DNA from: Hemileia vastatrix
Lineage: Eukaryota > Basidiomycota > Pucciniomycetes > Pucciniales > Zaghouaniaceae
Length of the DNA: 64,000 bases
Assembly (NCBI GenBank): GCA_030280995.1
Contig: JASXTE010000014.1
Location: 23,717,150 to 23,781,149 of the forward strand
Reading direction: 5' to 3'
Shown: positions 1 through 64,000 of the stretch, one piece after another
Numbering within the stretch: the stretch's first letter is position 1
Layout of the letters: every line of letters starts with the position of its first letter
The notes under the pieces: generated by a model
The model's input: the letters and a program-made list of their open reading frames with translations, nothing else
What the model was told of the DNA's origin: nothing
Database searches by the model: none
Program-made: the position numbers and the translations under genes

Positions 1-273
1 AGAGCTGATTGCGACTAGTGTTATCACGCTGTTTAGCAGATTCAGCAGATGAAAAATTGACACTCTATTGCAGAGTGAGAGGAAGACAATAATTGACCAT
101 CAAGCCAATTTACACTCACTTAAAATCTCCCTATATATGAGTGAGAGAAATTTAAACAGGATGAAAATGCAAAATTTTAAAATCAGAACAAGAAATTCAA
201 ATATACATCCAACATTAAAATTGTAATTGTAATTGAGTTAGCTGACCTGGAGTGCAAAGGGCGGGAAATTTGC

Positions 274-1071
274 TCAAATCCCTTTCTGAGGAACTGAGAC
301 ATGCGTTGTGCTTTCCTAGGTTTTTTTTTTTCTTGCAGGACATACTTGAAGGAGAACATAAGGAGGGTTGATCCTCCTGAAGATCTCATTTGCCCGCCAT
401 TTGCGTGCCGTTTCAAATGCCCATGACCAAGATACAAGCTTACAAGTAATATAGCACAAAATCATATGTTAAACATTAAAAATGTTCAACTAATTTTTTT
501 AGTATAAACTCAGCTGTAGTAGAAAAACTATCATAGCCGTTACTTTACTGTAGCTCTTATTTCTACAGATACAAAAAGCAGTACTACAAGATGTAGTACT
601 TTAAAAAAATGCATTACTTTTCACACATTATTAGTGGTGCATATGCATTTTTGGTTCACAAACCCGGTATCTTCATCTTGTTGGCATCCTTAAGAATTCA
701 CCAAAAATATGGCTATTATGATTTAAATACAAGACTAAAACAATAATCCATCACCCATGAATCATAGTAACTCCTCCTTCTGGATACGCCTCTTCCTGTG
801 ATCCTCCTGAATCTCCCATCAGAATCATCTTTCCTGACGTCATGTATCACTGCAACTATTGCATTCCAAACAACTATGAATGTCAAATGACCGATCCCCA
901 AACTCCTTATCGTCATTCTTGTGATCGTTGCCTTTTCATAAAAAGGCCCTGCATTCGCTCAATCAACCCTTCTTCAACTAAATCCTCTCCATTCAGGGAA
1001 CCCAGCCCATCAATTGATTGAAATAAAGATTGGTTCATTTCTAACAGGATGTTGGCCAAACTCTTCACCTT
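274..1071 (-). CDS. possible exons of an unidentified gene
   Basis: Three stretches on the minus strand look like exons, but I recognise no family. 1071-913 follows an acceptor-like TTAG, gives 52 residues rich in Leu, Glu and Gly, and ends in TGA. 438-346 follows TTGTAAG and gives 31 residues containing WAFETARKWRANEIF. It ends at a GTATGT donor, and 315-274 follows CCTAG and closes in frame with a TGA after 14 codons. The 346/315 junction keeps phase, so those two may be the 3' end of one gene. Between 716 and 916 another frame is also open, so the middle of any gene is unresolved or decayed. This could equally be a pseudogene or chance open sequence. Confidence 0.25.
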
Positions 1072-1079
1072 CTAATCCA

Positions 1080-2989
1080 CTATTTTCTCCCCTTTCATCT
1101 TCACAAAGTTTTTTTCTTTTTTTTGTGTTGATCTTTTTTGAGTGACACTTTCTGCTTCTTTGTTTTAGTTGCAAAATTCATGACTTGGATTAATTTAAAA
1201 TAAATATCTTGAAGCGATTGAATGAATCTAAGTATGGCATGAGGAAGTCCCATGGCTTTTTAACCAGTCCATCTGATGTAAGACCAGCCCCAACGACAAT
1301 TAAAATCTTCACTTGAACGTAAAATTAAACGGGTTAGTTTTAAATACCCCGACTGTAGGAAAGAGTGGAATTTTTGAAATAGTAAAGTGAGTTGTTAAGT
1401 TGATTTGAATTGGGAAAGTTAGATTTTATGAAGACTTGATTATGTTGCTTTTGAAATGACCTCACTATCATTGTAGCTTGCGCCATAGCCTTTCATACTT
1501 GAACCAAAAATACATGTTGAAATTCGAAATCCCACTATTAAATTTAATAAATTTCTTGACCCAATATCCCAATTCTTCAGATTTTTCATTAGCAGGCCCT
1601 TTTTGGTAAAAAACATTCTATACGTGTTTTAATCGTGACTGATTTTGATTGTAAAAAGTAAAAAGAACAATTTTTAAGGACTGCTTTATAACATTAACAA
1701 CCCCAAATGAAGAAAACAATCAACTCTTAAGAAATCTATTAAAAAGTATTCGAATTTGCGCAGACTCAATGTGGTGATGATGCATGAGGAAGATGGGAGC
1801 GGGGTAATTAATCCAATTACTGAGAAACTTCATAAAGGAAGATTGGACAGGACTATCATTCTCTGAAAATCTAGTGACTATATATATCCACAATTGACAA
1901 TATGCCAATAAGATAAGAAAATTATTGATTGACAAAGGAAAGAAGAGGTGAAAAAAAATACAAAGAAAATCATTCTCCTTTTGAATTAATCGCAGTTTTT
2001 GGATGGTTTGATTGATAACGTGGTTAAAAAAAGAAGCACGCAGACACAAAAACAAACAATGAATGAAAACTATATATATATATATAAATTTTATCCAAGG
2101 AATCAATTGGAATCAAAGGAATAAAAGAATATGGTCGGAAGTTCCTAGAGGCTAGACATGAGAACTACGTAGGTAGATAAATCATCAACATTAATATAAA
2201 ATCCTTAAGTGTTTCAAATCAGTGCAAACCTGTTCATGTGTAGTAGCTCAACAATCTGTTCACGGGCCCTGAATAGTGTATCTATATTAATATTCCAAAT
2301 CTATCAAGTAAAATCATATGAATGATTTCTTTAAGAATTTTTGGTTAGGGATTTTGATTCAATGATTCAAGTAGTCAGGACAATTCCCAAGCCACCATGA
2401 GGAGAAAAATCACACAGGAAAGGAAACCAACTAACACCATTCTCAAAAATTGGAGGACTTAAAATCCACGACAATAAAATTTTTTTTCTAGCTAATTTAC
2501 TTCCTTAGATAAATAAATGAATGGATTATCCAACAGTGGTGACTAGTCTCACTCTCACAATTTCCTTCCCAAATGTATCATGTTTTTTTTCTTTTTTTTC
2601 TGGGAGATGGGTGATATTTGTTGAAATTTGGAAACCAGACCATTTTCTGTTCTGCTTTTCCATTCGTTTATTTCAGACCACATATTTATATCATATATTC
2701 TCTATCCTCTATCAAATGTATGATATATATGTATATATTCTTGTGTATGAAATTTAAGGTATTTGGGAACAGATGGTGATGGAGTAATTTAGTTGTGAAA
2801 CTGGCCTTGCGCAGTGGAAAAATAAATTAAAACATATACTGGCAGACTTTAAAGCTCCATATAGAATATTTTTTCCTTTTTCCTATTTATGTTTACAAGA
2901 GGGATATAATATCATGGCAATTATCCAGCTCTTTGGAAAAAGCTTGCGGTTTTGCAATCTCCTCTCCCCAGATAAAAACATTAGTGCAG
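1080..2989. other. AT-rich flank, no gene seen
   Basis: Long A/T-rich stretch with only low-complexity ORFs (for example the hydrophobic 1720-2106 minus frame). I see no splice-consistent coding potential. The last bases, 2985-2994, end in GGTCAG, the left half of the copia insertion site. Confidence 0.5.
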
Positions 2990-2994
2990 GTCAG

Positions 2995-3475
2995 TGTTAA
3001 TATAGACATATTTTTGATATAATTATATATATATATTCCTACGCCTATCTAGTTATTAAGATATTAATTTCTACTTTACATTATTTATAGACCAGCAGGT
3101 GTTGTCACATGCCATATTCCTTTTGGCTCTATAACCTAATCATTAACCTAACAACATGATAGGTTGAGCGTTATGTATGGACGTGAAATCATTCCTGATT
3201 CTGCATCCATATTTTCCATCTTATTTATTTTATTAATTATTTTATTTGTCCCATTCATACTCATTACTTGTCTCCTCCCTCAAGTCCTCTCTTGTCCACT
3301 TTAGTCCCAAGTCCATTCTGTCCCCAGTCCTACGTGTCCATTTATCTTTTACTTACCTGCTATCTTTGTCTATCAGGTAACTTTTTGTCTCTTGTCCACT
3401 TTAGTCCCAAGTCCATTCTGTTTCCAGTCCTACGTGTCCATTTATTATTTACTTACCTGCTATCTTTGTCTATCA
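2995..3475 (+). repeat. copia 5' LTR
   Basis: TG...CA ends; matches 17277-17480 joined to 32030-32326. Its right part contains a direct duplication with a 99-bp period (3291-3389 and 3390-3475) that includes the LTR end itself, so the terminal CTATCTTTGTCTATCA occurs twice. An (AT)n run near 3019-3036 is longer in the 3' copy. Confidence 0.93.
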
Positions 3476-3494
3476 GGGTTATGGGCCCAGCGCT
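3476..3494 (+). other. primer-binding site, half-tRNA initiator Met type
   Basis: The 19 nt GGGTTATGGGCCCAGCGCT abut the 5' LTR. They are complementary to the anticodon arm of eukaryotic initiator tRNA-Met (GCTGGGCCCATAACCC), not to its 3' CCA end. This is the arrangement known for Drosophila copia, where a 5' half of tRNA-iMet primes minus-strand synthesis. Confidence 0.85.
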
Positions 3495-3512
3495 CCAGTG
3501 ATTTAATTAATC

Positions 3513-3716
3513 CTGGCCACCCCTGAATCAACAAACAATTTCGCGTCATCACCAAGTTCTGCCTCTTCATCCACTTACACCAAAATTCCTGAAGCATCTA
3601 ATTCGACTCCTCCTGATTTTACCTATCTTCAAGATTCATCGAACTACTCCAAAATTAAGGGCATTGAAAAACTAAATGACAAAAATTATAGCATGTGGAA
3701 AACTGACCTGAAATAT
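3513..3716 (+). pseudogene. copia gag, 5' fragment
   Basis: Frame open from CTG at 3513 (probably a decayed ATG) to the gypsy1 junction. It is Ser/Thr/Pro-rich and then reaches the copia Gag signature KLNDKNYSMWK. The frame resumes at 13425, and removing gypsy1 plus one AATAT copy joins it without a shift. The start codon and downstream stops show that it is non-functional. Confidence 0.8.
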
Positions 3717-5216
3717 TGTCAGCCTGTATATCTCCAGGACTGAGTAAAAAGTGATTATAAGTTATGTTAAACACATGGACTATACATGGGAAAAATAAAT
3801 AAGAGTACACAAATAGTATACATAAGTAAAATTATGATAATACACAAAAAATGCCATTATAACACCTTATATACACGCATATATCCACCTTTTATAGGTC
3901 TTATGTACTTAATATTAAGTTGGAATATGTTAGGGTAATCTTAAGAACCTTAAGTATAAGGCTACATAATTTTTAAGTACACTTAAAGCTGTTATATTCA
4001 TTGTTTTATGCAAAAAACAAGAAATGCGCTTTATTTCACTTAAAAGTTGACTATATGCGCTATAAAATTGAGAATATCGATATTGCGCTTTGACAGATCA
4101 ATTGGGCTCAATTAGAACTATTGATTTGGCTATTTAAATGCATAAAAATAACACTTTTCAAATTTGGTGTTTTTTATGCCAGAAATGGCTTCTGTGTACT
4201 GGCCACATACTGCCTGCTTTTTTCCCGTGTGAATAGCTTCATTTTTAGCAAAGTTAGCTTTTTCACACTATAATTACCCCACATTCTACGCCCACTGTGG
4301 GGAAACACACTAAAATAGGCAACAGGCGCTTATTTAGTGTCCTAGCTTAATTAATAATGCATTGACCTTGTTTATATGCACTAATTTCATTAATAACCTC
4401 ACTCTTGGCACTTTATTTCATCACCATGCTTAAATTTGCCTAATTTTAGTCAAGGATTTACCTGTGCAAGCGCCTTCCAAGAAATGCATGTAGTTACCCC
4501 ACATCTCACGCTCTTTTTTAAGTTTTTGGGTGGCTTCTCAGTCAATTTTGGTTATTTTTGAATGGGAATTTCACGTAGTATAATGTCAGGATTAGCCCCA
4601 TTATTCCTACAGTAAATCCCCCTTATTATTAAGCTATTATTAACCTTAAAAAGTCCCCTTTAGTCTTTTATATCATTGTTTTATACGCATATACTCTCTT
4701 TTTGTCTTTTTCTTTAATTTTGATGGATCTACCTTATTATTACAGTATTTTGGCGGTTGTTACTTGTCTTATTATGTCATGGGTCACTAGGGATGTTGAT
4801 GGGAAGGTCTATTAGTTGTTTTGAGGCGTCATTAACTGTGTATTGGATGGTATATCAAGGGATTTATTGGGGAACTCAGTGTGTATAAAAGGAGGAGGTT
4901 TTTGGGTCTTGTTTCTACATTCTTTATCATTACAATTTAACCAATATAACCAAATCAATTACAATACATATCAATTAGTACTTCTATAAGACTTTTGAAT
5001 AGTATCTGAATTATATAATCTATTTTTCTACCAAATACTAAGATTGTAAGCCATATATAATAATAGTGAGAATTATATTACTGAGACCTTTATATTTGAT
5101 TATATTTTATAACTTAGTGGATTAAAACTACAGTATTCATATAGGACCATTAAAATCTTCTAGACAACTGACTATTCAAGCTAGTTCACGTCCTTGTACT
5201 TGACCTTAGCCTGAAA
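3717..5216 (+). repeat. gypsy1 5' LTR
   Basis: 1500 bp, colinear with 11920-13419 at an offset of 8203 and with no indels that I can see. It contains a good TATA box at 4884. The terminal CA is mutated to AA. Confidence 0.95.
4884..4892 (+). promoter_or_regulatory. gypsy1 LTR TATA box
   Basis: TATAAAAGG is the best core-promoter match in the LTR. It is repeated at 13087 in the 3' LTR and lies about 330 bp before the LTR end. This implies an R region starting near 4910-4920 (inference). Confidence 0.45.
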
Positions 5217-5233
5217 ATTGGGGACCTTTCCTC
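5217..5233 (+). other. gypsy1 putative primer-binding site
   Basis: ATTGGGGACCTTTCCTC directly follows the LTR. The aligned position in gypsy2 (19964) is ATTGGGGGTCTTTCCTT, so the block is conserved although the flanks are not. It contains TGG as expected for pairing with CCA, but I do not recognise the tRNA. Confidence 0.5.
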
Positions 5234-5394
5234 AAGAATTCTGTTATAATCCTGTAAGTGAAATTTTCAAAAGAAGGTGCACGTAAATAATATCCCTATA
5301 GAAATATTTGGATAATTACAACAGGTTGGGGTCACTTATATAGTGATTTCAGAAAAAGAAGCCCTGTTATATAATAAAATTGTGATATTGAATC

Positions 5395-5562
5395 AACAAT
5401 TTTACCACTAATTTAACATATAATTGTTATTAGTGGGTCTGTCAATAGACCAATTAAATTTGTGATCTTTGCAGATAAAATTTTTACCACTAATTTAACA
5501 TAAAATTGTTCTTAGTGGGAGTCTGTCAATAGACCAATTAAATTTGTGATCTTTGCAGATGA
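5395..5562 (+). repeat. tandem duplication in gypsy1 leader
   Basis: Two direct copies of about 80 bp (CCACTAATTTAACATA...CTTTGCAGAT), ending near 5476 and 5560, lie in the untranslated leader between the primer site and gag. Each copy ends in a TTTGCAG acceptor-like motif. Confidence 0.75.
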
Positions 5563-5887
5563 TAACCAATTAAACTGATTAATTGTTTTCTTTTTACAGG
5601 ACTCTTAATCCCTTTTCTATTGGTTTGTAAAATTCATTTATATTTAAAAAAGAATCTTGCTGACAGTTGTTTTTCTTTTTTAATATAAAAACACGGCTAC
5701 ATATTGTAGACCAGTTAAATTAAGTGACCACATAAAAAGCATATTTGACTTTTGTCACTTAAAGATTCACTTCATACCAATAAGTAAGCAATAAAATTGT
5801 CTTCAGTGGTATTGATAAATACTGATAAAACTCCTTTTTAAAGTTTTTATATCTAAATTCTCAAATTTTTTAAAATTCCACGTGAAA

Positions 5888-6425
5888 ATGTGTGACAACA
5901 ATGAAATTGTAAGTAATAAGGCAAAACCTTATAACTTAAGACCTAGGGCTGAAAGACCTATTACAGGACATTCAAATGGAGGGCCAGGACTCTCCCATAA
6001 TCAACAACACTCCACCAATGTCTCTGGAGGAAAGGGAAAAGCTTCTAAAGCAGGTTTCAATAAAGAAGTCAAAAAATACTTTACAAGAACAAGTTCACTC
6101 CCTATCCACCCTAATGAACACCTTGACAATAAGAGTCAACAACATAGTGGACCAGATCAACAATCTGGAAAAGAGAGCAGCTCAAGGTTTCATAGAAGTC
6201 AACCAAGCTCTAGTGGACATAAAGACTCAACCACCAACAGTGGTATCCAACAATTCCATAGCAACACCTCCAGCCCAAGAGGAGGACCAAAAAATTACAG
6301 TAAGCAAATGGAAATGGGATCGGTACTCCCAAAATTACAACAATCCTCCTCAACAAGGATCCAGCAGTCACCCTTACAGGGGAAAGCCAAGGAGAGGCAG
6401 GGGAAATGGAGTAAGACCTTGGTGA
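5888..6425 (+). CDS. overlapping spliced ORF of gypsy1 (small coiled-coil/basic protein)
   Basis: A 58-nt intron (GTAAGT at 5909, ACAG ending 5966) would join the gag start (ATG 5888, seven codons) to the +1-type frame starting GACATTCAA-ATG at 5967, open to TGA at 6423. The product is about 159 residues: a Glu/Lys-rich helix (MSLEEREKLLKQVSIKK), a Leu/Ile heptad region, then KWKWD and an Arg/Lys/Gly-rich tail ending in Pro-Trp. The same ORF, intron and ending occur in gypsy2 at 20475-21021. Differences there are conservative in this frame (L/I, E/D, R/K, V/I, S/T), which argues for selection on it. Function is unknown. A nucleocapsid-like or regulatory accessory protein is only a guess. Confidence 0.6.
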
Positions 6426-9400
6426 GTCATCCAACTTCTTATGATCAATTACATCAACCTAACAATGAATTACTTATAGGTAATGAGATTGATAAGGAAA
6501 TATTGGATATAATTGATAATGATTTAAAGGATTATTCATTTGGAAAAAATATGTTAAACTTGTCTTTGCACAAAGACAATGTAGATAGTTTTATTGATCA
6601 CCAGGATAATGCTATTAATATTAAAATGGAATCAAATGATGAGTCTTCTGAGTTGGACACAGAAAAAATAGAATATTTTTTAAAAGAAAATCCAATGGAA
6701 TCAAAGATAATAAGTAAATTATTATTGAGAATTGAAAAATTGGAAGAGTTCTCAAAAGAGTCAAACAATAATACAGAAAAGGTATTATTACAGCTAACAC
6801 AATCATTGAGTGCAACAGCCAATAGATTAAAAATTATTGAAAATTCAAATAATGAATTAGTCAATAAGAATAAGGGCTTGAAATCTGAGATTAGAGATTT
6901 AGAAAATAAATTAGAACACTCTCAGAATATTATGGCTACCATTGAGGGACATGTTAAATCATCTTTTTCAAATGTAAATGACACCCTAACTCATGTACCA
7001 GTAATACAGGATAGGTTACAAAGAGTGGAAATAGAAGTAGCAAAAATGTTGAAAAATACTGAAAGAATAAAAGATAACACTTCTTATGTAGCAAGAGTAC
7101 CTGTTTTCATGAAACATGCAAATGAAACACTAATGATGGAACATGAACATAGTATCATGGGCTCTGAGAATATAAAATCAGTAAAAGATAAAATAAATGA
7201 TCATCTTTCTAAAGTAAGTGAATTACTCAATATTCCTCAGGTTAGGGAAGCAAAAACTAGCCAAAAGAACTGGCCTAAGTTAGATCAGTACCCTTCTTTT
7301 GACGGGGATTCAAAATCTGATTGGCAACAATTCATACAAAGAATTGATAACTTAAAATTTTCATACAAATTACCTGATGAAGAAATTACTTCAAAGTTAA
7401 TATCTTTATTTACAGATGTGGCCTTATTATGGTTTGAATCTGTATTGAGTGAGGGAATTAATTACTCCTGGAATGAATGGAAGGCACTAATTGAAAGGCA
7501 ATTTGGTGGCCCAAAATTTAGAATCACTCAACAAAGACTGTATGAAAGGGCCAGATATAATCCAAATGCTGGAGATAAACCCATGGTCTTCTTAATGAAT
7601 TTAATAAAAATCATGAAAGCTATGGATCCAAAAATGGATTATGAAGAGTGGAAAGAAAAAATAATATACAAGTTGCCTATATCAGTTAGAGACATTATTG
7701 TAGCTAGAACTGAAACTATCAGAGACACCTCTGGATTTATTAATATATGCAATGAGATATTATTAAACCACAAGTATGAAACCAAGTATAGTAATTACAG
7801 ACAAAGTGTTGACATGGTAAAACCTACTACAAGTAAGTTACCAGTGGAGAAGAAAAAACCTTCAGCTCCCCTTGTCCCTAAGAGACAAGAAAATAACACT
7901 TGTTACAAATGTAATGAACCTTAGGTTAAGGGTCACACGTGTAAGAAGGGAATAAATATTATTGAAACCTCACAGAATTCTGAACCTAGTAATCATGAAG
8001 ATGAGAATGTGGAATCTAGTGAGGATTGCAAAAGTAACATATCTTACAGTGATGATGAAAATGAGATATTTGTATTAGAACAGGATGTAATGTTCCTGAA
8101 TGATGCTATACCTCATACAGACACATCTTTAACTTCCATAGAGGAAGCTGAAATAATTAAAGATGTATTTCATGATACTTAAAAAATAATACCTATCAGA
8201 GCACCTATTATCATATGTGGAAAAGAAATGAATGCCATTCTTGACACTGGGGCTGCAGGTAGTGTAGTTTCAATTAATACATTAATGAAACTTGATAGTA
8301 AGTACCAGGAAAAACTAGAATCTGTTCAGACAAAGAACTGGAGAGGTTTTGGTTCAGTATTAAATCCAATTGGCAAATATAAAACTGCTGTATTCTTTAA
8401 ATATAATAATGGATATGTTAGAGCAGTTTGTGAATTTGTAGTAATGGATAATAATAATTGTAGTGATTGGTTTATTATTGGCAATGATTTATTGACAAAA
8501 TTTGGCATTAAACTAGATCCTGAAAACAGTTGTTTCACCATAGGCGTGAATGGTAAAAGAAAATTCAAAATATGTTCTGAAAATTCAGTATATACCATTT
8601 CTCCTAGAAAAGAACAACTGCAAGGTGGAAGAACCACCAATGAAGTGGTTGAATTGGAAAATGAAATCCAAAAGGCCTCTTCCAGTCCTCAACTCTCAAA
8701 AATTGAAGAAGAAGATATTTTGAGATTGATTAAATCATATCCTATGGCATTTGCTCATGGTTCAAATGAACTAGGATTGGTCAAAGACCATGAGATGAAA
8801 ATCTCTCTAAGCTGTGATTTGGATAATATTCCTGGCAGTCTAAAAAAGAAACCTTACCCAGCATCTCCTGCAAAAAGGAAAGATATTGAAGACAATATAA
8901 AATTGTTGTTGGAAATGGGTATTGTTGAAAAAGTGGACACAAAACCTAAGTATTGTGTCATTTCACCAGTATTAATCTCTTATGAAAAAGATAAGGCAAG
9001 ATTATGCGGTGATTATAGAGCTCTGAATACATACACAGTAGATGATATTTACCCTCTACCAAGGATAGCTTCTATCCATGCTACCTTACAAGGAGCAAAA
9101 TATATTTCCTGTCTGGATGGGAACAAGGGTTACCACCAGATTCCTGTGGAAAGAAATTCTCAAAATTACTCATTAATAACCACACATATGGGTATATATA
9201 AGTATGTGAGAATGCCATTTGGCCCAAAAAATGCGCCTTCAGTCTTCCAAAAATTGATGGATAGTGTTTTTAATCAGGAAATGGTTAAAGGATGGCTATT
9301 GGTCTATATTGATGACATCATAGTGTTTTCAAAAACATATGATGAACATTTAAATCACCTGAAAAGAGTCTTTCAAAAAATGGATGAAATTAATATGACT

Positions 9401-11740
9401 ATTGCATTAAAGAAATGTAAGTTTGGATTTCAATCTTTGAAAGTACTTGGACATGTTGTATCTGGATTACAAATTTGTGTTGACCAGAATAAGGTGGCAG
9501 CAATTAAAAACATTGGGATACCCAAAAATGTAAAAGAGGTTCAAAGTTTTTTGGGTATGTGTGGATATTATAGACAATATATTAAAAATTACCAATCCAT
9601 TGCAGCTCCTTTAACAACATTAATCAGGAAGAATGAGGCTTTCATTTGGAATAATGAAAGACAACATGTCTTTAATAAATTAAAGGAATGTTTAATGTCA
9701 GCTCCAATATTGAGACTGCCAGATTTCACCCTACCTTTTATCTTGTACACTGATGCAAGCTTCACAGGTTTAGGTGCTGCTTTACAGCAGAAACAGATAA
9801 TAAATGGAAAATTATCTGAAGTAGTTATCTGTTATATATCCAGAACCTTAAGAAAAACTGAATTAAGGTATGGTGCCACACAGCTAGAATGTTTAGCCAT
9901 GGTGTGGGCTTTGGAGAAACTTCATTACTATCTGGAAGACCAGAAGTTTGAACTTATAACAGATTGCAGTGCAGTAAAATCATTACTAAACATGAAAACA
10001 CCTAATAGGCACATGTTTAGATGGCAACTAGCTGTACAAGAATACAGGGGAAGAATGACAATCACTCACAGAGCAGGAACATTGCATTCAAATGTGGATT
10101 TATTATCCAGAAGTCCTTTGCCAAATGATGCTGACAACCCAGCTTATGTACCTGAAAATGAGGTTATACATATATTTGGGATTTATATAGTGTATTTAGA
10201 AGAAGAGTTTATGCAAACTATATTGGAAAATTATTCATCTGATAAAGATTTGTCTAAACTATCTACCATTCTTATTGATCCAACAAATGCCTCCATGAGT
10301 GCATTAATTAAGACCTTGCCTCCAAAGTATAAAAATGCGTTGGAAAAAGGTAAACTATCAATTGAAGATGGATATATATATTACAGTAAAAAGTTAAGCA
10401 ATGTAATAGTAATACCACCTTCTATGAAAGAGTTAATGTTGAGTACCTGTCATGATGACATCTTAGCTGGTCATTTTTATTTTAACAAAACATTAACCAG
10501 AGCTAAAAATACAGCCTGGTGGATAAACATGAAAGAGGATGTACAAAAATACATTGAAACATGTGACTCTTGTCAGAAATCTAAAAGATTAACTGGGAAG
10601 AGAGCTGGGTTGTTACAACAAATAGAGCAGCCAAAAGCTCCATGGGAAATTATAAACATGGATTTTGTAACTGGCTTGCCATTAGCAGGAAAAGAAAGTT
10701 TCAATGCTTGCTGGGTAATAGTGGATAGATTAACAAAAATGTGTAAGTTTATCCCTACCCATAAAGAGGTATCTGCAAAAGACTTGGCATTATTATGGTG
10801 GACTCAGATGATGAATACTGCTGGGTTCCCCAAAGCCATAATCTCTGACAGAGATCCTAAATTTACTTCAGAGTTCTGGACATCCTTGATGGAAGTATCA
10901 GGTTGTCAATTAAAATTGTCTACAGCACACCATCCACAAACTGATGGGCTGGCTGAGAGGATGATACAAACTCTAGAAGACATGATCAGAAGATATTGTG
11001 CCTTTGGATTAGAATACAAAGACAATGAGAAATTCACACATGACTGGGTAACATTAATTCCTGGCCTTGAATTTGCTTATAACAGCACAACTCATTCTGT
11101 AACAGAGAAGAAACCATTTGAACTCTGGCTGGGATACGTACCAAATACCCCAGTAAATCATTTAAATAAATTACCAAGGTTGGATATACACCCTGGCACT
11201 AAATCCTTTATTCATATGCAACAAATGTGTAGAAAGCATGCAGAAGAATGCATCCAAAAATCATTTGAATATGAAAAGAAAAGGTGGGACAAATCTCATA
11301 AAGAATTTGAATTCAAAAAGGGAGATGAAGTCCTCATATCAACACTACATTTTAACTTACAAGGTAATGTAAAATTAAAGGATCCCTTTGTAGGACCTTT
11401 TTTAGTAAGTAAAATGGTTGGGAATAATGCAGTGCAAGTCATATTATATGCTCCATATGATAGGAAAAATCCAGTTTTCCCTATCTCATTATTGAAACCT
11501 TACCATGCAAATGATCCTGACTTATTTCCAAAAAGAAGGGGAAGGCCTAAAAAGCAACCTGAAGAAATTGTGGAAAAAGCAGAGATTGAAAAAATACTCA
11601 AGAAAAGAATCCTTACTAAAGAAAAAGGAACTGAGTATTTACTAAGATTTAAAGGGAAATCAAATGAATTTGATAAATGGATACCTGAAAAAGAAATTTC
11701 TAATTTATCCACCCTTCTTAAAAAATTTAAACAGAAATAA
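5888..11740 (+). pseudogene. gypsy1 Gag-Pol polyprotein, two internal stops
   Basis: One frame of about 1950 codons, as in Tf1/sushi-like single-ORF elements. The first ATG is 5888; a GTG at 5882 is in frame. Order: disordered basic N-terminus (overlapping another ORF), coiled coil, capsid region (DWQQFIQRIDNLKF), a CCHC-like knuckle (CYKCN) and protease (ILDTGAAGS, about 8240). Then come reverse transcriptase with YIDD (about 9305), RNase H (YTDAS, about 9745) and an HHCC integrase with DFVTG, SDRDPKF and the Glu in DGLAERM. A C-terminal chromodomain (about 11560-11730) ends in Lys-rich residues. TAG at 7922 replaces the Trp of gypsy2 inside the zinc knuckle, and TAA at 8180 lies just before protease. 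Otherwise the frame is intact, so decay is young. Confidence 0.93.
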
Positions 11741-11919
11741 ACTTCTGTTCAACCAGCTGAGGGGTTGAAAAACCAGTACTCATAATATTTTATTATGTTT
11801 TATTTCTTTAAAGTATAATCTTTAATGCTACAGAATTAATCTGAATACCTGAAAATTACAAATAAATAAATAAAATGTATAACTTATCATTTTTTTATTG
11901 TTTTTTTTGGGTGGGCGAG

Positions 11920-13419
11920 TGTCAGCATGTATATCTCCAGGACTGAGTAAAAAGTGATTATAAGTTATGTTAAACACATGAACTATACATGGGAACAATA
12001 AATAAGAGTACACAAATAGTATACATAAGTAAAATTATGATAATACACAAAAAATGCCATTATAACACCTTATATACACGCATATATCCACCTTTTTTAG
12101 GTCTTATGTACTTAATATTAAGTTGGAATATGTTAGGGTAATCTTAAGAACCTTAAGTATAAGGCTAAATAATTTTTAAGTACACTTAAAGCTGTTATAT
12201 TCATTGTTTTATGCAAAAAACAAGAAATGCGCTTTATTTCACTTAAAAGTTGACTATATGCGCTATAAAATTGAGAATATCGAAATTGCGCTTTGACAGA
12301 TCAATTGGGCTCAATTAGAACTATTGATTTGGCTATTTAAATGCATAAAAATAACACTTTTCAAATTTGGTGTTTTTTATGCCAGAAATGGCTTCTGTGT
12401 ACTGGCCACATACTGCCTGCTTTTTTCCCGTGTGAATAGCTTCATTTTTAGCAAAGTTAGCTTTTTCACACTATAATTACCCCACATTCTACGCCCACTG
12501 TGGGGAAACACACTAAAATAGGCGACAGGCGCTTATTTAGTGTCCTAGCTTAATTAATAATGCATTGACCTTGTTTATATGCACTAATTTCATTAATAAC
12601 CTCACTCTTGGCACTTTATTTCATCACCATGCTTAAATTTGCCTAATTTTAGTCAAGGATTTACCCGTGCAAGCGCCTTCCAAGAAATGCATGTAGTTAC
12701 CCCACATCTCACACTCTTTTTTAAGTTTTTGGGTGGCTTCTCAGTCAATTTTGGTTATTTTTGAATGGGAATTTCACGTAGTATAATGTCAGGATTAGCC
12801 CCATTATTTCTACAGTAAATCCCCCTTATTATTAAGCTATTATTAACCTTAAAAAGTCCCCTTTAGTCTTTTATATCATTGTTTTATACGCATATACTCT
12901 CTTTTTGTCTTTTTCTTTAATTTTGATGGATCTCCCTTATTATTACAGTATTTTGGCGGTTGTTACTTGTCTAATTATGTCATGGGTCACTAGGGATTTT
13001 GATGGGAAGGTCTATTAGTTGTTTTGAGGCGTCATTAACTGTGTATTGGATGGTATATCAATGGATTTATTGGGGAACTCAGTGTGTATAAAAGGAGGAG
13101 GTTTTTGGGTCTTGTTTCTACATTCTTTATCATTACAATTTAACCAATATAAACAAATCAATTACAATACATATCAATTAGTACTTCTATAAGACTTTTT
13201 AATAGTATCTGAATTATATAATCTATTTTTCTACCAACTACTAAGATTGTAAGCCATATATAATAATAGTGAGAATTATATTACTGAGACCTTTATATTT
13301 GATTATATTTTATAACTTAGTGGATTAAAACTACAGTATTCATATAGGACCATTAAAATCTTCTAGAAAACTGACTATTCAAGCTAGTTCACGTCCTTGT
13401 ACTTGACCTTAGCCTGACA
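11920..13419 (+). repeat. gypsy1 3' LTR
   Basis: 1500 bp from TGTCAGCATG to CTGACA, preceded by the purine tract GGGTGGGCGAG. It pairs with 3717-5216, with about 19 substitutions, most of them C/A or G/T differences. 11741-11919 between the stop codon and this LTR is AT-rich 3' untranslated sequence. Confidence 0.95.
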
Positions 13420-16400
13420 AATATGCCCTTACTGTTTGCAATCTTGATCAGTTCCTGGATGAAAATAATCCTACTCCTTCTGATCCAGATCTTCTCTCTC
13501 TTTTCAAAATTAAGCAGAGGCAAACTAATACAATCATTAAAATGTATATGGACCGCGCGAATCAACATAAGTTTATATTGGACAATGATGCAGTTGAACC
13601 TGCTCAATTATAGACTCGAATCAAAAATCACCACACCTCAAAATCTAGCTAAAATTACTCTTATGTTATCAGTAAGCTGTTTAAGATTAAGTATATGGAA
13701 AGCAATCTTCTTGAGGCTATGGATGAATTTTGAGGAACCATAAAACTACTGCGTGACGTGGCACCCAATCTGTTCAAAGAAAACATTCTTTCCTACATAA
13801 TGGGCAACTAAGTACTCAACCTTCTCCCCGAGTCTTATCAAACCGCTGCTACTATCATTTTAAGCAAGTATGATATTACCAATCAAAGACCCACTATTGA
13901 AACCATATTTGCAGATGTTGAAACAGAAGTGACTTGTCGAAAGGTTCTCAGTACCTCTAACTCTACATCTGGTACTATTTTGACTGTGGTCACCAAAACT
14001 AGAATCTATTGCTCAAAAGGCAAACATAACCCATTGGCCCCTCATCCCAAATCCTCCTGTTTTCAATTACATCCGGAGAAACGTGAGGAATTTCTCGAGA
14101 GTAAAAAGGAACAGGAAACTAAAACCACCGAAGCTCAACATAAAGTTCTATCTGTTTTTGCCAATCTTCCCCTCAATCACGCCATCCTGGACAGTGGCGC
14201 TTCCTACTCTATATTCAATAACAGGGACTTATTTAAGCACTATGAGAACTCTAAAATCTCATTAACCCTGTCAAATGGGGATGAAATTCTTGCCCTCAGA
14301 CAAGGAAGAGTTTCATTTACCTCATCATCTGGCCAGGAATTGTCCATAAATTGTGTTCTATACATACCGTCAATTAAAGTCACACTAATTGCTATAGTGG
14401 ATCTCCTCAAAAATGGACTCTATCTTGAAAACAATAATGGGACTTTCAAAATCAAAGAGAAAGGGACAACTCTCATCGAATGTTCCACTAAGGGGAGAAT
14501 CATTAGCTTCCCATTAAGAAGCTATTCAATCTTTAATATCAATTTATCCGCATCAAAATGTGAAAATCTTAGTCTTCTTCATCACAAATTTGGACATCCT
14601 AGTAATGAAACCATGGAAATTATTTTTCCAGGTTTGAATTTTTCTCAATTCAATTGTGAAACGTGTGCTCTTGCTAAATCACATATCTTACCATTTTCCT
14701 GTTCTTTTCCATCACCCAAATCCCCTCTGGATGTCCTACATATGGACCAATGTGGACCAATCACTCCCAAATCTAATGGTAGAAAATCCTATTTCTATCA
14801 AATTGCTGACGGATACTCTTGATTTCAACATGTTTTCTTCTTGAACCTCAAATTTGAAACCTTCGAGAAGTACAAAGAATATGAAAATCTAGTAGAAAAT
14901 TAACTTGGTCAAAAAGTCAAATCTATTGTCTCTGATAATGGAGGAGAGTTCACTAGTAACAGCTTCAAAAATCATATCAAAAGCAAAGGGATTAATCATT
15001 TATTAACTGTACCATACACTCCTCAACAGAACCCTATTGCTGAGAGGGGGAATAGGACTTTAGTCGAAAAAGCAAGATGCCTACTTATTGAATCAGGTCT
15101 CAATTCTTATTGGTGGGCCAAAGCCATTAACACAGCCACCTTTCTTCTCAATATACTTCCTACTTTGGCACTTACAGGTCACAAGACCCCTTGGGAGCTA
15201 TGGTACAGAGAATCTAACAACATACCAAGAAAACTTCATCCCTTCGGCTCTGATGAAGTTTACTATCAACAGAAACAGTACAGAAATGGCAAATTTGATG
15301 GAAGTGGGTCCGAGGGAATATTCCTTGGTTATTGTGAGGGTCATATAAATTATCAAATTTATTCCCCAAGTACTGATTCTATTACAATCACCCACAATGT
15401 TGAATTTTTAAATACCTTTGAACTAGCTCCTAAAATATCAAAAGGAAGTCCCATTGACACATTAATATTTCCAGATTTGGTTTTCACCAAAATCCATTCG
15501 AGTGAACCGCTCTCTAAATCAACAAATCACAAAACTGAAAAATTCAACATTCCCACCTTCACAGAAATCGTCGATACAGATGCTCCTGAAAATGTTCCTC
15601 CCTTACCTTCTGCTCCCAAAAACTATGCTTACATAGACAAAAATGCCAGACCAACTAAGGAAATTTCTTCTGATATTAATCCTGCCAATATTCTTCAAAC
15701 AAACTGACAAGGGAATCCTCTATGTCTTACTATAACGCCTTATAATACTCTGAAAAATTACTATGAAGCCATTAATTCACCTGAAAGTGATGAATGGCTC
15801 AAAGCTATTCAATCTGAACTCACAAGTATAGCTAAACATCAATTTTGGGAAGAAGTTTCACCACCTAGTCACAATCATCTCTTAGGGACTACCTGGACAT
15901 TCAAAAAGAAGACCGATGCCAAAGGTAACATAATTTAATACAAAGCCAGGCTATGCGTGCAAGGCTTTTCTCAAATAGAGGGTATTGAATATAAAGAAAC
16001 ATTCACACCCACAGGGAGATTACCTAAATTACAATTCTTACTCGGTGTTGCGGCATTCAAAAATTGGGAGCTACATCAAATAGATGTTAAGTCTGCTTTT
16101 CTACATGGGGAACCAGAAGAAGATATTTATCGCCGATTTCCCAGCGGTTATTCACCCTCAAAGAGCAAAAATTGCTTGTTCCTCAAGAAGTCTTTGTATG
16201 GTCTTAAACAGAGCCCTAGATGCTGGTATTGCAAACTATCTTCCTTCTTTAACGACATCAATTTCAAAGCTAGTAAAGCCGATCCCTGTCTTTTCTACAA
16301 TAATGACTCCTCAAATCTTTGTTATGTCTATATCCATGTTGATGACCTAATCATAGGCAAACCATCCATCCAAGACTTCAAAAACAAAATATCTCAAGTG

Positions 16401-17265
16401 TTCAACATGGATGATCAAGGCAAACTTAAATGGGTATTAGGTATGAAAGTTGACAGGGATAGAAATGCTAAAATCATCTCCTTATCGCAGACCCTTTACA
16501 TCAATAAACTTCTCAATGAATTCAACCATCTGAACTGTCAACCTACCTCCACTCCCTTAGTTCCAAATTCTCACCTAACAAAAGGCTCAACCAAGCAACT
16601 TACCCACTTAATAGATTATCAAAGAGCTATAGGTTTACTCAATTATCTTGTAATTTTTACTCACCCTGACCTCTCCTTTGCTGCGAGTTCCTTGGCTCAA
16701 TATCTAAACGATCCATCAGATGAAAAAATTAATGCTTTTTTCCACATATTAAGATATCTTCAACTTACAAAAGACTATTGTTTAAAATTAGGTTCAGTAG
16801 ACATGAGCAAAATTGATCATCTTACCGGTTATGCTGACACAGATTAAAACAAAGCTGAAGATTCTAAATCCACCTCTGGCACCTTAGTATTCCATCTTGG
16901 CCTGATCAGTTGGAGATCTTCCAAACAGCAATCAGTAGCACTATCCATGTCCAAATCTGAATATTATGCAATGACTGAATGTGGTCAGGACCTCATATGG
17001 ACAAGGGAATAATTTCACGACTTCAATATTCACCTCACTAGTTCTTGCCTCATAGGCGACAATCAAGGAGGAATAAATTTAGCTCTCAACCCACTCTATC
17101 AACACCAAAGTTTGCTGGTTAGGTGAGCAAGTAAATAACATCGAATTCAAAATTAAATACATTCCCACTGGTAAAATGGTGGTGGACATACTTACTAAAT
17201 CATTGCCTAAACCAAAACATCATCAATTTTTAAAAAGTCTGAATTTAAAACCATTTCTGTCTTGA
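13420..17265 (+). pseudogene. copia gag-pol remainder (protease, integrase, RT, RNase H)
   Basis: Continues Gag from the gypsy1 junction. Recognisable in order: a Cys/His motif (YCSKGKHN...C at about 14005-14060), protease DSGAS (about 14190), integrase HH-CC (LLHHKFGHP...CETCALAKSH, about 14575-14685), the first catalytic Asp in HMDQCGP and the second in SDNGGEF (about 14930). These are followed by the TPWELWY region, RT with QIDVKSAFLHG (about 16077) and YIHVDD (about 16330), and RNase H (GYADTD, about 16830, then SWRSSKQQ). Stops or shifts at about 13740, 14821, 15706, 15938, 16845 and 17010 make it a pseudogene. Integrase before RT is the copia order. Confidence 0.92.
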
Positions 17266-17276
17266 GCACGGGGGAG

Positions 17277-17301
17277 TGTTAATATAGACATATTTTGGAT
17301 A

Positions 17302-17336
<35 letters not shown>

Positions 17337-17480
17337 TTTCCTATGCATATCTAGTTATTAAGATATTAATTTCTACTTTACATTATTTATAGACCAGCAG
17401 GTGTTTTCACACGCCATATTCCTTTTGTCTCTATAACCTAATCATTGACCTAACAACATGATAGGTTGAGCATTATGTAT
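17277..17480 (+). repeat. copia 3' LTR, left part
   Basis: Matches the first 186 bp of the 5' LTR, with an expanded (AT)n at about 17306-17334. It ends at the LINE insertion point; TGAGCATTATGTAT at 17467-17480 is the left copy of the LINE target duplication. Confidence 0.93.
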
Positions 17481-17643
17481 TTTTTTTTTTTTATGTTCTT
17501 ACAATCTCACCCAACGAGGGGCATGAAGGAAAAGGCAAAAAGAAAGGGGGAAATAACTAGGTACAAAGTTTTAGGGAGAGCAGTAGGGAGAACTCATGGC
17601 AATTAGGAGGGCACAAAGGAAGAGGAGAGGAAAAGTACTGGAA

Positions 17644-18786
17644 CTAATGGGATAAAGGTAAGTTATTAGGAAATCTACCAGTCTCTACTAAAAACTTAGC
17701 CACACTACTGATAGCCAGAGAAGAAGTGAGAAGAGAGGAAGTAGAAATAGACAACTTGTGTTTGGAGAACTCCTTAAGTAATGTCAATCGAGAAATAGCG
17801 TGAGTAGGGAAATTGAGTAGCACGTGTTCTGGAGTGTCAGGAGCACGAAAATCACAAAGTGGGCATAAGGGCCAATCAGCCGCTTTGAACTTGAATAGGT
17901 AATGTCTGAGTGGGGAGTGGCCTGAACGACACTGAATGAAGGCTGTAGCTTGAGCTCTGGGAAGGGAGGAGAGCGCCTTGAAAAGAGCAACAGGCTCAAA
18001 TTTGCCTCGCAGCTTCTTAAGGTTGTCTGAGGATGGAGGGTGGAAAAGGAGTGAGGAGGAGTGAGATTTAAGGAAGGATTTTAACAAGGAACCAGAGGGG
18101 GGGGAGGGGAAAATGAAGTGAAGGACTCAGCAGAGGAAGCCAGAGGGTGTGATCCATTGGCCAGGGCGTCGACCAGTTCGTTTCCAGGGATGCCAAGATG
18201 ACCTGGGCACCACAGAAGCGAAATCTTTATGGATGGATTGAATTTGAGGATGAGTAAGGAGGTTTGAATAATATCTTGGAGGATAGAAGAGTTAGGTGAA
18301 GGAGAGGAGAGGTTTGAAAGATGAAGGATAACTGATTGGTTGTCCGTGACAATGGTGAGGGAGGGAAGGAGGCAAAGGAAGGGATTGGAAAGAAATAGGC
18401 AGAGGCCAAGAAGAATGCCAACCAATTCCGCCTCAAAAACCGAATATAGGGAGGCATCACCCAAGCGGTTAAGCAAAGGGTGGGGAAAGCTTGGGTCAAA
18501 GGCAGCAGCAAAAAGGCCATTTGCTGACTTAGAGCCGTCCGAATATACGAAGTGAGAGCATAAAGGACGAGAGTCTAGGGAGGATAAAATTTGGGAGAGC
18601 GCCTCCTGTTTAGAGGGGGCAATGATTGGATTGAAAAGAGGGGGAGCCCAAGGAGGCCAGGAGGCAAGAGAGCAAGAGTCCATGGTGTCAAGAGGGAAGT
18701 GAGGAGGGAAAAGACGAGATGAAGTAAGGGCATGAAGTGGGTGGGGGTGGAGTTTTGGAGGGATTGAGTAAATTAAAGACTTGGCT
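17644..18786 (-). pseudogene. LINE ORF2, C-terminal part (RNase H and Cys/His domain)
   Basis: Continues ORF2 beyond the gypsy2 insertion. Reading 18786 downward joins in frame to the codons ending at 27612 when one target-site copy is removed. RNase H residues are visible: YSDGS, the Glu of FEAEL, TDNQS and the WCPGHLGIPGNE block. A one-base shift at an 8-G run (18097-18104) moves to a second frame, 18087-17644. That frame carries a CPLC...H motif typical of the C-terminal zinc domain of these LINEs and ends in a stop at 17644. Confidence 0.88.
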
Positions 18787-19963
18787 TGTCAGCCTAAATA
18801 TCCTTAGGACTGAGTATTTCTTATGCTTAAAATAAGATAACCTTAAGTAAATTAAGCTTATATCTTAAAAATAAGGTTAAAATAATAATATATATTATTT
18901 TATTATATATATATATAATTATTATTCTATTATATAATTTATAATAGTTTAAATAGCTTATCCATTGCCTAATAATACTTATTATGGTGTTAATGGAGTC
19001 ATAATATACTTATCTTAAGTGATATGAAGTAATTATTGACATACATAAGCTTATATGTATACATAAATCTCATATTCAGTGAAATATGCAGTATATTATG
19101 TATATTTAGGTATATAAGTGGGTTTTAGCCCCTTAATAGCCTATAACCTTTGTTTTTCTGCTTATTTTAGGTCATATGGACGAAATCAGTGGACTCACAA
19201 CGCCTACAGAAGCATAGACACCTATATCAGGCTCATACACCCAGTTTGGACAACTAAAATTACTTCCTTGGATGGTTATTCACGGATTTATGGGTTGGAA
19301 AGATGTTTTTGGGTTAATGTGGATGCTTGGGGATGTTATTGGGGGCTTGGACATTTTATTTGTTTCCTTTATATGCTTTTAGTTTCATTAAATCTCTTTT
19401 TGATCATTTATTTTACCTGTTTCTTTATGGTATCCGCTTTTATCTAGGTTTTCTATTTATGGTATGACTCTGTGTTATTATTAATAGTGATGGAGGGTCC
19501 TTACTGGAGTTCTGGGTGTTGAAACTGCTTGAAGTGGACGCCATGGGGAGGTGATGGGCCCTCACAGTGCTGTAATTGCCGGGGATAGCAGTGACATCAT
19601 CTGGATTGAAGGTCTGTGCACTCCAGTGGATTTGGGTATAAGTAAGGAGGGATTTTGACGGTTTATTATCATCATTCAATTACTACACTTCAAACAAACA
19701 CTACAATACAATTATTAGTATTCAGAAATATATTAATAAGCCCTTATAAATTGATATTATCTTTATAAAAGCTATAACTATATTTTATTCTTCTATTTTC
19801 CACTACTAGCACGCATTTAAATCCAAGTATTGTGAGTTTTATTTGAGTATAACTATTCTATTAGTCTTCCCCTGAGTTTTAATCACTAAATCATTTATTA
19901 ATAAGTAGTAGGACCATAAAATAACACTATTATATCATACTTATATACTAGACTATACTGACA
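18787..19963 (+). repeat. gypsy2 5' LTR
   Basis: 1177 bp, near-identical to 26456-27611. It carries an extra segment of about 20 bp near 19320-19345, a local duplication around GCTTGG. An open frame of 109 codons in both LTRs shows no recognisable domain. Confidence 0.95.
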
Positions 19964-19980
19964 ATTGGGGGTCTTTCCTT
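19964..19980 (+). other. gypsy2 putative primer-binding site
   Basis: ATTGGGGGTCTTTCCTT directly after the LTR aligns with the gypsy1 site. Leader 19981-20474 holds no ORF that I can support. Confidence 0.5.
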
Positions 19981-20474
19981 ATATTTTACTTATTATTTAG
20001 TATAAGCCTTGGGATGTGATTTTTACCTTAGTACAACTCAAAATTAACCAAATATTTGGGTCTGCTGCATATTAGTGGGTCATCATAGCTCATTGATTGC
20101 GGAAAAGAACCCTTATAATAATTGTACTAATTTTTTATCATAAAAATTAGATATTTACAGTAGTAACTGTACCCAATATAAACCCAATTTCACTTGGTAT
20201 TTGGACACCAATATAACACCCAATTAAATTGGTATTTGGCTAAAGCTTGGTAAGCTAATTATTCACCCTTATAGAGGTCTAGTTAAACTTATTATTATAT
20301 TTTTAACAGATTTTTTCGAATTTTTCTTATATTTTATTTAAATAAATAAAGATATAAATTCAGGGTAAGCTCCATTGCTTTTTTATTAGTAATATAATTA
20401 CTAATATCTTTTGTCTACTAATTCCATAGAGTTTTTTCCTTTTGTAGACGTAAAATATTGTTATTCTGAACAAT

Positions 20475-21021
20475 ATGAGTGCTCCCCAGGATAGTGTAAG
20501 TGAACAGCCTGCTTATAATACCAGGTCTAAAGCTAACAAAAACTTTCCAGGACATCACCATGGAGGGACAACAGTACCCCCAGCCAGAAAGCATGAGTAT
20601 AGAGGAAAAGGACGCCCTCTTAAAAAAGATAACTATCAAAAAGACGTCTCCTCCTCTTCAGGATCAACTGTCCCACCTGGCCAAACAGGTTCTGAAGTTG
20701 GAGGAATCAAAATCTCTCATGTTCAAAGAAGTAGAGCAGTTGCAAAACAATTTCAAGGTAGGATTTCAGCAGATGAATCAGGCAATGGCAGAATTAAAGG
20801 GAGGCCAGCCCAGTCAATCAAATCAGCAACCTCCTACCCAAGGAGGGTCCACTCACTCCCAGGAGAAAATCCTGGTAGACAAATGGAAATGGGACTGGTT
20901 TCACCAACAGTGGACAAGCCACAGTTGCAACAGGGATCCACCCCCTCATCTGACTTCCTCAGCTCACCCTTACAAGGGAAAAAAGCGCCAAAAATCAGGA
21001 CTGGAAACCATCCCTTGGTAA
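20475..21021 (+). CDS. overlapping spliced ORF of gypsy2 (homologue of 5888-6425)
   Basis: ATG 20475 and seven codons, then a 55-nt intron (GTAAGT at 20496, TTTCCAG ending 20550, branch-like GCTAAC). Exon 2 starts at 20551 (GACATCACC-ATG), in frame with an ORF closing at TAA 21019. The product is about 162 residues: MSIEEKDALLKKITIKK, a coiled-coil stretch, KWKWD and a basic tail ending Pro-Trp. Intron position, phase, the ATGGAGGG that follows and the final TTGG-TRAGT are shared with gypsy1. It fully overlaps the Gag N-terminus in another frame, and no domain is recognisable. Confidence 0.6.
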
Positions 21022-24000
21022 GTAACTTACCCTCTCAGATTAGACATAATACTGATAATTACAATATAGGTAATTCTATTGATGTTAAATCTGTACAAAA
21101 AATAGAGGAGGATTTAAGAAATTTAGGTTTTAGAGTAGATACACCTGACTTGTCTTTTGTCCATAATAACAGTACTATATACAATGATAATACAGTTAAT
21201 CCTCAGTTGCAACCACCTACTAGTGAGATGAGAAGTTCACAGGAGAGTGAGAGAATTGAAAAGGAGGACATGGAATATTTTAACAATAATCCAACTGTCC
21301 ATAGAATTGTTTCAGCATTGTGGAATAGAATGACTGATTGTGAGGAACAGACAGTTAAGCTCACTAGTGATACAATTTCATCCTTAACATTGAACATTTC
21401 TCAATTAGCAACACGTAATAAAGAATTAGAGAAAGAACATTTGTCTCTAACTCTTAAATATGATTCATTGAGTAATAAATATAATGACCTTTCAAACAAA
21501 TTTTGTGAGTTAGAAAAATTATATGAAACACATTTATTAAAAACTGAATCAAGAACAAAGTTATCTTTTGCACAGACAAATCAAAGTGTCTCTGAGCTGC
21601 TACAAAGATTAACTAAAGTTGAGATTGAAACTGCCAATCTACTGATGAACCAGGATAATCATAAGTATAATCAATATAATAATAATCCTTTCATTGGCAA
21701 AAGTGAATCTCATTCCTTCCCTGTACCACCACAATTAAAACCATCTGGTGGTAGTGTCAAATCTGAAAATGTAAGTCACAAATCCGTGCAGGAAGAAATA
21801 CAAGACCATTTATCAAAAGTGAATGAGTTGTTGAATTTACCTAAGATTAGTGAGATAAAATCCAATCAGAAGAACTGGCCTAAAATAGATCAGTAACCAA
21901 CTTATGATGGGGAAGCCAGCTCTGATTGGCAACATTTTATTCAAAGAATTGACAACTTGAAATTCTCATATAAGTTACCAGATGAAGAGATAACATCAAA
22001 ATTAATTTCTTTATTTAAGGATGTTGCTTTATTATGGTTTGAAGCTGTCTTAAGTGAGGGTAGAGACTACTCTTGGGCTGAATGGAAACAACTTATTGAA
22101 AAACAATTTGGAGGTTCTAAATTCAGGCTTACTCAGCAGAGACTGTATGAGAAGACTAGGTATAATCCGTTGAATGGTGACAAACCTATGGTATTTTTAA
22201 TGAATTTAAACAAAATATTAAAAGCCATTGAGCCTCATATGGATTTTAACTTATGGAAAGATAAGATAATATACAAATTACCTATATCTGTCAGAGACAT
22301 TGTTGTAGCTAGAACATTAAATGTTACTGAATATTCTGACTTTATTAATATTTGCAATAAAATATTATTAAACCATAAGTATGAATCAAGGTATTCCACT
22401 TATAAGCAAAATGTTGAACCTGTAAAAACTCAGAATTCAAAAACACTTCAGGAGAAGCAGAAAAAACCTACTGCACCTGTAGTACCTAAAAAGTATGAAA
22501 CAAATACTTGTTATAAGTGTAACAAACCTTGGGTCAAAGGTCACAAATGTGAGAAAAACATAAATATTGTTGAAAATCAACGTGAATCTGAAACTGAAAC
22601 TGAAAAAAGTAAAGAATCAAGTGATTATGACAGCAATATCTCATATAGTGATGAAAATGAAGTCTGTATGTTGGAAGATGATTTGTCCATCTTTGAAAAT
22701 CCAATATTAAATATGGACTCAAATGAATCTTTAATGAATTTTGAGGATGCTGAAATCATTAAGGATATACAAGCTGATAACTTTAGAATGACACCTATCA
22801 CGGTTCCAGCTATCATTTCTGGTGAAAATGTTAATATAGTATTGGACACAGGAGCTGCTGGTTCAGTTGTTTCCACTAATACATTACAGAAAATTGATAG
22901 TGAATATAAGTTTAAGCTTGAACCACTTCAAAATAAAAATTGGAGAGGTTTTGGATCAGTACTACACCCCATTGGTAAATACAAAGCTGCTGTTTTCTTT
23001 AAACACCAACATGGTTATGTAAGGGTAACTTGTGACTTTGTAGTAATGGATAATACTAATTGTAGTAACTGTTTTATCATTGGAAATGATATTCTGACTA
23101 AATTTGGTGTAAAATTAGACCCTGCTAATAATAATTTTACAATTGGCATGAATGGTAAAAGGAAATTTATAATAAATTCTTTTAACAAAGTCTTACACAT
23201 TGAGTCAGTAACAAATTCCCCGTCTAAAGGAAGAGAATCCAATGAGATGGAACTTCTGGAAACAGAAATTTCAAAAGCATCATTTGGCACTCAGATAAGT
23301 GAAACTGAGAAAGATAATATTTTGGAATTAATTAAAGCTTTTCCAATGGCTTTTGCACATGGTACAAATGAACTTGGCCTTGTAAAAGATCATGAAATGA
23401 AAATTAGTTTAACCTGTGATATGGATAATATTCCTGCTAGTCTTAAAAAGAAACCATACCCTGCTTCACCAATGAAGAGGAAAGACATAGAGGATAATAT
23501 TAAGATGTTATTAAAAATGAACATTCTTGAGAAGGTTGAAACTACACCAAAATATTGTGTAATATCACCAGTGCTGATTTCTTATGAACAAGATAAAGCA
23601 AGACTGTGCGGTGATTATAGAGCATTAAATACATTTACAGTAGATGATATTTATCCCTTGTCAAGGATTGCCTCTATACATGCTACCCTTAAAGGTGCTA
23701 AATATATAAGTTGCCTAGATGGAAATAAAGGGTACCATCAAATTCCTGTTGAAAAGAATTCACAGAACTTTTTGTTGATAACAACACACATGGGAATTTA
23801 TAAGTATGTCAGAATGCCATTTGGACCAAAGAATGCTCCATCAGTATTTCAAAAGTTAATGGATATAACATTCCATAATGAAATGATTGAGGGATGGTTA
23901 ATGGTATACATTGATGACATCATAGTGTTCTCTAAAACTTTTAATGAACACTTAATCCATTTAAGGAAAGTATTTCAGAAAATGGATGAAATAAAAATGA

Positions 24001-26342
24001 CCCTTGCATTGAAAAAATGTAAATTTGGGTTTGAATCTTTAAAAGTGCTTGGTCATATTGTATCTGGCTTACAAATATGTGTAGACCAAAATAAAGTGGC
24101 TGCAATAAAGAATATTGGCATTCCTCAAAATGTGAAGGATGTACAATCTTTTCTTGGAATGTGTGGTTATTATAGACAATATATAAAAAACTACCAATCA
24201 ATTGCTGCACCACTGACCACACTGATAAAGAAATCAGAAGCTTTCATTTGGAATAATGAAAGACAACAAGCTTTTAATAAGTTGAAAGAATGTTTAATGA
24301 CAGCTCCTATCTTGGGATTACCAGATTTCCAATTACCTTTTGTATTATATACAGATGCAAGTTTTATTGGACTGGGTGCTGCTTTGCATCAAAAACAACT
24401 TATTGAAGGTAAAATGTCAGAAGTAGTAATCTGCTATATTTCATGTACTCTGAGAAGTGGTGAATTGAAATATGGTGCTACTCAACTTGAATGTTTGGCA
24501 GTAGTATGGGCTCTTGAAAAGCTACATTATTACCTTGAAGACCAAAAATTTGAGTTAATAACTGACTGTAGTGCAGTTAAGTCACTCTTAAACATGAAAA
24601 CTCCTAATAGACACATGTTTAGATGGCAATTAGCTGTACAAGAATACAGAGGACGGATGACTATTACACATAGAGCAGGAACCTTGCACTCTAATGTAGA
24701 TCTGTTATCTAGAGTACCTCTGCCTAATAATGATGATAATCCTGCTTATGTTCCTGAGTCAGAGATTATTAACATTTATGGCATTTATATTGTAGATCTT
24801 GAGGATGAATTTATGCAATCAATTCTTGATAATTATAATTCAGATCCTGACTTAAGTAAATTAACTACAATATTAAATGATCCATCTAATGCTTCAATGA
24901 ATGTTTTAATAAAAACATTACCAAATAAGTATAAAGAGGCATTAGAGAAAGGAAAATTTTCCATTGAGGATGGTTTTATATATTACAGGAAAAAATTAAG
25001 TAATGTAATTGTAATTCCCCCTTCAATGAAGGAGTTAATGTTAAGTATATGTCATGATGATATATTAGTAGGTCATTTTGACTACCATAAAACATTAACC
25101 AGAGTAAAAAACACAGCTTGGTGGATTAACATGTCTGAGGATGTTCAGAAATATGTTGAAACATGTGATTCTTGTCAAAAATCTAAAAGATTAATAGGAA
25201 ATAGAGCTGGTTTATTACAACAAATTGAGAAACCAAAAGCTCCATGGGAAATCATTAACATGGACTTTGTAACAGGTTTTCCAATAGCAGGGCATAAGAG
25301 TTATAACTCCTGCTGGGTAATTGTAGATAGATTTACAAAGATGTGTAAATTTATTCCTACCCACAAAGAGGTTTCTGCAAAGGACTTAGCTTTTTTATGG
25401 TGGACACAAATGTTAAATACAGCAGGTTTCCCCAAAGCAATAGTTTCTGACAGAGATCCTAAATTTACTTCTGAGTTCTGGACGTCACTTATGGATGTTT
25501 CAGGGTGTCAATTAAAACTTTCTACAGCACACCATCCACAAACTGATGGGCTAGCAGAAAGAATGATACAAACCTTAGAAGATATGATAAGAAGATACTG
25601 TGCTTTTGGTCTTAATTTTAAAGACAATGACAAATTCACGCATGATTGGGTAACCCTTATCCCAGATTTAGAATTTGCATATAATAGTACAGTACATTCT
25701 GTCACTGGCAAAAAGCCATTTGAGTTATGGTTGGGTTATGTACCTAATACCCCTGCTAAAACTCTTAATAAGTTACCTAGATTGGATATTCATCCAGGTA
25801 CTAAATCTTTTCTTCAGATGCAGGAATTATGCAGAAAACATGCTCAAGAATGTATAAATAAGGCTTTTGAGTATGAAAAGAAAAGATGGGATAAAGCCCA
25901 TAAAGAACAAATGTTCAAAGAGGGTGATGAAGTCCTTATTTCAATGCTACATTTCAATTTAAATGGTAATGTTAAATTGAAGGATCCATTCATTGGACCA
26001 TTTGTAGTTAAAAAGATGGTTGGTAATAATGCTGTTGAGGTTATTCTATATGCACCTTATGATAGAAAACATCCAGTATTTCTTATTTCTCTTATAAAAC
26101 CATACCATTCAAATGATACTGCTCTCTTTCGAAGAAGATCAGGAAGGCATAAACAGCAACCTGAAGAAATAGTGGAAAAGGCAGAAATTGAAAAGATACT
26201 TAAAAAGAGACACCTTACTAAAGAAAAGGGAGTTGAGTATCTATTAAGATTTAAAAATAAATCAAGTGAATATGACCAGTGGATTCCAGAAAATGAAATC
26301 TCTGATCTTAAAAATCTCTTGAAAAAATTTAAATCTAAATAA
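20475..26342 (+). pseudogene. gypsy2 Gag-Pol polyprotein, one internal stop
   Basis: A single frame of about 1955 codons broken only by TAA at 21894-21896 in the capsid region. Gypsy1 has Tyr (TAC) there, so a single C-to-A change is the simplest explanation. After the stop: capsid (LKFSYKLPDEE), an intact CCHC-like knuckle (CYKCNKPWVKGHKC, about 22509), protease LDTGAAGS (about 22842), RT with YIDD (about 23910), RNase H YTDAS (about 24349), HHCC integrase with DFVTG, SDRDPKF and DGLAERM, and a C-terminal chromodomain (about 26170-26335). Chromodomains in chromoviral integrases are known to direct insertion to marked heterochromatin. The gene would be full-length but for one codon. Confidence 0.94.
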
Positions 26343-26455
26343 TACTGTTCATTCAGTATATGTATTATAAAAATTAATTTTTTATTATTATTTCATTCCT
26401 TAAGATTAATTAAAATGTCTTAACATTTTTTTATTGTTTTTTTGGGGTGAGGGAG

Positions 26456-27611
26456 TGTCAGCCTAAATATCCTTAGGACTGAGTATTTCTTATGCTTAAA
26501 ATAAGATAACCTTAAGTAAATTAAGCTTATATCTTAAAAATAAGGTTAAAATAAGAATATATTTATTTTATTATATATATATATAATTATTATTCTATTA
26601 TATAATTTATAATAGTTTAAATAGCTTATCCATTGCCTAATAATACTTATTATGGTGTTAATGGAGTCATAATATACTTATCTTAAGTGATATGAAGTAA
26701 TTATTGACATACATAAGCTTATATGTATACATAAATCTCATATTCAGTGAAATATGCAGTATATTATGTATATTTAGGTATATAAGTGGGTTTTAGCCCC
26801 TTAATAGCCTATAACCTTTGTTTTTCTGCTTATTTTAGGTCATATGGACGAAATCAGTGGACTCACAACGCCTACAGAAGCATAGACACCTATATCAGGC
26901 GCATACACCCAGTTTGGACAACTAAAATTACTTCCTTGGATGGTTATTCACGGATTTATGGGTTGGAAAGATGTTTTTGGGTTAATGTGGGGGCTTGGAC
27001 ATTTTATTTGTTTCCTTTATATGCTTTTAGTTTCATTAAATCTCTTTTTGATCATTTATTTTACCTGTTTCTTTATGGTATCCGCTTTTATCTAGGTTTT
27101 CTATTTATGGTATGACTCTGTGTTATTATTAATAGTGATGGAGGGTCCTTACTGGAGGTCTGGGTGTTGAAACTGCTTGAAGTGGACGCCATGGGGAGGT
27201 GATGGGCCCTCACAGTGCTTTAATTTCCGGGGATAGCAGTGACATCATCTGGATTGAAGGTCTGTGCACTCCAGTGGATTTGGGTATAAGTAAGGAGGGA
27301 TTTTGACGGTTTATTATCATCATTCAATTACTAAACTTCAAACAAACACTACAATACAATTATTAGTATTCAGAAATATATTAATAAGCCCTTATAAATT
27401 GATATTATCTTTATAAAAGCTATAACTATATTTTATTCTTCTATTTTCCACCACTAGCACGCATTTAAATCCAAGTATTGTGAGTTTTATTTGAGTATAA
27501 CTATTCTATTAGTCTTCCCCTGAGGTTTAATCACTAAATCATTTATTAATAAGTAGTAGGACCATAAAATAACACTATTATATCATACTTATATACTAGA
27601 CTATACTGACA
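26456..27611 (+). repeat. gypsy2 3' LTR
   Basis: 1156 bp, preceded by the purine tract GGGGTGAGGGAG. LINE sequence resumes at 27612. 26343-26455 is the short AT-rich 3' untranslated part. Confidence 0.95.
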
Positions 27612-30298
27612 TGGATAGTCTAGCCATAGGGTTAGACGAGGGAATGGTAAGGAGGCGAGCCCATGCTCTACGCACTACCAAATCCAGTCTTTGCTTGCAT
27701 GAGAGTGAGGATGAGTCATGAAGGAGGAGGCATACTGGTGTGGAACGAAAACAACCTAGGGCACGTCGAATGGCTTTATTGTCGACTATTTGGAGCATCC
27801 TTGTGGTGCGGGTAGATTTCAGGGGGGAGTGCCAGATGATTGCGGTATAATCGGTTCTTGAGTGGATGAGGGAAGAGATGAGGAGTTTGTATTGGTGGAG
27901 AGGGATGCCCCAACCAGAGGAGGCAAGGCGATGTAAGGTGGAGGAGGCTTGAAGACTGCTGGCAACTAATTTAGTACCATGAGGTTTAAAAGAAAGGGTA
28001 GGATCAAGCAAAACACCTAGCCATTTGAGGGAAGAAGAAGAGGTGAGAAGGCGGTTGTCAAAGGAAAGGAGAGGAGGAGATTTCAGAATTGATGGTTTTT
28101 TGGTAAGTAACATCCACTTTGTCTTGGCCTTGTCAAAAACTGCAGCATGAGAGAGGCCCCAGGACATTGCTTCGGTGCCAAGGAGAGCCAGATGTTGAGA
28201 TACTTCCTCTGGATCTTTATCTGCGGCAAGGAAAATAACATCATCAATAAATCCTAAGGCAAGACAGGAGGGGGAGAGAGAGGGGAGGGTGAGTAAGCCT
28301 GAATTGTAAATAATGTATAGAAGAGGGGAGAGGGGGGAGCCCTGAGGGAGGCCCTTAGGGCTAAAGGTGGGAGAAGATTCATAAGAAGAGAATGAGATGC
28401 TGGTGGAGCGGTTAGTGAGTGAATTTATGATGAGGGAGATAAGGTCCCGAGGGAGAGGGAGGGAGAGTAAGGCATGGGAGAGACGGCAAAGGTTAACAGA
28501 TGGGAAGGCGCCCTTGACATCTAATGACAAAGCCCCTACTACCTTACCAAGGCGCCATTGGTCCTTGGTCCAGGTGGTGAAGTGGAGAAGGGCGTAAGAG
28601 GTACTGCGCAAGGGACAACCGCCGTAGTGAGTTTCAGGGAGGAGGTTTGCTGATTCCATAAGAAACGATAGGCGGTTGGTAAGGAGAGAGTCGAGGAGTT
28701 TACCCATAGTGTTGAGAAGAGCAATAGGGCGGTAGGCACCAGGAACAGTATAATCTGGCCTTCCAGGTTTGGGAATGATTACCGTTTTTGCTTGTTTCCA
28801 GATGTCAGGATAGTGACAAACCTGTAGACATTGCTGGAAAAGAGGAAGCAATAAGTTAGTTACGGCTTTTGTGTTACAGTGAAGAAGAGCGTTGGGTATG
28901 GTGTCAGGCCCTGGGGCCCTCCTTTCTTTAGTTTTGAGTAGGGTAGAGAGTAGCTCGTGTTTGGTAAAGGGGAGAGACTTAGAAGGAGGGGAGGGCCAAG
29001 GAGGAGGAATGATGGACAAGTCGCATGGAATGGAGGCGACTGAAGTACCTTCAAAAAGGACAGAAGCTTTCGCTAAATTGTCAGTTATTAATCTACCAAC
29101 CTCATCAGTAAGGGGGGGGTTGGATTTTTGTATTGAAAATTGTGAAAGATACTTAGCAGGTTTATGCAGATTGTGAGGGGTAAGAGAAGAGAGAAATGAG
29201 CGCCAGTGATGCTTTTTGAGAAATTTGATTTTGGCGCGGAAGGTTTTTCGGGCTGACAGGAACACGGCAATGTTGTGGGGGGTAGGGGAAGAACGCAGGG
29301 CCCATTGGGCTTGGTAACATGACTTCTTGAGGGGGTCCAAGATGTCTCTTTTCCACCATACACAACATGACACACCGGGCTGCTGCAGCGGGACAAAACG
29401 ATCCATTAGTTCGATAAAAGAGGAAGTAATTGATTCAGCAGCCTCATTGATAGAAGCAGGGGAAGGAGAGGGAGAGGGGGGAGTAATAGAAGCAAGAGAG
29501 GAATGGAGAGAAGACTTATCAAACACATTCCAGTTCCGGAAAGGTTTGATAGGGGGGAGGAAAGAGGAGAGGAGAAGGCGAGTGATGATAGAGCGGTGGT
29601 CAGAGAGATGTGAGGACGACCCGTCTCTGTCTGTAATGCAGCTGATAACTGAATCTAGAGCCAAACTATTGACAAACACTAGGTCAATCACCGAGGTGAA
29701 ATTCCTGGTGTTGCAAAAGGTAGGAACTCCAGCTTGAGATATCAGAGACATATTAAGATCAGTGAGCGTGTCTAGAAAGGGAGAAGCTTCGGGATGGTTG
29801 GAGGAGTGATGATTGACACTAGCCCATAAGTCATGGTGAAGGTTAGAGTCAGTAAATATAAAGGTAGGGGAGTTAGAGAAAGGGGAAAGAGAAGGAAAAA
29901 TGAGGGGCGTTGAGGTGAAGGTTTTAGGCGGATTATAAATGTTGGCAAAAACAATCGAGGAAGATTTAAGTTGAAAATTGAGAAGAGTGAGGTCGGGGGA
30001 GGGGCTGGGGAGAGGAGTAAAGAGATGAAGAGGAAGCTTTTTTTTTAACATAAAAGCAGCATCGCATGGGGGAAGGAGACAAAGAGGGAGGAAGGAGAGG
30101 AGTGATGAGGTGCCATCCTTTAGCTGGGGCAGGAGAAACGTGGTTTGGAGAAAGGAAGGGTTCTTTAAGGGCTAATATGTCAAAAGAGGGGGTGGCCAAA
30201 TCATTGAAAAGCGAGTGGAAGACATGGAAAGAACAATGACAATTTAATTGAAAGACAGAAAAAGGCGAAATGGGCAATTGATTAGGGAGAGTCTTCAT
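27612..30298 (-). pseudogene. LINE ORF2, N-terminal part (endonuclease and reverse transcriptase)
   Basis: Starts 30298, 135 nt after the ORF1 stop. The first 84 or so codons hold the start of the APE-type endonuclease (FQLNCHCS..., DILALKEP). A one-base shift in a nine-T run (30038-30046) leads to the main frame. There the endonuclease continues (FANIYNPPK, TDSNLHHDLW, SDHRS), followed by RT with RRAPGPD, YRPIALLNT, LSLDVKGAFPSV, LPQGSPLSP and the catalytic FIDD. The frame is interrupted by gypsy2 at 27611 and resumes at 18786. A shift at a homopolymer could be a real mutation, programmed slippage or a base-calling error. Confidence 0.9.
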
Positions 30299-30432
30299 AA
30301 AGACCTATTGGAGGGGCAGACCGGCGAATGGGGAAGGTGAAAAATGGGAGGGGGGCAGGGGCCATCGAGGAGGGATTGGAATGAAGAGAGGGAGTTTTTG
30401 AGAGCATGATCGTGAGGAAGGGCGTCCACACA

Positions 30433-32016
30433 TCAGAAGCAAACTGGAGATTTGAGTTTGGGTTGCTTGCAGGCTCTTGAATTATGGTGACCTGAGCAGT
30501 TGGAGCAGCGAGGAGGGAGCGAGCAGTGAATCGAGAGGTGACCTTTTCCCCAACATTGGAAGCAGGTACTCTGTTCTTGATTTACAGCTTCTGTGCAACG
30601 GACCTGCCCTTCGACATACAGAGGGGAAGAAGAAGAGGGAGAAGATAAAGAGTCAGCATCATGTTTGTCAAACAAGTGAAGAACAACTGAGGAGTGGTTT
30701 TTCCCTGCTCTGGCTTCAGATTTGCGTAGCCAAGTGACTTTGTGAAGAGATTTGAGGACTATTGGGTTGTCATCAATGAGTGTCTGAATGTCGGCTTGGT
30801 TTTCCAGGTCAAGGTAGGTTGGGATACCATGTGCAACCACGGGATAGGAGGGAGCCTTATAAATGAGACCTTGTGGGATCCAGGATTCCCCAGAGCATGT
30901 GAGGGTTTGGAGGTCATCGGCACTGGAGACAATAACTTTAAGGTCATTGGACCTATGACGTACAACTCCTCTAATTCGGATCAATGAGTTGTTGACCGGG
31001 TTCAAGATTTTTTTGGAAGTAATTTTATTATTAAGCATATTGAGGATCTGAGGGTTGGAGATGTCAGAAAGGACAGGGGAGGAGGGGTTGGCTTGCTTCA
31101 GGGTGAAGTGGGGAAGGCCGGAAGCATTGGGACCAGCACGGGAACTAGGAGGGTGGGGCAGGTTAGCACCAGAAGCAGTAGCCTGTGCAAAGGAGGGGCG
31201 GGAGGGAGCGTGATTGTTGGGAGGGGGGGAGCAAGACGGACGAGATGAAGGAGGGAGGCGATTAAGAATTTCCTCCATCTTTTTGTTGAGAGAGGCCACA
31301 TAAGGAGGAGTGGAGGAGGGTGGGGACTGATGGAAGTTGGGCTGTTTGGTATGATGGGCGATGGCAGCTGCCAATGCCTTGATGTCGGAAAGGGTGGCCG
31401 TGTGAACCGAGACTTTTGAGCCCTTACGAGGAGGTTCCCTGATCGTGTCCAACAAGTTGACAAGGCAGGAGGAGAGAGAAGAGGCGTTAGTGGCTTGAGA
31501 CAGTCCTACAAGACAGACAACCCTGGCCGCAGGGGAGTCAGGATTAACAGCTGAGGGGAGCGGGACGCGTGGGGCTGAGGTGAGTCCGAAATCCACAAAT
31601 GGATTATCTGGGTTATGGGCTGAGGCATTAAGAGAAGAGTCCTGTGGGGTGGGAGGAGAGGCATTAGAGCGAGAGGAGGGATCAGGGGCAGGAGCTGAGG
31701 ACTCGTAGAAAAGCTCCGGGTGAGCATCCCTGGTTTCCTCAATGTGGCTGGCGGAGGAATTATAAGGGGGCCGATAGGGAGGAGTAGGAGATGAAAAGTG
31801 TCGTCTCTTGGAGAGGTGACACGCTTTGGGAGGAGGGAAATTATTAAGGGCGGGAGGAGCCACAGGGCTAGGAGGAGGAGGGGAGGGGGAAGAAGGGGCA
31901 GATTCCTGAACCAGAGGGATGGGGGGATCAGGAGGGGTAGGAGGAGAGGGCGCGGGTGTCGGCGTGTTTTCAGTTGCGTCTACTATCATATGATCGTCGT
32001 TGTGGTTAGAATCCAT
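30433..32016 (-). CDS. LINE ORF1, Gag-like nucleic-acid-binding protein
   Basis: 527 codons from ATG at 32016, the first codon inside the LINE; the A of the ATG may be supplied by the target duplication. The N-terminal half is Pro/Ser/Ala-rich and disordered. The middle has a PRE-like segment (IRIRGVVRHRSNDLKV), and the C-terminus has CCHC zinc knuckles (CFQCWGKGHLSIHC and CSNCSGHHNSRAC). Such ORF1 proteins coat LINE RNA in the ribonucleoprotein used for target-primed reverse transcription. The frame is intact. It stays open upstream into the copia LTR, but that extension is an accident of insertion. Confidence 0.85.
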   Translation of the reverse strand: MDSNHNDDHMIVDATENTPTPAPSPPTPPDPPIPLVQESAPSSPSPPPPSPVAPPALNNFPPPKACHLSKRRHFSSPTPPYRPPYNSSASHIEETRDAHPELFYESSAPAPDPSSRSNASPPTPQDSSLNASAHNPDNPFVDFGLTSAPRVPLPSAVNPDSPAARVVCLVGLSQATNASSLSSCLVNLLDTIREPPRKGSKVSVHTATLSDIKALAAAIAHHTKQPNFHQSPPSSTPPYVASLNKKMEEILNRLPPSSRPSCSPPPNNHAPSRPSFAQATASGANLPHPPSSRAGPNASGLPHFTLKQANPSSPVLSDISNPQILNMLNNKITSKKILNPVNNSLIRIRGVVRHRSNDLKVIVSSADDLQTLTCSGESWIPQGLIYKAPSYPVVAHGIPTYLDLENQADIQTLIDDNPIVLKSLHKVTWLRKSEARAGKNHSSVVLHLFDKHDADSLSSPSSSSPLYVEGQVRCTEAVNQEQSTCFQCWGKGHLSIHCSLPPRCSNCSGHHNSRACKQPKLKSPVCF

Positions 32017-32029
32017 GAGCATTATGTAT

Positions 32030-32326
32030 GGACGTGAAATCATTCCTGATTCCGCATCCATCTTTTCCATCTTATTTATTTTATTAATTATTTTATTTGT
32101 CCCATTCATACTCATTACTTGTCTCCTCCCTCAAGTCCTCTCTTGTTCACTTTAGTCCCGAGTCCATTCTGTCCCCAGTCCTATGTGTCCATTTATCTTT
32201 TACTTACCTGCTATCTTTGTCTATCAGGTAACTTTTCCTCTCTTGTCCACTTTAGTCCTGAGTCCATTCTGTCCCCAGTCCTACGTGTCCATTTATCTTT
32301 TACTTACCTGCTATCTTTGTCTATCA
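32030..32326 (+). repeat. copia 3' LTR, right part
   Basis: Continues the LTR from GGACGTGAAATC to CTATCA, including the two-copy 99-bp duplication. The right target duplication GTCAG follows at 32327-32331. Confidence 0.93.
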
Positions 32327-32331
32327 GTCAG

Positions 32332-32986
32332 CTGACCTACTTCTTTTGGAGAGGAGGGTAGACAAGAAAACATCAAGATTTTTAAAAATTGCTGTATGTA
32401 TTTTTTATTTTTTTATCCTTCCCTATTTTAAAACAAAAAAAAAAAATTGAGGTCATTTTCCATTTATTTTACCTAAATATATTTTTTTCAAGAAGATCAC
32501 CCAAAGACTATTATATTCCATTGATCGAATTCAGGGTTCTAGATTTCTCTTTTCATTTTTTTTTCTTCCGTAAAGATCAATAAAGTAATCAAAGAATATT
32601 TTAATAATTTGTTACTAAAAAATTATAAAAAAAAAAAAAACTTGTGTGAAAAAAAGAAATTCTTAATCAATCGAGATGATTTAAATAACATGATGTAAGA
32701 AACAAGCCACCTTTTTAATAGGATATGAAATGAAAAATTCCAGTTATTTTATTTTCATTTTATTTATATATTATTTTAAAATGAAAGAGTATCAAGAAAG
32801 TGTGTGATTGCTGTTTTAGATCATTCTTGCAATTGATTCTTTTTTATATGAAAGGCTAATCAATGGAGTTTCTTCATTTTTCTTCTTTTTGTTCAAGGTT
32901 AATTTCATTGTTATGGTAGTTAATTAAAATACAAAGCAATCATAAAAATAAAAAATAAAAATAAAATCCAACAAATATATATATAA
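32332..32986. other. AT-rich spacer, no gene seen
   Basis: Continuation of the pre-insertion locus. Homopolymer A/T runs and no supported coding sequence. Confidence 0.5.
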
Positions 32987-33144
32987 AGCTAAATTGAAAA
33001 AGGTTGGTGCAGCTTTTCAAAATTTGGCTCAACGTACCCAGCAACTATGGCGGGCAACAGGCTAGCAAGATGAAATAATGGGGAAAATGCTGGGTAAGTT
33101 GGGCAAAACTCTGGAAACCTGCACCAACCATTTTCAATTTAGCT
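32987..33144. mobile_element. palindromic MITE, AGCTAAA-ended family
   Basis: About 158 bp with near-perfect terminal inverted repeats of about 45 bp. The left end AGCTAAATTGAAAAAGG is mirrored by CCATTTTCAATTTAGCT on the right, and GGTTGGTGCAG by CTGCACCAACC. It sits in TATATA-rich flanks and has no ORF. It shares its AGCTAA end with the elements at 33216 and 34939. Confidence 0.75.
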
Positions 33145-33215
33145 GTATATATATGTGAAGGATAAATAGAACAATAAGAATCAGCATTAAGAACGGGGTA
33201 GAGCTGGAGTGGGGT

Positions 33216-33336
33216 AAAGCAAAACAAGAAAAGTTTTCAGGTTTCTCGTCTCCGATCCCCCGCCAAAAACATGAGTTTAGGTCGCTTTTGGCAGGGAATA
33301 AGTGGTACAAACCTCAAGCTTTTCCGGTTTAGCTGT
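33216..33336. mobile_element. MITE, AGCTAAA-ended family
   Basis: The right end ...TTCCGGTTTAGCTGT is inversely repeated, imperfectly, on the left. The core CCCCCGCCAAAA...CATGAGTTTAGGTC is shared with the element at 34939, so the two are the same subfamily. Confidence 0.6.
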
Positions 33337-33439
33337 ATTTACATACAACGCCAACAAACCATGTTCTTGTATGAAAACCTATTTCATGAGTATCAGTCAC
33401 AAAAAACTTTCCAAATAAATAAATAAGAAATTAACTCAA

Positions 33440-33476
33440 CCCCCCCCCCCCCCCCCTCAAAAAAAAAAAAAAAAAA
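33440..33476. repeat. poly-C / poly-A run
   Basis: 17 C followed by TC and 18 A. The A run coincides with the left end of the neighbouring MITE. Run lengths may be unreliable. Confidence 0.85.
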
Positions 33477-33675
33477 TGTGGGCACCTGATAGCATGTGCC
33501 AATCCCTATCTTTGATTTGATTCTGTTTTTGCTCAGTAGTAATTCCTCTGAGAGGACTGTGAACTGAACGCTGAGTATGCCGACTCGCGCGGTATCAAAT
33601 CTGAGTTATTCCTGAATTACAAATGGATTGAGGGGTTAGCACCTGTTAGCAGATGCCGGGTGTTTTTTCGTGGTG
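33459..33675. mobile_element. hairpin-TIR MITE, copy 1
   Basis: Ends carry A-rich then GGCACCTGATAGCATGTGCC on the left and GGTTAGCACCTGTTAGCAGATGCC...TTTTTTCGTGGTG on the right. Each terminal repeat is itself a small palindrome. The interior (ATCCCTATCTTTGATTTGATT...CTGAACGCTGAGTATGCC) matches copy 3 at 44711 closely. Confidence 0.8.
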
Positions 33676-33898
33676 AAAATAATAATAATAAAAATAAATG
33701 TACATTCAACAGTAAACAAAGAACTTCTGCCTAACCAACCAATTCTGGTGAGAAACCCTTGAACATCTTATCTTCTTATTTCACTACTATCTTCCTTTAG
33801 CCACGCCTGACCCTCAGGAAACTTTCACTTTCTTACCCATAAACTCTCATTTAGCCTCAATCACGTGCTTACGCCCCTTCCCTTCCCTTCCCTTCCCC

Positions 33899-33901
<3 letters not shown>

Positions 33902-33949
<48 letters not shown>
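33902..33949. repeat. (CT)n microsatellite
   Basis: About 24 CT units, preceded by CCCTT repeats at about 33875-33895. Confidence 0.9.
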
Positions 33950-33950
<1 letters not shown>

Positions 33951-34054
33951 CTTTCCCTCTTATTTTTCTCCCGAATTTGTGGCTTCAATCCTTATAAACT
34001 CCCTAAAAATTTCTCAAATGTCACACCTCTCCTTTAAATTCCAATTAATTCATT

Positions 34055-34183
34055 CACCAGTAAAAAAAAAATGTTAGCACCTGATAATAGGCGCTTCCCC
34101 TCAATTGAACTACCATACATCATTCAATCAGAGATGGGAACCTGCTAGCAGGTGCCAGCTTTTTTTTTTTTTTTTTTCTAGTG
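34055..34183. mobile_element. hairpin-TIR MITE, copy 2 (short)
   Basis: CACCAGTAAAAAAAAAATG then GCACCTGATAATAGGCGC on the left; GAACCTGCTAGCAGGTGCC, a T run and CTAGTG on the right. The interior is only about 50 bp and unlike copies 1 and 3, so it may be an internal deletion derivative. Confidence 0.7.
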
Positions 34184-34938
34184 ATTATTTTCACAGTTTT
34201 ATTCTTAATGCGTTATTCATCTTTCAAATTTTAAATTAATCTTGGCGACATTGATTCTTTATCCCCTTTTTCGAGTGAGACTGTAAGATAACAATGATAT
34301 TAATAAATATATATATACAGCAACACTATACATGCTTGGCTTTTTTGCGAAAATTTTTTAATACTTTATTGCCTGGCTCAGCACTATTCCGGGCTTAGAT
34401 AGGGGGTTTTAGGCTTTTTTAGGTGATACAGCCAACAGAAAAAATGCCACGCCAGTACAAAAAGTGCACAAAAAAATGACAAAAGGGCCAAACGTTATTG
34501 TTCTTGATATAGTTGGCTCATTATAATTTCTTATCTTAAAAAGACTTTTCAAGGTATGAACATACAAATGTACATACGTACAACATAAAAATACAAAAAC
34601 CAATCAACTAAACAATCAAGCAATTCTCAAGAGCCGGCCGAATGAAAGTATTAAATAAACTGATCATTCATTCTTCTTACTCTATTTTTCATCATGATTC
34701 CATTCACCTAATCCTTGGAATAAAATTTTCTCTTGTGACATATTTTTATTAGTTTTATTTTTTGTTTTTAATTATTTATTTTTTACAAACAACTTTATTT
34801 TCCAGTTTTCTATTTTACAATCTTTAAAATATTTATATATCTCTATATAAAATATAAATATACATGCATGTAAATACATATATGCATATGCAAAAGTTTG
34901 AATGTGTTCAAGTCTACACTCTGTAAATAAATTGTTTT
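34184..34938. other. AT-rich spacer, no gene seen
   Basis: Only short chance ORFs and simple-sequence DNA. Confidence 0.5.
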
Positions 34939-35072
34939 ACTGTTAATTCTGGAAAACTTGCGGTGGTCTTGCACCCTATCCCCCGCCAAAATCATGAGTT
35001 TAGGTCAGATGACCTATGCTTTTGGCGCAGGATGGAATGCCTGACCACCACAAACTTTCCAGGATTAGCTGT
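34939..35072. mobile_element. MITE, AGCTAAT-ended family
   Basis: About 134 bp. The left end TTAATTCTGGAAAACTTGCGG mirrors the right end (CCACAAACTTTCCAGGATTAGCT). Inside, CGCCAAAA and TTTTGGCG form a second inverted pair around a palindromic AGGTCAGATGACCT centre. Confidence 0.75.
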
Positions 35073-35367
35073 ATCATTACTTAGCTATATTCTATCCTCT
35101 CACCTACACACAAATGAAACCATTCCCAAAGTATACTGCTATTCACTTCACTAAAACCAAAACTGATAAAAAAATAATTTAATTTTAAATTATCATCAAC
35201 CCTATATCGAAACTAACAATAACAACCATGATAATAATGTTCATAATAATGATCTTTTTAAGAATTATAAAAATAGTAATAAGAAGCAAAACGGATTATA
35301 ATTAAACTCGTTATAGTATAATTTTTTTTCTCCTCCTCTCTCTTTCTTCTTCTTCTTACTCTGCACT

Positions 35368-36422
35368 CTATTTGCCACAATTTCCATGTAACCGTTTGTT
35401 TCTCTTTCGTTTCCAAATTCCTCTTAAAAGAACCACCATTTCTCTTTCACCAAACCTAAAGTTATCCTTGTGTTTCACCCCCCACCACAAAAAAAAAGAA
35501 AGAAAAAGAAAAAGAAAAAAAGGGAGATCCAAAAGCAAACCAAGTCAGCATCCGCACACTCACACTTCTATCTAAATATACACAGCAATCATACTTAAAA
35601 AAATTTAAATTGAAAAAAAACATCATTTACACATACGTACATGTGTATGTACATACCTCACTAAGCTCCAACATTTGTTTTGTTTGTTCAGGTGTATAAT
35701 CGAATTTCCAAGTCGACCACAGTTCCGCTGGGTTAGGTAATTCCTCACTCGGCGAAAGCTAAAAAATAATAAAAAACGTAAAATTTAAATTTTCAGTCTT
35801 ATATTGTATGCACTGAGCGCCACACTGATGACCGAAGCGCAACAAGCATCTAAAACACTATCAAAATGAAACAAAAAAATAAATAAATAAAATAAAATAG
35901 ACGACCACTGACAGGAATATAGACTAAAGCAGGTCCATCTCGATGAATAACATCACTTTCATCAAACTTGTTCATTCTAATTCTAGAAGACCAAGTTTGA
36001 TCTTTTGAATCACCAACCCAGATATTACATCTTCCTAAAGGGGGTTCCTCTTCTTTTTGAAAAGTATCATTAGAGGCTTGTGGAGCGTCAGTTTTTTTAG
36101 AAGGGAAAGGATTTTCTTTTGATTTTTCTTGTGATGCACCCGTCGGGTTTTCAGATTTGATTGCTACTTCCATAGCTTGATTGTGAAATTGTTGAACTTT
36201 AGAGTTTACAATATTTGATGATGCTGAAGATTTAGAGTCACCATCTTCATGTATACAGTTTTTCAGAATGTCGTTGTTGTCTTTAAACTTGACTATCGGC
36301 CAATTTTCTAACCCACATTTCTTAGCATAACTATGAGCTCGTGAAAACCAAAGATCCTATATATAAAGTGAAGAGAAAAGGAAAGAAGATGAAGAGATGA
36401 ACGAAAAATTAAATCATTCATA

Positions 36423-36457
<35 letters not shown>

Positions 36458-38668
36458 TATTCCTTGCAATCAAGTTACCTTTCTCAAGCACGTAGCAAAA
36501 GACAAAGAAAAACGATTATAATATATTTTTCCAATTACCACCCACCTGAGAATCAGCGCTAGCGTCAAGAGCAATCACCACATCACAATTACGTCTATAA
36601 AGGGGAACATAAGGAATATTCAACTCTGCACCAGCATCTAATAAACCTAACGTTTCCTTTTGAGTCACTCCGACTGGAGTACCTAATCTTAACTCGCCAT
36701 CCAAACCTTTTAAAAAGTTGGGTAACTGAGCTGGTGGGAAAGGATGCAAGACACTCAAATCGCTTTGAAATGATGCTATTTTTTGGAAATCAAATAAAAT
36801 TTCCTTTATACATCAGTTTGAGAAGCTTTTTATTCAGCGCATTTAATCAGAATTTTTTTTTGAGAAATATTAGCACATACAAATATATTGATCAAGTTGT
36901 TTGAAAAATGGTAACGCTCCCAAAATAGGTTTGACTTCATTATAATAATGAGCCAACGTAGCAGTGAATGCAGAAGCAAAGATGCCATTTAAAACCGTTA
37001 AATTTAATTCCGGTTGAGGTTTTAAATCTCTTCCGGTTTCGAAAATCCTTCCTAATGACCATGTTGGAATGAAAGCTCCAAACTCTTCACATCCTGCTTC
37101 AAAAGGAGTAATTTCAAACCACTTTGTTTGTTGAGTGGGGAGGGGAGTGGAAGGTACGCAACCAAACAAGAAGTGCATTTAATTTTTGAATGGACATCAT
37201 AATGTCTAGGAAAATGATGCAAGCTCATTACGAACATGATATGAAGATTGAGGTGGAGGTTCCTTTTTCTTTTCGGTAGATTTAAAAAAAGACGTGAAGA
37301 GAGATTGTGTCTCAGATTGTGCTGGAGATGGGGCAGGATCTTCATTTAGGTGGTGATATATTGAACAATAAATAGGCAGCGGCATAACTCCATTGGATAA
37401 ATACTGAGACTGATTTGATATCTTCAAGTTCTTTGGATCTAATTGTGATAAATTCTCTGGTACAAATAGACGAGAGGATACTAGAGTGCCATAGATATCA
37501 ACCAAAGATGTTGTACCACCTTTGCAACTAGATTTCAAAATAGGACCAGACAGAAGATACTGTTGAAGAAAAAATTATAAGACAGGTCCTTCAGCTTTTC
37601 TCTCAGATTGATATCTATTTATTTCTTTAATTAAAGGAAATAAATGGCGAGAAGAGCTTTTTCTAACCTTATTAGTGGGTGGGTCAATAAAAAGAGGCAA
37701 GTTGGCAAGATCGAGAAAAGGAAGTGTTATCCGACTAGTGACATGATCTTGCAACTTCTGAAGATCTCCGCCAGCTAAACTAAACCATAGAGCGAGTGCC
37801 CAACAACTACCTGAAATAGCTGAGATGTATGAAATACAATCAAGGATACCAGAATTTTGAGCTCCTCTCAAGCAACCGATCGTAGAGGTCATGGCTCGAT
37901 ACCCTGTTTGAAACCGTAAATAAAAAACAATCTTTTTTCCATCAGAGTTGATTCACTTTTAGTCTTTCTTTTAAAATAAAAGCCAGTTAAATTATCATAA
38001 AAGACATTTATTACCTCCTCCAGACGCTGCTATAGCGATGATCGGAATATCACGTTCATCTACCTATGATGCTCAAAAAGACAAACAAAATTATTATTAT
38101 TATTATTATTATCGTAATTGTTTTCAGCGTTAAGGGTGAATGAAGGGAAATAGCTAGTTACCTCATTTTCATCAACACCAATCAATTTTGCAAACTTGCT
38201 ACGAATGAACTGTTTCCTTTCCTTTATAAATGCTCTCTCAGATATTCCGACCTCTGTACCTAATCTAACTTGAGCAGACCAACTAACTTCCGGATTATTT
38301 GTATAATCTCTGGGAGCCTGTTGAATGATAGATTGATAAAGGGAACCTTGATCACCAGATATTTCAGCAGAAATGACTGAAAAGCGGGAAGATATCGTAG
38401 TCAAGCTTTCTTTTATAGAATCAAGAGACGGCCAAGATGGAGTAGGAGGGTATTGAGAAGCAGACGAGTTGGATGGAGAAGTGTTGGGGTGAGTTAAGGA
38501 GGAAGAAGAAGAAGAAGCTTCTGCTCGAATTGAATGGACATTTGAGAGGCAGGCTACAAAAGTAGCGGTCAGGGCAGAGAGACCGAGGAAGCGTGCAGAT
38601 GTTGGTGGACAAGAACGAAGAAAGAAAGACGGCTTCACACTTAGACACCCTATAGATCTCCTCAACAT
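35368..38668 (-). CDS. cPLA2-type (patatin-like) phospholipase, probably mitochondrial
   Basis: Nine exons join in phase to 743 codons plus stop: 38668-38162, 38063-38015, 37903-37668, 37559-37236, 37121-36881, 36775-36546, 36356-35913, 35758-35657, 35466-35368. The fold carries the oxyanion motif ASGGGYRAM (about 181-189), the nucleophile Ser in ISGSCW (about 216) and the partner Asp in DAGAELNIPYVPL (about 499). This is the Ser-Asp dyad of fungal cytosolic phospholipase A2 proteins, which hydrolyse glycerophospholipid acyl esters. The first 50 residues are Arg/Ser-rich without acids, then hydrophobic, like a mitochondrial leader or anchor. An Asp/Ser/Lys-rich insert (about 560-620) precedes the conserved Trp-rich C-terminus. 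Donors of introns 4 (GTTCGT) and 7 (GTCAGT) are unusual, so those borders are less certain. It lies 378 bp after NAR1 on the same strand. Confidence 0.85.
36426..36453. repeat. (TA)n microsatellite in phospholipase intron 6
   Basis: About 14 TA units within intron 36357-36545. Confidence 0.85.
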
Positions 38669-39046
38669 GGATGGATTGGACAGAGGAATGATATCTATCA
38701 GTCACGGTTTGGGTGATGGAACAGCATTGTTGATATGCTTATATTATTTGTATAGACATCCTTTTTTCATTCTTCTTTTCTTACTTCATACAATGCTCTC
38801 CACCTCTCCCACAAACAATGCCGCTCATAGCTAGAAGTTCCAGCCATTGTAAGAATGTGTATACAATGATTTAGCTTGAATGTAAATGATAACTGCACAA
38901 TAATTTCAATTTAAAATGTTACACTGTTATCTGGAACTGCTCCTAGTTAGTCTACCATAGAGTATATCTACATACCTTAGATTACATTTTAATACTTATG
39001 TCTCAATAAATGTCTATGAGGTTAAATATATTGATAGATCACAAGA
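38669..39046. other. intergenic region, phospholipase promoter side and NAR1 3' end
   Basis: 378 bp between two minus-strand genes. No ORF; it presumably holds the NAR1 terminator and the phospholipase promoter, but no clear motif is seen. Confidence 0.4.
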
Positions 39047-40875
39047 TTACCATTGCACAGCTAATAATCCATCACCTAGACTATCTTCTACTGCCTGGTA
39101 TCCAGTTTCTAAAACCTTTGGGTGACCTTGCTCTTCTTGCTCTCTCATAAGACTTTCATACCAGCTCTTTGTCATTTGAGCACTATCATCAGTAACATCA
39201 ATTTGACGACTTGAACTTGACTTGACTAAAAAAGGTGCAATCGAAGGATGAACATCCTCCTCATGATGTAATTCCAAATCTTCATCCGCCTTCATAGGAA
39301 TAATTGAACTTAAATCGATACCACCACTACTCCAGTATGCCTTTTCAACTTCAGCCACCCATTCTTTAGTCGAAGCAGTTTTATTAGGGGGTACTTTAAA
39401 ATCAGAAATCAGTTTAACTTCTAATGGAGCATCATTAGAACCAGAGGATGAATGGTTAAGAGATAGAAAAGGAGGCGGCAGCTGCCCCCCACCATTAACG
39501 CAGCCAGACGGACACGCCATTACTTCAATGTAATTCATTCCTTGGGATTCTTGCGATGACTTTGAGTCAATAGCTCTACCCACCCGACGATGACCAACGG
39601 GCCGAGAGGAATTTTTATCAGTGTTTTGACGAGCAGCAGCACCACGAGAGATAGGAATGTTATGATCTTTACTGATCCGACGAACGATATTCTGCAAATT
39701 TCTGAAACCATAACATTGAACACCTCTAAAGAGTACAGTAGATGAACGAGAATCGATCAGAGTAAATTCAGAGTAATCAAAACCACGTTTTCGATCCATA
39801 TTCAATTTGAGATGTGGTATAGATAGAGAAGGTTGTTCTTGAACGACATGCTGGATGATGTTGAATATATAGCCGCCACTACTAGTACCTGTAGGAGGTA
39901 TAAGATCAGGCATAATTGAACGTTCCTCAACGCCGAGAGTTTGAATTTCAGATGTGGTGGTTGCGGCCAGATCCCAGTTATGTTCATCGAGTAACTTTTG
40001 AAGTTCTCCTGTGGTCAATACACAGTCGACTTGCTTGCTACCTGGCATCTGTGAAGTTGTATCTGTGAGGGAGAAGTCAGAGCGAGTGGCTTCAAGTTTT
40101 TTATCATAACAAGGCATGACGGTGACATGGTAAATTTGATGAGGAGGAAGACCTATGAGAGAAGCGAATCGAGTTGATTTAACAAGAGAGCCTTGAATTT
40201 GCTGTGGAGATTTGACGCTTGAGATAAGAGGCAAGAGGGGGGAAAGGGTTTTTTCAGCGTAACAAATCCAAGCAGGACAAGCGGAAGCAATGATGGGGGA
40301 TGAGTTGGATTTTGACTTGAGTTTGTACTCAGATTGAGCGTGAAGCAGAGATATTTGGCGTGCGAGGGAGATGTCAAAGACAAGTTTGAAATGAAGTTTA
40401 GTTTTGAGGAAGAGCCTTAGGGAAGCAAGAGTGGTGTGTAAGGAAAGGGAATAAAAAGCAGCGATGGAAGCGATGGACTGGATGGAGAGGGAGATGATGG
40501 GGTAAAGATGAGGATTGTCATGAAGGGTATTTGAGAGTTGTAGATGGGATTGTTGGTCTATGAGAACAGACTGAGCAGAAGTGATGCAGCCACTGGAAAG
40601 GAGATGAAAAGAAGATTAATGATGGGTTTGAAGATAATCTATTTTAGAAGAAAGATATACCTGCAGGCAAGACAATCATTGAGGGTGATTTTAGCAGGAT
40701 GATTTTGAAAGGATGAATGATTGCTGCTGTTATGGTCAGAGCTATTGCTATTGTTAGTCTTGTTATTGTTAGTGAGAGGATTGATAGGTTTGATGCACAG
40801 CTGAGAGGGAGCCAAGTAGTCAGACAGCTGGCTTGCTGAAAGAGTGGCAGATGCAGAGTGAGGATGAGTGACCAT
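39047..40875 (-). CDS. NAR1: cytosolic Fe-S cluster assembly factor NAR1 (iron-only hydrogenase-like)
   Basis: Two exons, 40875-40661 and 40592-39047, join at GCAG|T to give 586 residues. NAR1/NARFL bridges early and late steps of cytosolic Fe-S assembly, delivering clusters to nuclear and cytosolic targets through the CIA complex. N-terminal cluster ligands are Cys27 and Cys68/71/74 (CLACSGC). The hydrogenase-like cluster ligands are Cys177 in SACPAW, Cys233 in MPCYDKK, and Cys432/436 in MACPSGCVNGGGQ. SVKSPQQ and VLTTGE are further family signatures. The protein ends in VQW, a C-terminal Trp as in CIA-targeting tails. It is somewhat longer than usual because of Asn/Ser-rich and acidic insertions. 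The start ATG fits the family N-terminus (SDYLAPSQLCIKP). It is divergent with NSE4. Confidence 0.93.
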
Positions 40876-41409
40876 TGATCTCCAAAGACTGCAGGCACAA
40901 GTCCAGCACAAGAACACTTCTGTCTTATGCACTATGCACTATGCAATATGTCTTATACACTATGCAATATGTTATATGCACTATGCACTATGCAATATGT
41001 CTTATACACTATGCAATATGCAATATGCACTATGCACTATGCAATATGTCTTATACACTATGCAATATGTTATATGCACTATGCACTATGCAATATGTCT
41101 TATACACTATGCAATATGTTATATGCACTATGCACTATGCAATATGTCTTATACACTATGCAATATGTTATATGCACTATGTCACATGCACTATGCACTG
41201 TGCACTATGCAATATGTCTTGTGCACTATGTCTTATGCACTATGTCTTATGCCCTATGCACTATGCAATATGTCTTATGCACTATGTCTTATGCACTATG
41301 TCATATGCACTATGCACTATGCAATATGTCTTATGCACTATGTCACTATTATGCACTATGCTCCTCATCTCCTTCTCTTCCCCTCCTTTTGTTGTCTTGA
41401 CTTTCCTTC
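40876..41409. promoter_or_regulatory. shared upstream region of NAR1 and NSE4
   Basis: The 534 bp between divergent start codons must contain both promoters. Some 440 bp is the heptamer array, leaving only about 46 bp on each side. No canonical TATA box is obvious. Confidence 0.5.
40922..41361. repeat. heptanucleotide array with a 49-bp higher-order unit
   Basis: The block is built of 7-mers of the form GCACTAT, GCAATAT, GTCTTAT, ACACTAT, GTTATAT. In the left half seven heptamers recur as a 49-bp unit, seen about four to five times; the right half is more irregular. Because 7 is not a multiple of 3 and no stop arises, all three plus frames are open through it. It separates NAR1 and NSE4. Confidence 0.9.
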
Positions 41410-43044
41410 ATGTCTCCCTCCCCTCCTCCACCTTCTTCTTCTCTTTCTCCTGTTTCTGTTTCTTCTTTCTCTCCTAGAACTATAATCCCTCCTTCCTTGC
41501 CTGCATCACATCCCATAAATAACAGAACTCAAAATGATCAGCCCTACAATCCTTCCCAACGGAGATCCGAAAAGAGACAGATCAGGAGAACTCTTCGCTC
41601 CCTCGGAACAGAAGCCACAAGTATCTTGCTTCTCTCTATGTCTATGTCTTTCAAATTCAAAATTGTCTAACATCCTGTATTCTCTTAAAAAGATATGAAT
41701 ATTGATTATTCAACTACCTCCAACTCACAAATCATTGACCGGGTCCGACTCCTCGACTTACAGTTGGATAATGTCAAGGACACCAGTGAAGCTACTCTTG
41801 ACTCTAAAATCCTTCTCACTCATTCCGAAACTGCTGCTCTCAAAGCTAGAAGTCTTAGAATCGATAAAAAAGCTTTTGATACTGATGAATTCATGACTAG
41901 GCTCTCAAAAATTATGAAAAAGCCTATCTCTTCTTCTTCCTCTCCTCCCTCCCCCTCTCAACCTTCTCAAACTGCTAACCCTTATGGTCAAATTGCTTGG
42001 TCAAAACTTGGCAAAAGAGCAATGGCTTATTCTCGAAGAGCACCCGTCACGGATATCATGTTTGTTCATTTTCTCCTTTCAAGCATTTATATTCAATTGC
42101 TCCGAACACTTATTTATTCAATCCATCTTTCCAATTATTTTATCAATTTTTATAAATTGTTATTATTCGCTAAAGTTATGGCACCCTTCAGATCAAAGTT
42201 AAAAAACGTGCCATTGCAGTGCGCCAAAAATTAGTCAAAGATAAATCTCAAATGCAAAAAATTCAAGTCGTCAGTTCATCTAACCATGTTTTCTCCAGTT
42301 TTCCTCTTAACATCTTTTTGTCTGTTCGTATGGTGATTACCAGCTTCAAGAAAAAGATATTGAAAAATCAAGCAATGAAACTACTAAAAATGTCAAAGTG
42401 GTCTGTTTTTTCCATGTCTGTTCATTATGATCACAAACCAGCCTATCACTTTATGAATCCAAATCTCCAAATCGCTACAGATTTCGGATACCCTCATTCG
42501 ACATGGGGGTGAAAGAGGCATAAATCTATACAAATTCTTCATAAACCCTCAGTCATTTGCCCAGACGGTTGAAAATCTATTTTATCTCAGTTTTTTGATT
42601 CGAGATGGAAATGCAGCTATTGAAACTTCTTACCCTGATCCGAATGACTCTAATCGGGAAATTGAAGCACCTTTTCCCATTTTATGTCAATCATATTTTC
42701 ATCTTTACAGTTCTTTTTTATTTTGATGGTTTAAACTTGAGTATTCATTCATTCCTTCTAACAGACGCGACCGAAAGTGATGGATTGGAAGGCAACGACG
42801 CCACTCGGCGGCAGATTGTTATGGATATCACGATGGATGATTGGAAAGAAGCTATCGAAGTTTACCAGCTAAATGAGCCTATTATCCCACATCGTCAAGA
42901 AGCAGGTGGTGTCCGAATCCAGGTTTGTAATTTAGCTTTAAGATTATCTTTCTCTCTTTTTTATTTTCTCGCTGGTACAGTCAGCCCATGATAGGTTGCA
43001 GTTGTTTTGCACGAAGAGCAAAACGGAAGAAAATAACATTTTGA
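41410..43044 (+). CDS. NSE4: SMC5-SMC6 complex subunit NSE4 (kleisin)
   Basis: Seven exons, 41410-41620, 41693-42059, 42176-42266, 42344-42400, 42481-42685, 42765-42922, 42985-43044, give 382 residues, a normal length for the family. NSE4 is the kleisin that bridges the SMC5 and SMC6 heads with NSE1/NSE3 and acts in recombinational repair and replication-fork stability. Signatures: RRSEKRQIRRTLRSL near the N-terminus, LDSKILLTHSETAALKARS and FDTDEFMTRL in the N-terminal kleisin helix, and WSKLGKRAM. The winged-helix C-terminal part reads KFFINPQSFAQTVENLFY then SFLIRDG, followed by DDWKEAIEVY. The last exon border (42985, basic tail) is the weakest call; an alternative AG at 42979-42980 gives another frame. 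Confidence 0.88.
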
Positions 43045-43602
43045 GTAAAGTCACTGCAACCTTTAAAGAATTAGCTATAGCAGTTTGTTTTTGCCAAAAA
43101 TTACTGAATGTTGATTTGACGGGGTTTCTCTTAATTTTTCTTTTTTTTCCTGGTGGACATGGGTTTGGGTCAATCAGGGAACGTGGTATTAAAATGGCTT
43201 TTAAGTGTATTGTGAAATTTTTAGGATATATCCCTCAACTTTATTATATATATATACCAAGCTGTTCATAATTTACCTTTTAAAAAAACGATAGGTTTGT
43301 ATTATTTTCGGGTTTTTCTTAGCAATTGATAATGTGCTCATGTTTTGTTTTGTTAAGACAAGATGAGTCAAAGAGAGACGGTGAAGGGAAAGTATGTTGA
43401 GTTGTTAACTTTGAATTCCGCACTGTTGCTATTTCAGCTCTGAAACCAAGATATAAATGATGTTTTAGTAGCCTTTGAGAATCAATTAACTCTTAAAGAA
43501 GTAGTGGCACATTATAGTTTCTATAGGGGGAGGACTTCAGGGCACTGGCCAACAAAGAAGCAAAACGAGCAAAAGACGGAGCGAGACTTGTAAGACAACG
43601 AG
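43045..43602. other. intergenic NSE4 to WD40 gene
   Basis: 558 bp. The last 100 bp before 43603 are open in another frame (LANKEAKRAKDGARL), so an upstream exon of the WD40 gene is possible. Otherwise AT-rich, with no feature. Confidence 0.4.
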
Positions 43603-44429
43603 ATGGACGAGGCCTTGGTCAAGCTCCATGCCCGCTCAAGTCCCACATCAACGCTGGATCGCAACTTCATTCGCAGCGTCACTTGGTTAGCCTACAATTT
43701 CTTTATCCTGAAAACGGTGGAGATGAATGTTCTTACAATCGTTTGTCGGTCTGTTTTGTCAGGTCTTCCGACGCTGCTGCCATCCTTGGACATGCTGAAG
43801 ACAGAACTATTAGACTATGGGATCTGTCGGTTTCTTTTTATGATTATTATTATTATATTATTATTATTACTTTTTTTTTTTTTTTTTTTTTTTTGCTGCT
43901 CATTTGACGAGCATTCTTAAATTTTTTAATATTATATTCTAGTTCGCAATGTCATGTGCCAAACTGGAAACCTAGGTTGCTTGTACCATGTGCCGATGCC
44001 TTGTTATCAACTCTTTGGTATCGTTTTGCACGTATCGATTTGCCTATTTCGTTTTGCTTTGTAAGAGCAGTTAAAGAACATCCAATCGAATTGATTGATG
44101 GGCTCAATGGTCTTACACGCGCAAGTTATCCTATTATCGATCATCGTGAACGATTCGTCGCTCCTCATTCTATGGCTTTTTCTTTGGATGGAGTTTTGTT
44201 TGTTCTATTTTACATCAATATTTTGTTTTACTTTTCATTGGTCCTAGATGTAATTTTCTTTTTTCTGTTGTTTTTGTGGTTGTTGCATAGGCTTTATGCG
44301 GGGTTCCAATCCGCTATTGAAGTTTTTGATCTTACACGTCCAGGTTCAGAAGGTGCTCGTTATCCAACCGTCAAATCACGTCGATCACGAGATGGACAAA
44401 AAGGTTTAGTCAAGCTTCATAAACTAGCT

Positions 44430-44471
<42 letters not shown>

Positions 44472-45842
44472 GATTTTAGATGAAGATCTGATAAAATGAT
44501 GATTGTTTTCATCTCTAGGGATTATTAGTTCATTAGCTATCGATCCTCATCGTTCAAATGTTTTAGCTGCTGGATCTTATTCTGGATCTATTGGGATTTA
44601 TGATACTCTTTCTACTAATCTTGATCCGATTCTTATTTTTCCTTCAAATGAAACTCATGGTGTGACTCAGGTATTATAATATATGCCTTTTTTACCCCAA
44701 TCCTATCTCTCACCAGAAAAAAAATATGGGGACCTGATAGCAGGTGCCAATCCCTATCTTTGATTTGATTCAGTTTTATCTCAGCTGCAATTCTTCTAAG
44801 AAGACTGTGCACTGAACGCTGAGTATGCCAGCTCGCGTGGCATCAAATCTGAGTAATTCTTGAGTCACAAATGGATTGAGGGATTGGCACCTGCTAATAG
44901 GTTCTAGGTGTTTTTTATGGTGTCTTCCCGTTTTTTTATTTATTTTTTATTTTTGATATTTATATTGATCGTGTTTCTTTTTGTTTTTGTTTTTTATTTT
45001 GGGAAAAAAAAATGTTGATTGTTACTGATTGCAGGTTGAATTTCATCCTACTATGTCTCATATTATATTTGCGACTAGTAGAAAATCGAGTTTGATATCT
45101 TGTTGGGATACTCGTATGTTTGGAGATCCTTTGAGGATATTGAGTAGAGAAGATAGTGGTTGCAGTGGGGGTGGCAATGGCACTCATCAGAAAATTCATT
45201 TCGATATTGATCAAGCAAGTGGTAGGTGGTTGCTAACTGGTGGATTGGTAAGTATCATTATCATTATTTTTCTTTTTGTTGCTTTTTTGATTTCTTTAGA
45301 AATTGATTGTACGGTGATCACTAACATTTCAAAATCAATAACGAATGAATTTAAAAAGGATGGTAAAATCAAATTCTTTGATTTGAATAACCCTGAATTG
45401 ACAACTCCTTATAAACAACACTCTCTATACTCAGGTAAGCCAATTTTAAAACTAATATCAACTGTCACTATCTATCCATCAATTCATATACATATATATA
45501 TATATGTGTTAAATGGCATTTGTTCAGTATTGATGAATTAGTGATGGTTATTAATGGAATGTGATTTTTGAATGTATGTTTTTTTTAGATGTGATTGGGT
45601 GTTTGAAATTTAATCCGAAGGAATCGCAACAGATTTTGACAGCTTGTGGGTCAAGGAAATTCAGTGGGGTATTTATTGATGATAATGATGATGGTGAGGA
45701 AGATGATGGGTCTAGTAATGGAGATGAGAATATAAGTGACGTAGTGGAGAATAATGGCCAAAATGATAGTAAACAAATCATTGAAAGGGCCAAGGATCCT
45801 ATTCAAACTGAGATTGCTGTATGGAACTTATCTCATCTATAA
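43603..45842 (+). CDS. WRAP53/TCAB1-like WD40 protein (yeast Swt21 family)
   Basis: Eight exons, 43603-43685, 43763-43825, 43943-44197, 44291-44403, 44519-44670, 45035-45247, 45359-45434, 45589-45842, give 402 residues. Family signatures: NFIRSVTW then DRTIRLWDL (first repeat), SFCFVRAVKEHPIELID, ASYPIIDHRERFVAPHSMAF, LYAGFQSAIEVFDLTRPG, AAGSYSGSIGIYD, FATSRKSSLISCWD and FDIDQASGRWLLTGG. In animals this protein binds Cajal-body RNAs and telomerase RNA; the yeast relative is linked to mRNA splicing. The C-terminal strand contains a long Asp/Glu/Asn-rich insert before IAVWNL. Exon 1 may not be the true start. Intron 5 (44671-45034) carries a MITE, intron 2 a 24-T run (43871-43894), and intron 4 a 35-A run (44433-44467). 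Confidence 0.83.
44711..44922. mobile_element. hairpin-TIR MITE, copy 3, inside a WD40-gene intron
   Basis: Ends CACCAGAAAAAAAATATGG and TTTTTTATGGTG. Subterminal GGACCTGATAGCAGGTGCC on the left and GGCACCTGCTAATAGG on the right. It lies within the 364-nt intron 5, which would otherwise be about 150 nt like its neighbours. Confidence 0.82.
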
Positions 45843-46212
45843 ACATTTTATTCTCAAATGTATATATATTAAGGATGCATTTTATGAAGAAAATAAATAA
45901 TAATAGGGGGTGTCAGTTCTGGCAAATCCGCACTTACAAATCCGCACTTAAATTTGACCAAATCCGCACTTAAATAAGTGCAGATTTCCAAAACACACTA
46001 GCCCCAATACTGGTGGATTTCAAAATGAAATAAGTCACTTATTTCACTCAAATCCGCACTTTCTCAACCAAAAGTGCTGATTTCACCATCAAGTCCCATT
46101 TCACTGATTTGTCAGCATCATCCCATTCATACGCAGCACTCCGCAGAATAACACTTCATAACTCAAAACATCGTACATCACTTACATCTTCATATCATAT
46201 CATATAAGAGTC

Positions 46213-47472
46213 ATGCCTTCCTCACTTTCAAATCGTGATAAATTACATAAAGCAATGACTTTCATGGCGCTTGAACTGCTCTTGGACTCTGATTCCGATT
46301 CTGATCTAGAAGAAGATTTTGTCGTTTTATCAAAAATGGCCAGGAAACGTTACCTTCTTCCCAGAAAGCCTCAAGTACTTCATACCCCCAAGTACACCAT
46401 CCAAACACTTCTTAACCTATCTACACCCAGTTTTAGACAGCTGTTCAGGACTTCTCAGGAATGTTTCCTTAAATTGCTTGAGCTTATTCAGGATCATCCC
46501 ATATTTCACAATAATTCTCAAAAAGAACAACGACATCCTTCAATTCAATTGGCCATCACACTATGTTGTTTGGGTTCAAATGGTAATGGAGCCGCTTTGA
46601 AACGTTTAGAAAATGTCTTTGATTTAGGGTATGGTTCAGTTAACACTTATACCAAACGATGTATCACTGCCATCAACTCCTTGGAATCTCAACTTCTCAC
46701 CTGGCCAACAAAAGAAGAGCGACTTGAATCATCTCAGGTTATGCAAGCAGAGGGCTTTCCAGGATGTATTGGTTTTGTTGATGGTACTACTATTCCTTTG
46801 AGCCAGAAACCTGGTCAAGGTGGAAACAATTACTTTGACCGTAAAAAGAGGTAGATTATTTTTAACTCCTTTCATCCTCCTTGAAACTAACACAAACAAA
46901 TATATCTTCTTTATAGATATTCAATTAACGTTCAGCTTATATGTGACGTAAACAAAAAATTTATATCATTCTTTGCTGGCTATCCTGGCTCATGTCATGA
47001 CTCCTACGTCTTCCAAAGAATGCATATTTCAAATGAACCTGAAAAATTCTTTGATGAAAATCAGTATCTTCTTGCAGATTCTGCTTATGTGAATGGAAAG
47101 TATGTACTTCCTGCTTTTCGGGGAGCAGCTTCAGAAGACAGTCAAAATGCCAAATTCAACAATCATTTGGCAAAGTCAAGAGTCCGTATTGAACATTCTA
47201 TTGGAATCTTGAAAGGCCGTTTTTCTAGTTTAAGGGAATTAAGAAGTCCTCTTAGAAATAAATCTGAAATGGAGGCGGTGATCAACTGGATTCTGTGTTG
47301 CACTATACTTCATAACCTACTTGCTGACCTCAAAGATCAATGGTTAGAGCTGTATGAAGATGAACAAGTTGATTCACCTCCGACTATATCCAACACTTCT
47401 ATTTCTCAATCAACTAGTATAAGGGCGAAAATCCTTCCAATAACACTCCAACATTTTTCAACACAATTTTAA
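46213..47472 (+). CDS. PIF/Harbinger DDE transposase
   Basis: Exons 46213-46850 and 46917-47472 around a 66-nt intron (GTAGAT...TTATAG, branch-like ACTAAC) give 397 residues with no stop. The junction restores the block KKR-YSINVQLICD. DDE residues: Asp near 190 in GFVDGT, Asp near 265 in LADSAY, Glu near 304 in RIEHSIGILKGRF. GCHDSY-type signature SCHDSYVF and FDRKKRY are typical of the superfamily. The N-terminus has an acidic SDSDSD run and a helix-turn-helix-like segment. It cuts and joins the element ends. Confidence 0.92.
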
Positions 47473-48002
47473 TTTTTTTCTCTTTCTCTTCAAATTATCA
47501 ATTTGCATGTATTATTCACTGAGAATGGAAATTTTTTTTGCATATTTTTTTGGTTTTTGAATTTGCTGTTAAAGTCTTATTTTTTTTTCTCTCTGTGTTT
47601 TCTTTCATCAACTCAACATGAAATCGCATATTTTCAGCAAACACATATTTTTTCAGTCACTCAAAGGTTGGGAAAGAGTTGGAAGGGAAGATTAAGGGTT
47701 CCGAGGCATTTTAAATGAAGAAAAGGGTCTGGGAGAGGTTGAGAGGGGTGAAATGGGGATCAAAAGAGGATGGCATACAATGGGGCTGGGAGGATAGCGA
47801 AAGGCATGGGGAGGGAAGACAAGCATGTGTTGATAGAATTGAAAGGGATGGAGATTGGTGCAAACAGAGTGTGAAAATAGGAGGATGAACTCTTTTCTTC
47901 GGGCGAAGAACAGAGTTCACTTCCATAAAATATTAGCTGAAACATAGTTTTCAATTCTGTAAAAACAGTTGTAAGTAATAGAAAAAGTCACTGATTTTTT
48001 TT

Positions 48003-48089
48003 CTATGTAATCCTTGCTTTACGAGGAGACTTTTGTGACGAAGCAGATTTTTGAGCTACCCTTTGAGATTTGGAATGTCTGGGAGGCAT
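48003..48089 (-). CDS. small basic ORF, duplicated at 48424-48338
   Basis: Begins MPPRHSKSQR and has a Ser/Lys/Arg/Gln composition. It ends in a stop after 28 residues, and the second copy is almost identical. Position and strand (convergent to the transposase) would suit the start of the accessory Harbinger protein, but no continuation can be found. Function unknown. Confidence 0.2.
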   Translation of the reverse strand: MPPRHSKSQRVAQKSASSQKSPRKARIT

Positions 48090-48221
48090 TATGAAACTGG
48101 CACATAACAAGAAAAAAGATTAAAAAGTAGAAGAAATAAGTAAAAAAGAATGTAAACATGCCTGGTCAAAATATTGAAAATGTTGGAGATTGGTGCAAAC
48201 AGAATGTGAAAATAGGAGGAT

Positions 48222-48253
48222 GAACTCTGTTCTTCGGGCGAAGAACAGAGTTC
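48222..48253. other. perfect hairpin in Harbinger interior
   Basis: GAACTCTGTTCTTCG, two bases, then its exact reverse complement: 15-bp arms. The first unit of the duplication has the same hairpin with one mismatch (about 47888-47918). Confidence 0.8.
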
Positions 48254-48799
48254 ACTTCCATAAAATATTAGCTGAAACATAGTTTTCAATTCTGTAAAAA
48301 CAGTTGTAAGTAATAGAAAAAGTCACTGATTTTTTTTCTATGTAATCCTTGCTTTACGAGGAGACTTTTGTGACGAAGCAGATTTTTGAGTTACCTTTTG
48401 AGATTTGGAATGTCTGGGAGGCATTATGAAACTGGCACATAACAAGAAAAAAGATTAAAAAGTAGAAGAAATAAGTAAAAAAGAATGTAAACATGCCTGG
48501 TCAAAATATTGAAAATGTCAGGAAGGGGTGTGTGCCGAGGATTGATGGGTAGGTAGCGAGGAAGGTCAGTGTGTCACATGTGACAGGGATGGGGTAAGAA
48601 AGGAAGGGATGTTTTGTGGCCAAAATGTGGTTGTGAAAAAAAACGGGAAAAAAGTGCTGATTTGAGGTCATAACTGACACCCTTTTTTGAAATAAGTGAC
48701 TTTTTTGCAAAATTTAAGTGCTGATTTGTAAGTGCTGATTTGGTTTGAAATCCGCACTTAATTTAAGTGCGGATTTGCCAGAACTGACACCCCCTAATA

Positions 48800-49480
48800 T
48801 AATGATTCTATTCATCTCTTGGGGGGGGGATTTGGCAATAAATATATTCATGATAAAAAAAATTAAGAAATAGAAAATAGAAAGATGATAATGAAAATGA
48901 TGAAGAAGATGAGGATGGTGAAAAGTGTATAGAAAGTGAAATTATGTTGTGATTGATAATAAAGAAAGGTATTGCAAAAAAAATAAAATAATAATAATAA
49001 TTAAAATTAAAATTAAAGATGAAAATGAATAAAAAAATAAAAAAAATTGGAAATACATTTACAGGCTAACAGACATGAAAATAATAAAGAAATATAATAT
49101 ATAAATATAAAAAAATGAAAAAAGTTGAAAAAGGACAAAAAGTCTCAAAACACCATTCCAAGACCCCATCATAAATGGCTGACTTGGTGTTACACATGTC
49201 CAACATGAGGTCAAATACTTCCTATTCTTGTGCCATTTTCACAACCACAATTCAGACCACCAATACACACATCCCCCCCAATCCACTGCACATCAGATCC
49301 CTTTGCCCCCAACCCCATGTTATCTAGTTTCTTCTTTCATTCATTAAGATGTATCTCACCAAATCTTTGTTAGGATTTCACTTTCTTATCCATCAAAGTT
49401 TATCAGGCACTAATATTTTTTTTCTCTCCTTAGTTTTAATTTTATTATGCCCCACCCAAAAAATCATCACTCAAAAGTAT
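48800..49480. other. AT-rich DNA, no gene seen
   Basis: A-rich simple sequence to about 49130, then mixed sequence that may be decayed transposon. No supported ORF. Confidence 0.45.
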
Positions 49481-50740
49481 ATTCAACTAACCAAGAGTGA
49501 AATTCAGATTGTGATCAATTGGTTACAAACAAAATCAAACTAAAATGACTACTTTGGCTGTGAAAAATTCTACATGTCCTGGATGCCCACCTGCCTCAAA
49601 AACCAGTGGGTTTCAGAAAATAGAAATCAAACTAAAAAATAAAACAAAAGGTAAGATGGACTTAATGATAAAGCAAATGAGGGTGAGATTAAAAAAATAT
49701 TGACAAAAATATAAGAAGGAAAAAATGGCTTCATTTTCAACTGGATTTGGAGTATCAGAGGAAGAGTTCTAAAATGGAATCAGCTCAGTTTTTGAAAAAC
49801 TCATTTCAATGTTCCCACTTTATCAACAGATTGACAATCTTTTTGGGAAAAGAGCCCATGTAAATCCTCAACACCCTGATGATTCTCAACTATTGGGTTC
49901 TGAAATTAACTAAAATTTAGACATGTCAATTGATCCAGTGCTCAATACACAAGATTTAGAGGATGCTCTCAATGATTCTAATTCTGAAAAAGATGATGCA
50001 GTTTTTTTGAGGTTAAATTACTTGACTAATTTTTTTTTTTTTCACCTTTCACTATAATTTTTTGTTTTTCCACCTAATAAAATTTATACCAATCATGAAC
50101 CAGACTCAAGGTGGAGTGAATTAAGATACTTTTCACAAAGGTTTGGATGTGGAGATCTGTGTTGAAGATGAGCCCATAAAAACACCAAAAAGACTTGAAA
50201 GAAGAGGTTTAATATATGTCAAAAGCCATCAATCTAGTTCAAAATGTGTCTTATATTCCTATGTAAAAATTGTGGACAAACATGAAAAAATGAACACTTA
50301 TTTGATTTGTTTGATTTCAATATGATTATTAGTTTTTTGAATTTTCCTTGATTTTTAAGTAAAAAATGTTTCAGAAAAAAAAAGCACAGATAAAATATAT
50401 GAAAATGGAGTCTCAAGAGAAGTCTGCAAAGCAAGGTTATGGCCTGGATGAAAAAAAAAAAAAAATTCATTCACTTACTCCAAAAGGAAAAAAAAAATTT
50501 AAAAATAAAGAACCATTTTTTACAGATAAAGATGAAGAATTCAAAGTTTCAAAGAAAGAAGATCAGAAATTCTGAAATCAACAGCTTCAATTGGAAAAAG
50601 AAAAATTACAGTTTCAACTTGATGAATTAAATCAAAAGCAAAAAAAGAGAAGAGAAAACTGACAGCCAAAACTTGATATTAGCATGTCTGAATGCAGGCA
50701 AATCAACAACAGAAATTAAACAGTTGCTTGATTTATTGCA
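49480..50740 (+). pseudogene. decayed transposon accessory gene (coiled-coil C-terminus)
   Basis: Fragments in changing frames: LTKSEIQIVINWL (about 49480), an acidic stretch (about 49900-50010), and a Lys/Glu/Gln-rich coiled coil (about 50575-50650). The coiled coil leads into a segment resembling MLNAGKS-TEIKQLLDLL. A Myb/SANT-like N-terminus with coiled coil and this ending is what I would expect of a Harbinger-associated DNA-binding protein. That reading is tentative. Confidence 0.3.
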
Positions 50741-51121
50741 TTATTATTATTATTATTATTATTATTTGGTGGTAATTTCTTATATGCTGACTTTACAAAG
50801 GTCTTGAATAATGATTTTTTTTTGGAAAAAATTTGAAAAACTCATACAATCTTTCTTGAAAAAGGTGTTAAATTAGTCAAACTTTCCATCCTGTGTGTTC
50901 ATTTTTTCTTTCATGGTGGATATGAAATTATATGTATTCAAGTCTCCCAGTGAGAAAATTCTTCAAATTAAAGAAATAACTTGAAAATTGGCTCATATCT
51001 TATGAAGTTGAATAGTTTTTTCTAATGATATACATACTTTTTGGTGTTAATAATAACAATAATCAAGCTCTAAACAACCAGTATTATCCAATATATTTTA
51101 AAGAGATATATCAAGTAAGTG

Positions 51122-51538
51122 TTATAACTTTTCTATTTCTTTCATTGTTATATAATCAGACATTGAAACATCAGGTATTAGCATTTTTAATTTTTTAATA
51201 GATTTTGATAGTATTTCACTAATTTTAATTGAAAATACTAGCCTTTTGAAGCTACCAAACTCTTTTACAGGTGTTTTTTGATGATAGAGTTTGTTAGAAT
51301 GCAAAATAACCACCCATAAACTATCACCCTTCTTAAAATCTACCATATAATTGAGCTCAAGAAAGATATAGTGGCCCCCATGTTGTCTAGGTGTGCCTTC
51401 CTTCCATGAATATTCATCAAAAATTCCATCTAAGGCTGTTGTCCACCAAGCACCCAAGCTAAGATAACTGAAATTCAAATCCTTGTGTGAGACACTAGAG
51501 AAGCCCCCAGAATTACAAGTCAAAAGAATCAACACCAT
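51122..51538 (-). pseudogene. possible 2OG-Fe(II) oxygenase-like fragment
   Basis: 138-residue frame with SHKDLNFSYLSLGAWW, then GGHYIFLELNYMV, FKKGDSLWVVILHSNKLYHQ and KRLVFSIK. The spacing of H-x-D, a glycine pair, a GD-strand and a distal His resembles the double-stranded beta-helix of 2OG-Fe(II) dioxygenases. TET/JBP-like members are known to be expanded in basidiomycetes in association with KDZ transposons. Upstream minus-strand sequence (51540-51920) has coding-like pieces with stops. The assignment rests on pattern only. Confidence 0.33.
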
Positions 51539-51539
51539 A

Positions 51540-52770
51540 ATAGCAAGGAAGATCCAGTTTAGTTTCCAGTTTTAAAGTGTTATGATATTAATTTTAGACA
51601 AGAAGCTTAAATAAAAAGGAGTAAAAAGAAAAAAAAGGAATGATCATGGATCAAATCATGTAGCCATTTAAAACCATGATAAGTAGTTCAGAAAATTCCT
51701 CAAAAGCTAGGTTTGGGAAATTCAGAAGGTTTTGAAGCAGATATTGTGGTTTATGGTGAATAGAAGGTGTTCATGAAGTAAGGTAGTGTTTTTATAACAG
51801 GTGACTCATATAAATTAAATCTAATTCAGCATCAGAATATGTATCAGAATCAACCATAGGATCAAGGTTCAGAGCATTAGTTGTTTTTTGAAGATTTTGA
51901 CAAAGTGAAGGACTCATGTTAGATTTTGGGGAACAAAATAAGGGTGGGAGTAATCAAGGATGGGAGGAATTAATAGTTAAAGTATGATTTTAGGGGGACT
52001 TGAGACTTGATGCACAGTGTACTGTGTATGTATAAATGATTCCCTAAGGATTAGGAAAAGAAAAAGATTAAGTTTTAGGCATACATGTACCTAATTCTGA
52101 ATAATTAAGTTGAGGGGATGAAGCACTTGAAAGGCTTGGATGTACCCAACAGATGGCATGTAAAGAGACAAACACACTGTTGAAGTACACCTTTTATTCA
52201 CAGGTGTACTTCAAATTAAAATGACTTATTTGGTATCTTTTTTGGGGTGTTCTTGAATGGAATATATGGTAATGTTTGACACCCCCTATTACATTTCCCA
52301 GTAAACAAGTCTGATGTTGAATTCAATCAAGACCAGAAGCCTTTTTTGCTTTATAGAAAGTCTTATGCTATTTGATTAATTGCAACAAATTTTAACTGAA
52401 CTTTTCTCCTCATCAAATATTTTCAGACCAGACATCAAGTAAAGTGGTCACTGCATATTTTTTTTGTATTTATTTAACCTGGATATTTATAAAATCATAT
52501 TTTATATTTACTTAAGCCATTGTGTAAAATTCATTAAGCCATCATGATATTGCTTCTCAAGCTGCTCAAAAAGTGTCCCAAGAAGCAGATAATATTGAAA
52601 AATAAATTATCATACTTTCCAAGGCTGCTTAAGACAAGTGTACTAAATTAAGTAAGAAAAAACTTCAGCTTTTTAGAGTAGAGACCTTTGATGAAAAGAG
52701 ATCTGAAGTGCCTTCAAAACCAGCTTAAAAGAAAAAAAACTAGCCAGCCAATTAGAAATTTTATCATAGA
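51540..52770. other. AT-rich relics
   Basis: Contains a Harbinger-like end TTTGACACCCCCTATTA at about 52277-52293 and a coding-like relic on plus (52535-52740: AAQKVSQEADN, KCTKLSKKKLQLF) with stops. No intact gene. Confidence 0.35.
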
Positions 52771-52982
52771 CACTGCAAAAAATAAAGTGGAACCTGCTAG
52801 AAGGTGCCTATCCCTATATTCAGTATTGATTTAAGAGTAAGTTTTATTTGATGTTGCATAAGCTAGTGTGCTCATTTATCAGCACTCAGTCTTTCCAGAA
52901 GAGTTACAAATGAGCTGAAATTGAGTTAAGTCAAAGATAGGGATTGGCACCTGCTATCAGGTGCTCATGTTTTTTCCTGGTA
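52771..52982. mobile_element. hairpin-TIR MITE, copy 4
   Basis: Left GGAACCTGCTAGAAGGTGCC and right GGCACCTGCTATCAGGTGC, with the right end TTTTTTCCTGGT. It shares ATCCCTAT/ATAGGGAT subterminal sequence with copies 1 and 3, but the interior has diverged. Confidence 0.7.
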
Positions 52983-53469
52983 AAATGAAGTAAAATGAGA
53001 ACCCTTTACTGGCTCAATGTTGAGAGAGCTTGAGCTTATTTAATATTTTTGTCTTAATGAAATAGAATTTTCATGATACATTATGTCATAAAATATCTGC
53101 TGCATCAAAAGTGAGACATGTCACTTGGCCACTTTATTTTAGGAGAAGAATTTTCATACTCATTAATTTTCCACCTTCATTTTACCAGTAGCCTGGATTT
53201 ATTTGAGCACTTGTTTAAAATAAAACAGATCTTGACAAATTTAAGGCCTTCTAATATTTATTTGAGCACTGGCCTCATTTATTGTGACATGTAATATATA
53301 TATCTCAGAATGTTTGAAAGGGTACTTCTAGAAATCCCTTTTGTTTGAGCTCAAGTGTTTCACTTCTTCATGTCTGAATTATTCACACTTTATAAACATC
53401 TTTTAAAATACATTAGTACCATATTTAGTCTCATATTGGACCTGATTTGAACCCCACTTGATCTCACAT

Positions 53470-53770
53470 TCGGAAAAAGTTGATCATTTCTCCATTCTGC
53501 ATATACAATATGAATTTTGCATGCATATTGAATATTCATTATGAATCCAAAATGAATATATATTATGTACTCATATTTCATATAACTCACATATAAAATT
53601 TAAGTATGCAATATGCCTCCATAATGAATGTGCATTGTGCATTCATTCTGAGTATGCTTGATGAAATCATACTCAATATACCTTATGAATACATATGAAG
53701 TTTCATAATTCATGAATATGAGATATGCATTATGAATTTATAAAGAGTAATTTTATGCATATATACATAT
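53470..53770. repeat. degenerate ATG/ATTCAT-rich simple sequence
   Basis: Overrepresentation of ATGAAT, ATATGCA and TGCATAT words in both orientations, with no fixed period by eye. Confidence 0.4.
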
Positions 53771-53839
53771 GTGTTTATTATAGACACTTTACTTAAATTC
53801 AAATATGTGGATGAAATATAGGTCTCCCATTGAACAGCA

Positions 53840-56510
53840 TAGAATTGGAAAGACATTTTTTAATGACTCTCATGTATTTTGAAATCAAACAAGCTTATTG
53901 GCCTCATTTACTTAATTTTATTTCAATAGAAACACTTATATTTATTTATCAATTAATTTCTGGTAATAGTAATAACATAATACTTTGTGTATTAATTAAT
54001 CAATCCTTTGGCTGAAAAGGGTGACAAATTTTCAATTTCAAGTATAAAAAACCTTTGATAATGTATCAGAAGGAAAAATTGGCTTGTCTTAAGTTTTTTT
54101 AGAAAATTTTTAAAACAGTTAGAAGGTGTTAAGAGTATGTTAAAGAACAAATTTGTGCCAGTGGGTGCCATACTGCATAAACACACTCAATCTGGGCTCA
54201 ATTGATGGATCAATGGGTATTTAAACAAGTAAAAATCAATGAGAATTGAAAGCCGGCCCCCAAAATTTTTTATTTCACCAATGATGGTGAAATCTATGTG
54301 GCTAATTTCAGGGAGCATTATTACACATATGGAGAGGTGTTCATTTTGAAGAAGAAATCTAATGTGCTTGAAACCTTTATTAGTTTTAAAAGATGACTTA
54401 AAAACTTTTCTAATTCCTATGCCAAGATTCTTCAAATTGAAAATGGTAAATATTATATGAAAAATATTTTTTCAGATTTCTTTCCAGAAGTGGTATTCTC
54501 CACAAGCACTCAATGCCATACCACCATGAGCAAAATGGTATTTATTGTCAAATGTTTTAATGAGACCATTGGTGAAATCACATGGAACATACTTCTTGCA
54601 TCTAATCTTCCATCAAAATTTTGGAATTAAGTTTATCTTTGAGAATCTTAAATCTATAATTGGATGCTAAATGTATGTGTCACCAAAAGCACACCATACC
54701 AACTTATCTTCAACAGAATAGCTGATCTATAATCAATCAAAAACTTTGGTGAATTTTAAAATGTTCATGTTCTGAACAAAAAAAAGGACAATAATATAAG
54801 TAAGAGAAATGAGATGTAGAGTGGTTGGTTTTATTAAAGGAAGTATAGTATGGCTCTTCTGGAATTCTGGAAAAATTTATACCTGAAGGCAATGTGAATT
54901 CAGAAACTTTTTTTTTGCTAAACAATACCCTAAGAATCTCATAGAAAAAAGGTTTTCTGTTGTCATGAATTCCTATTTTTTTGGTAGTCTCAAATCTGAG
55001 GAAGCTATAGCTACTCATGAGAAATTGGAACATTAAATCAAAAAAATGCAATTGACTTATCTGACTCTCTACCATGAACTAAGAAACAGGAAATAAAACT
55101 CCAAGAATCTCACAAACAGAAACTTTACTTTCAAAGTGAACTGAATAAAATTTCTACAATGAAATTATGTAATACTTTTTCACTTCCTCCAGGTAAGGTT
55201 GACAAAGGTTCCAGATGGTCTTTTCTTTGAAACAAAATAATTTTTTAAGGTGATTAAGAATAAATCTAGATATGTGGCACAGGGGTTTAAGAAATTAGAA
55301 GGAGTTGATTTCAATGAAATTTTTTCTTCAACGTAAACTTTTCCATCCTTACACATTATTGTAAATTAAGCAGCCACTTAAAATTGGCCAGTAAAGACAT
55401 TTTAAATAGCCATGTCATGCCTTTACCGAAAAATTAATGAAAAGATCTATATTCATCAAATAGAGGGTTTTGACACAAAAAACTCTGATTTTGTTTGAAA
55501 ACTCAATAATGCACTGTAAAGAACTATAAAGGCTTCTAGGAATTAGTTAGAAAATCTAATTAAAATCCTTGAAACTCTTGGTTTTATATCAAGAAAACAA
55601 GATGCTGGTTTATATGTGTTGTATAATAGTAGCTCAAGAGGAATCACTTAGGTTTTTTTGGATAATGGGGTTGTTTTAGAGAGTAGTAATGAAGCTTTGA
55701 ACGATCTAGAGCAGGAAGTTTGAATTTATTTGAAGTTTATATGGCAAGAAGATATTTATTCAATCGTAGGTTTGGCTGTATTGAGAGGTAATAAAGGTTT
55801 CACAATTTATCAACCTGCTTTATTTAACAAGATTTTTAATAAGTATAAAACATTTGGCCTTAAATAAAAATCTTCATCAATGGGTCTGTCACTATCCTCA
55901 TTGAAAGAAAAAACACACTCCTTAAAACCTACAAATTTATTTCAATAATTGGTTCTCTTTCTTATATTATAGCTTAATCCAGGCCTGACCTTGCATGTGA
56001 TGCCTTAAGAAAAGTTAAAGATGAATGGGATATGCTGAGCCATTTGCTAAAACACCTACAATATAAAAATATATATGAATTTTCATATTTTTACATCTGC
56101 TAATGCTACATCTTTAATAGAGGTTTACTGGGATGCCACATGAAGAGGTATACTTTCTAGGGAAACTGGTGGTTAAATACTACAAATCAACACTTTTTTA
56201 TTCTGTAGGAATCAGAAAAAAATTGATTTTTTTCAAAATAATATCCTCATTCTGAATTGATTTTAATGTCTAATTCTACCAGAAAGGCACTATGAATGAG
56301 GAATCTTTGGAGAGAAATGGATCTTTTCAATGGACCAACAACTCTATATTGTGATAATAAAGGGGAAATAGTTTCAGAAACAGATAACACTTTGGATAAA
56401 TGCTGTAAACACATGGACTTTTATTTCTATTTTGTGTTTGAGAAGGTTTACTATTTTAAAATTAGATGATAAAATAGTTGTCTTTCTAACCAAGAATTAG
56501 GGAGCTAATG
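53840..56510 (+). pseudogene. second copia element, heavily decayed pol
   Basis: Frameshifted pieces in copia order. Integrase: KKKSNVLETFISFK, about 54345; VVFSTSTQCHTT, about 54490; ASNLPSKFWN, about 54600. RT: SRYVAQGFKKLEGVDFNEIF, about 55270; EKIYIHQIEGF, about 55440; KLNNAL, about 55500; LKFIWQEDIYSIVGL, about 55730. RNase H: VYWDAT, about 56125; GPTTLYCDNKGE, about 56335. Stops are dense. A plausible LTR start (TGTTGAGAGAC) follows at 56511. No intact left LTR was found. Confidence 0.75.
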
Positions 56511-56975
56511 TGTTGAGAGACAAACAGCTTTTACAGCGTGTTTTCTAATCTATTTTAGAGTTATTCAATCTCTTATTTTATTCTATCTTTCTGATAATAA
56601 ATATCCTTAAAACTTAATTTGTTTCATTTTTTTTTAATATTTTATTAATATGGTAATAGGGAACAGGGGGAAAAACCATGCACTAGAAGTATATCAAAAT
56701 TTTTGAAACCCTTCATGATCCCAGATTGTGATCTTGGGAGTTAATTTGTTTGAGCCCTTGTAGAAACCATTCTTGAGCCTAGGGAGTAACCCTGGTTGAG
56801 TGTGGTTTCATTTTTTGTTTTCCCTTGGCATATCACTACCCAACCTCTTCCTATATTTATGCATTCATCTTCTTCCTATATTTAAGAATTTATCCTCTCA
56901 TCCTATAAAATGTGAGGTGAGTAACCCTTCATTATTTTGATTTTACATTTAGTTTTTGTAATAGTGTATACTTTT

Positions 56976-57415
56976 CACAGGGGGAAAAATGGTGAACTAG
57001 ATATCTAGTTCAGTTTTTTGAACCTATTCCATTTTTAGGAGTATTTTTTTGACAAACCATTGAATGTCACTTTTTGAGCCCACCTTATTTTTTGCCTTTA
57101 TAAGAGGATTAGGCTGGTATGGTGTGGGGAGGCTTGTGAGCAAAGAGAAGAGGAGTAGGGGGGGTTAAAAAGTGTAAGAAGTGGGTGAAAAGGATGATTT
57201 GTGCAAAAAAGAATGAAAAACTAGCAAAAAAAAGAAATAAATTTTTTTAAATTAATACATGAGGATAAGAGTACACAATCCAAGGAGATGCCAATTTAAT
57301 AAAGGAAAAAAATAAGGTGGGGTAAAACAAGGTCACTCCAAAAAGCAGACCCAGAATTGTACCCTGAAATCAAAAACTGAACTAGAAATCTAGTTCAGGG
57401 CTTTTTTTCCCAGTG
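56976..57415. mobile_element. CTAGATATCTAG MITE family, copy a
   Basis: Ends CACAGGGGGAAAAATGG-TGAACTAGATATCTAG and ...CTAGAAATCTAGTTCAGGGC then TTTTTTTCCCAGTG. Each terminus contains a 14-18 bp palindrome. About 440 bp, no ORF. Confidence 0.75.
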
Positions 57416-58405
57416 GTATCTTTTCCAATTTTTTACTTTTTTTCCCTGGTATCTCATTCTTGTATAACATTTCTTTCTTAATTATTGGAGATTTTCCATT
57501 CACTTTTCCCCTATTTTTATTTGACTTTCCTCCTCCTCACCCCTCCTTCTGGGCTTACATTTCCTCCCTTCCACTTCTATTTTCTTCTCTCTACCTTCTT
57601 CCAGTTTTTTTCCTCTTCCTTTCACTTCTTCACACCTCCACCCATCTTTCTCCACTTCCTTGAAACTCCCTCATCATCATGAATGTCTCCTAACCCTCAT
57701 GCACCTCCCCTCATCCTCATGCAACTTCCCATGTTCAATTTTACATTTCCTTTCCTTTCCATATCATACATCATATTTCCTATTTGTATCTCCCCTTTCA
57801 CTCTTTTACTTCCCCTAATCCACATGAAAATCTCCATTCCCACTTGTATCTCATCTCACCCTCTTGCATAATTATTATGACTAAATAACAAACTATAAAA
57901 AGTAAAGCAGAAACACAAAAAAAATTAATAAACATTTTTAAAATAAATTTATATTTTACTAAATAATTAAAAAAAATCAAATACACAAAAAAAGAAACTT
58001 ACCAATTAAAATAATGCATTGGTAATTAAATAACTACCTATCAATAAAAATCAGAGAATAAATAGCTGACTAATTAACTATTAAGACAGAGAAATATAGA
58101 AAATCTACCCAGAAAAAAAGCAAAGAAATAAATAATTAGATGACAGAAAAAAATAACTAAAACTGTGTGAAAATAAGCATAGTTTCTTGAAGTAAAATAT
58201 CTGGTTTATTTTCAATTTGAAAGAATAGGGTGTTTTACTTCAAAAATCTAAACCATTTTTAAGAAGTGTAATGAGCCAGCTATAAAAGCAAATTATTATC
58301 TAAAAGGCCACCTAGTGATCCATGGTAGTGACATAATAGCTAATAAATTGAAAAACAAAATTAATCTTTAACAAACTAACTAACCAAAATGAAAAAAAAC
58401 TATAT
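57416..58405. other. centre of the inverted repeat, pyrimidine-rich then A-rich
   Basis: 57490-57870 is strongly C/T-rich on the plus strand, giving spurious Pro/Ser/Phe ORFs; the rest is A-rich. No gene seen. Confidence 0.5.
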
Positions 58406-58767
58406 TGGAGTGACCTTATTTTACCACAACTTATTTTATCCTTTTATTACATTGGAATCTCCTTGGATTGTGTACTCTTGACTTCATGTATTAATTTAAT
58501 AATTCTATTTCTTTTTTTTCTAGTTTTTCATCCTTTTTGCACAAATCATTCTCTTCACCCAATTCTTACACTTTTTGACCTCCCCCTACTCCTCTTCTCT
58601 TTGCTCACAAGCCTCCCCACACCACACCACCCTAATCCTCTTATAAAGGAAAAAAATAAGGTGGGCTCAAAAAGTGACATTCAATGGTTTGTCAAAAAAT
58701 ACTCCTAAAAATTGAAAAGGTTCACAAAATCAAACTAAATATCTAGTTCACCATTTTTTCCCCTGTG
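58406..58767. mobile_element. CTAGATATCTAG MITE family, copy b (truncated)
   Basis: Reverse-complement copy of the element at 56976. The outer end TATCTAGTTCACC...CCCCTGTG is present, but about 65 bp of the inner end is missing. Confidence 0.7.
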
Positions 58768-59930
58768 AAAATTACACACTATTACAAAAAATAAATGTAA
58801 AATCAAAATAATGAAGGTTTACTCACCTCATATTTTATAGGATGAGAGGATTAATTCTTAAATATAGGAAGAAGACTAATGCATAAATATAGGAAGAGGT
58901 TGGGTATTGAGATGCCAAGGGCAAACAAAAAATGAAACCACACTCAACCAGGGTTACTCCCTAGGCTCAAGAAGGGTTTCAAAAATTTTAATTGACTTCT
59001 AGTGCATGGTTTTTCCCCCTGTGCCTTGTTGCCATATTAATAAAAATATCAAAAAAATGAAATAAATTAAGATTTGAAGATATATATATTATCATAAAGA
59101 TAGAGTAAAATAAGAGAGAGAATAATTCTAAGATAAATTAGAAAAAAACCTGTATAAGCTGGCTGTCTCACAACACATTTTTTCAGGTACTTTAATGAAA
59201 GATAAAAATATAAATAATCATCAGATAAGTACTTAAGAAGCCCTATTGTCTAATTATGTGATATCAAAGAAAGAATAAATAAAATATTGCATAAAAAAGT
59301 CTCAACTTTAAAAGTCAATGTATCATCAATTATTGAACTGAATTCAAATCTCTTTTGCTAAATAAAAGGTAGGCTTCAGAAGAGTCTTCAGTTATAAGAA
59401 AATTAGACTTGAATAAATCTAACCCTAATTCCCACTCTTTTTAAAAAGTTTCATATAAAGTTTAGAAGTGATTGTAAAGATGACAACAACAGGGGTTTAA
59501 TTAGTCCATTATTACCCGGAGAAGTTTCCTATATAGATTAGAGTATGAATTCATGATATAAGGAAAGAGATATCAGATAGGCATGAAAAAAAGGAGATAA
59601 AACTTACCTTTATGGAAAGGTAGGAAAAAATAAAGTGAGAACTAGTGTAGTTGGAATCTGGGAGAAATTTAATACAGAAAAAGTGAAATGCATAAAGAAT
59701 GCACTATGAATAGTGTAAAAAAAAGGCTCAAATCTTAAGTTCAATATCTCAGCAACCAGATGATGCAGGAAAGAATGAAATCATAAGGTGGAAAAAGGTG
59801 AAGAATTAAGAAATGAAAAGGAAGGAGCTTACTGTGATGAGAGAGATCAAAAATTTAGGCAGAAATGTTGACTAAGAAAAATTAAAAAATTAAAAAAATG
59901 TGAAAATAAAATGTTGCAAATTTTATTTAT

Positions 59931-60180
59931 GGGTGTGTGCCAAGGATAGTCGCACAGAGAAGATGATCTGTGTCTGATATTTCACAGGGATGAGGAGAAA
60001 AAGGAAGGGATATTGTGGCCAAAATGTGGTTGTGAAAAAAATTGTGCAAAAAGTGCTGATTTAATGTCAGAACTGACACCCATTTTTGAAATAAGTGAAT
60101 TTTTGGAAAAATATAAGTGCTGATTAGATTTAAAATCCAAACTTAATTTAAGTGTAGATTTTCCAGAACTGACACCCCCT
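59931..60180. mobile_element. orphan right end of the Harbinger family
   Basis: About 250 bp matching 48531-48795 (GGGTGTGTGCC..., GGCCAAAATGTGGTTGTGAAAA, AGTGCTGATT) and ending CCAGAACTGACACCCCCT. No matching left end or transposase nearby, so either a solo fragment or the end of a non-autonomous copy. Confidence 0.75.
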
Positions 60181-60513
60181 AATATGAAGAAAAAACTGAA
60201 ATTTTTTTATATTTTTATATTATGAATCTCAAGGTCTCCATTGACCATTTAATCAAATTTTATGAAGATAAATCAGTTTTTGGAGAGTATTATAAAAAAA
60301 GAGGCTTACAAGAGCATATTTCCAGGCACTCTACATATATCCAATCCAGGAGAATTTTTGGTAAGTCAACGTGTAAACTAGTAGTGGTAGAGAGGAAGGG
60401 ATTTGTTTATAAAATGAGTTTATAGAATTCTCAGGAAATAATTTCTCAGCATTGAAAAATGTATTATCTAATCTTGAGGAATAATCTAGTATTTTGATTT
60501 TTTTTAAATCTAT

Positions 60514-60877
60514 CACAGGGGAAAAATCCCTGAACTAGATATCTAGTTCAGTTTTTGGTTTCAGGGTATCATTCTGGGTCTGATTTGTGGAGTGACCCTG
60601 TTTGACCCCACATTATTTTTTTGCTTTTCTGACATTGGAATCTCCTTGGCTCATTTCCTCTCATCTTCATGGATTCATCTAAAAATTCTCTTTTCATCTC
60701 CTCTTCCCTTCTATTTCAAGCATACACACACTACACCACCTTAATTGACTTCCTACGGCAAAAAATAAGGTGGTTTCAAAAAGTGACATTCAATGTTTTG
60801 TCACCAAAACACACCTAGGAATGGAATAGGATCACAAAACTAAACTAGAAATCTAGTTCACAATTTTTTCTCATGTG
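60514..60877. mobile_element. CTAGATATCTAG MITE family, copy c
   Basis: CACAGGGGAAAAATCCCTGAA leading to CTAGATATCTAGTTCAG on the left; CTAGAAATCTAGTTCACAA and TTCTCATGTG on the right. The interior shares ATTGGAATCTCCTTGG and AAAAAGTGACATTCAATG with copy b. Confidence 0.75.
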
Positions 60878-62834
60878 TAATACATACTTTTGCTTAGTGA
60901 AACATAGTCAGTCAGAAGGGCTGCACCCCAGTATCCTCACAATATTCTTGCAGTTAGTATAATGAAATTTTCAAACCAAAAGCTTATATATTTCATATCA
61001 TTTACTGAATTGACGATTCTTGCCACAAAAAATCCTATGTAACCTGATATAAGGTACCAATAAATTAAAGAATTCTTATTTTAAAACACACTTTGATTTA
61101 ATGCCTTACCTACATGTGCTCTCAGTTTTTAATTTTCAGAATTTAAAGTAGTTTTACATCTGTAACTGAGATGATTCAAACCAAAGATAGAGATTTACAA
61201 CCGCTATAAATTAACCACATTTTCTTCTTTGTGTTTGTTTTAGCTAAAACCTAACTTCTTTAATAATGTGCCCCAATAAAGGGGATGAGTAAAATTTCAA
61301 CATGAGATGTGAAATTTTTGATCTTCTCTTTAAATTTGATGTGCAACAAAAAATGATCAGGAGTGTTATGCATTTTTTATTAAAAGCTAATAATAATAAG
61401 AATATATGCTATAAATAGAGTCTTAAGTTCATGCTCATAAAATTATCATTCTTTGATTTTTAACAAAAAATAGCATAATTTTTTTCTATTATTCCTAATT
61501 TTCTCACCCATGAAAAGTGACTCATTAATTTTTAGTAAAAACAGATAGGAAGAAATTAAGAAATCTCATATTAACTCAATAGTTTCATTGTCTTTATGAC
61601 AGAAATAATGATAAATTTAAAACAAAAAAATAAGATTATATGTTTTTCTTACCTTTTCAATAAGAGACCTCAAATAATTAAATATAAATTATAAAAGATT
61701 ATGAATATACTTTAAACTAGGGGGTGAGAATTTTATGCAATTAACTTATAATTATTATTTTTCTTGATGTGGCAAATACATGAAAAATCATGGTAATGAA
61801 CCTTCTTGAGTCTGGTAAATCCCCCTCTCTAGAAAAAATTGAAGGGGGGGTTAATTAAATTCACTTTTAAATTGAGGAAGGAGTTTCATAATGAGCTAAA
61901 ACAAGAAAAAAATAAGCTACTGCATGTCGAATGCACCTTTTTTTACTCCTGTATAAAAGATTGGGTGTCTGAGGACATCTGAGGAAAAATATTCAAAACT
62001 CAAAAAGGTTTAAAAAGAACCAAGAAAAAGTGGGAGAGTTTCATGTGACTCTGTACTTTTACTAAATCTACTTAGGTAGATAATTGCATAAAAGAAACCA
62101 CCTCATTATTTTGGGCTGAAATATTGAAGATTTAGGACATTGAGAAATGACCAACTAAGAGTTTTTTAATTTTTTAATAATATGATATTGTGGAATGTAA
62201 GATTTATATTTATTGAATAAAGGCTATTTTAATGATTTTTTGAAATTTAAATGTAAGATCCAGAATATTAGATATTCCTGATAAGGGTAACATGATGCAT
62301 ATTTAAAAAAATATTAATCTAAATGGCTTTAGCTAGCCTTTTAAGTATATTACTCCTGTATCATGTCATTTTTTAATCAAGTTGGTACCCAAAATTATGA
62401 TGACTAAAGTGAATTGTACAATAATGTGTAATTTATTGAAAATTAATAAACCAAATCCAATGGCAATTTAAATATTCATAACTTCCAATATGTAAAAAAT
62501 AAAAATAAAAAGACTAGATTTAGAGTACTTTAATATTTAAGTGAGATATTTTTTCTCCCTATTCATCAAAAAAATGTGTTTACACATACAAACAATATAT
62601 TTCTGTTAGTTCATAACCCAATTTTCACAAGTGTGAATTCACACACTTGCAAAAGAGTGGCGTTCATTCAAATATTTTTTTGAACTTAATACCACCTGCT
62701 CATGTGCTTTAAAAAATATTTCTGTTACTGAATCCTAAAGCCTATATTATAAAGTTCTGATTTTCATGCTTTTGATTTGATGATGGTTCATGGATTGCTT
62801 CAATCAGCAACTACTAGTCCAATTTTTATGGAAA
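60878..62834. other. AT-rich DNA with a decayed MITE
   Basis: No coding sequence that I can support. 61022-61235 is a probable fifth, degenerate copy of the hairpin-TIR MITE (AACCTGATATAAGGTACCAAT on the left; AAAGATAGAGATTTACAACCGC on the right). Confidence 0.45.
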
Positions 62835-63890
62835 ATGATGAGGTGTGATACACCAGGGGGAAATTCGGCGATGACTTCCTAGAAATTCTCTTCACTGAGA
62901 ACTTTTAAGACTAGCCTTTGATCCACTTATTGAACCCAGTTTGAGCTTGGTTTTGCACAAAAGCCCACAAAGACAAAAATAATTTTTCAGCCATGCCCAA
63001 GCTGAACTTAAAAAATATTAAACAAGGGGGAATTTCTAACAAGTCCCACCATTTCCCCCCTGGTTTCATCTGAGTATAAAATTGAGATATAAAAGTGACA
63101 ATTGAGATGAGTAAATAGTTAGTAAATTATTAAATATAATCTTTGAGTACAAAATGATGAAGTAAAAGGGGAAAGTGAGGTATTTTTAAAAATGAAGTGC
63201 ATTACTTAAGAAAAACATTATAATAAATGATAAAATGCAACACTTGAGCTTAAAATTATGATAAAAAAGTGGCAACTTCATCAGTAAAATGTTAGAAAAT
63301 GATGATTTGTGATGTTATAATATAAATGATGATGGAAAAGGAGCAAGTGAGATTCTCAAAAATTTATTAAATGATGAAATGAGATATTTGAGCATAAGAT
63401 TATGACAGAAAAGTTATTAAATTATGAAGTGTGATTTTTGAGTATAGAATAAAGATGGAAAAGTGGAAAGTTTGACAAGGAAAAAGTTAGCAAATGATGA
63501 AATATTATGTCTCACTATAAAATTATGAGTTTTAAGTGTAAAATGAAAAATGATGAAATTTGATATCTGAGCATAAAATTATGATGGAAAAAGGAAAATT
63601 AAGATAAGTAAAGATTCAGAAAATGGTAAATCTGATATTTGTGTATTAGAGTATGATGGCAAAGTAGTAAGTAAGATGTGTATAAAGTTGAAAAACCTTG
63701 AAATGTGATATTTGAGTATAAATTTAAGATTTTAAAGTGGGAATTGAGAAGAGTAATAATTTATTTAATGATAAAACATAAAATATGAGTATAGAAGTGT
63801 GATAGAAGTGTGGTAAGTGAGACTCATGAGTAACATAAAGCTTTATCAAAGTGAAGAACAGTGATAATATGGCATGAAAAGTTAAAATGG
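62835..63890. repeat. degenerate 70-75 bp minisatellite
   Basis: About ten to twelve imperfect units around AAATGATGAAATGTGATAT, TTGAGTATAAAATTATGATGG and GTAAAAAGTTAG. Recurrences of the GAG[TC]ATAAA word lie mostly 68-75 bp apart. The first unit is split by the MITE at 62852. Confidence 0.8.
62852..63064. mobile_element. ACCAGGGGG-ended MITE inserted in the minisatellite
   Basis: About 213 bp with inverted ends of about 35 bp: ACCAGGGGGAAATTCGGCG...CTAGAAATTC on the left and GAATTTCTAAC...ATTTCCCCCCTGGT on the right. No ORF. The flanks GTGATA and TCTGAGTATAAAATT are the two halves of one minisatellite unit. Confidence 0.75.
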
Positions 63891-64000
63891 CCAGAAAGCC
63901 AGTCAAAATTTAAAGGGAGGTTAAGATAAATTTACTAAGAAGGTGTTTAAAAACACTGTTTAAAGAAAAAAAATCACTGTGGACTTTCATGCAGGTCCCC

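Follow-up and report, generated by a model that had tools for sequence, protein, structure and literature searches.

In the genome of the basidiomycete Hemileia vastatrix, LTR retrotransposons of the Ty3/gypsy chromovirus type almost certainly carry a second gene inside gag, which is reached by splicing and maintained by selection in a reading frame other than that of Gag. The usual description of Ty3-type elements, and of chromoviruses in particular, is that they require Gag and Pol only. Here, the removal of a short intron after the seventh Gag codon leads into an overlapping frame for a protein of about 160 residues, which may act as a regulator of the element's own unspliced RNA.

Two chromovirus-type elements with the same layout

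The window, by which we mean the whole stretch of 64,000 nucleotides analyzed (contig JASXTE010000014.1, positions 23,717,150 to 23,781,149), contains two such elements, E1 and E2, both on the forward strand. By BLAST limits, E1 is enclosed by LTRs at 3717..5218 and 11920..13422 (98.7% identical) and E2 by LTRs at 18787..19963 and 26456..27611 (97.5% identical), and the LTRs of both elements begin with TGTCAG. Pfam matches place reverse transcriptase, RNase H, and integrase in that order in the Pol of each, followed by a C-terminal chromodomain. In the unspliced reading, the Gag frame of E1 (5888..7924) stays open across both introns until a stop at 7922-7924, and Pol, with all four domains, follows in the same frame (8228..11740). 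The Gag frame of E2 (20475..21896) stops at 21894-21896, and the same frame resumes beyond that stop with the Gag core and Pol (21957-26342). Close to the end of Gag, a CCHC-like knuckle can be read from the sequence. The single Gag-Pol frame is broken by in-frame stops at 7922-7924 and 8179-8181 in E1 and at 21894-21896 in E2, so that both window copies are mildly decayed despite LTRs that are 97.5-98.7% alike. The leader of E1 also contains a direct repeat of ~100 nt (89%) at 5375-5476 and 5455-5560.

An earlier note on this DNA had described an open reading frame at 5888..6425 that is entered through a 58-nt intron at 5909-5966, and it is present exactly there. Exon 1 of E1 (5888..5908) comprises Gag codons 1-7, which are common to Gag and the spliced product. 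Intron 1 (5909..5966, GTAAGT..ACAG), which is read as Gag if retained, is a prediction, with a position, phase, and 3n+1 length class that match those of E2 intron 1. Exon 2 (5967..6425) is the overlapping frame, with 152 codons and a stop, ending in Pro-Trp. The same architecture had been claimed for the second element, and E2 indeed has a shared exon 1 of Gag codons 1-7 (20475..20495), a 55-nt intron 1 (20496..20550, GTAAGT..CTAAC..CCAG), and an exon 2 of 156 codons and a stop, again ending in Pro-Trp (20551..21021). In both elements, exon 2 lies in a frame other than Gag's and is entered in phase from exon 1, and the two peptides are conserved from end to end (E = 1e-27), in agreement with the alignment first noticed.

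If retention of intron 1 is to yield Gag-Pol, the Gag frame has to stay open across the overlap. There are no Gag-frame stops within the overlap of either element; when the overlapping frame was shuffled synonymously, the mean number of such stops was 6.4 for E1 and 5.6 for E2, and none of 2000 shuffles reached zero. This supports the proposal that the intron-retaining RNA is read as Gag-Pol.

Elsewhere in the window, a LINE-type ORF that encodes an endonuclease and a reverse transcriptase adjoins the 3' LTR of E2 (27601-30051, reverse strand). There are two probable host genes, one for a protein resembling the large subunit of iron-only hydrogenases (39047-40234, reverse strand) and one for an Nse4-like protein (41695-42234, forward strand). 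Upstream of the latter, a dense array at 40823-41410 lies in overlapping open frames, its copies recurring at intervals of 14, 21, or 28 nt. A tandem duplication of ~335 nt (98% identical) occupies 47838-48518, and an inverted repeat of ~580 nt (92% identical) lies at 56763-57341 and 58405-58980.

Intron-less genomic copies demonstrate splicing in the E2 family

A 135-nt query across the exon 1-exon 2 junction of E2 was searched in the same genome, giving 863 first-look candidates, from which 40 copies were scored. Five of these matched the junction without interruption (99, 98, 98, 92, and 95% identity; one of the matches begins only at query base 17), and the remaining 35 matched in two pieces with the intron in between. 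Three of the five intron-1-less copies were read (L058, L059, and L060); the other two are located at C579:26481277-26481410 and C103:5209514-5209632. Each extends into the end of the 5' LTR, lacks intron 1 precisely, and has exon 1 fused to exon 2, encoding 163 aa that begin MSAPQDS, continue across the junction with DITMEGQ, and end TIPW. L058 is without four stretches, each an exact GT..AG interval: leader intron A (20250..20309, 60 nt, GTAAGC..AACAG), leader intron B (20365..20429, 65 nt, GTAAGC..CATAG), intron 1, and intron 2 (21018..21069, 52 nt, GTAAGT..CTGAT..ATAG), from where it runs uninterrupted to 22022. L059 and L060 are missing intron 1 alone and contain the other three, and four further E2-type copies (L036, L052, L053, and L048 with L051) retain all four introns.

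These E2-family copies are reverse-transcribed spliced RNAs; copies free of introns are what reverse transcription of spliced RNA would leave behind. Splicing of intron 1, as the earlier note had proposed, is thereby shown for the E2 family. Because the intron-less copies belong to that family, splicing in the E1 family is the expectation from homology and splice sites. The original claim did not extend to the further introns, which can also be removed. The existence of two splice forms calls for two or more separate events, unless the template was switched between a spliced and an unspliced RNA.

In E1, intron 2 is predicted from homology to its E2 counterpart (6422..6479, forward strand, 58 nt, GTGAGT..CTAAC..ATAG). 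The stop codon of the overlapping frame falls within the intron 2 donor (TGG/TGAGT in E1 and TGG/TAAGT in E2), and AG/GTAAT follows 52-58 nt past this donor, preceded in E1 and E2 by a branch-point-like CTAAC or CTGAT. Intron 2 was measured in seven of the 14 copies described below (58 nt in E1, L030, L041, and L056a; 55 nt in L042a; 52 nt in E2 and L048). All of these lengths are 3n+1, as are those of intron 1 wherever measured, and in all seven copies the Pro-Trp end of the protein is unaffected by removal of intron 2. The location of the stop in a donor suggested a third coding exon after exon 2, but this was rejected, since the codon that follows removal of intron 2 is predicted to be TAA in the seven measured copies and is TAA in L058. 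GTAAT stands directly after intron 2 (6480 in E1, 21070 in E2) in the seven measured copies, where it gives an immediate stop in the spliced frame and resembles a weak donor. Recursive splicing at AG/GTAAT is unsupported, as L058 continues without a gap to 22022.

Spread of the overlapping frame in the genome

Relatives of the peptide were sought in 24 stretches, each 10 kb long, of this 747.6-Mb genome (22 at round-number positions and two flanking the window). They occur in 11 of the 24 stretches as 12 copies, or 14 with E1 and E2 counted, and these fall into about five sequence families that share the layout: family E1 (E1, L037, and L056a), family E2 (E2, L036, and L048), family C (L029, L030, L054, and L056b), family D (L033, L041, and L047), and family E (L042a). 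The frame is open to Pro-Trp in 9 of the 14 (E1, E2, L030, L041, L042a, L047, L048, L056a, and L056b); premature stops are found in L029, L033, L036, L037, and L054, and Gag-frame stops in L030 and L042a. A GTRRGT donor stands 55, 58, or 64 nt (all 3n+1) 5' of exon 2 in every copy except L036, and a YAG acceptor is present in every copy except L037. The sample contains one more gag-core copy, L042b, upstream of which no relative of the peptide is present. Neither the E1 nor the E2 peptide matched the distant Ty3-type stretches sampled, which are degraded and carry little weight.

The spliced frame is the selected frame

The earlier note had also reported that the Gag-frame translation is the less conserved of the two, and counts of synonymous and nonsynonymous changes in both frames between pairs of copies favor the overlapping frame likewise. 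The gap-free alignment of E1 with L056a spans 456 nt and contains 48 substitutions. Of these, 26 are silent solely in the overlapping frame (11.5 expected in the absence of selection) and 5 solely in the Gag frame (11.2 expected), while 16 are silent in neither frame (25.1 expected) and 1 is silent in both (0.2 expected). By hand calculation, the nonsynonymous/synonymous ratio of the overlapping frame for this pair is ~0.25. Between L041 and L042a, the latter carrying two Gag stops, 60 of 143 substitutions are silent solely in the overlapping frame (33.4 expected) and 27 solely in the Gag frame (37.0 expected). More distant pairs show the same tendency toward overlapping-frame selection in weaker form. 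Copies of the young E1 family, 20 of 21 of which could be used in gap-free form, gave no signal either way: the 13 exon 2 changes seen in at least two copies comprise five synonymous in the overlapping frame only, four in the Gag frame only, and four in neither. Judged by the substitution counts, it is the overlapping, spliced frame, and not the Gag frame, that is shown to be under purifying selection, and N-terminal Gag seems mainly to need to remain open.

The ~160-residue product

Six aligned peptides, two of them near-identical, are 152-180 aa long and have invariant residues that include M4, IKK, WxWD, HPY, and the final PW. Five of the six are free of cysteine and the sixth has one, and the tail after HPY carries a net charge of +4 to +6 in all six. 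AlphaFold2 (single chain, two sequences) predicts a short helix at residues 20-29, a long helix at 39-87, and a largely disordered C-terminal part. The block at residues 41-80 reaches a pLDDT of 94-97; with a mean pLDDT of 64.7 and a pTM of 0.31, the helices alone are usable from the model. The long helix is probably a coiled coil. A loose hydrophobic export-like pattern appears in two of the six peptides, within the long-helix region. The coiled-coil, basic accessory protein envisaged in the earlier note therefore stands as to its long helix (predicted with high confidence), its basic tail, and, for the E2 family, its spliced RNA, while "accessory protein" is a functional label and should be read as putative.

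A protein search with the overlapping-ORF peptide found no homologue among 5.8 billion proteins, a collection that may contain few eukaryotic transposons (10 candidates for the E1 peptide, 208 for an alignment of two peptides, and 737 for one of six; none passed). IMG/VR, which may likewise hold few eukaryotic transposons, yielded no relative, whether queried with Pol or with the peptide, for which none of 16 pattern matches was confirmed. Comparisons with Pfam and the PDB returned weak matches, mainly to coiled coils, with no G domain among the Pfam matches listed; the coiled-coil matches are too weak to be accepted as homology.

Proposed mechanism and its precedents

We propose that alternative splicing lets a single transcript of these chromoviruses yield two products. 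The intron-retaining RNA would serve both as the genome and as the mRNA for a single-frame Gag-Pol, while loss of intron 1 would join the first Gag codons to the other frame and give the ~160-residue protein; intron 2 and both leader introns would also be removable, as in one copy (L058). With four usable introns, such an element has to bring its RNA out of the nucleus unspliced. The protein may self-associate through its predicted helix, its basic tail may bind unspliced RNA, and it may favor the export, intron retention, or packaging of that RNA, whereupon Gag-Pol could be made. Since spliced RNA was itself reverse-transcribed, any discrimination against it would be leaky. Taken as a whole, a spliced-RNA product that acts, by convergence, as a regulator of unspliced RNA of the CERV or Rev type is the explanation that we consider probable, with the regulatory function itself suggested by analogy.

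The closest precedent is Cer1, a Ty3-type LTR retrotransposon of Caenorhabditis elegans, for which CERV is described as the product of a spliced RNA with exon 4 in a frame other than gag (PMC10309623). According to that source, export of the unspliced Cer1 genomic RNA needs CERV, and with a stop that affects CERV specifically, neither cytoplasmic genomic RNA nor Gag expression can be detected (PMC10309623). The product here resembles CERV, as described, in coming from a spliced RNA, in sharing its N-terminus with Gag, in having an exon out of the gag frame, and in its helical or zipper part; as in Cer1, moreover, the unspliced RNA encodes Gag-Pol with no stop between them (PMC10309623). The two are set apart by description, CERV having 517 aa, five exons, a cysteine loop, and a G-protein-like domain (PMC10309623), whereas the product here has ~160 aa and no conserved cysteine. 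CERV also belongs to another host and element lineage. The conserved cysteine-rich loop and G-protein-like domain that characterize the CERV family are not seen in the peptides, which counts against the regulator reading, as do the lack of a clear nuclear export motif and of a homologue of known function.

Rev and Rex are small retroviral proteins made from spliced RNA with a basic stretch of the RNA-binding type. The present product would be comparable to them in its size, its spliced RNA, its basic RNA-binding-type stretch, and perhaps its self-association, if the long helix acts as a coiled coil (for Rev, see also PMC10309623). In contrast to Rev and Rex, its ORF lies in the 5' part of gag, and an export motif is not clear. 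Extra conserved proteins beyond Gag-Pol are described for other LTR elements as well, namely, the additional ORFs of plant LTR retrotransposons, which lie between pol and the 3' LTR (PMC7264820), and brtn of the Boty elements in Botrytis, a fungal case that is antisense according to a cited title (PMC8365987). As described in these sources, neither overlaps gag in the sense direction or is reached through a gag intron. Judged from titles and the beginnings of abstracts, full-text searches of open-licence papers brought up no spliced or gag-overlapping extra gene of this kind for fungal or chromoviral elements.

Alternative explanations

The main rival takes the spliced product to be a structural or nucleic-acid-handling partner in the particle, a coiled coil with a basic tail like LINE-1 ORF1p, and not a regulator of splicing or export. 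The long helix and basic tail would suit this role, and the weak profile matches are to coiled coils, including LINE-1 ORF1p at E 0.67; set against this, Gag already has its CCHC-like knuckle, and a particle protein would not need a separate spliced RNA. Neither objection is strong, and we regard this reading as unlikely but worth serious attention.

The methionine at residue 4 of exon 2 leaves room for a protein made chiefly by internal initiation on unspliced RNA, with splicing secondary. This methionine is conserved in all six aligned peptides and in E2 sits in CACCATGG, a strong start context, and the leaders contain few upstream ATGs (E1 and E2 each have a single one ahead of the gag start). 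Yet intron 1 is truly removed in RNA, its donor, length class, and phase are preserved in 13 of the 14 copies, and the residues before the methionine (D/N-[IV]) are constant across families while the Gag residue there shifts from His to Cys, and we consider internal initiation improbable as the main source.

The p22 protein of Ty1 is a Gag fragment read in Gag's own frame. A spliced product that restrains the element by copy-number control in the p22 manner, instead of aiding it, would fit a protein encoded in the element's own gag region and the coexistence of many copies. Unlike p22, the protein here is not Gag and shares only its first codons, and we give this idea little credence. An artefact, in which a chance open frame coincides with unrelated deletions in the intron-less copies, is scarcely credible, for although the E1 open length was reached in 71 of 2000 synonymous shuffles of Gag, the intron-less copies already contradict it, with four exact GT..AG losses in one of them (L058), as do the peptide conservation and the selection counts.

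Implications

Returning to the regulator reading, we tentatively suggest, at less than even confidence, that the protein represents a new class of Rev/CERV-type RNA regulator, encoded wholly within the DNA of the Gag frame in a clade of chromoviruses, in which the spliced frame would be the selected gene, N-terminal Gag a passenger that stays open, and the introns a switch between regulator and Gag-Pol. For annotation, the finding is a warning, as this gene escapes both filters that demand an intact Gag-Pol and element models drawn without introns. For the elements themselves, a selected, spliced second gene inside gag that is common to several families of one genome would mean that they face the same difficulty as retroviruses, that of protecting an RNA with introns from splicing, and have found an answer to it.
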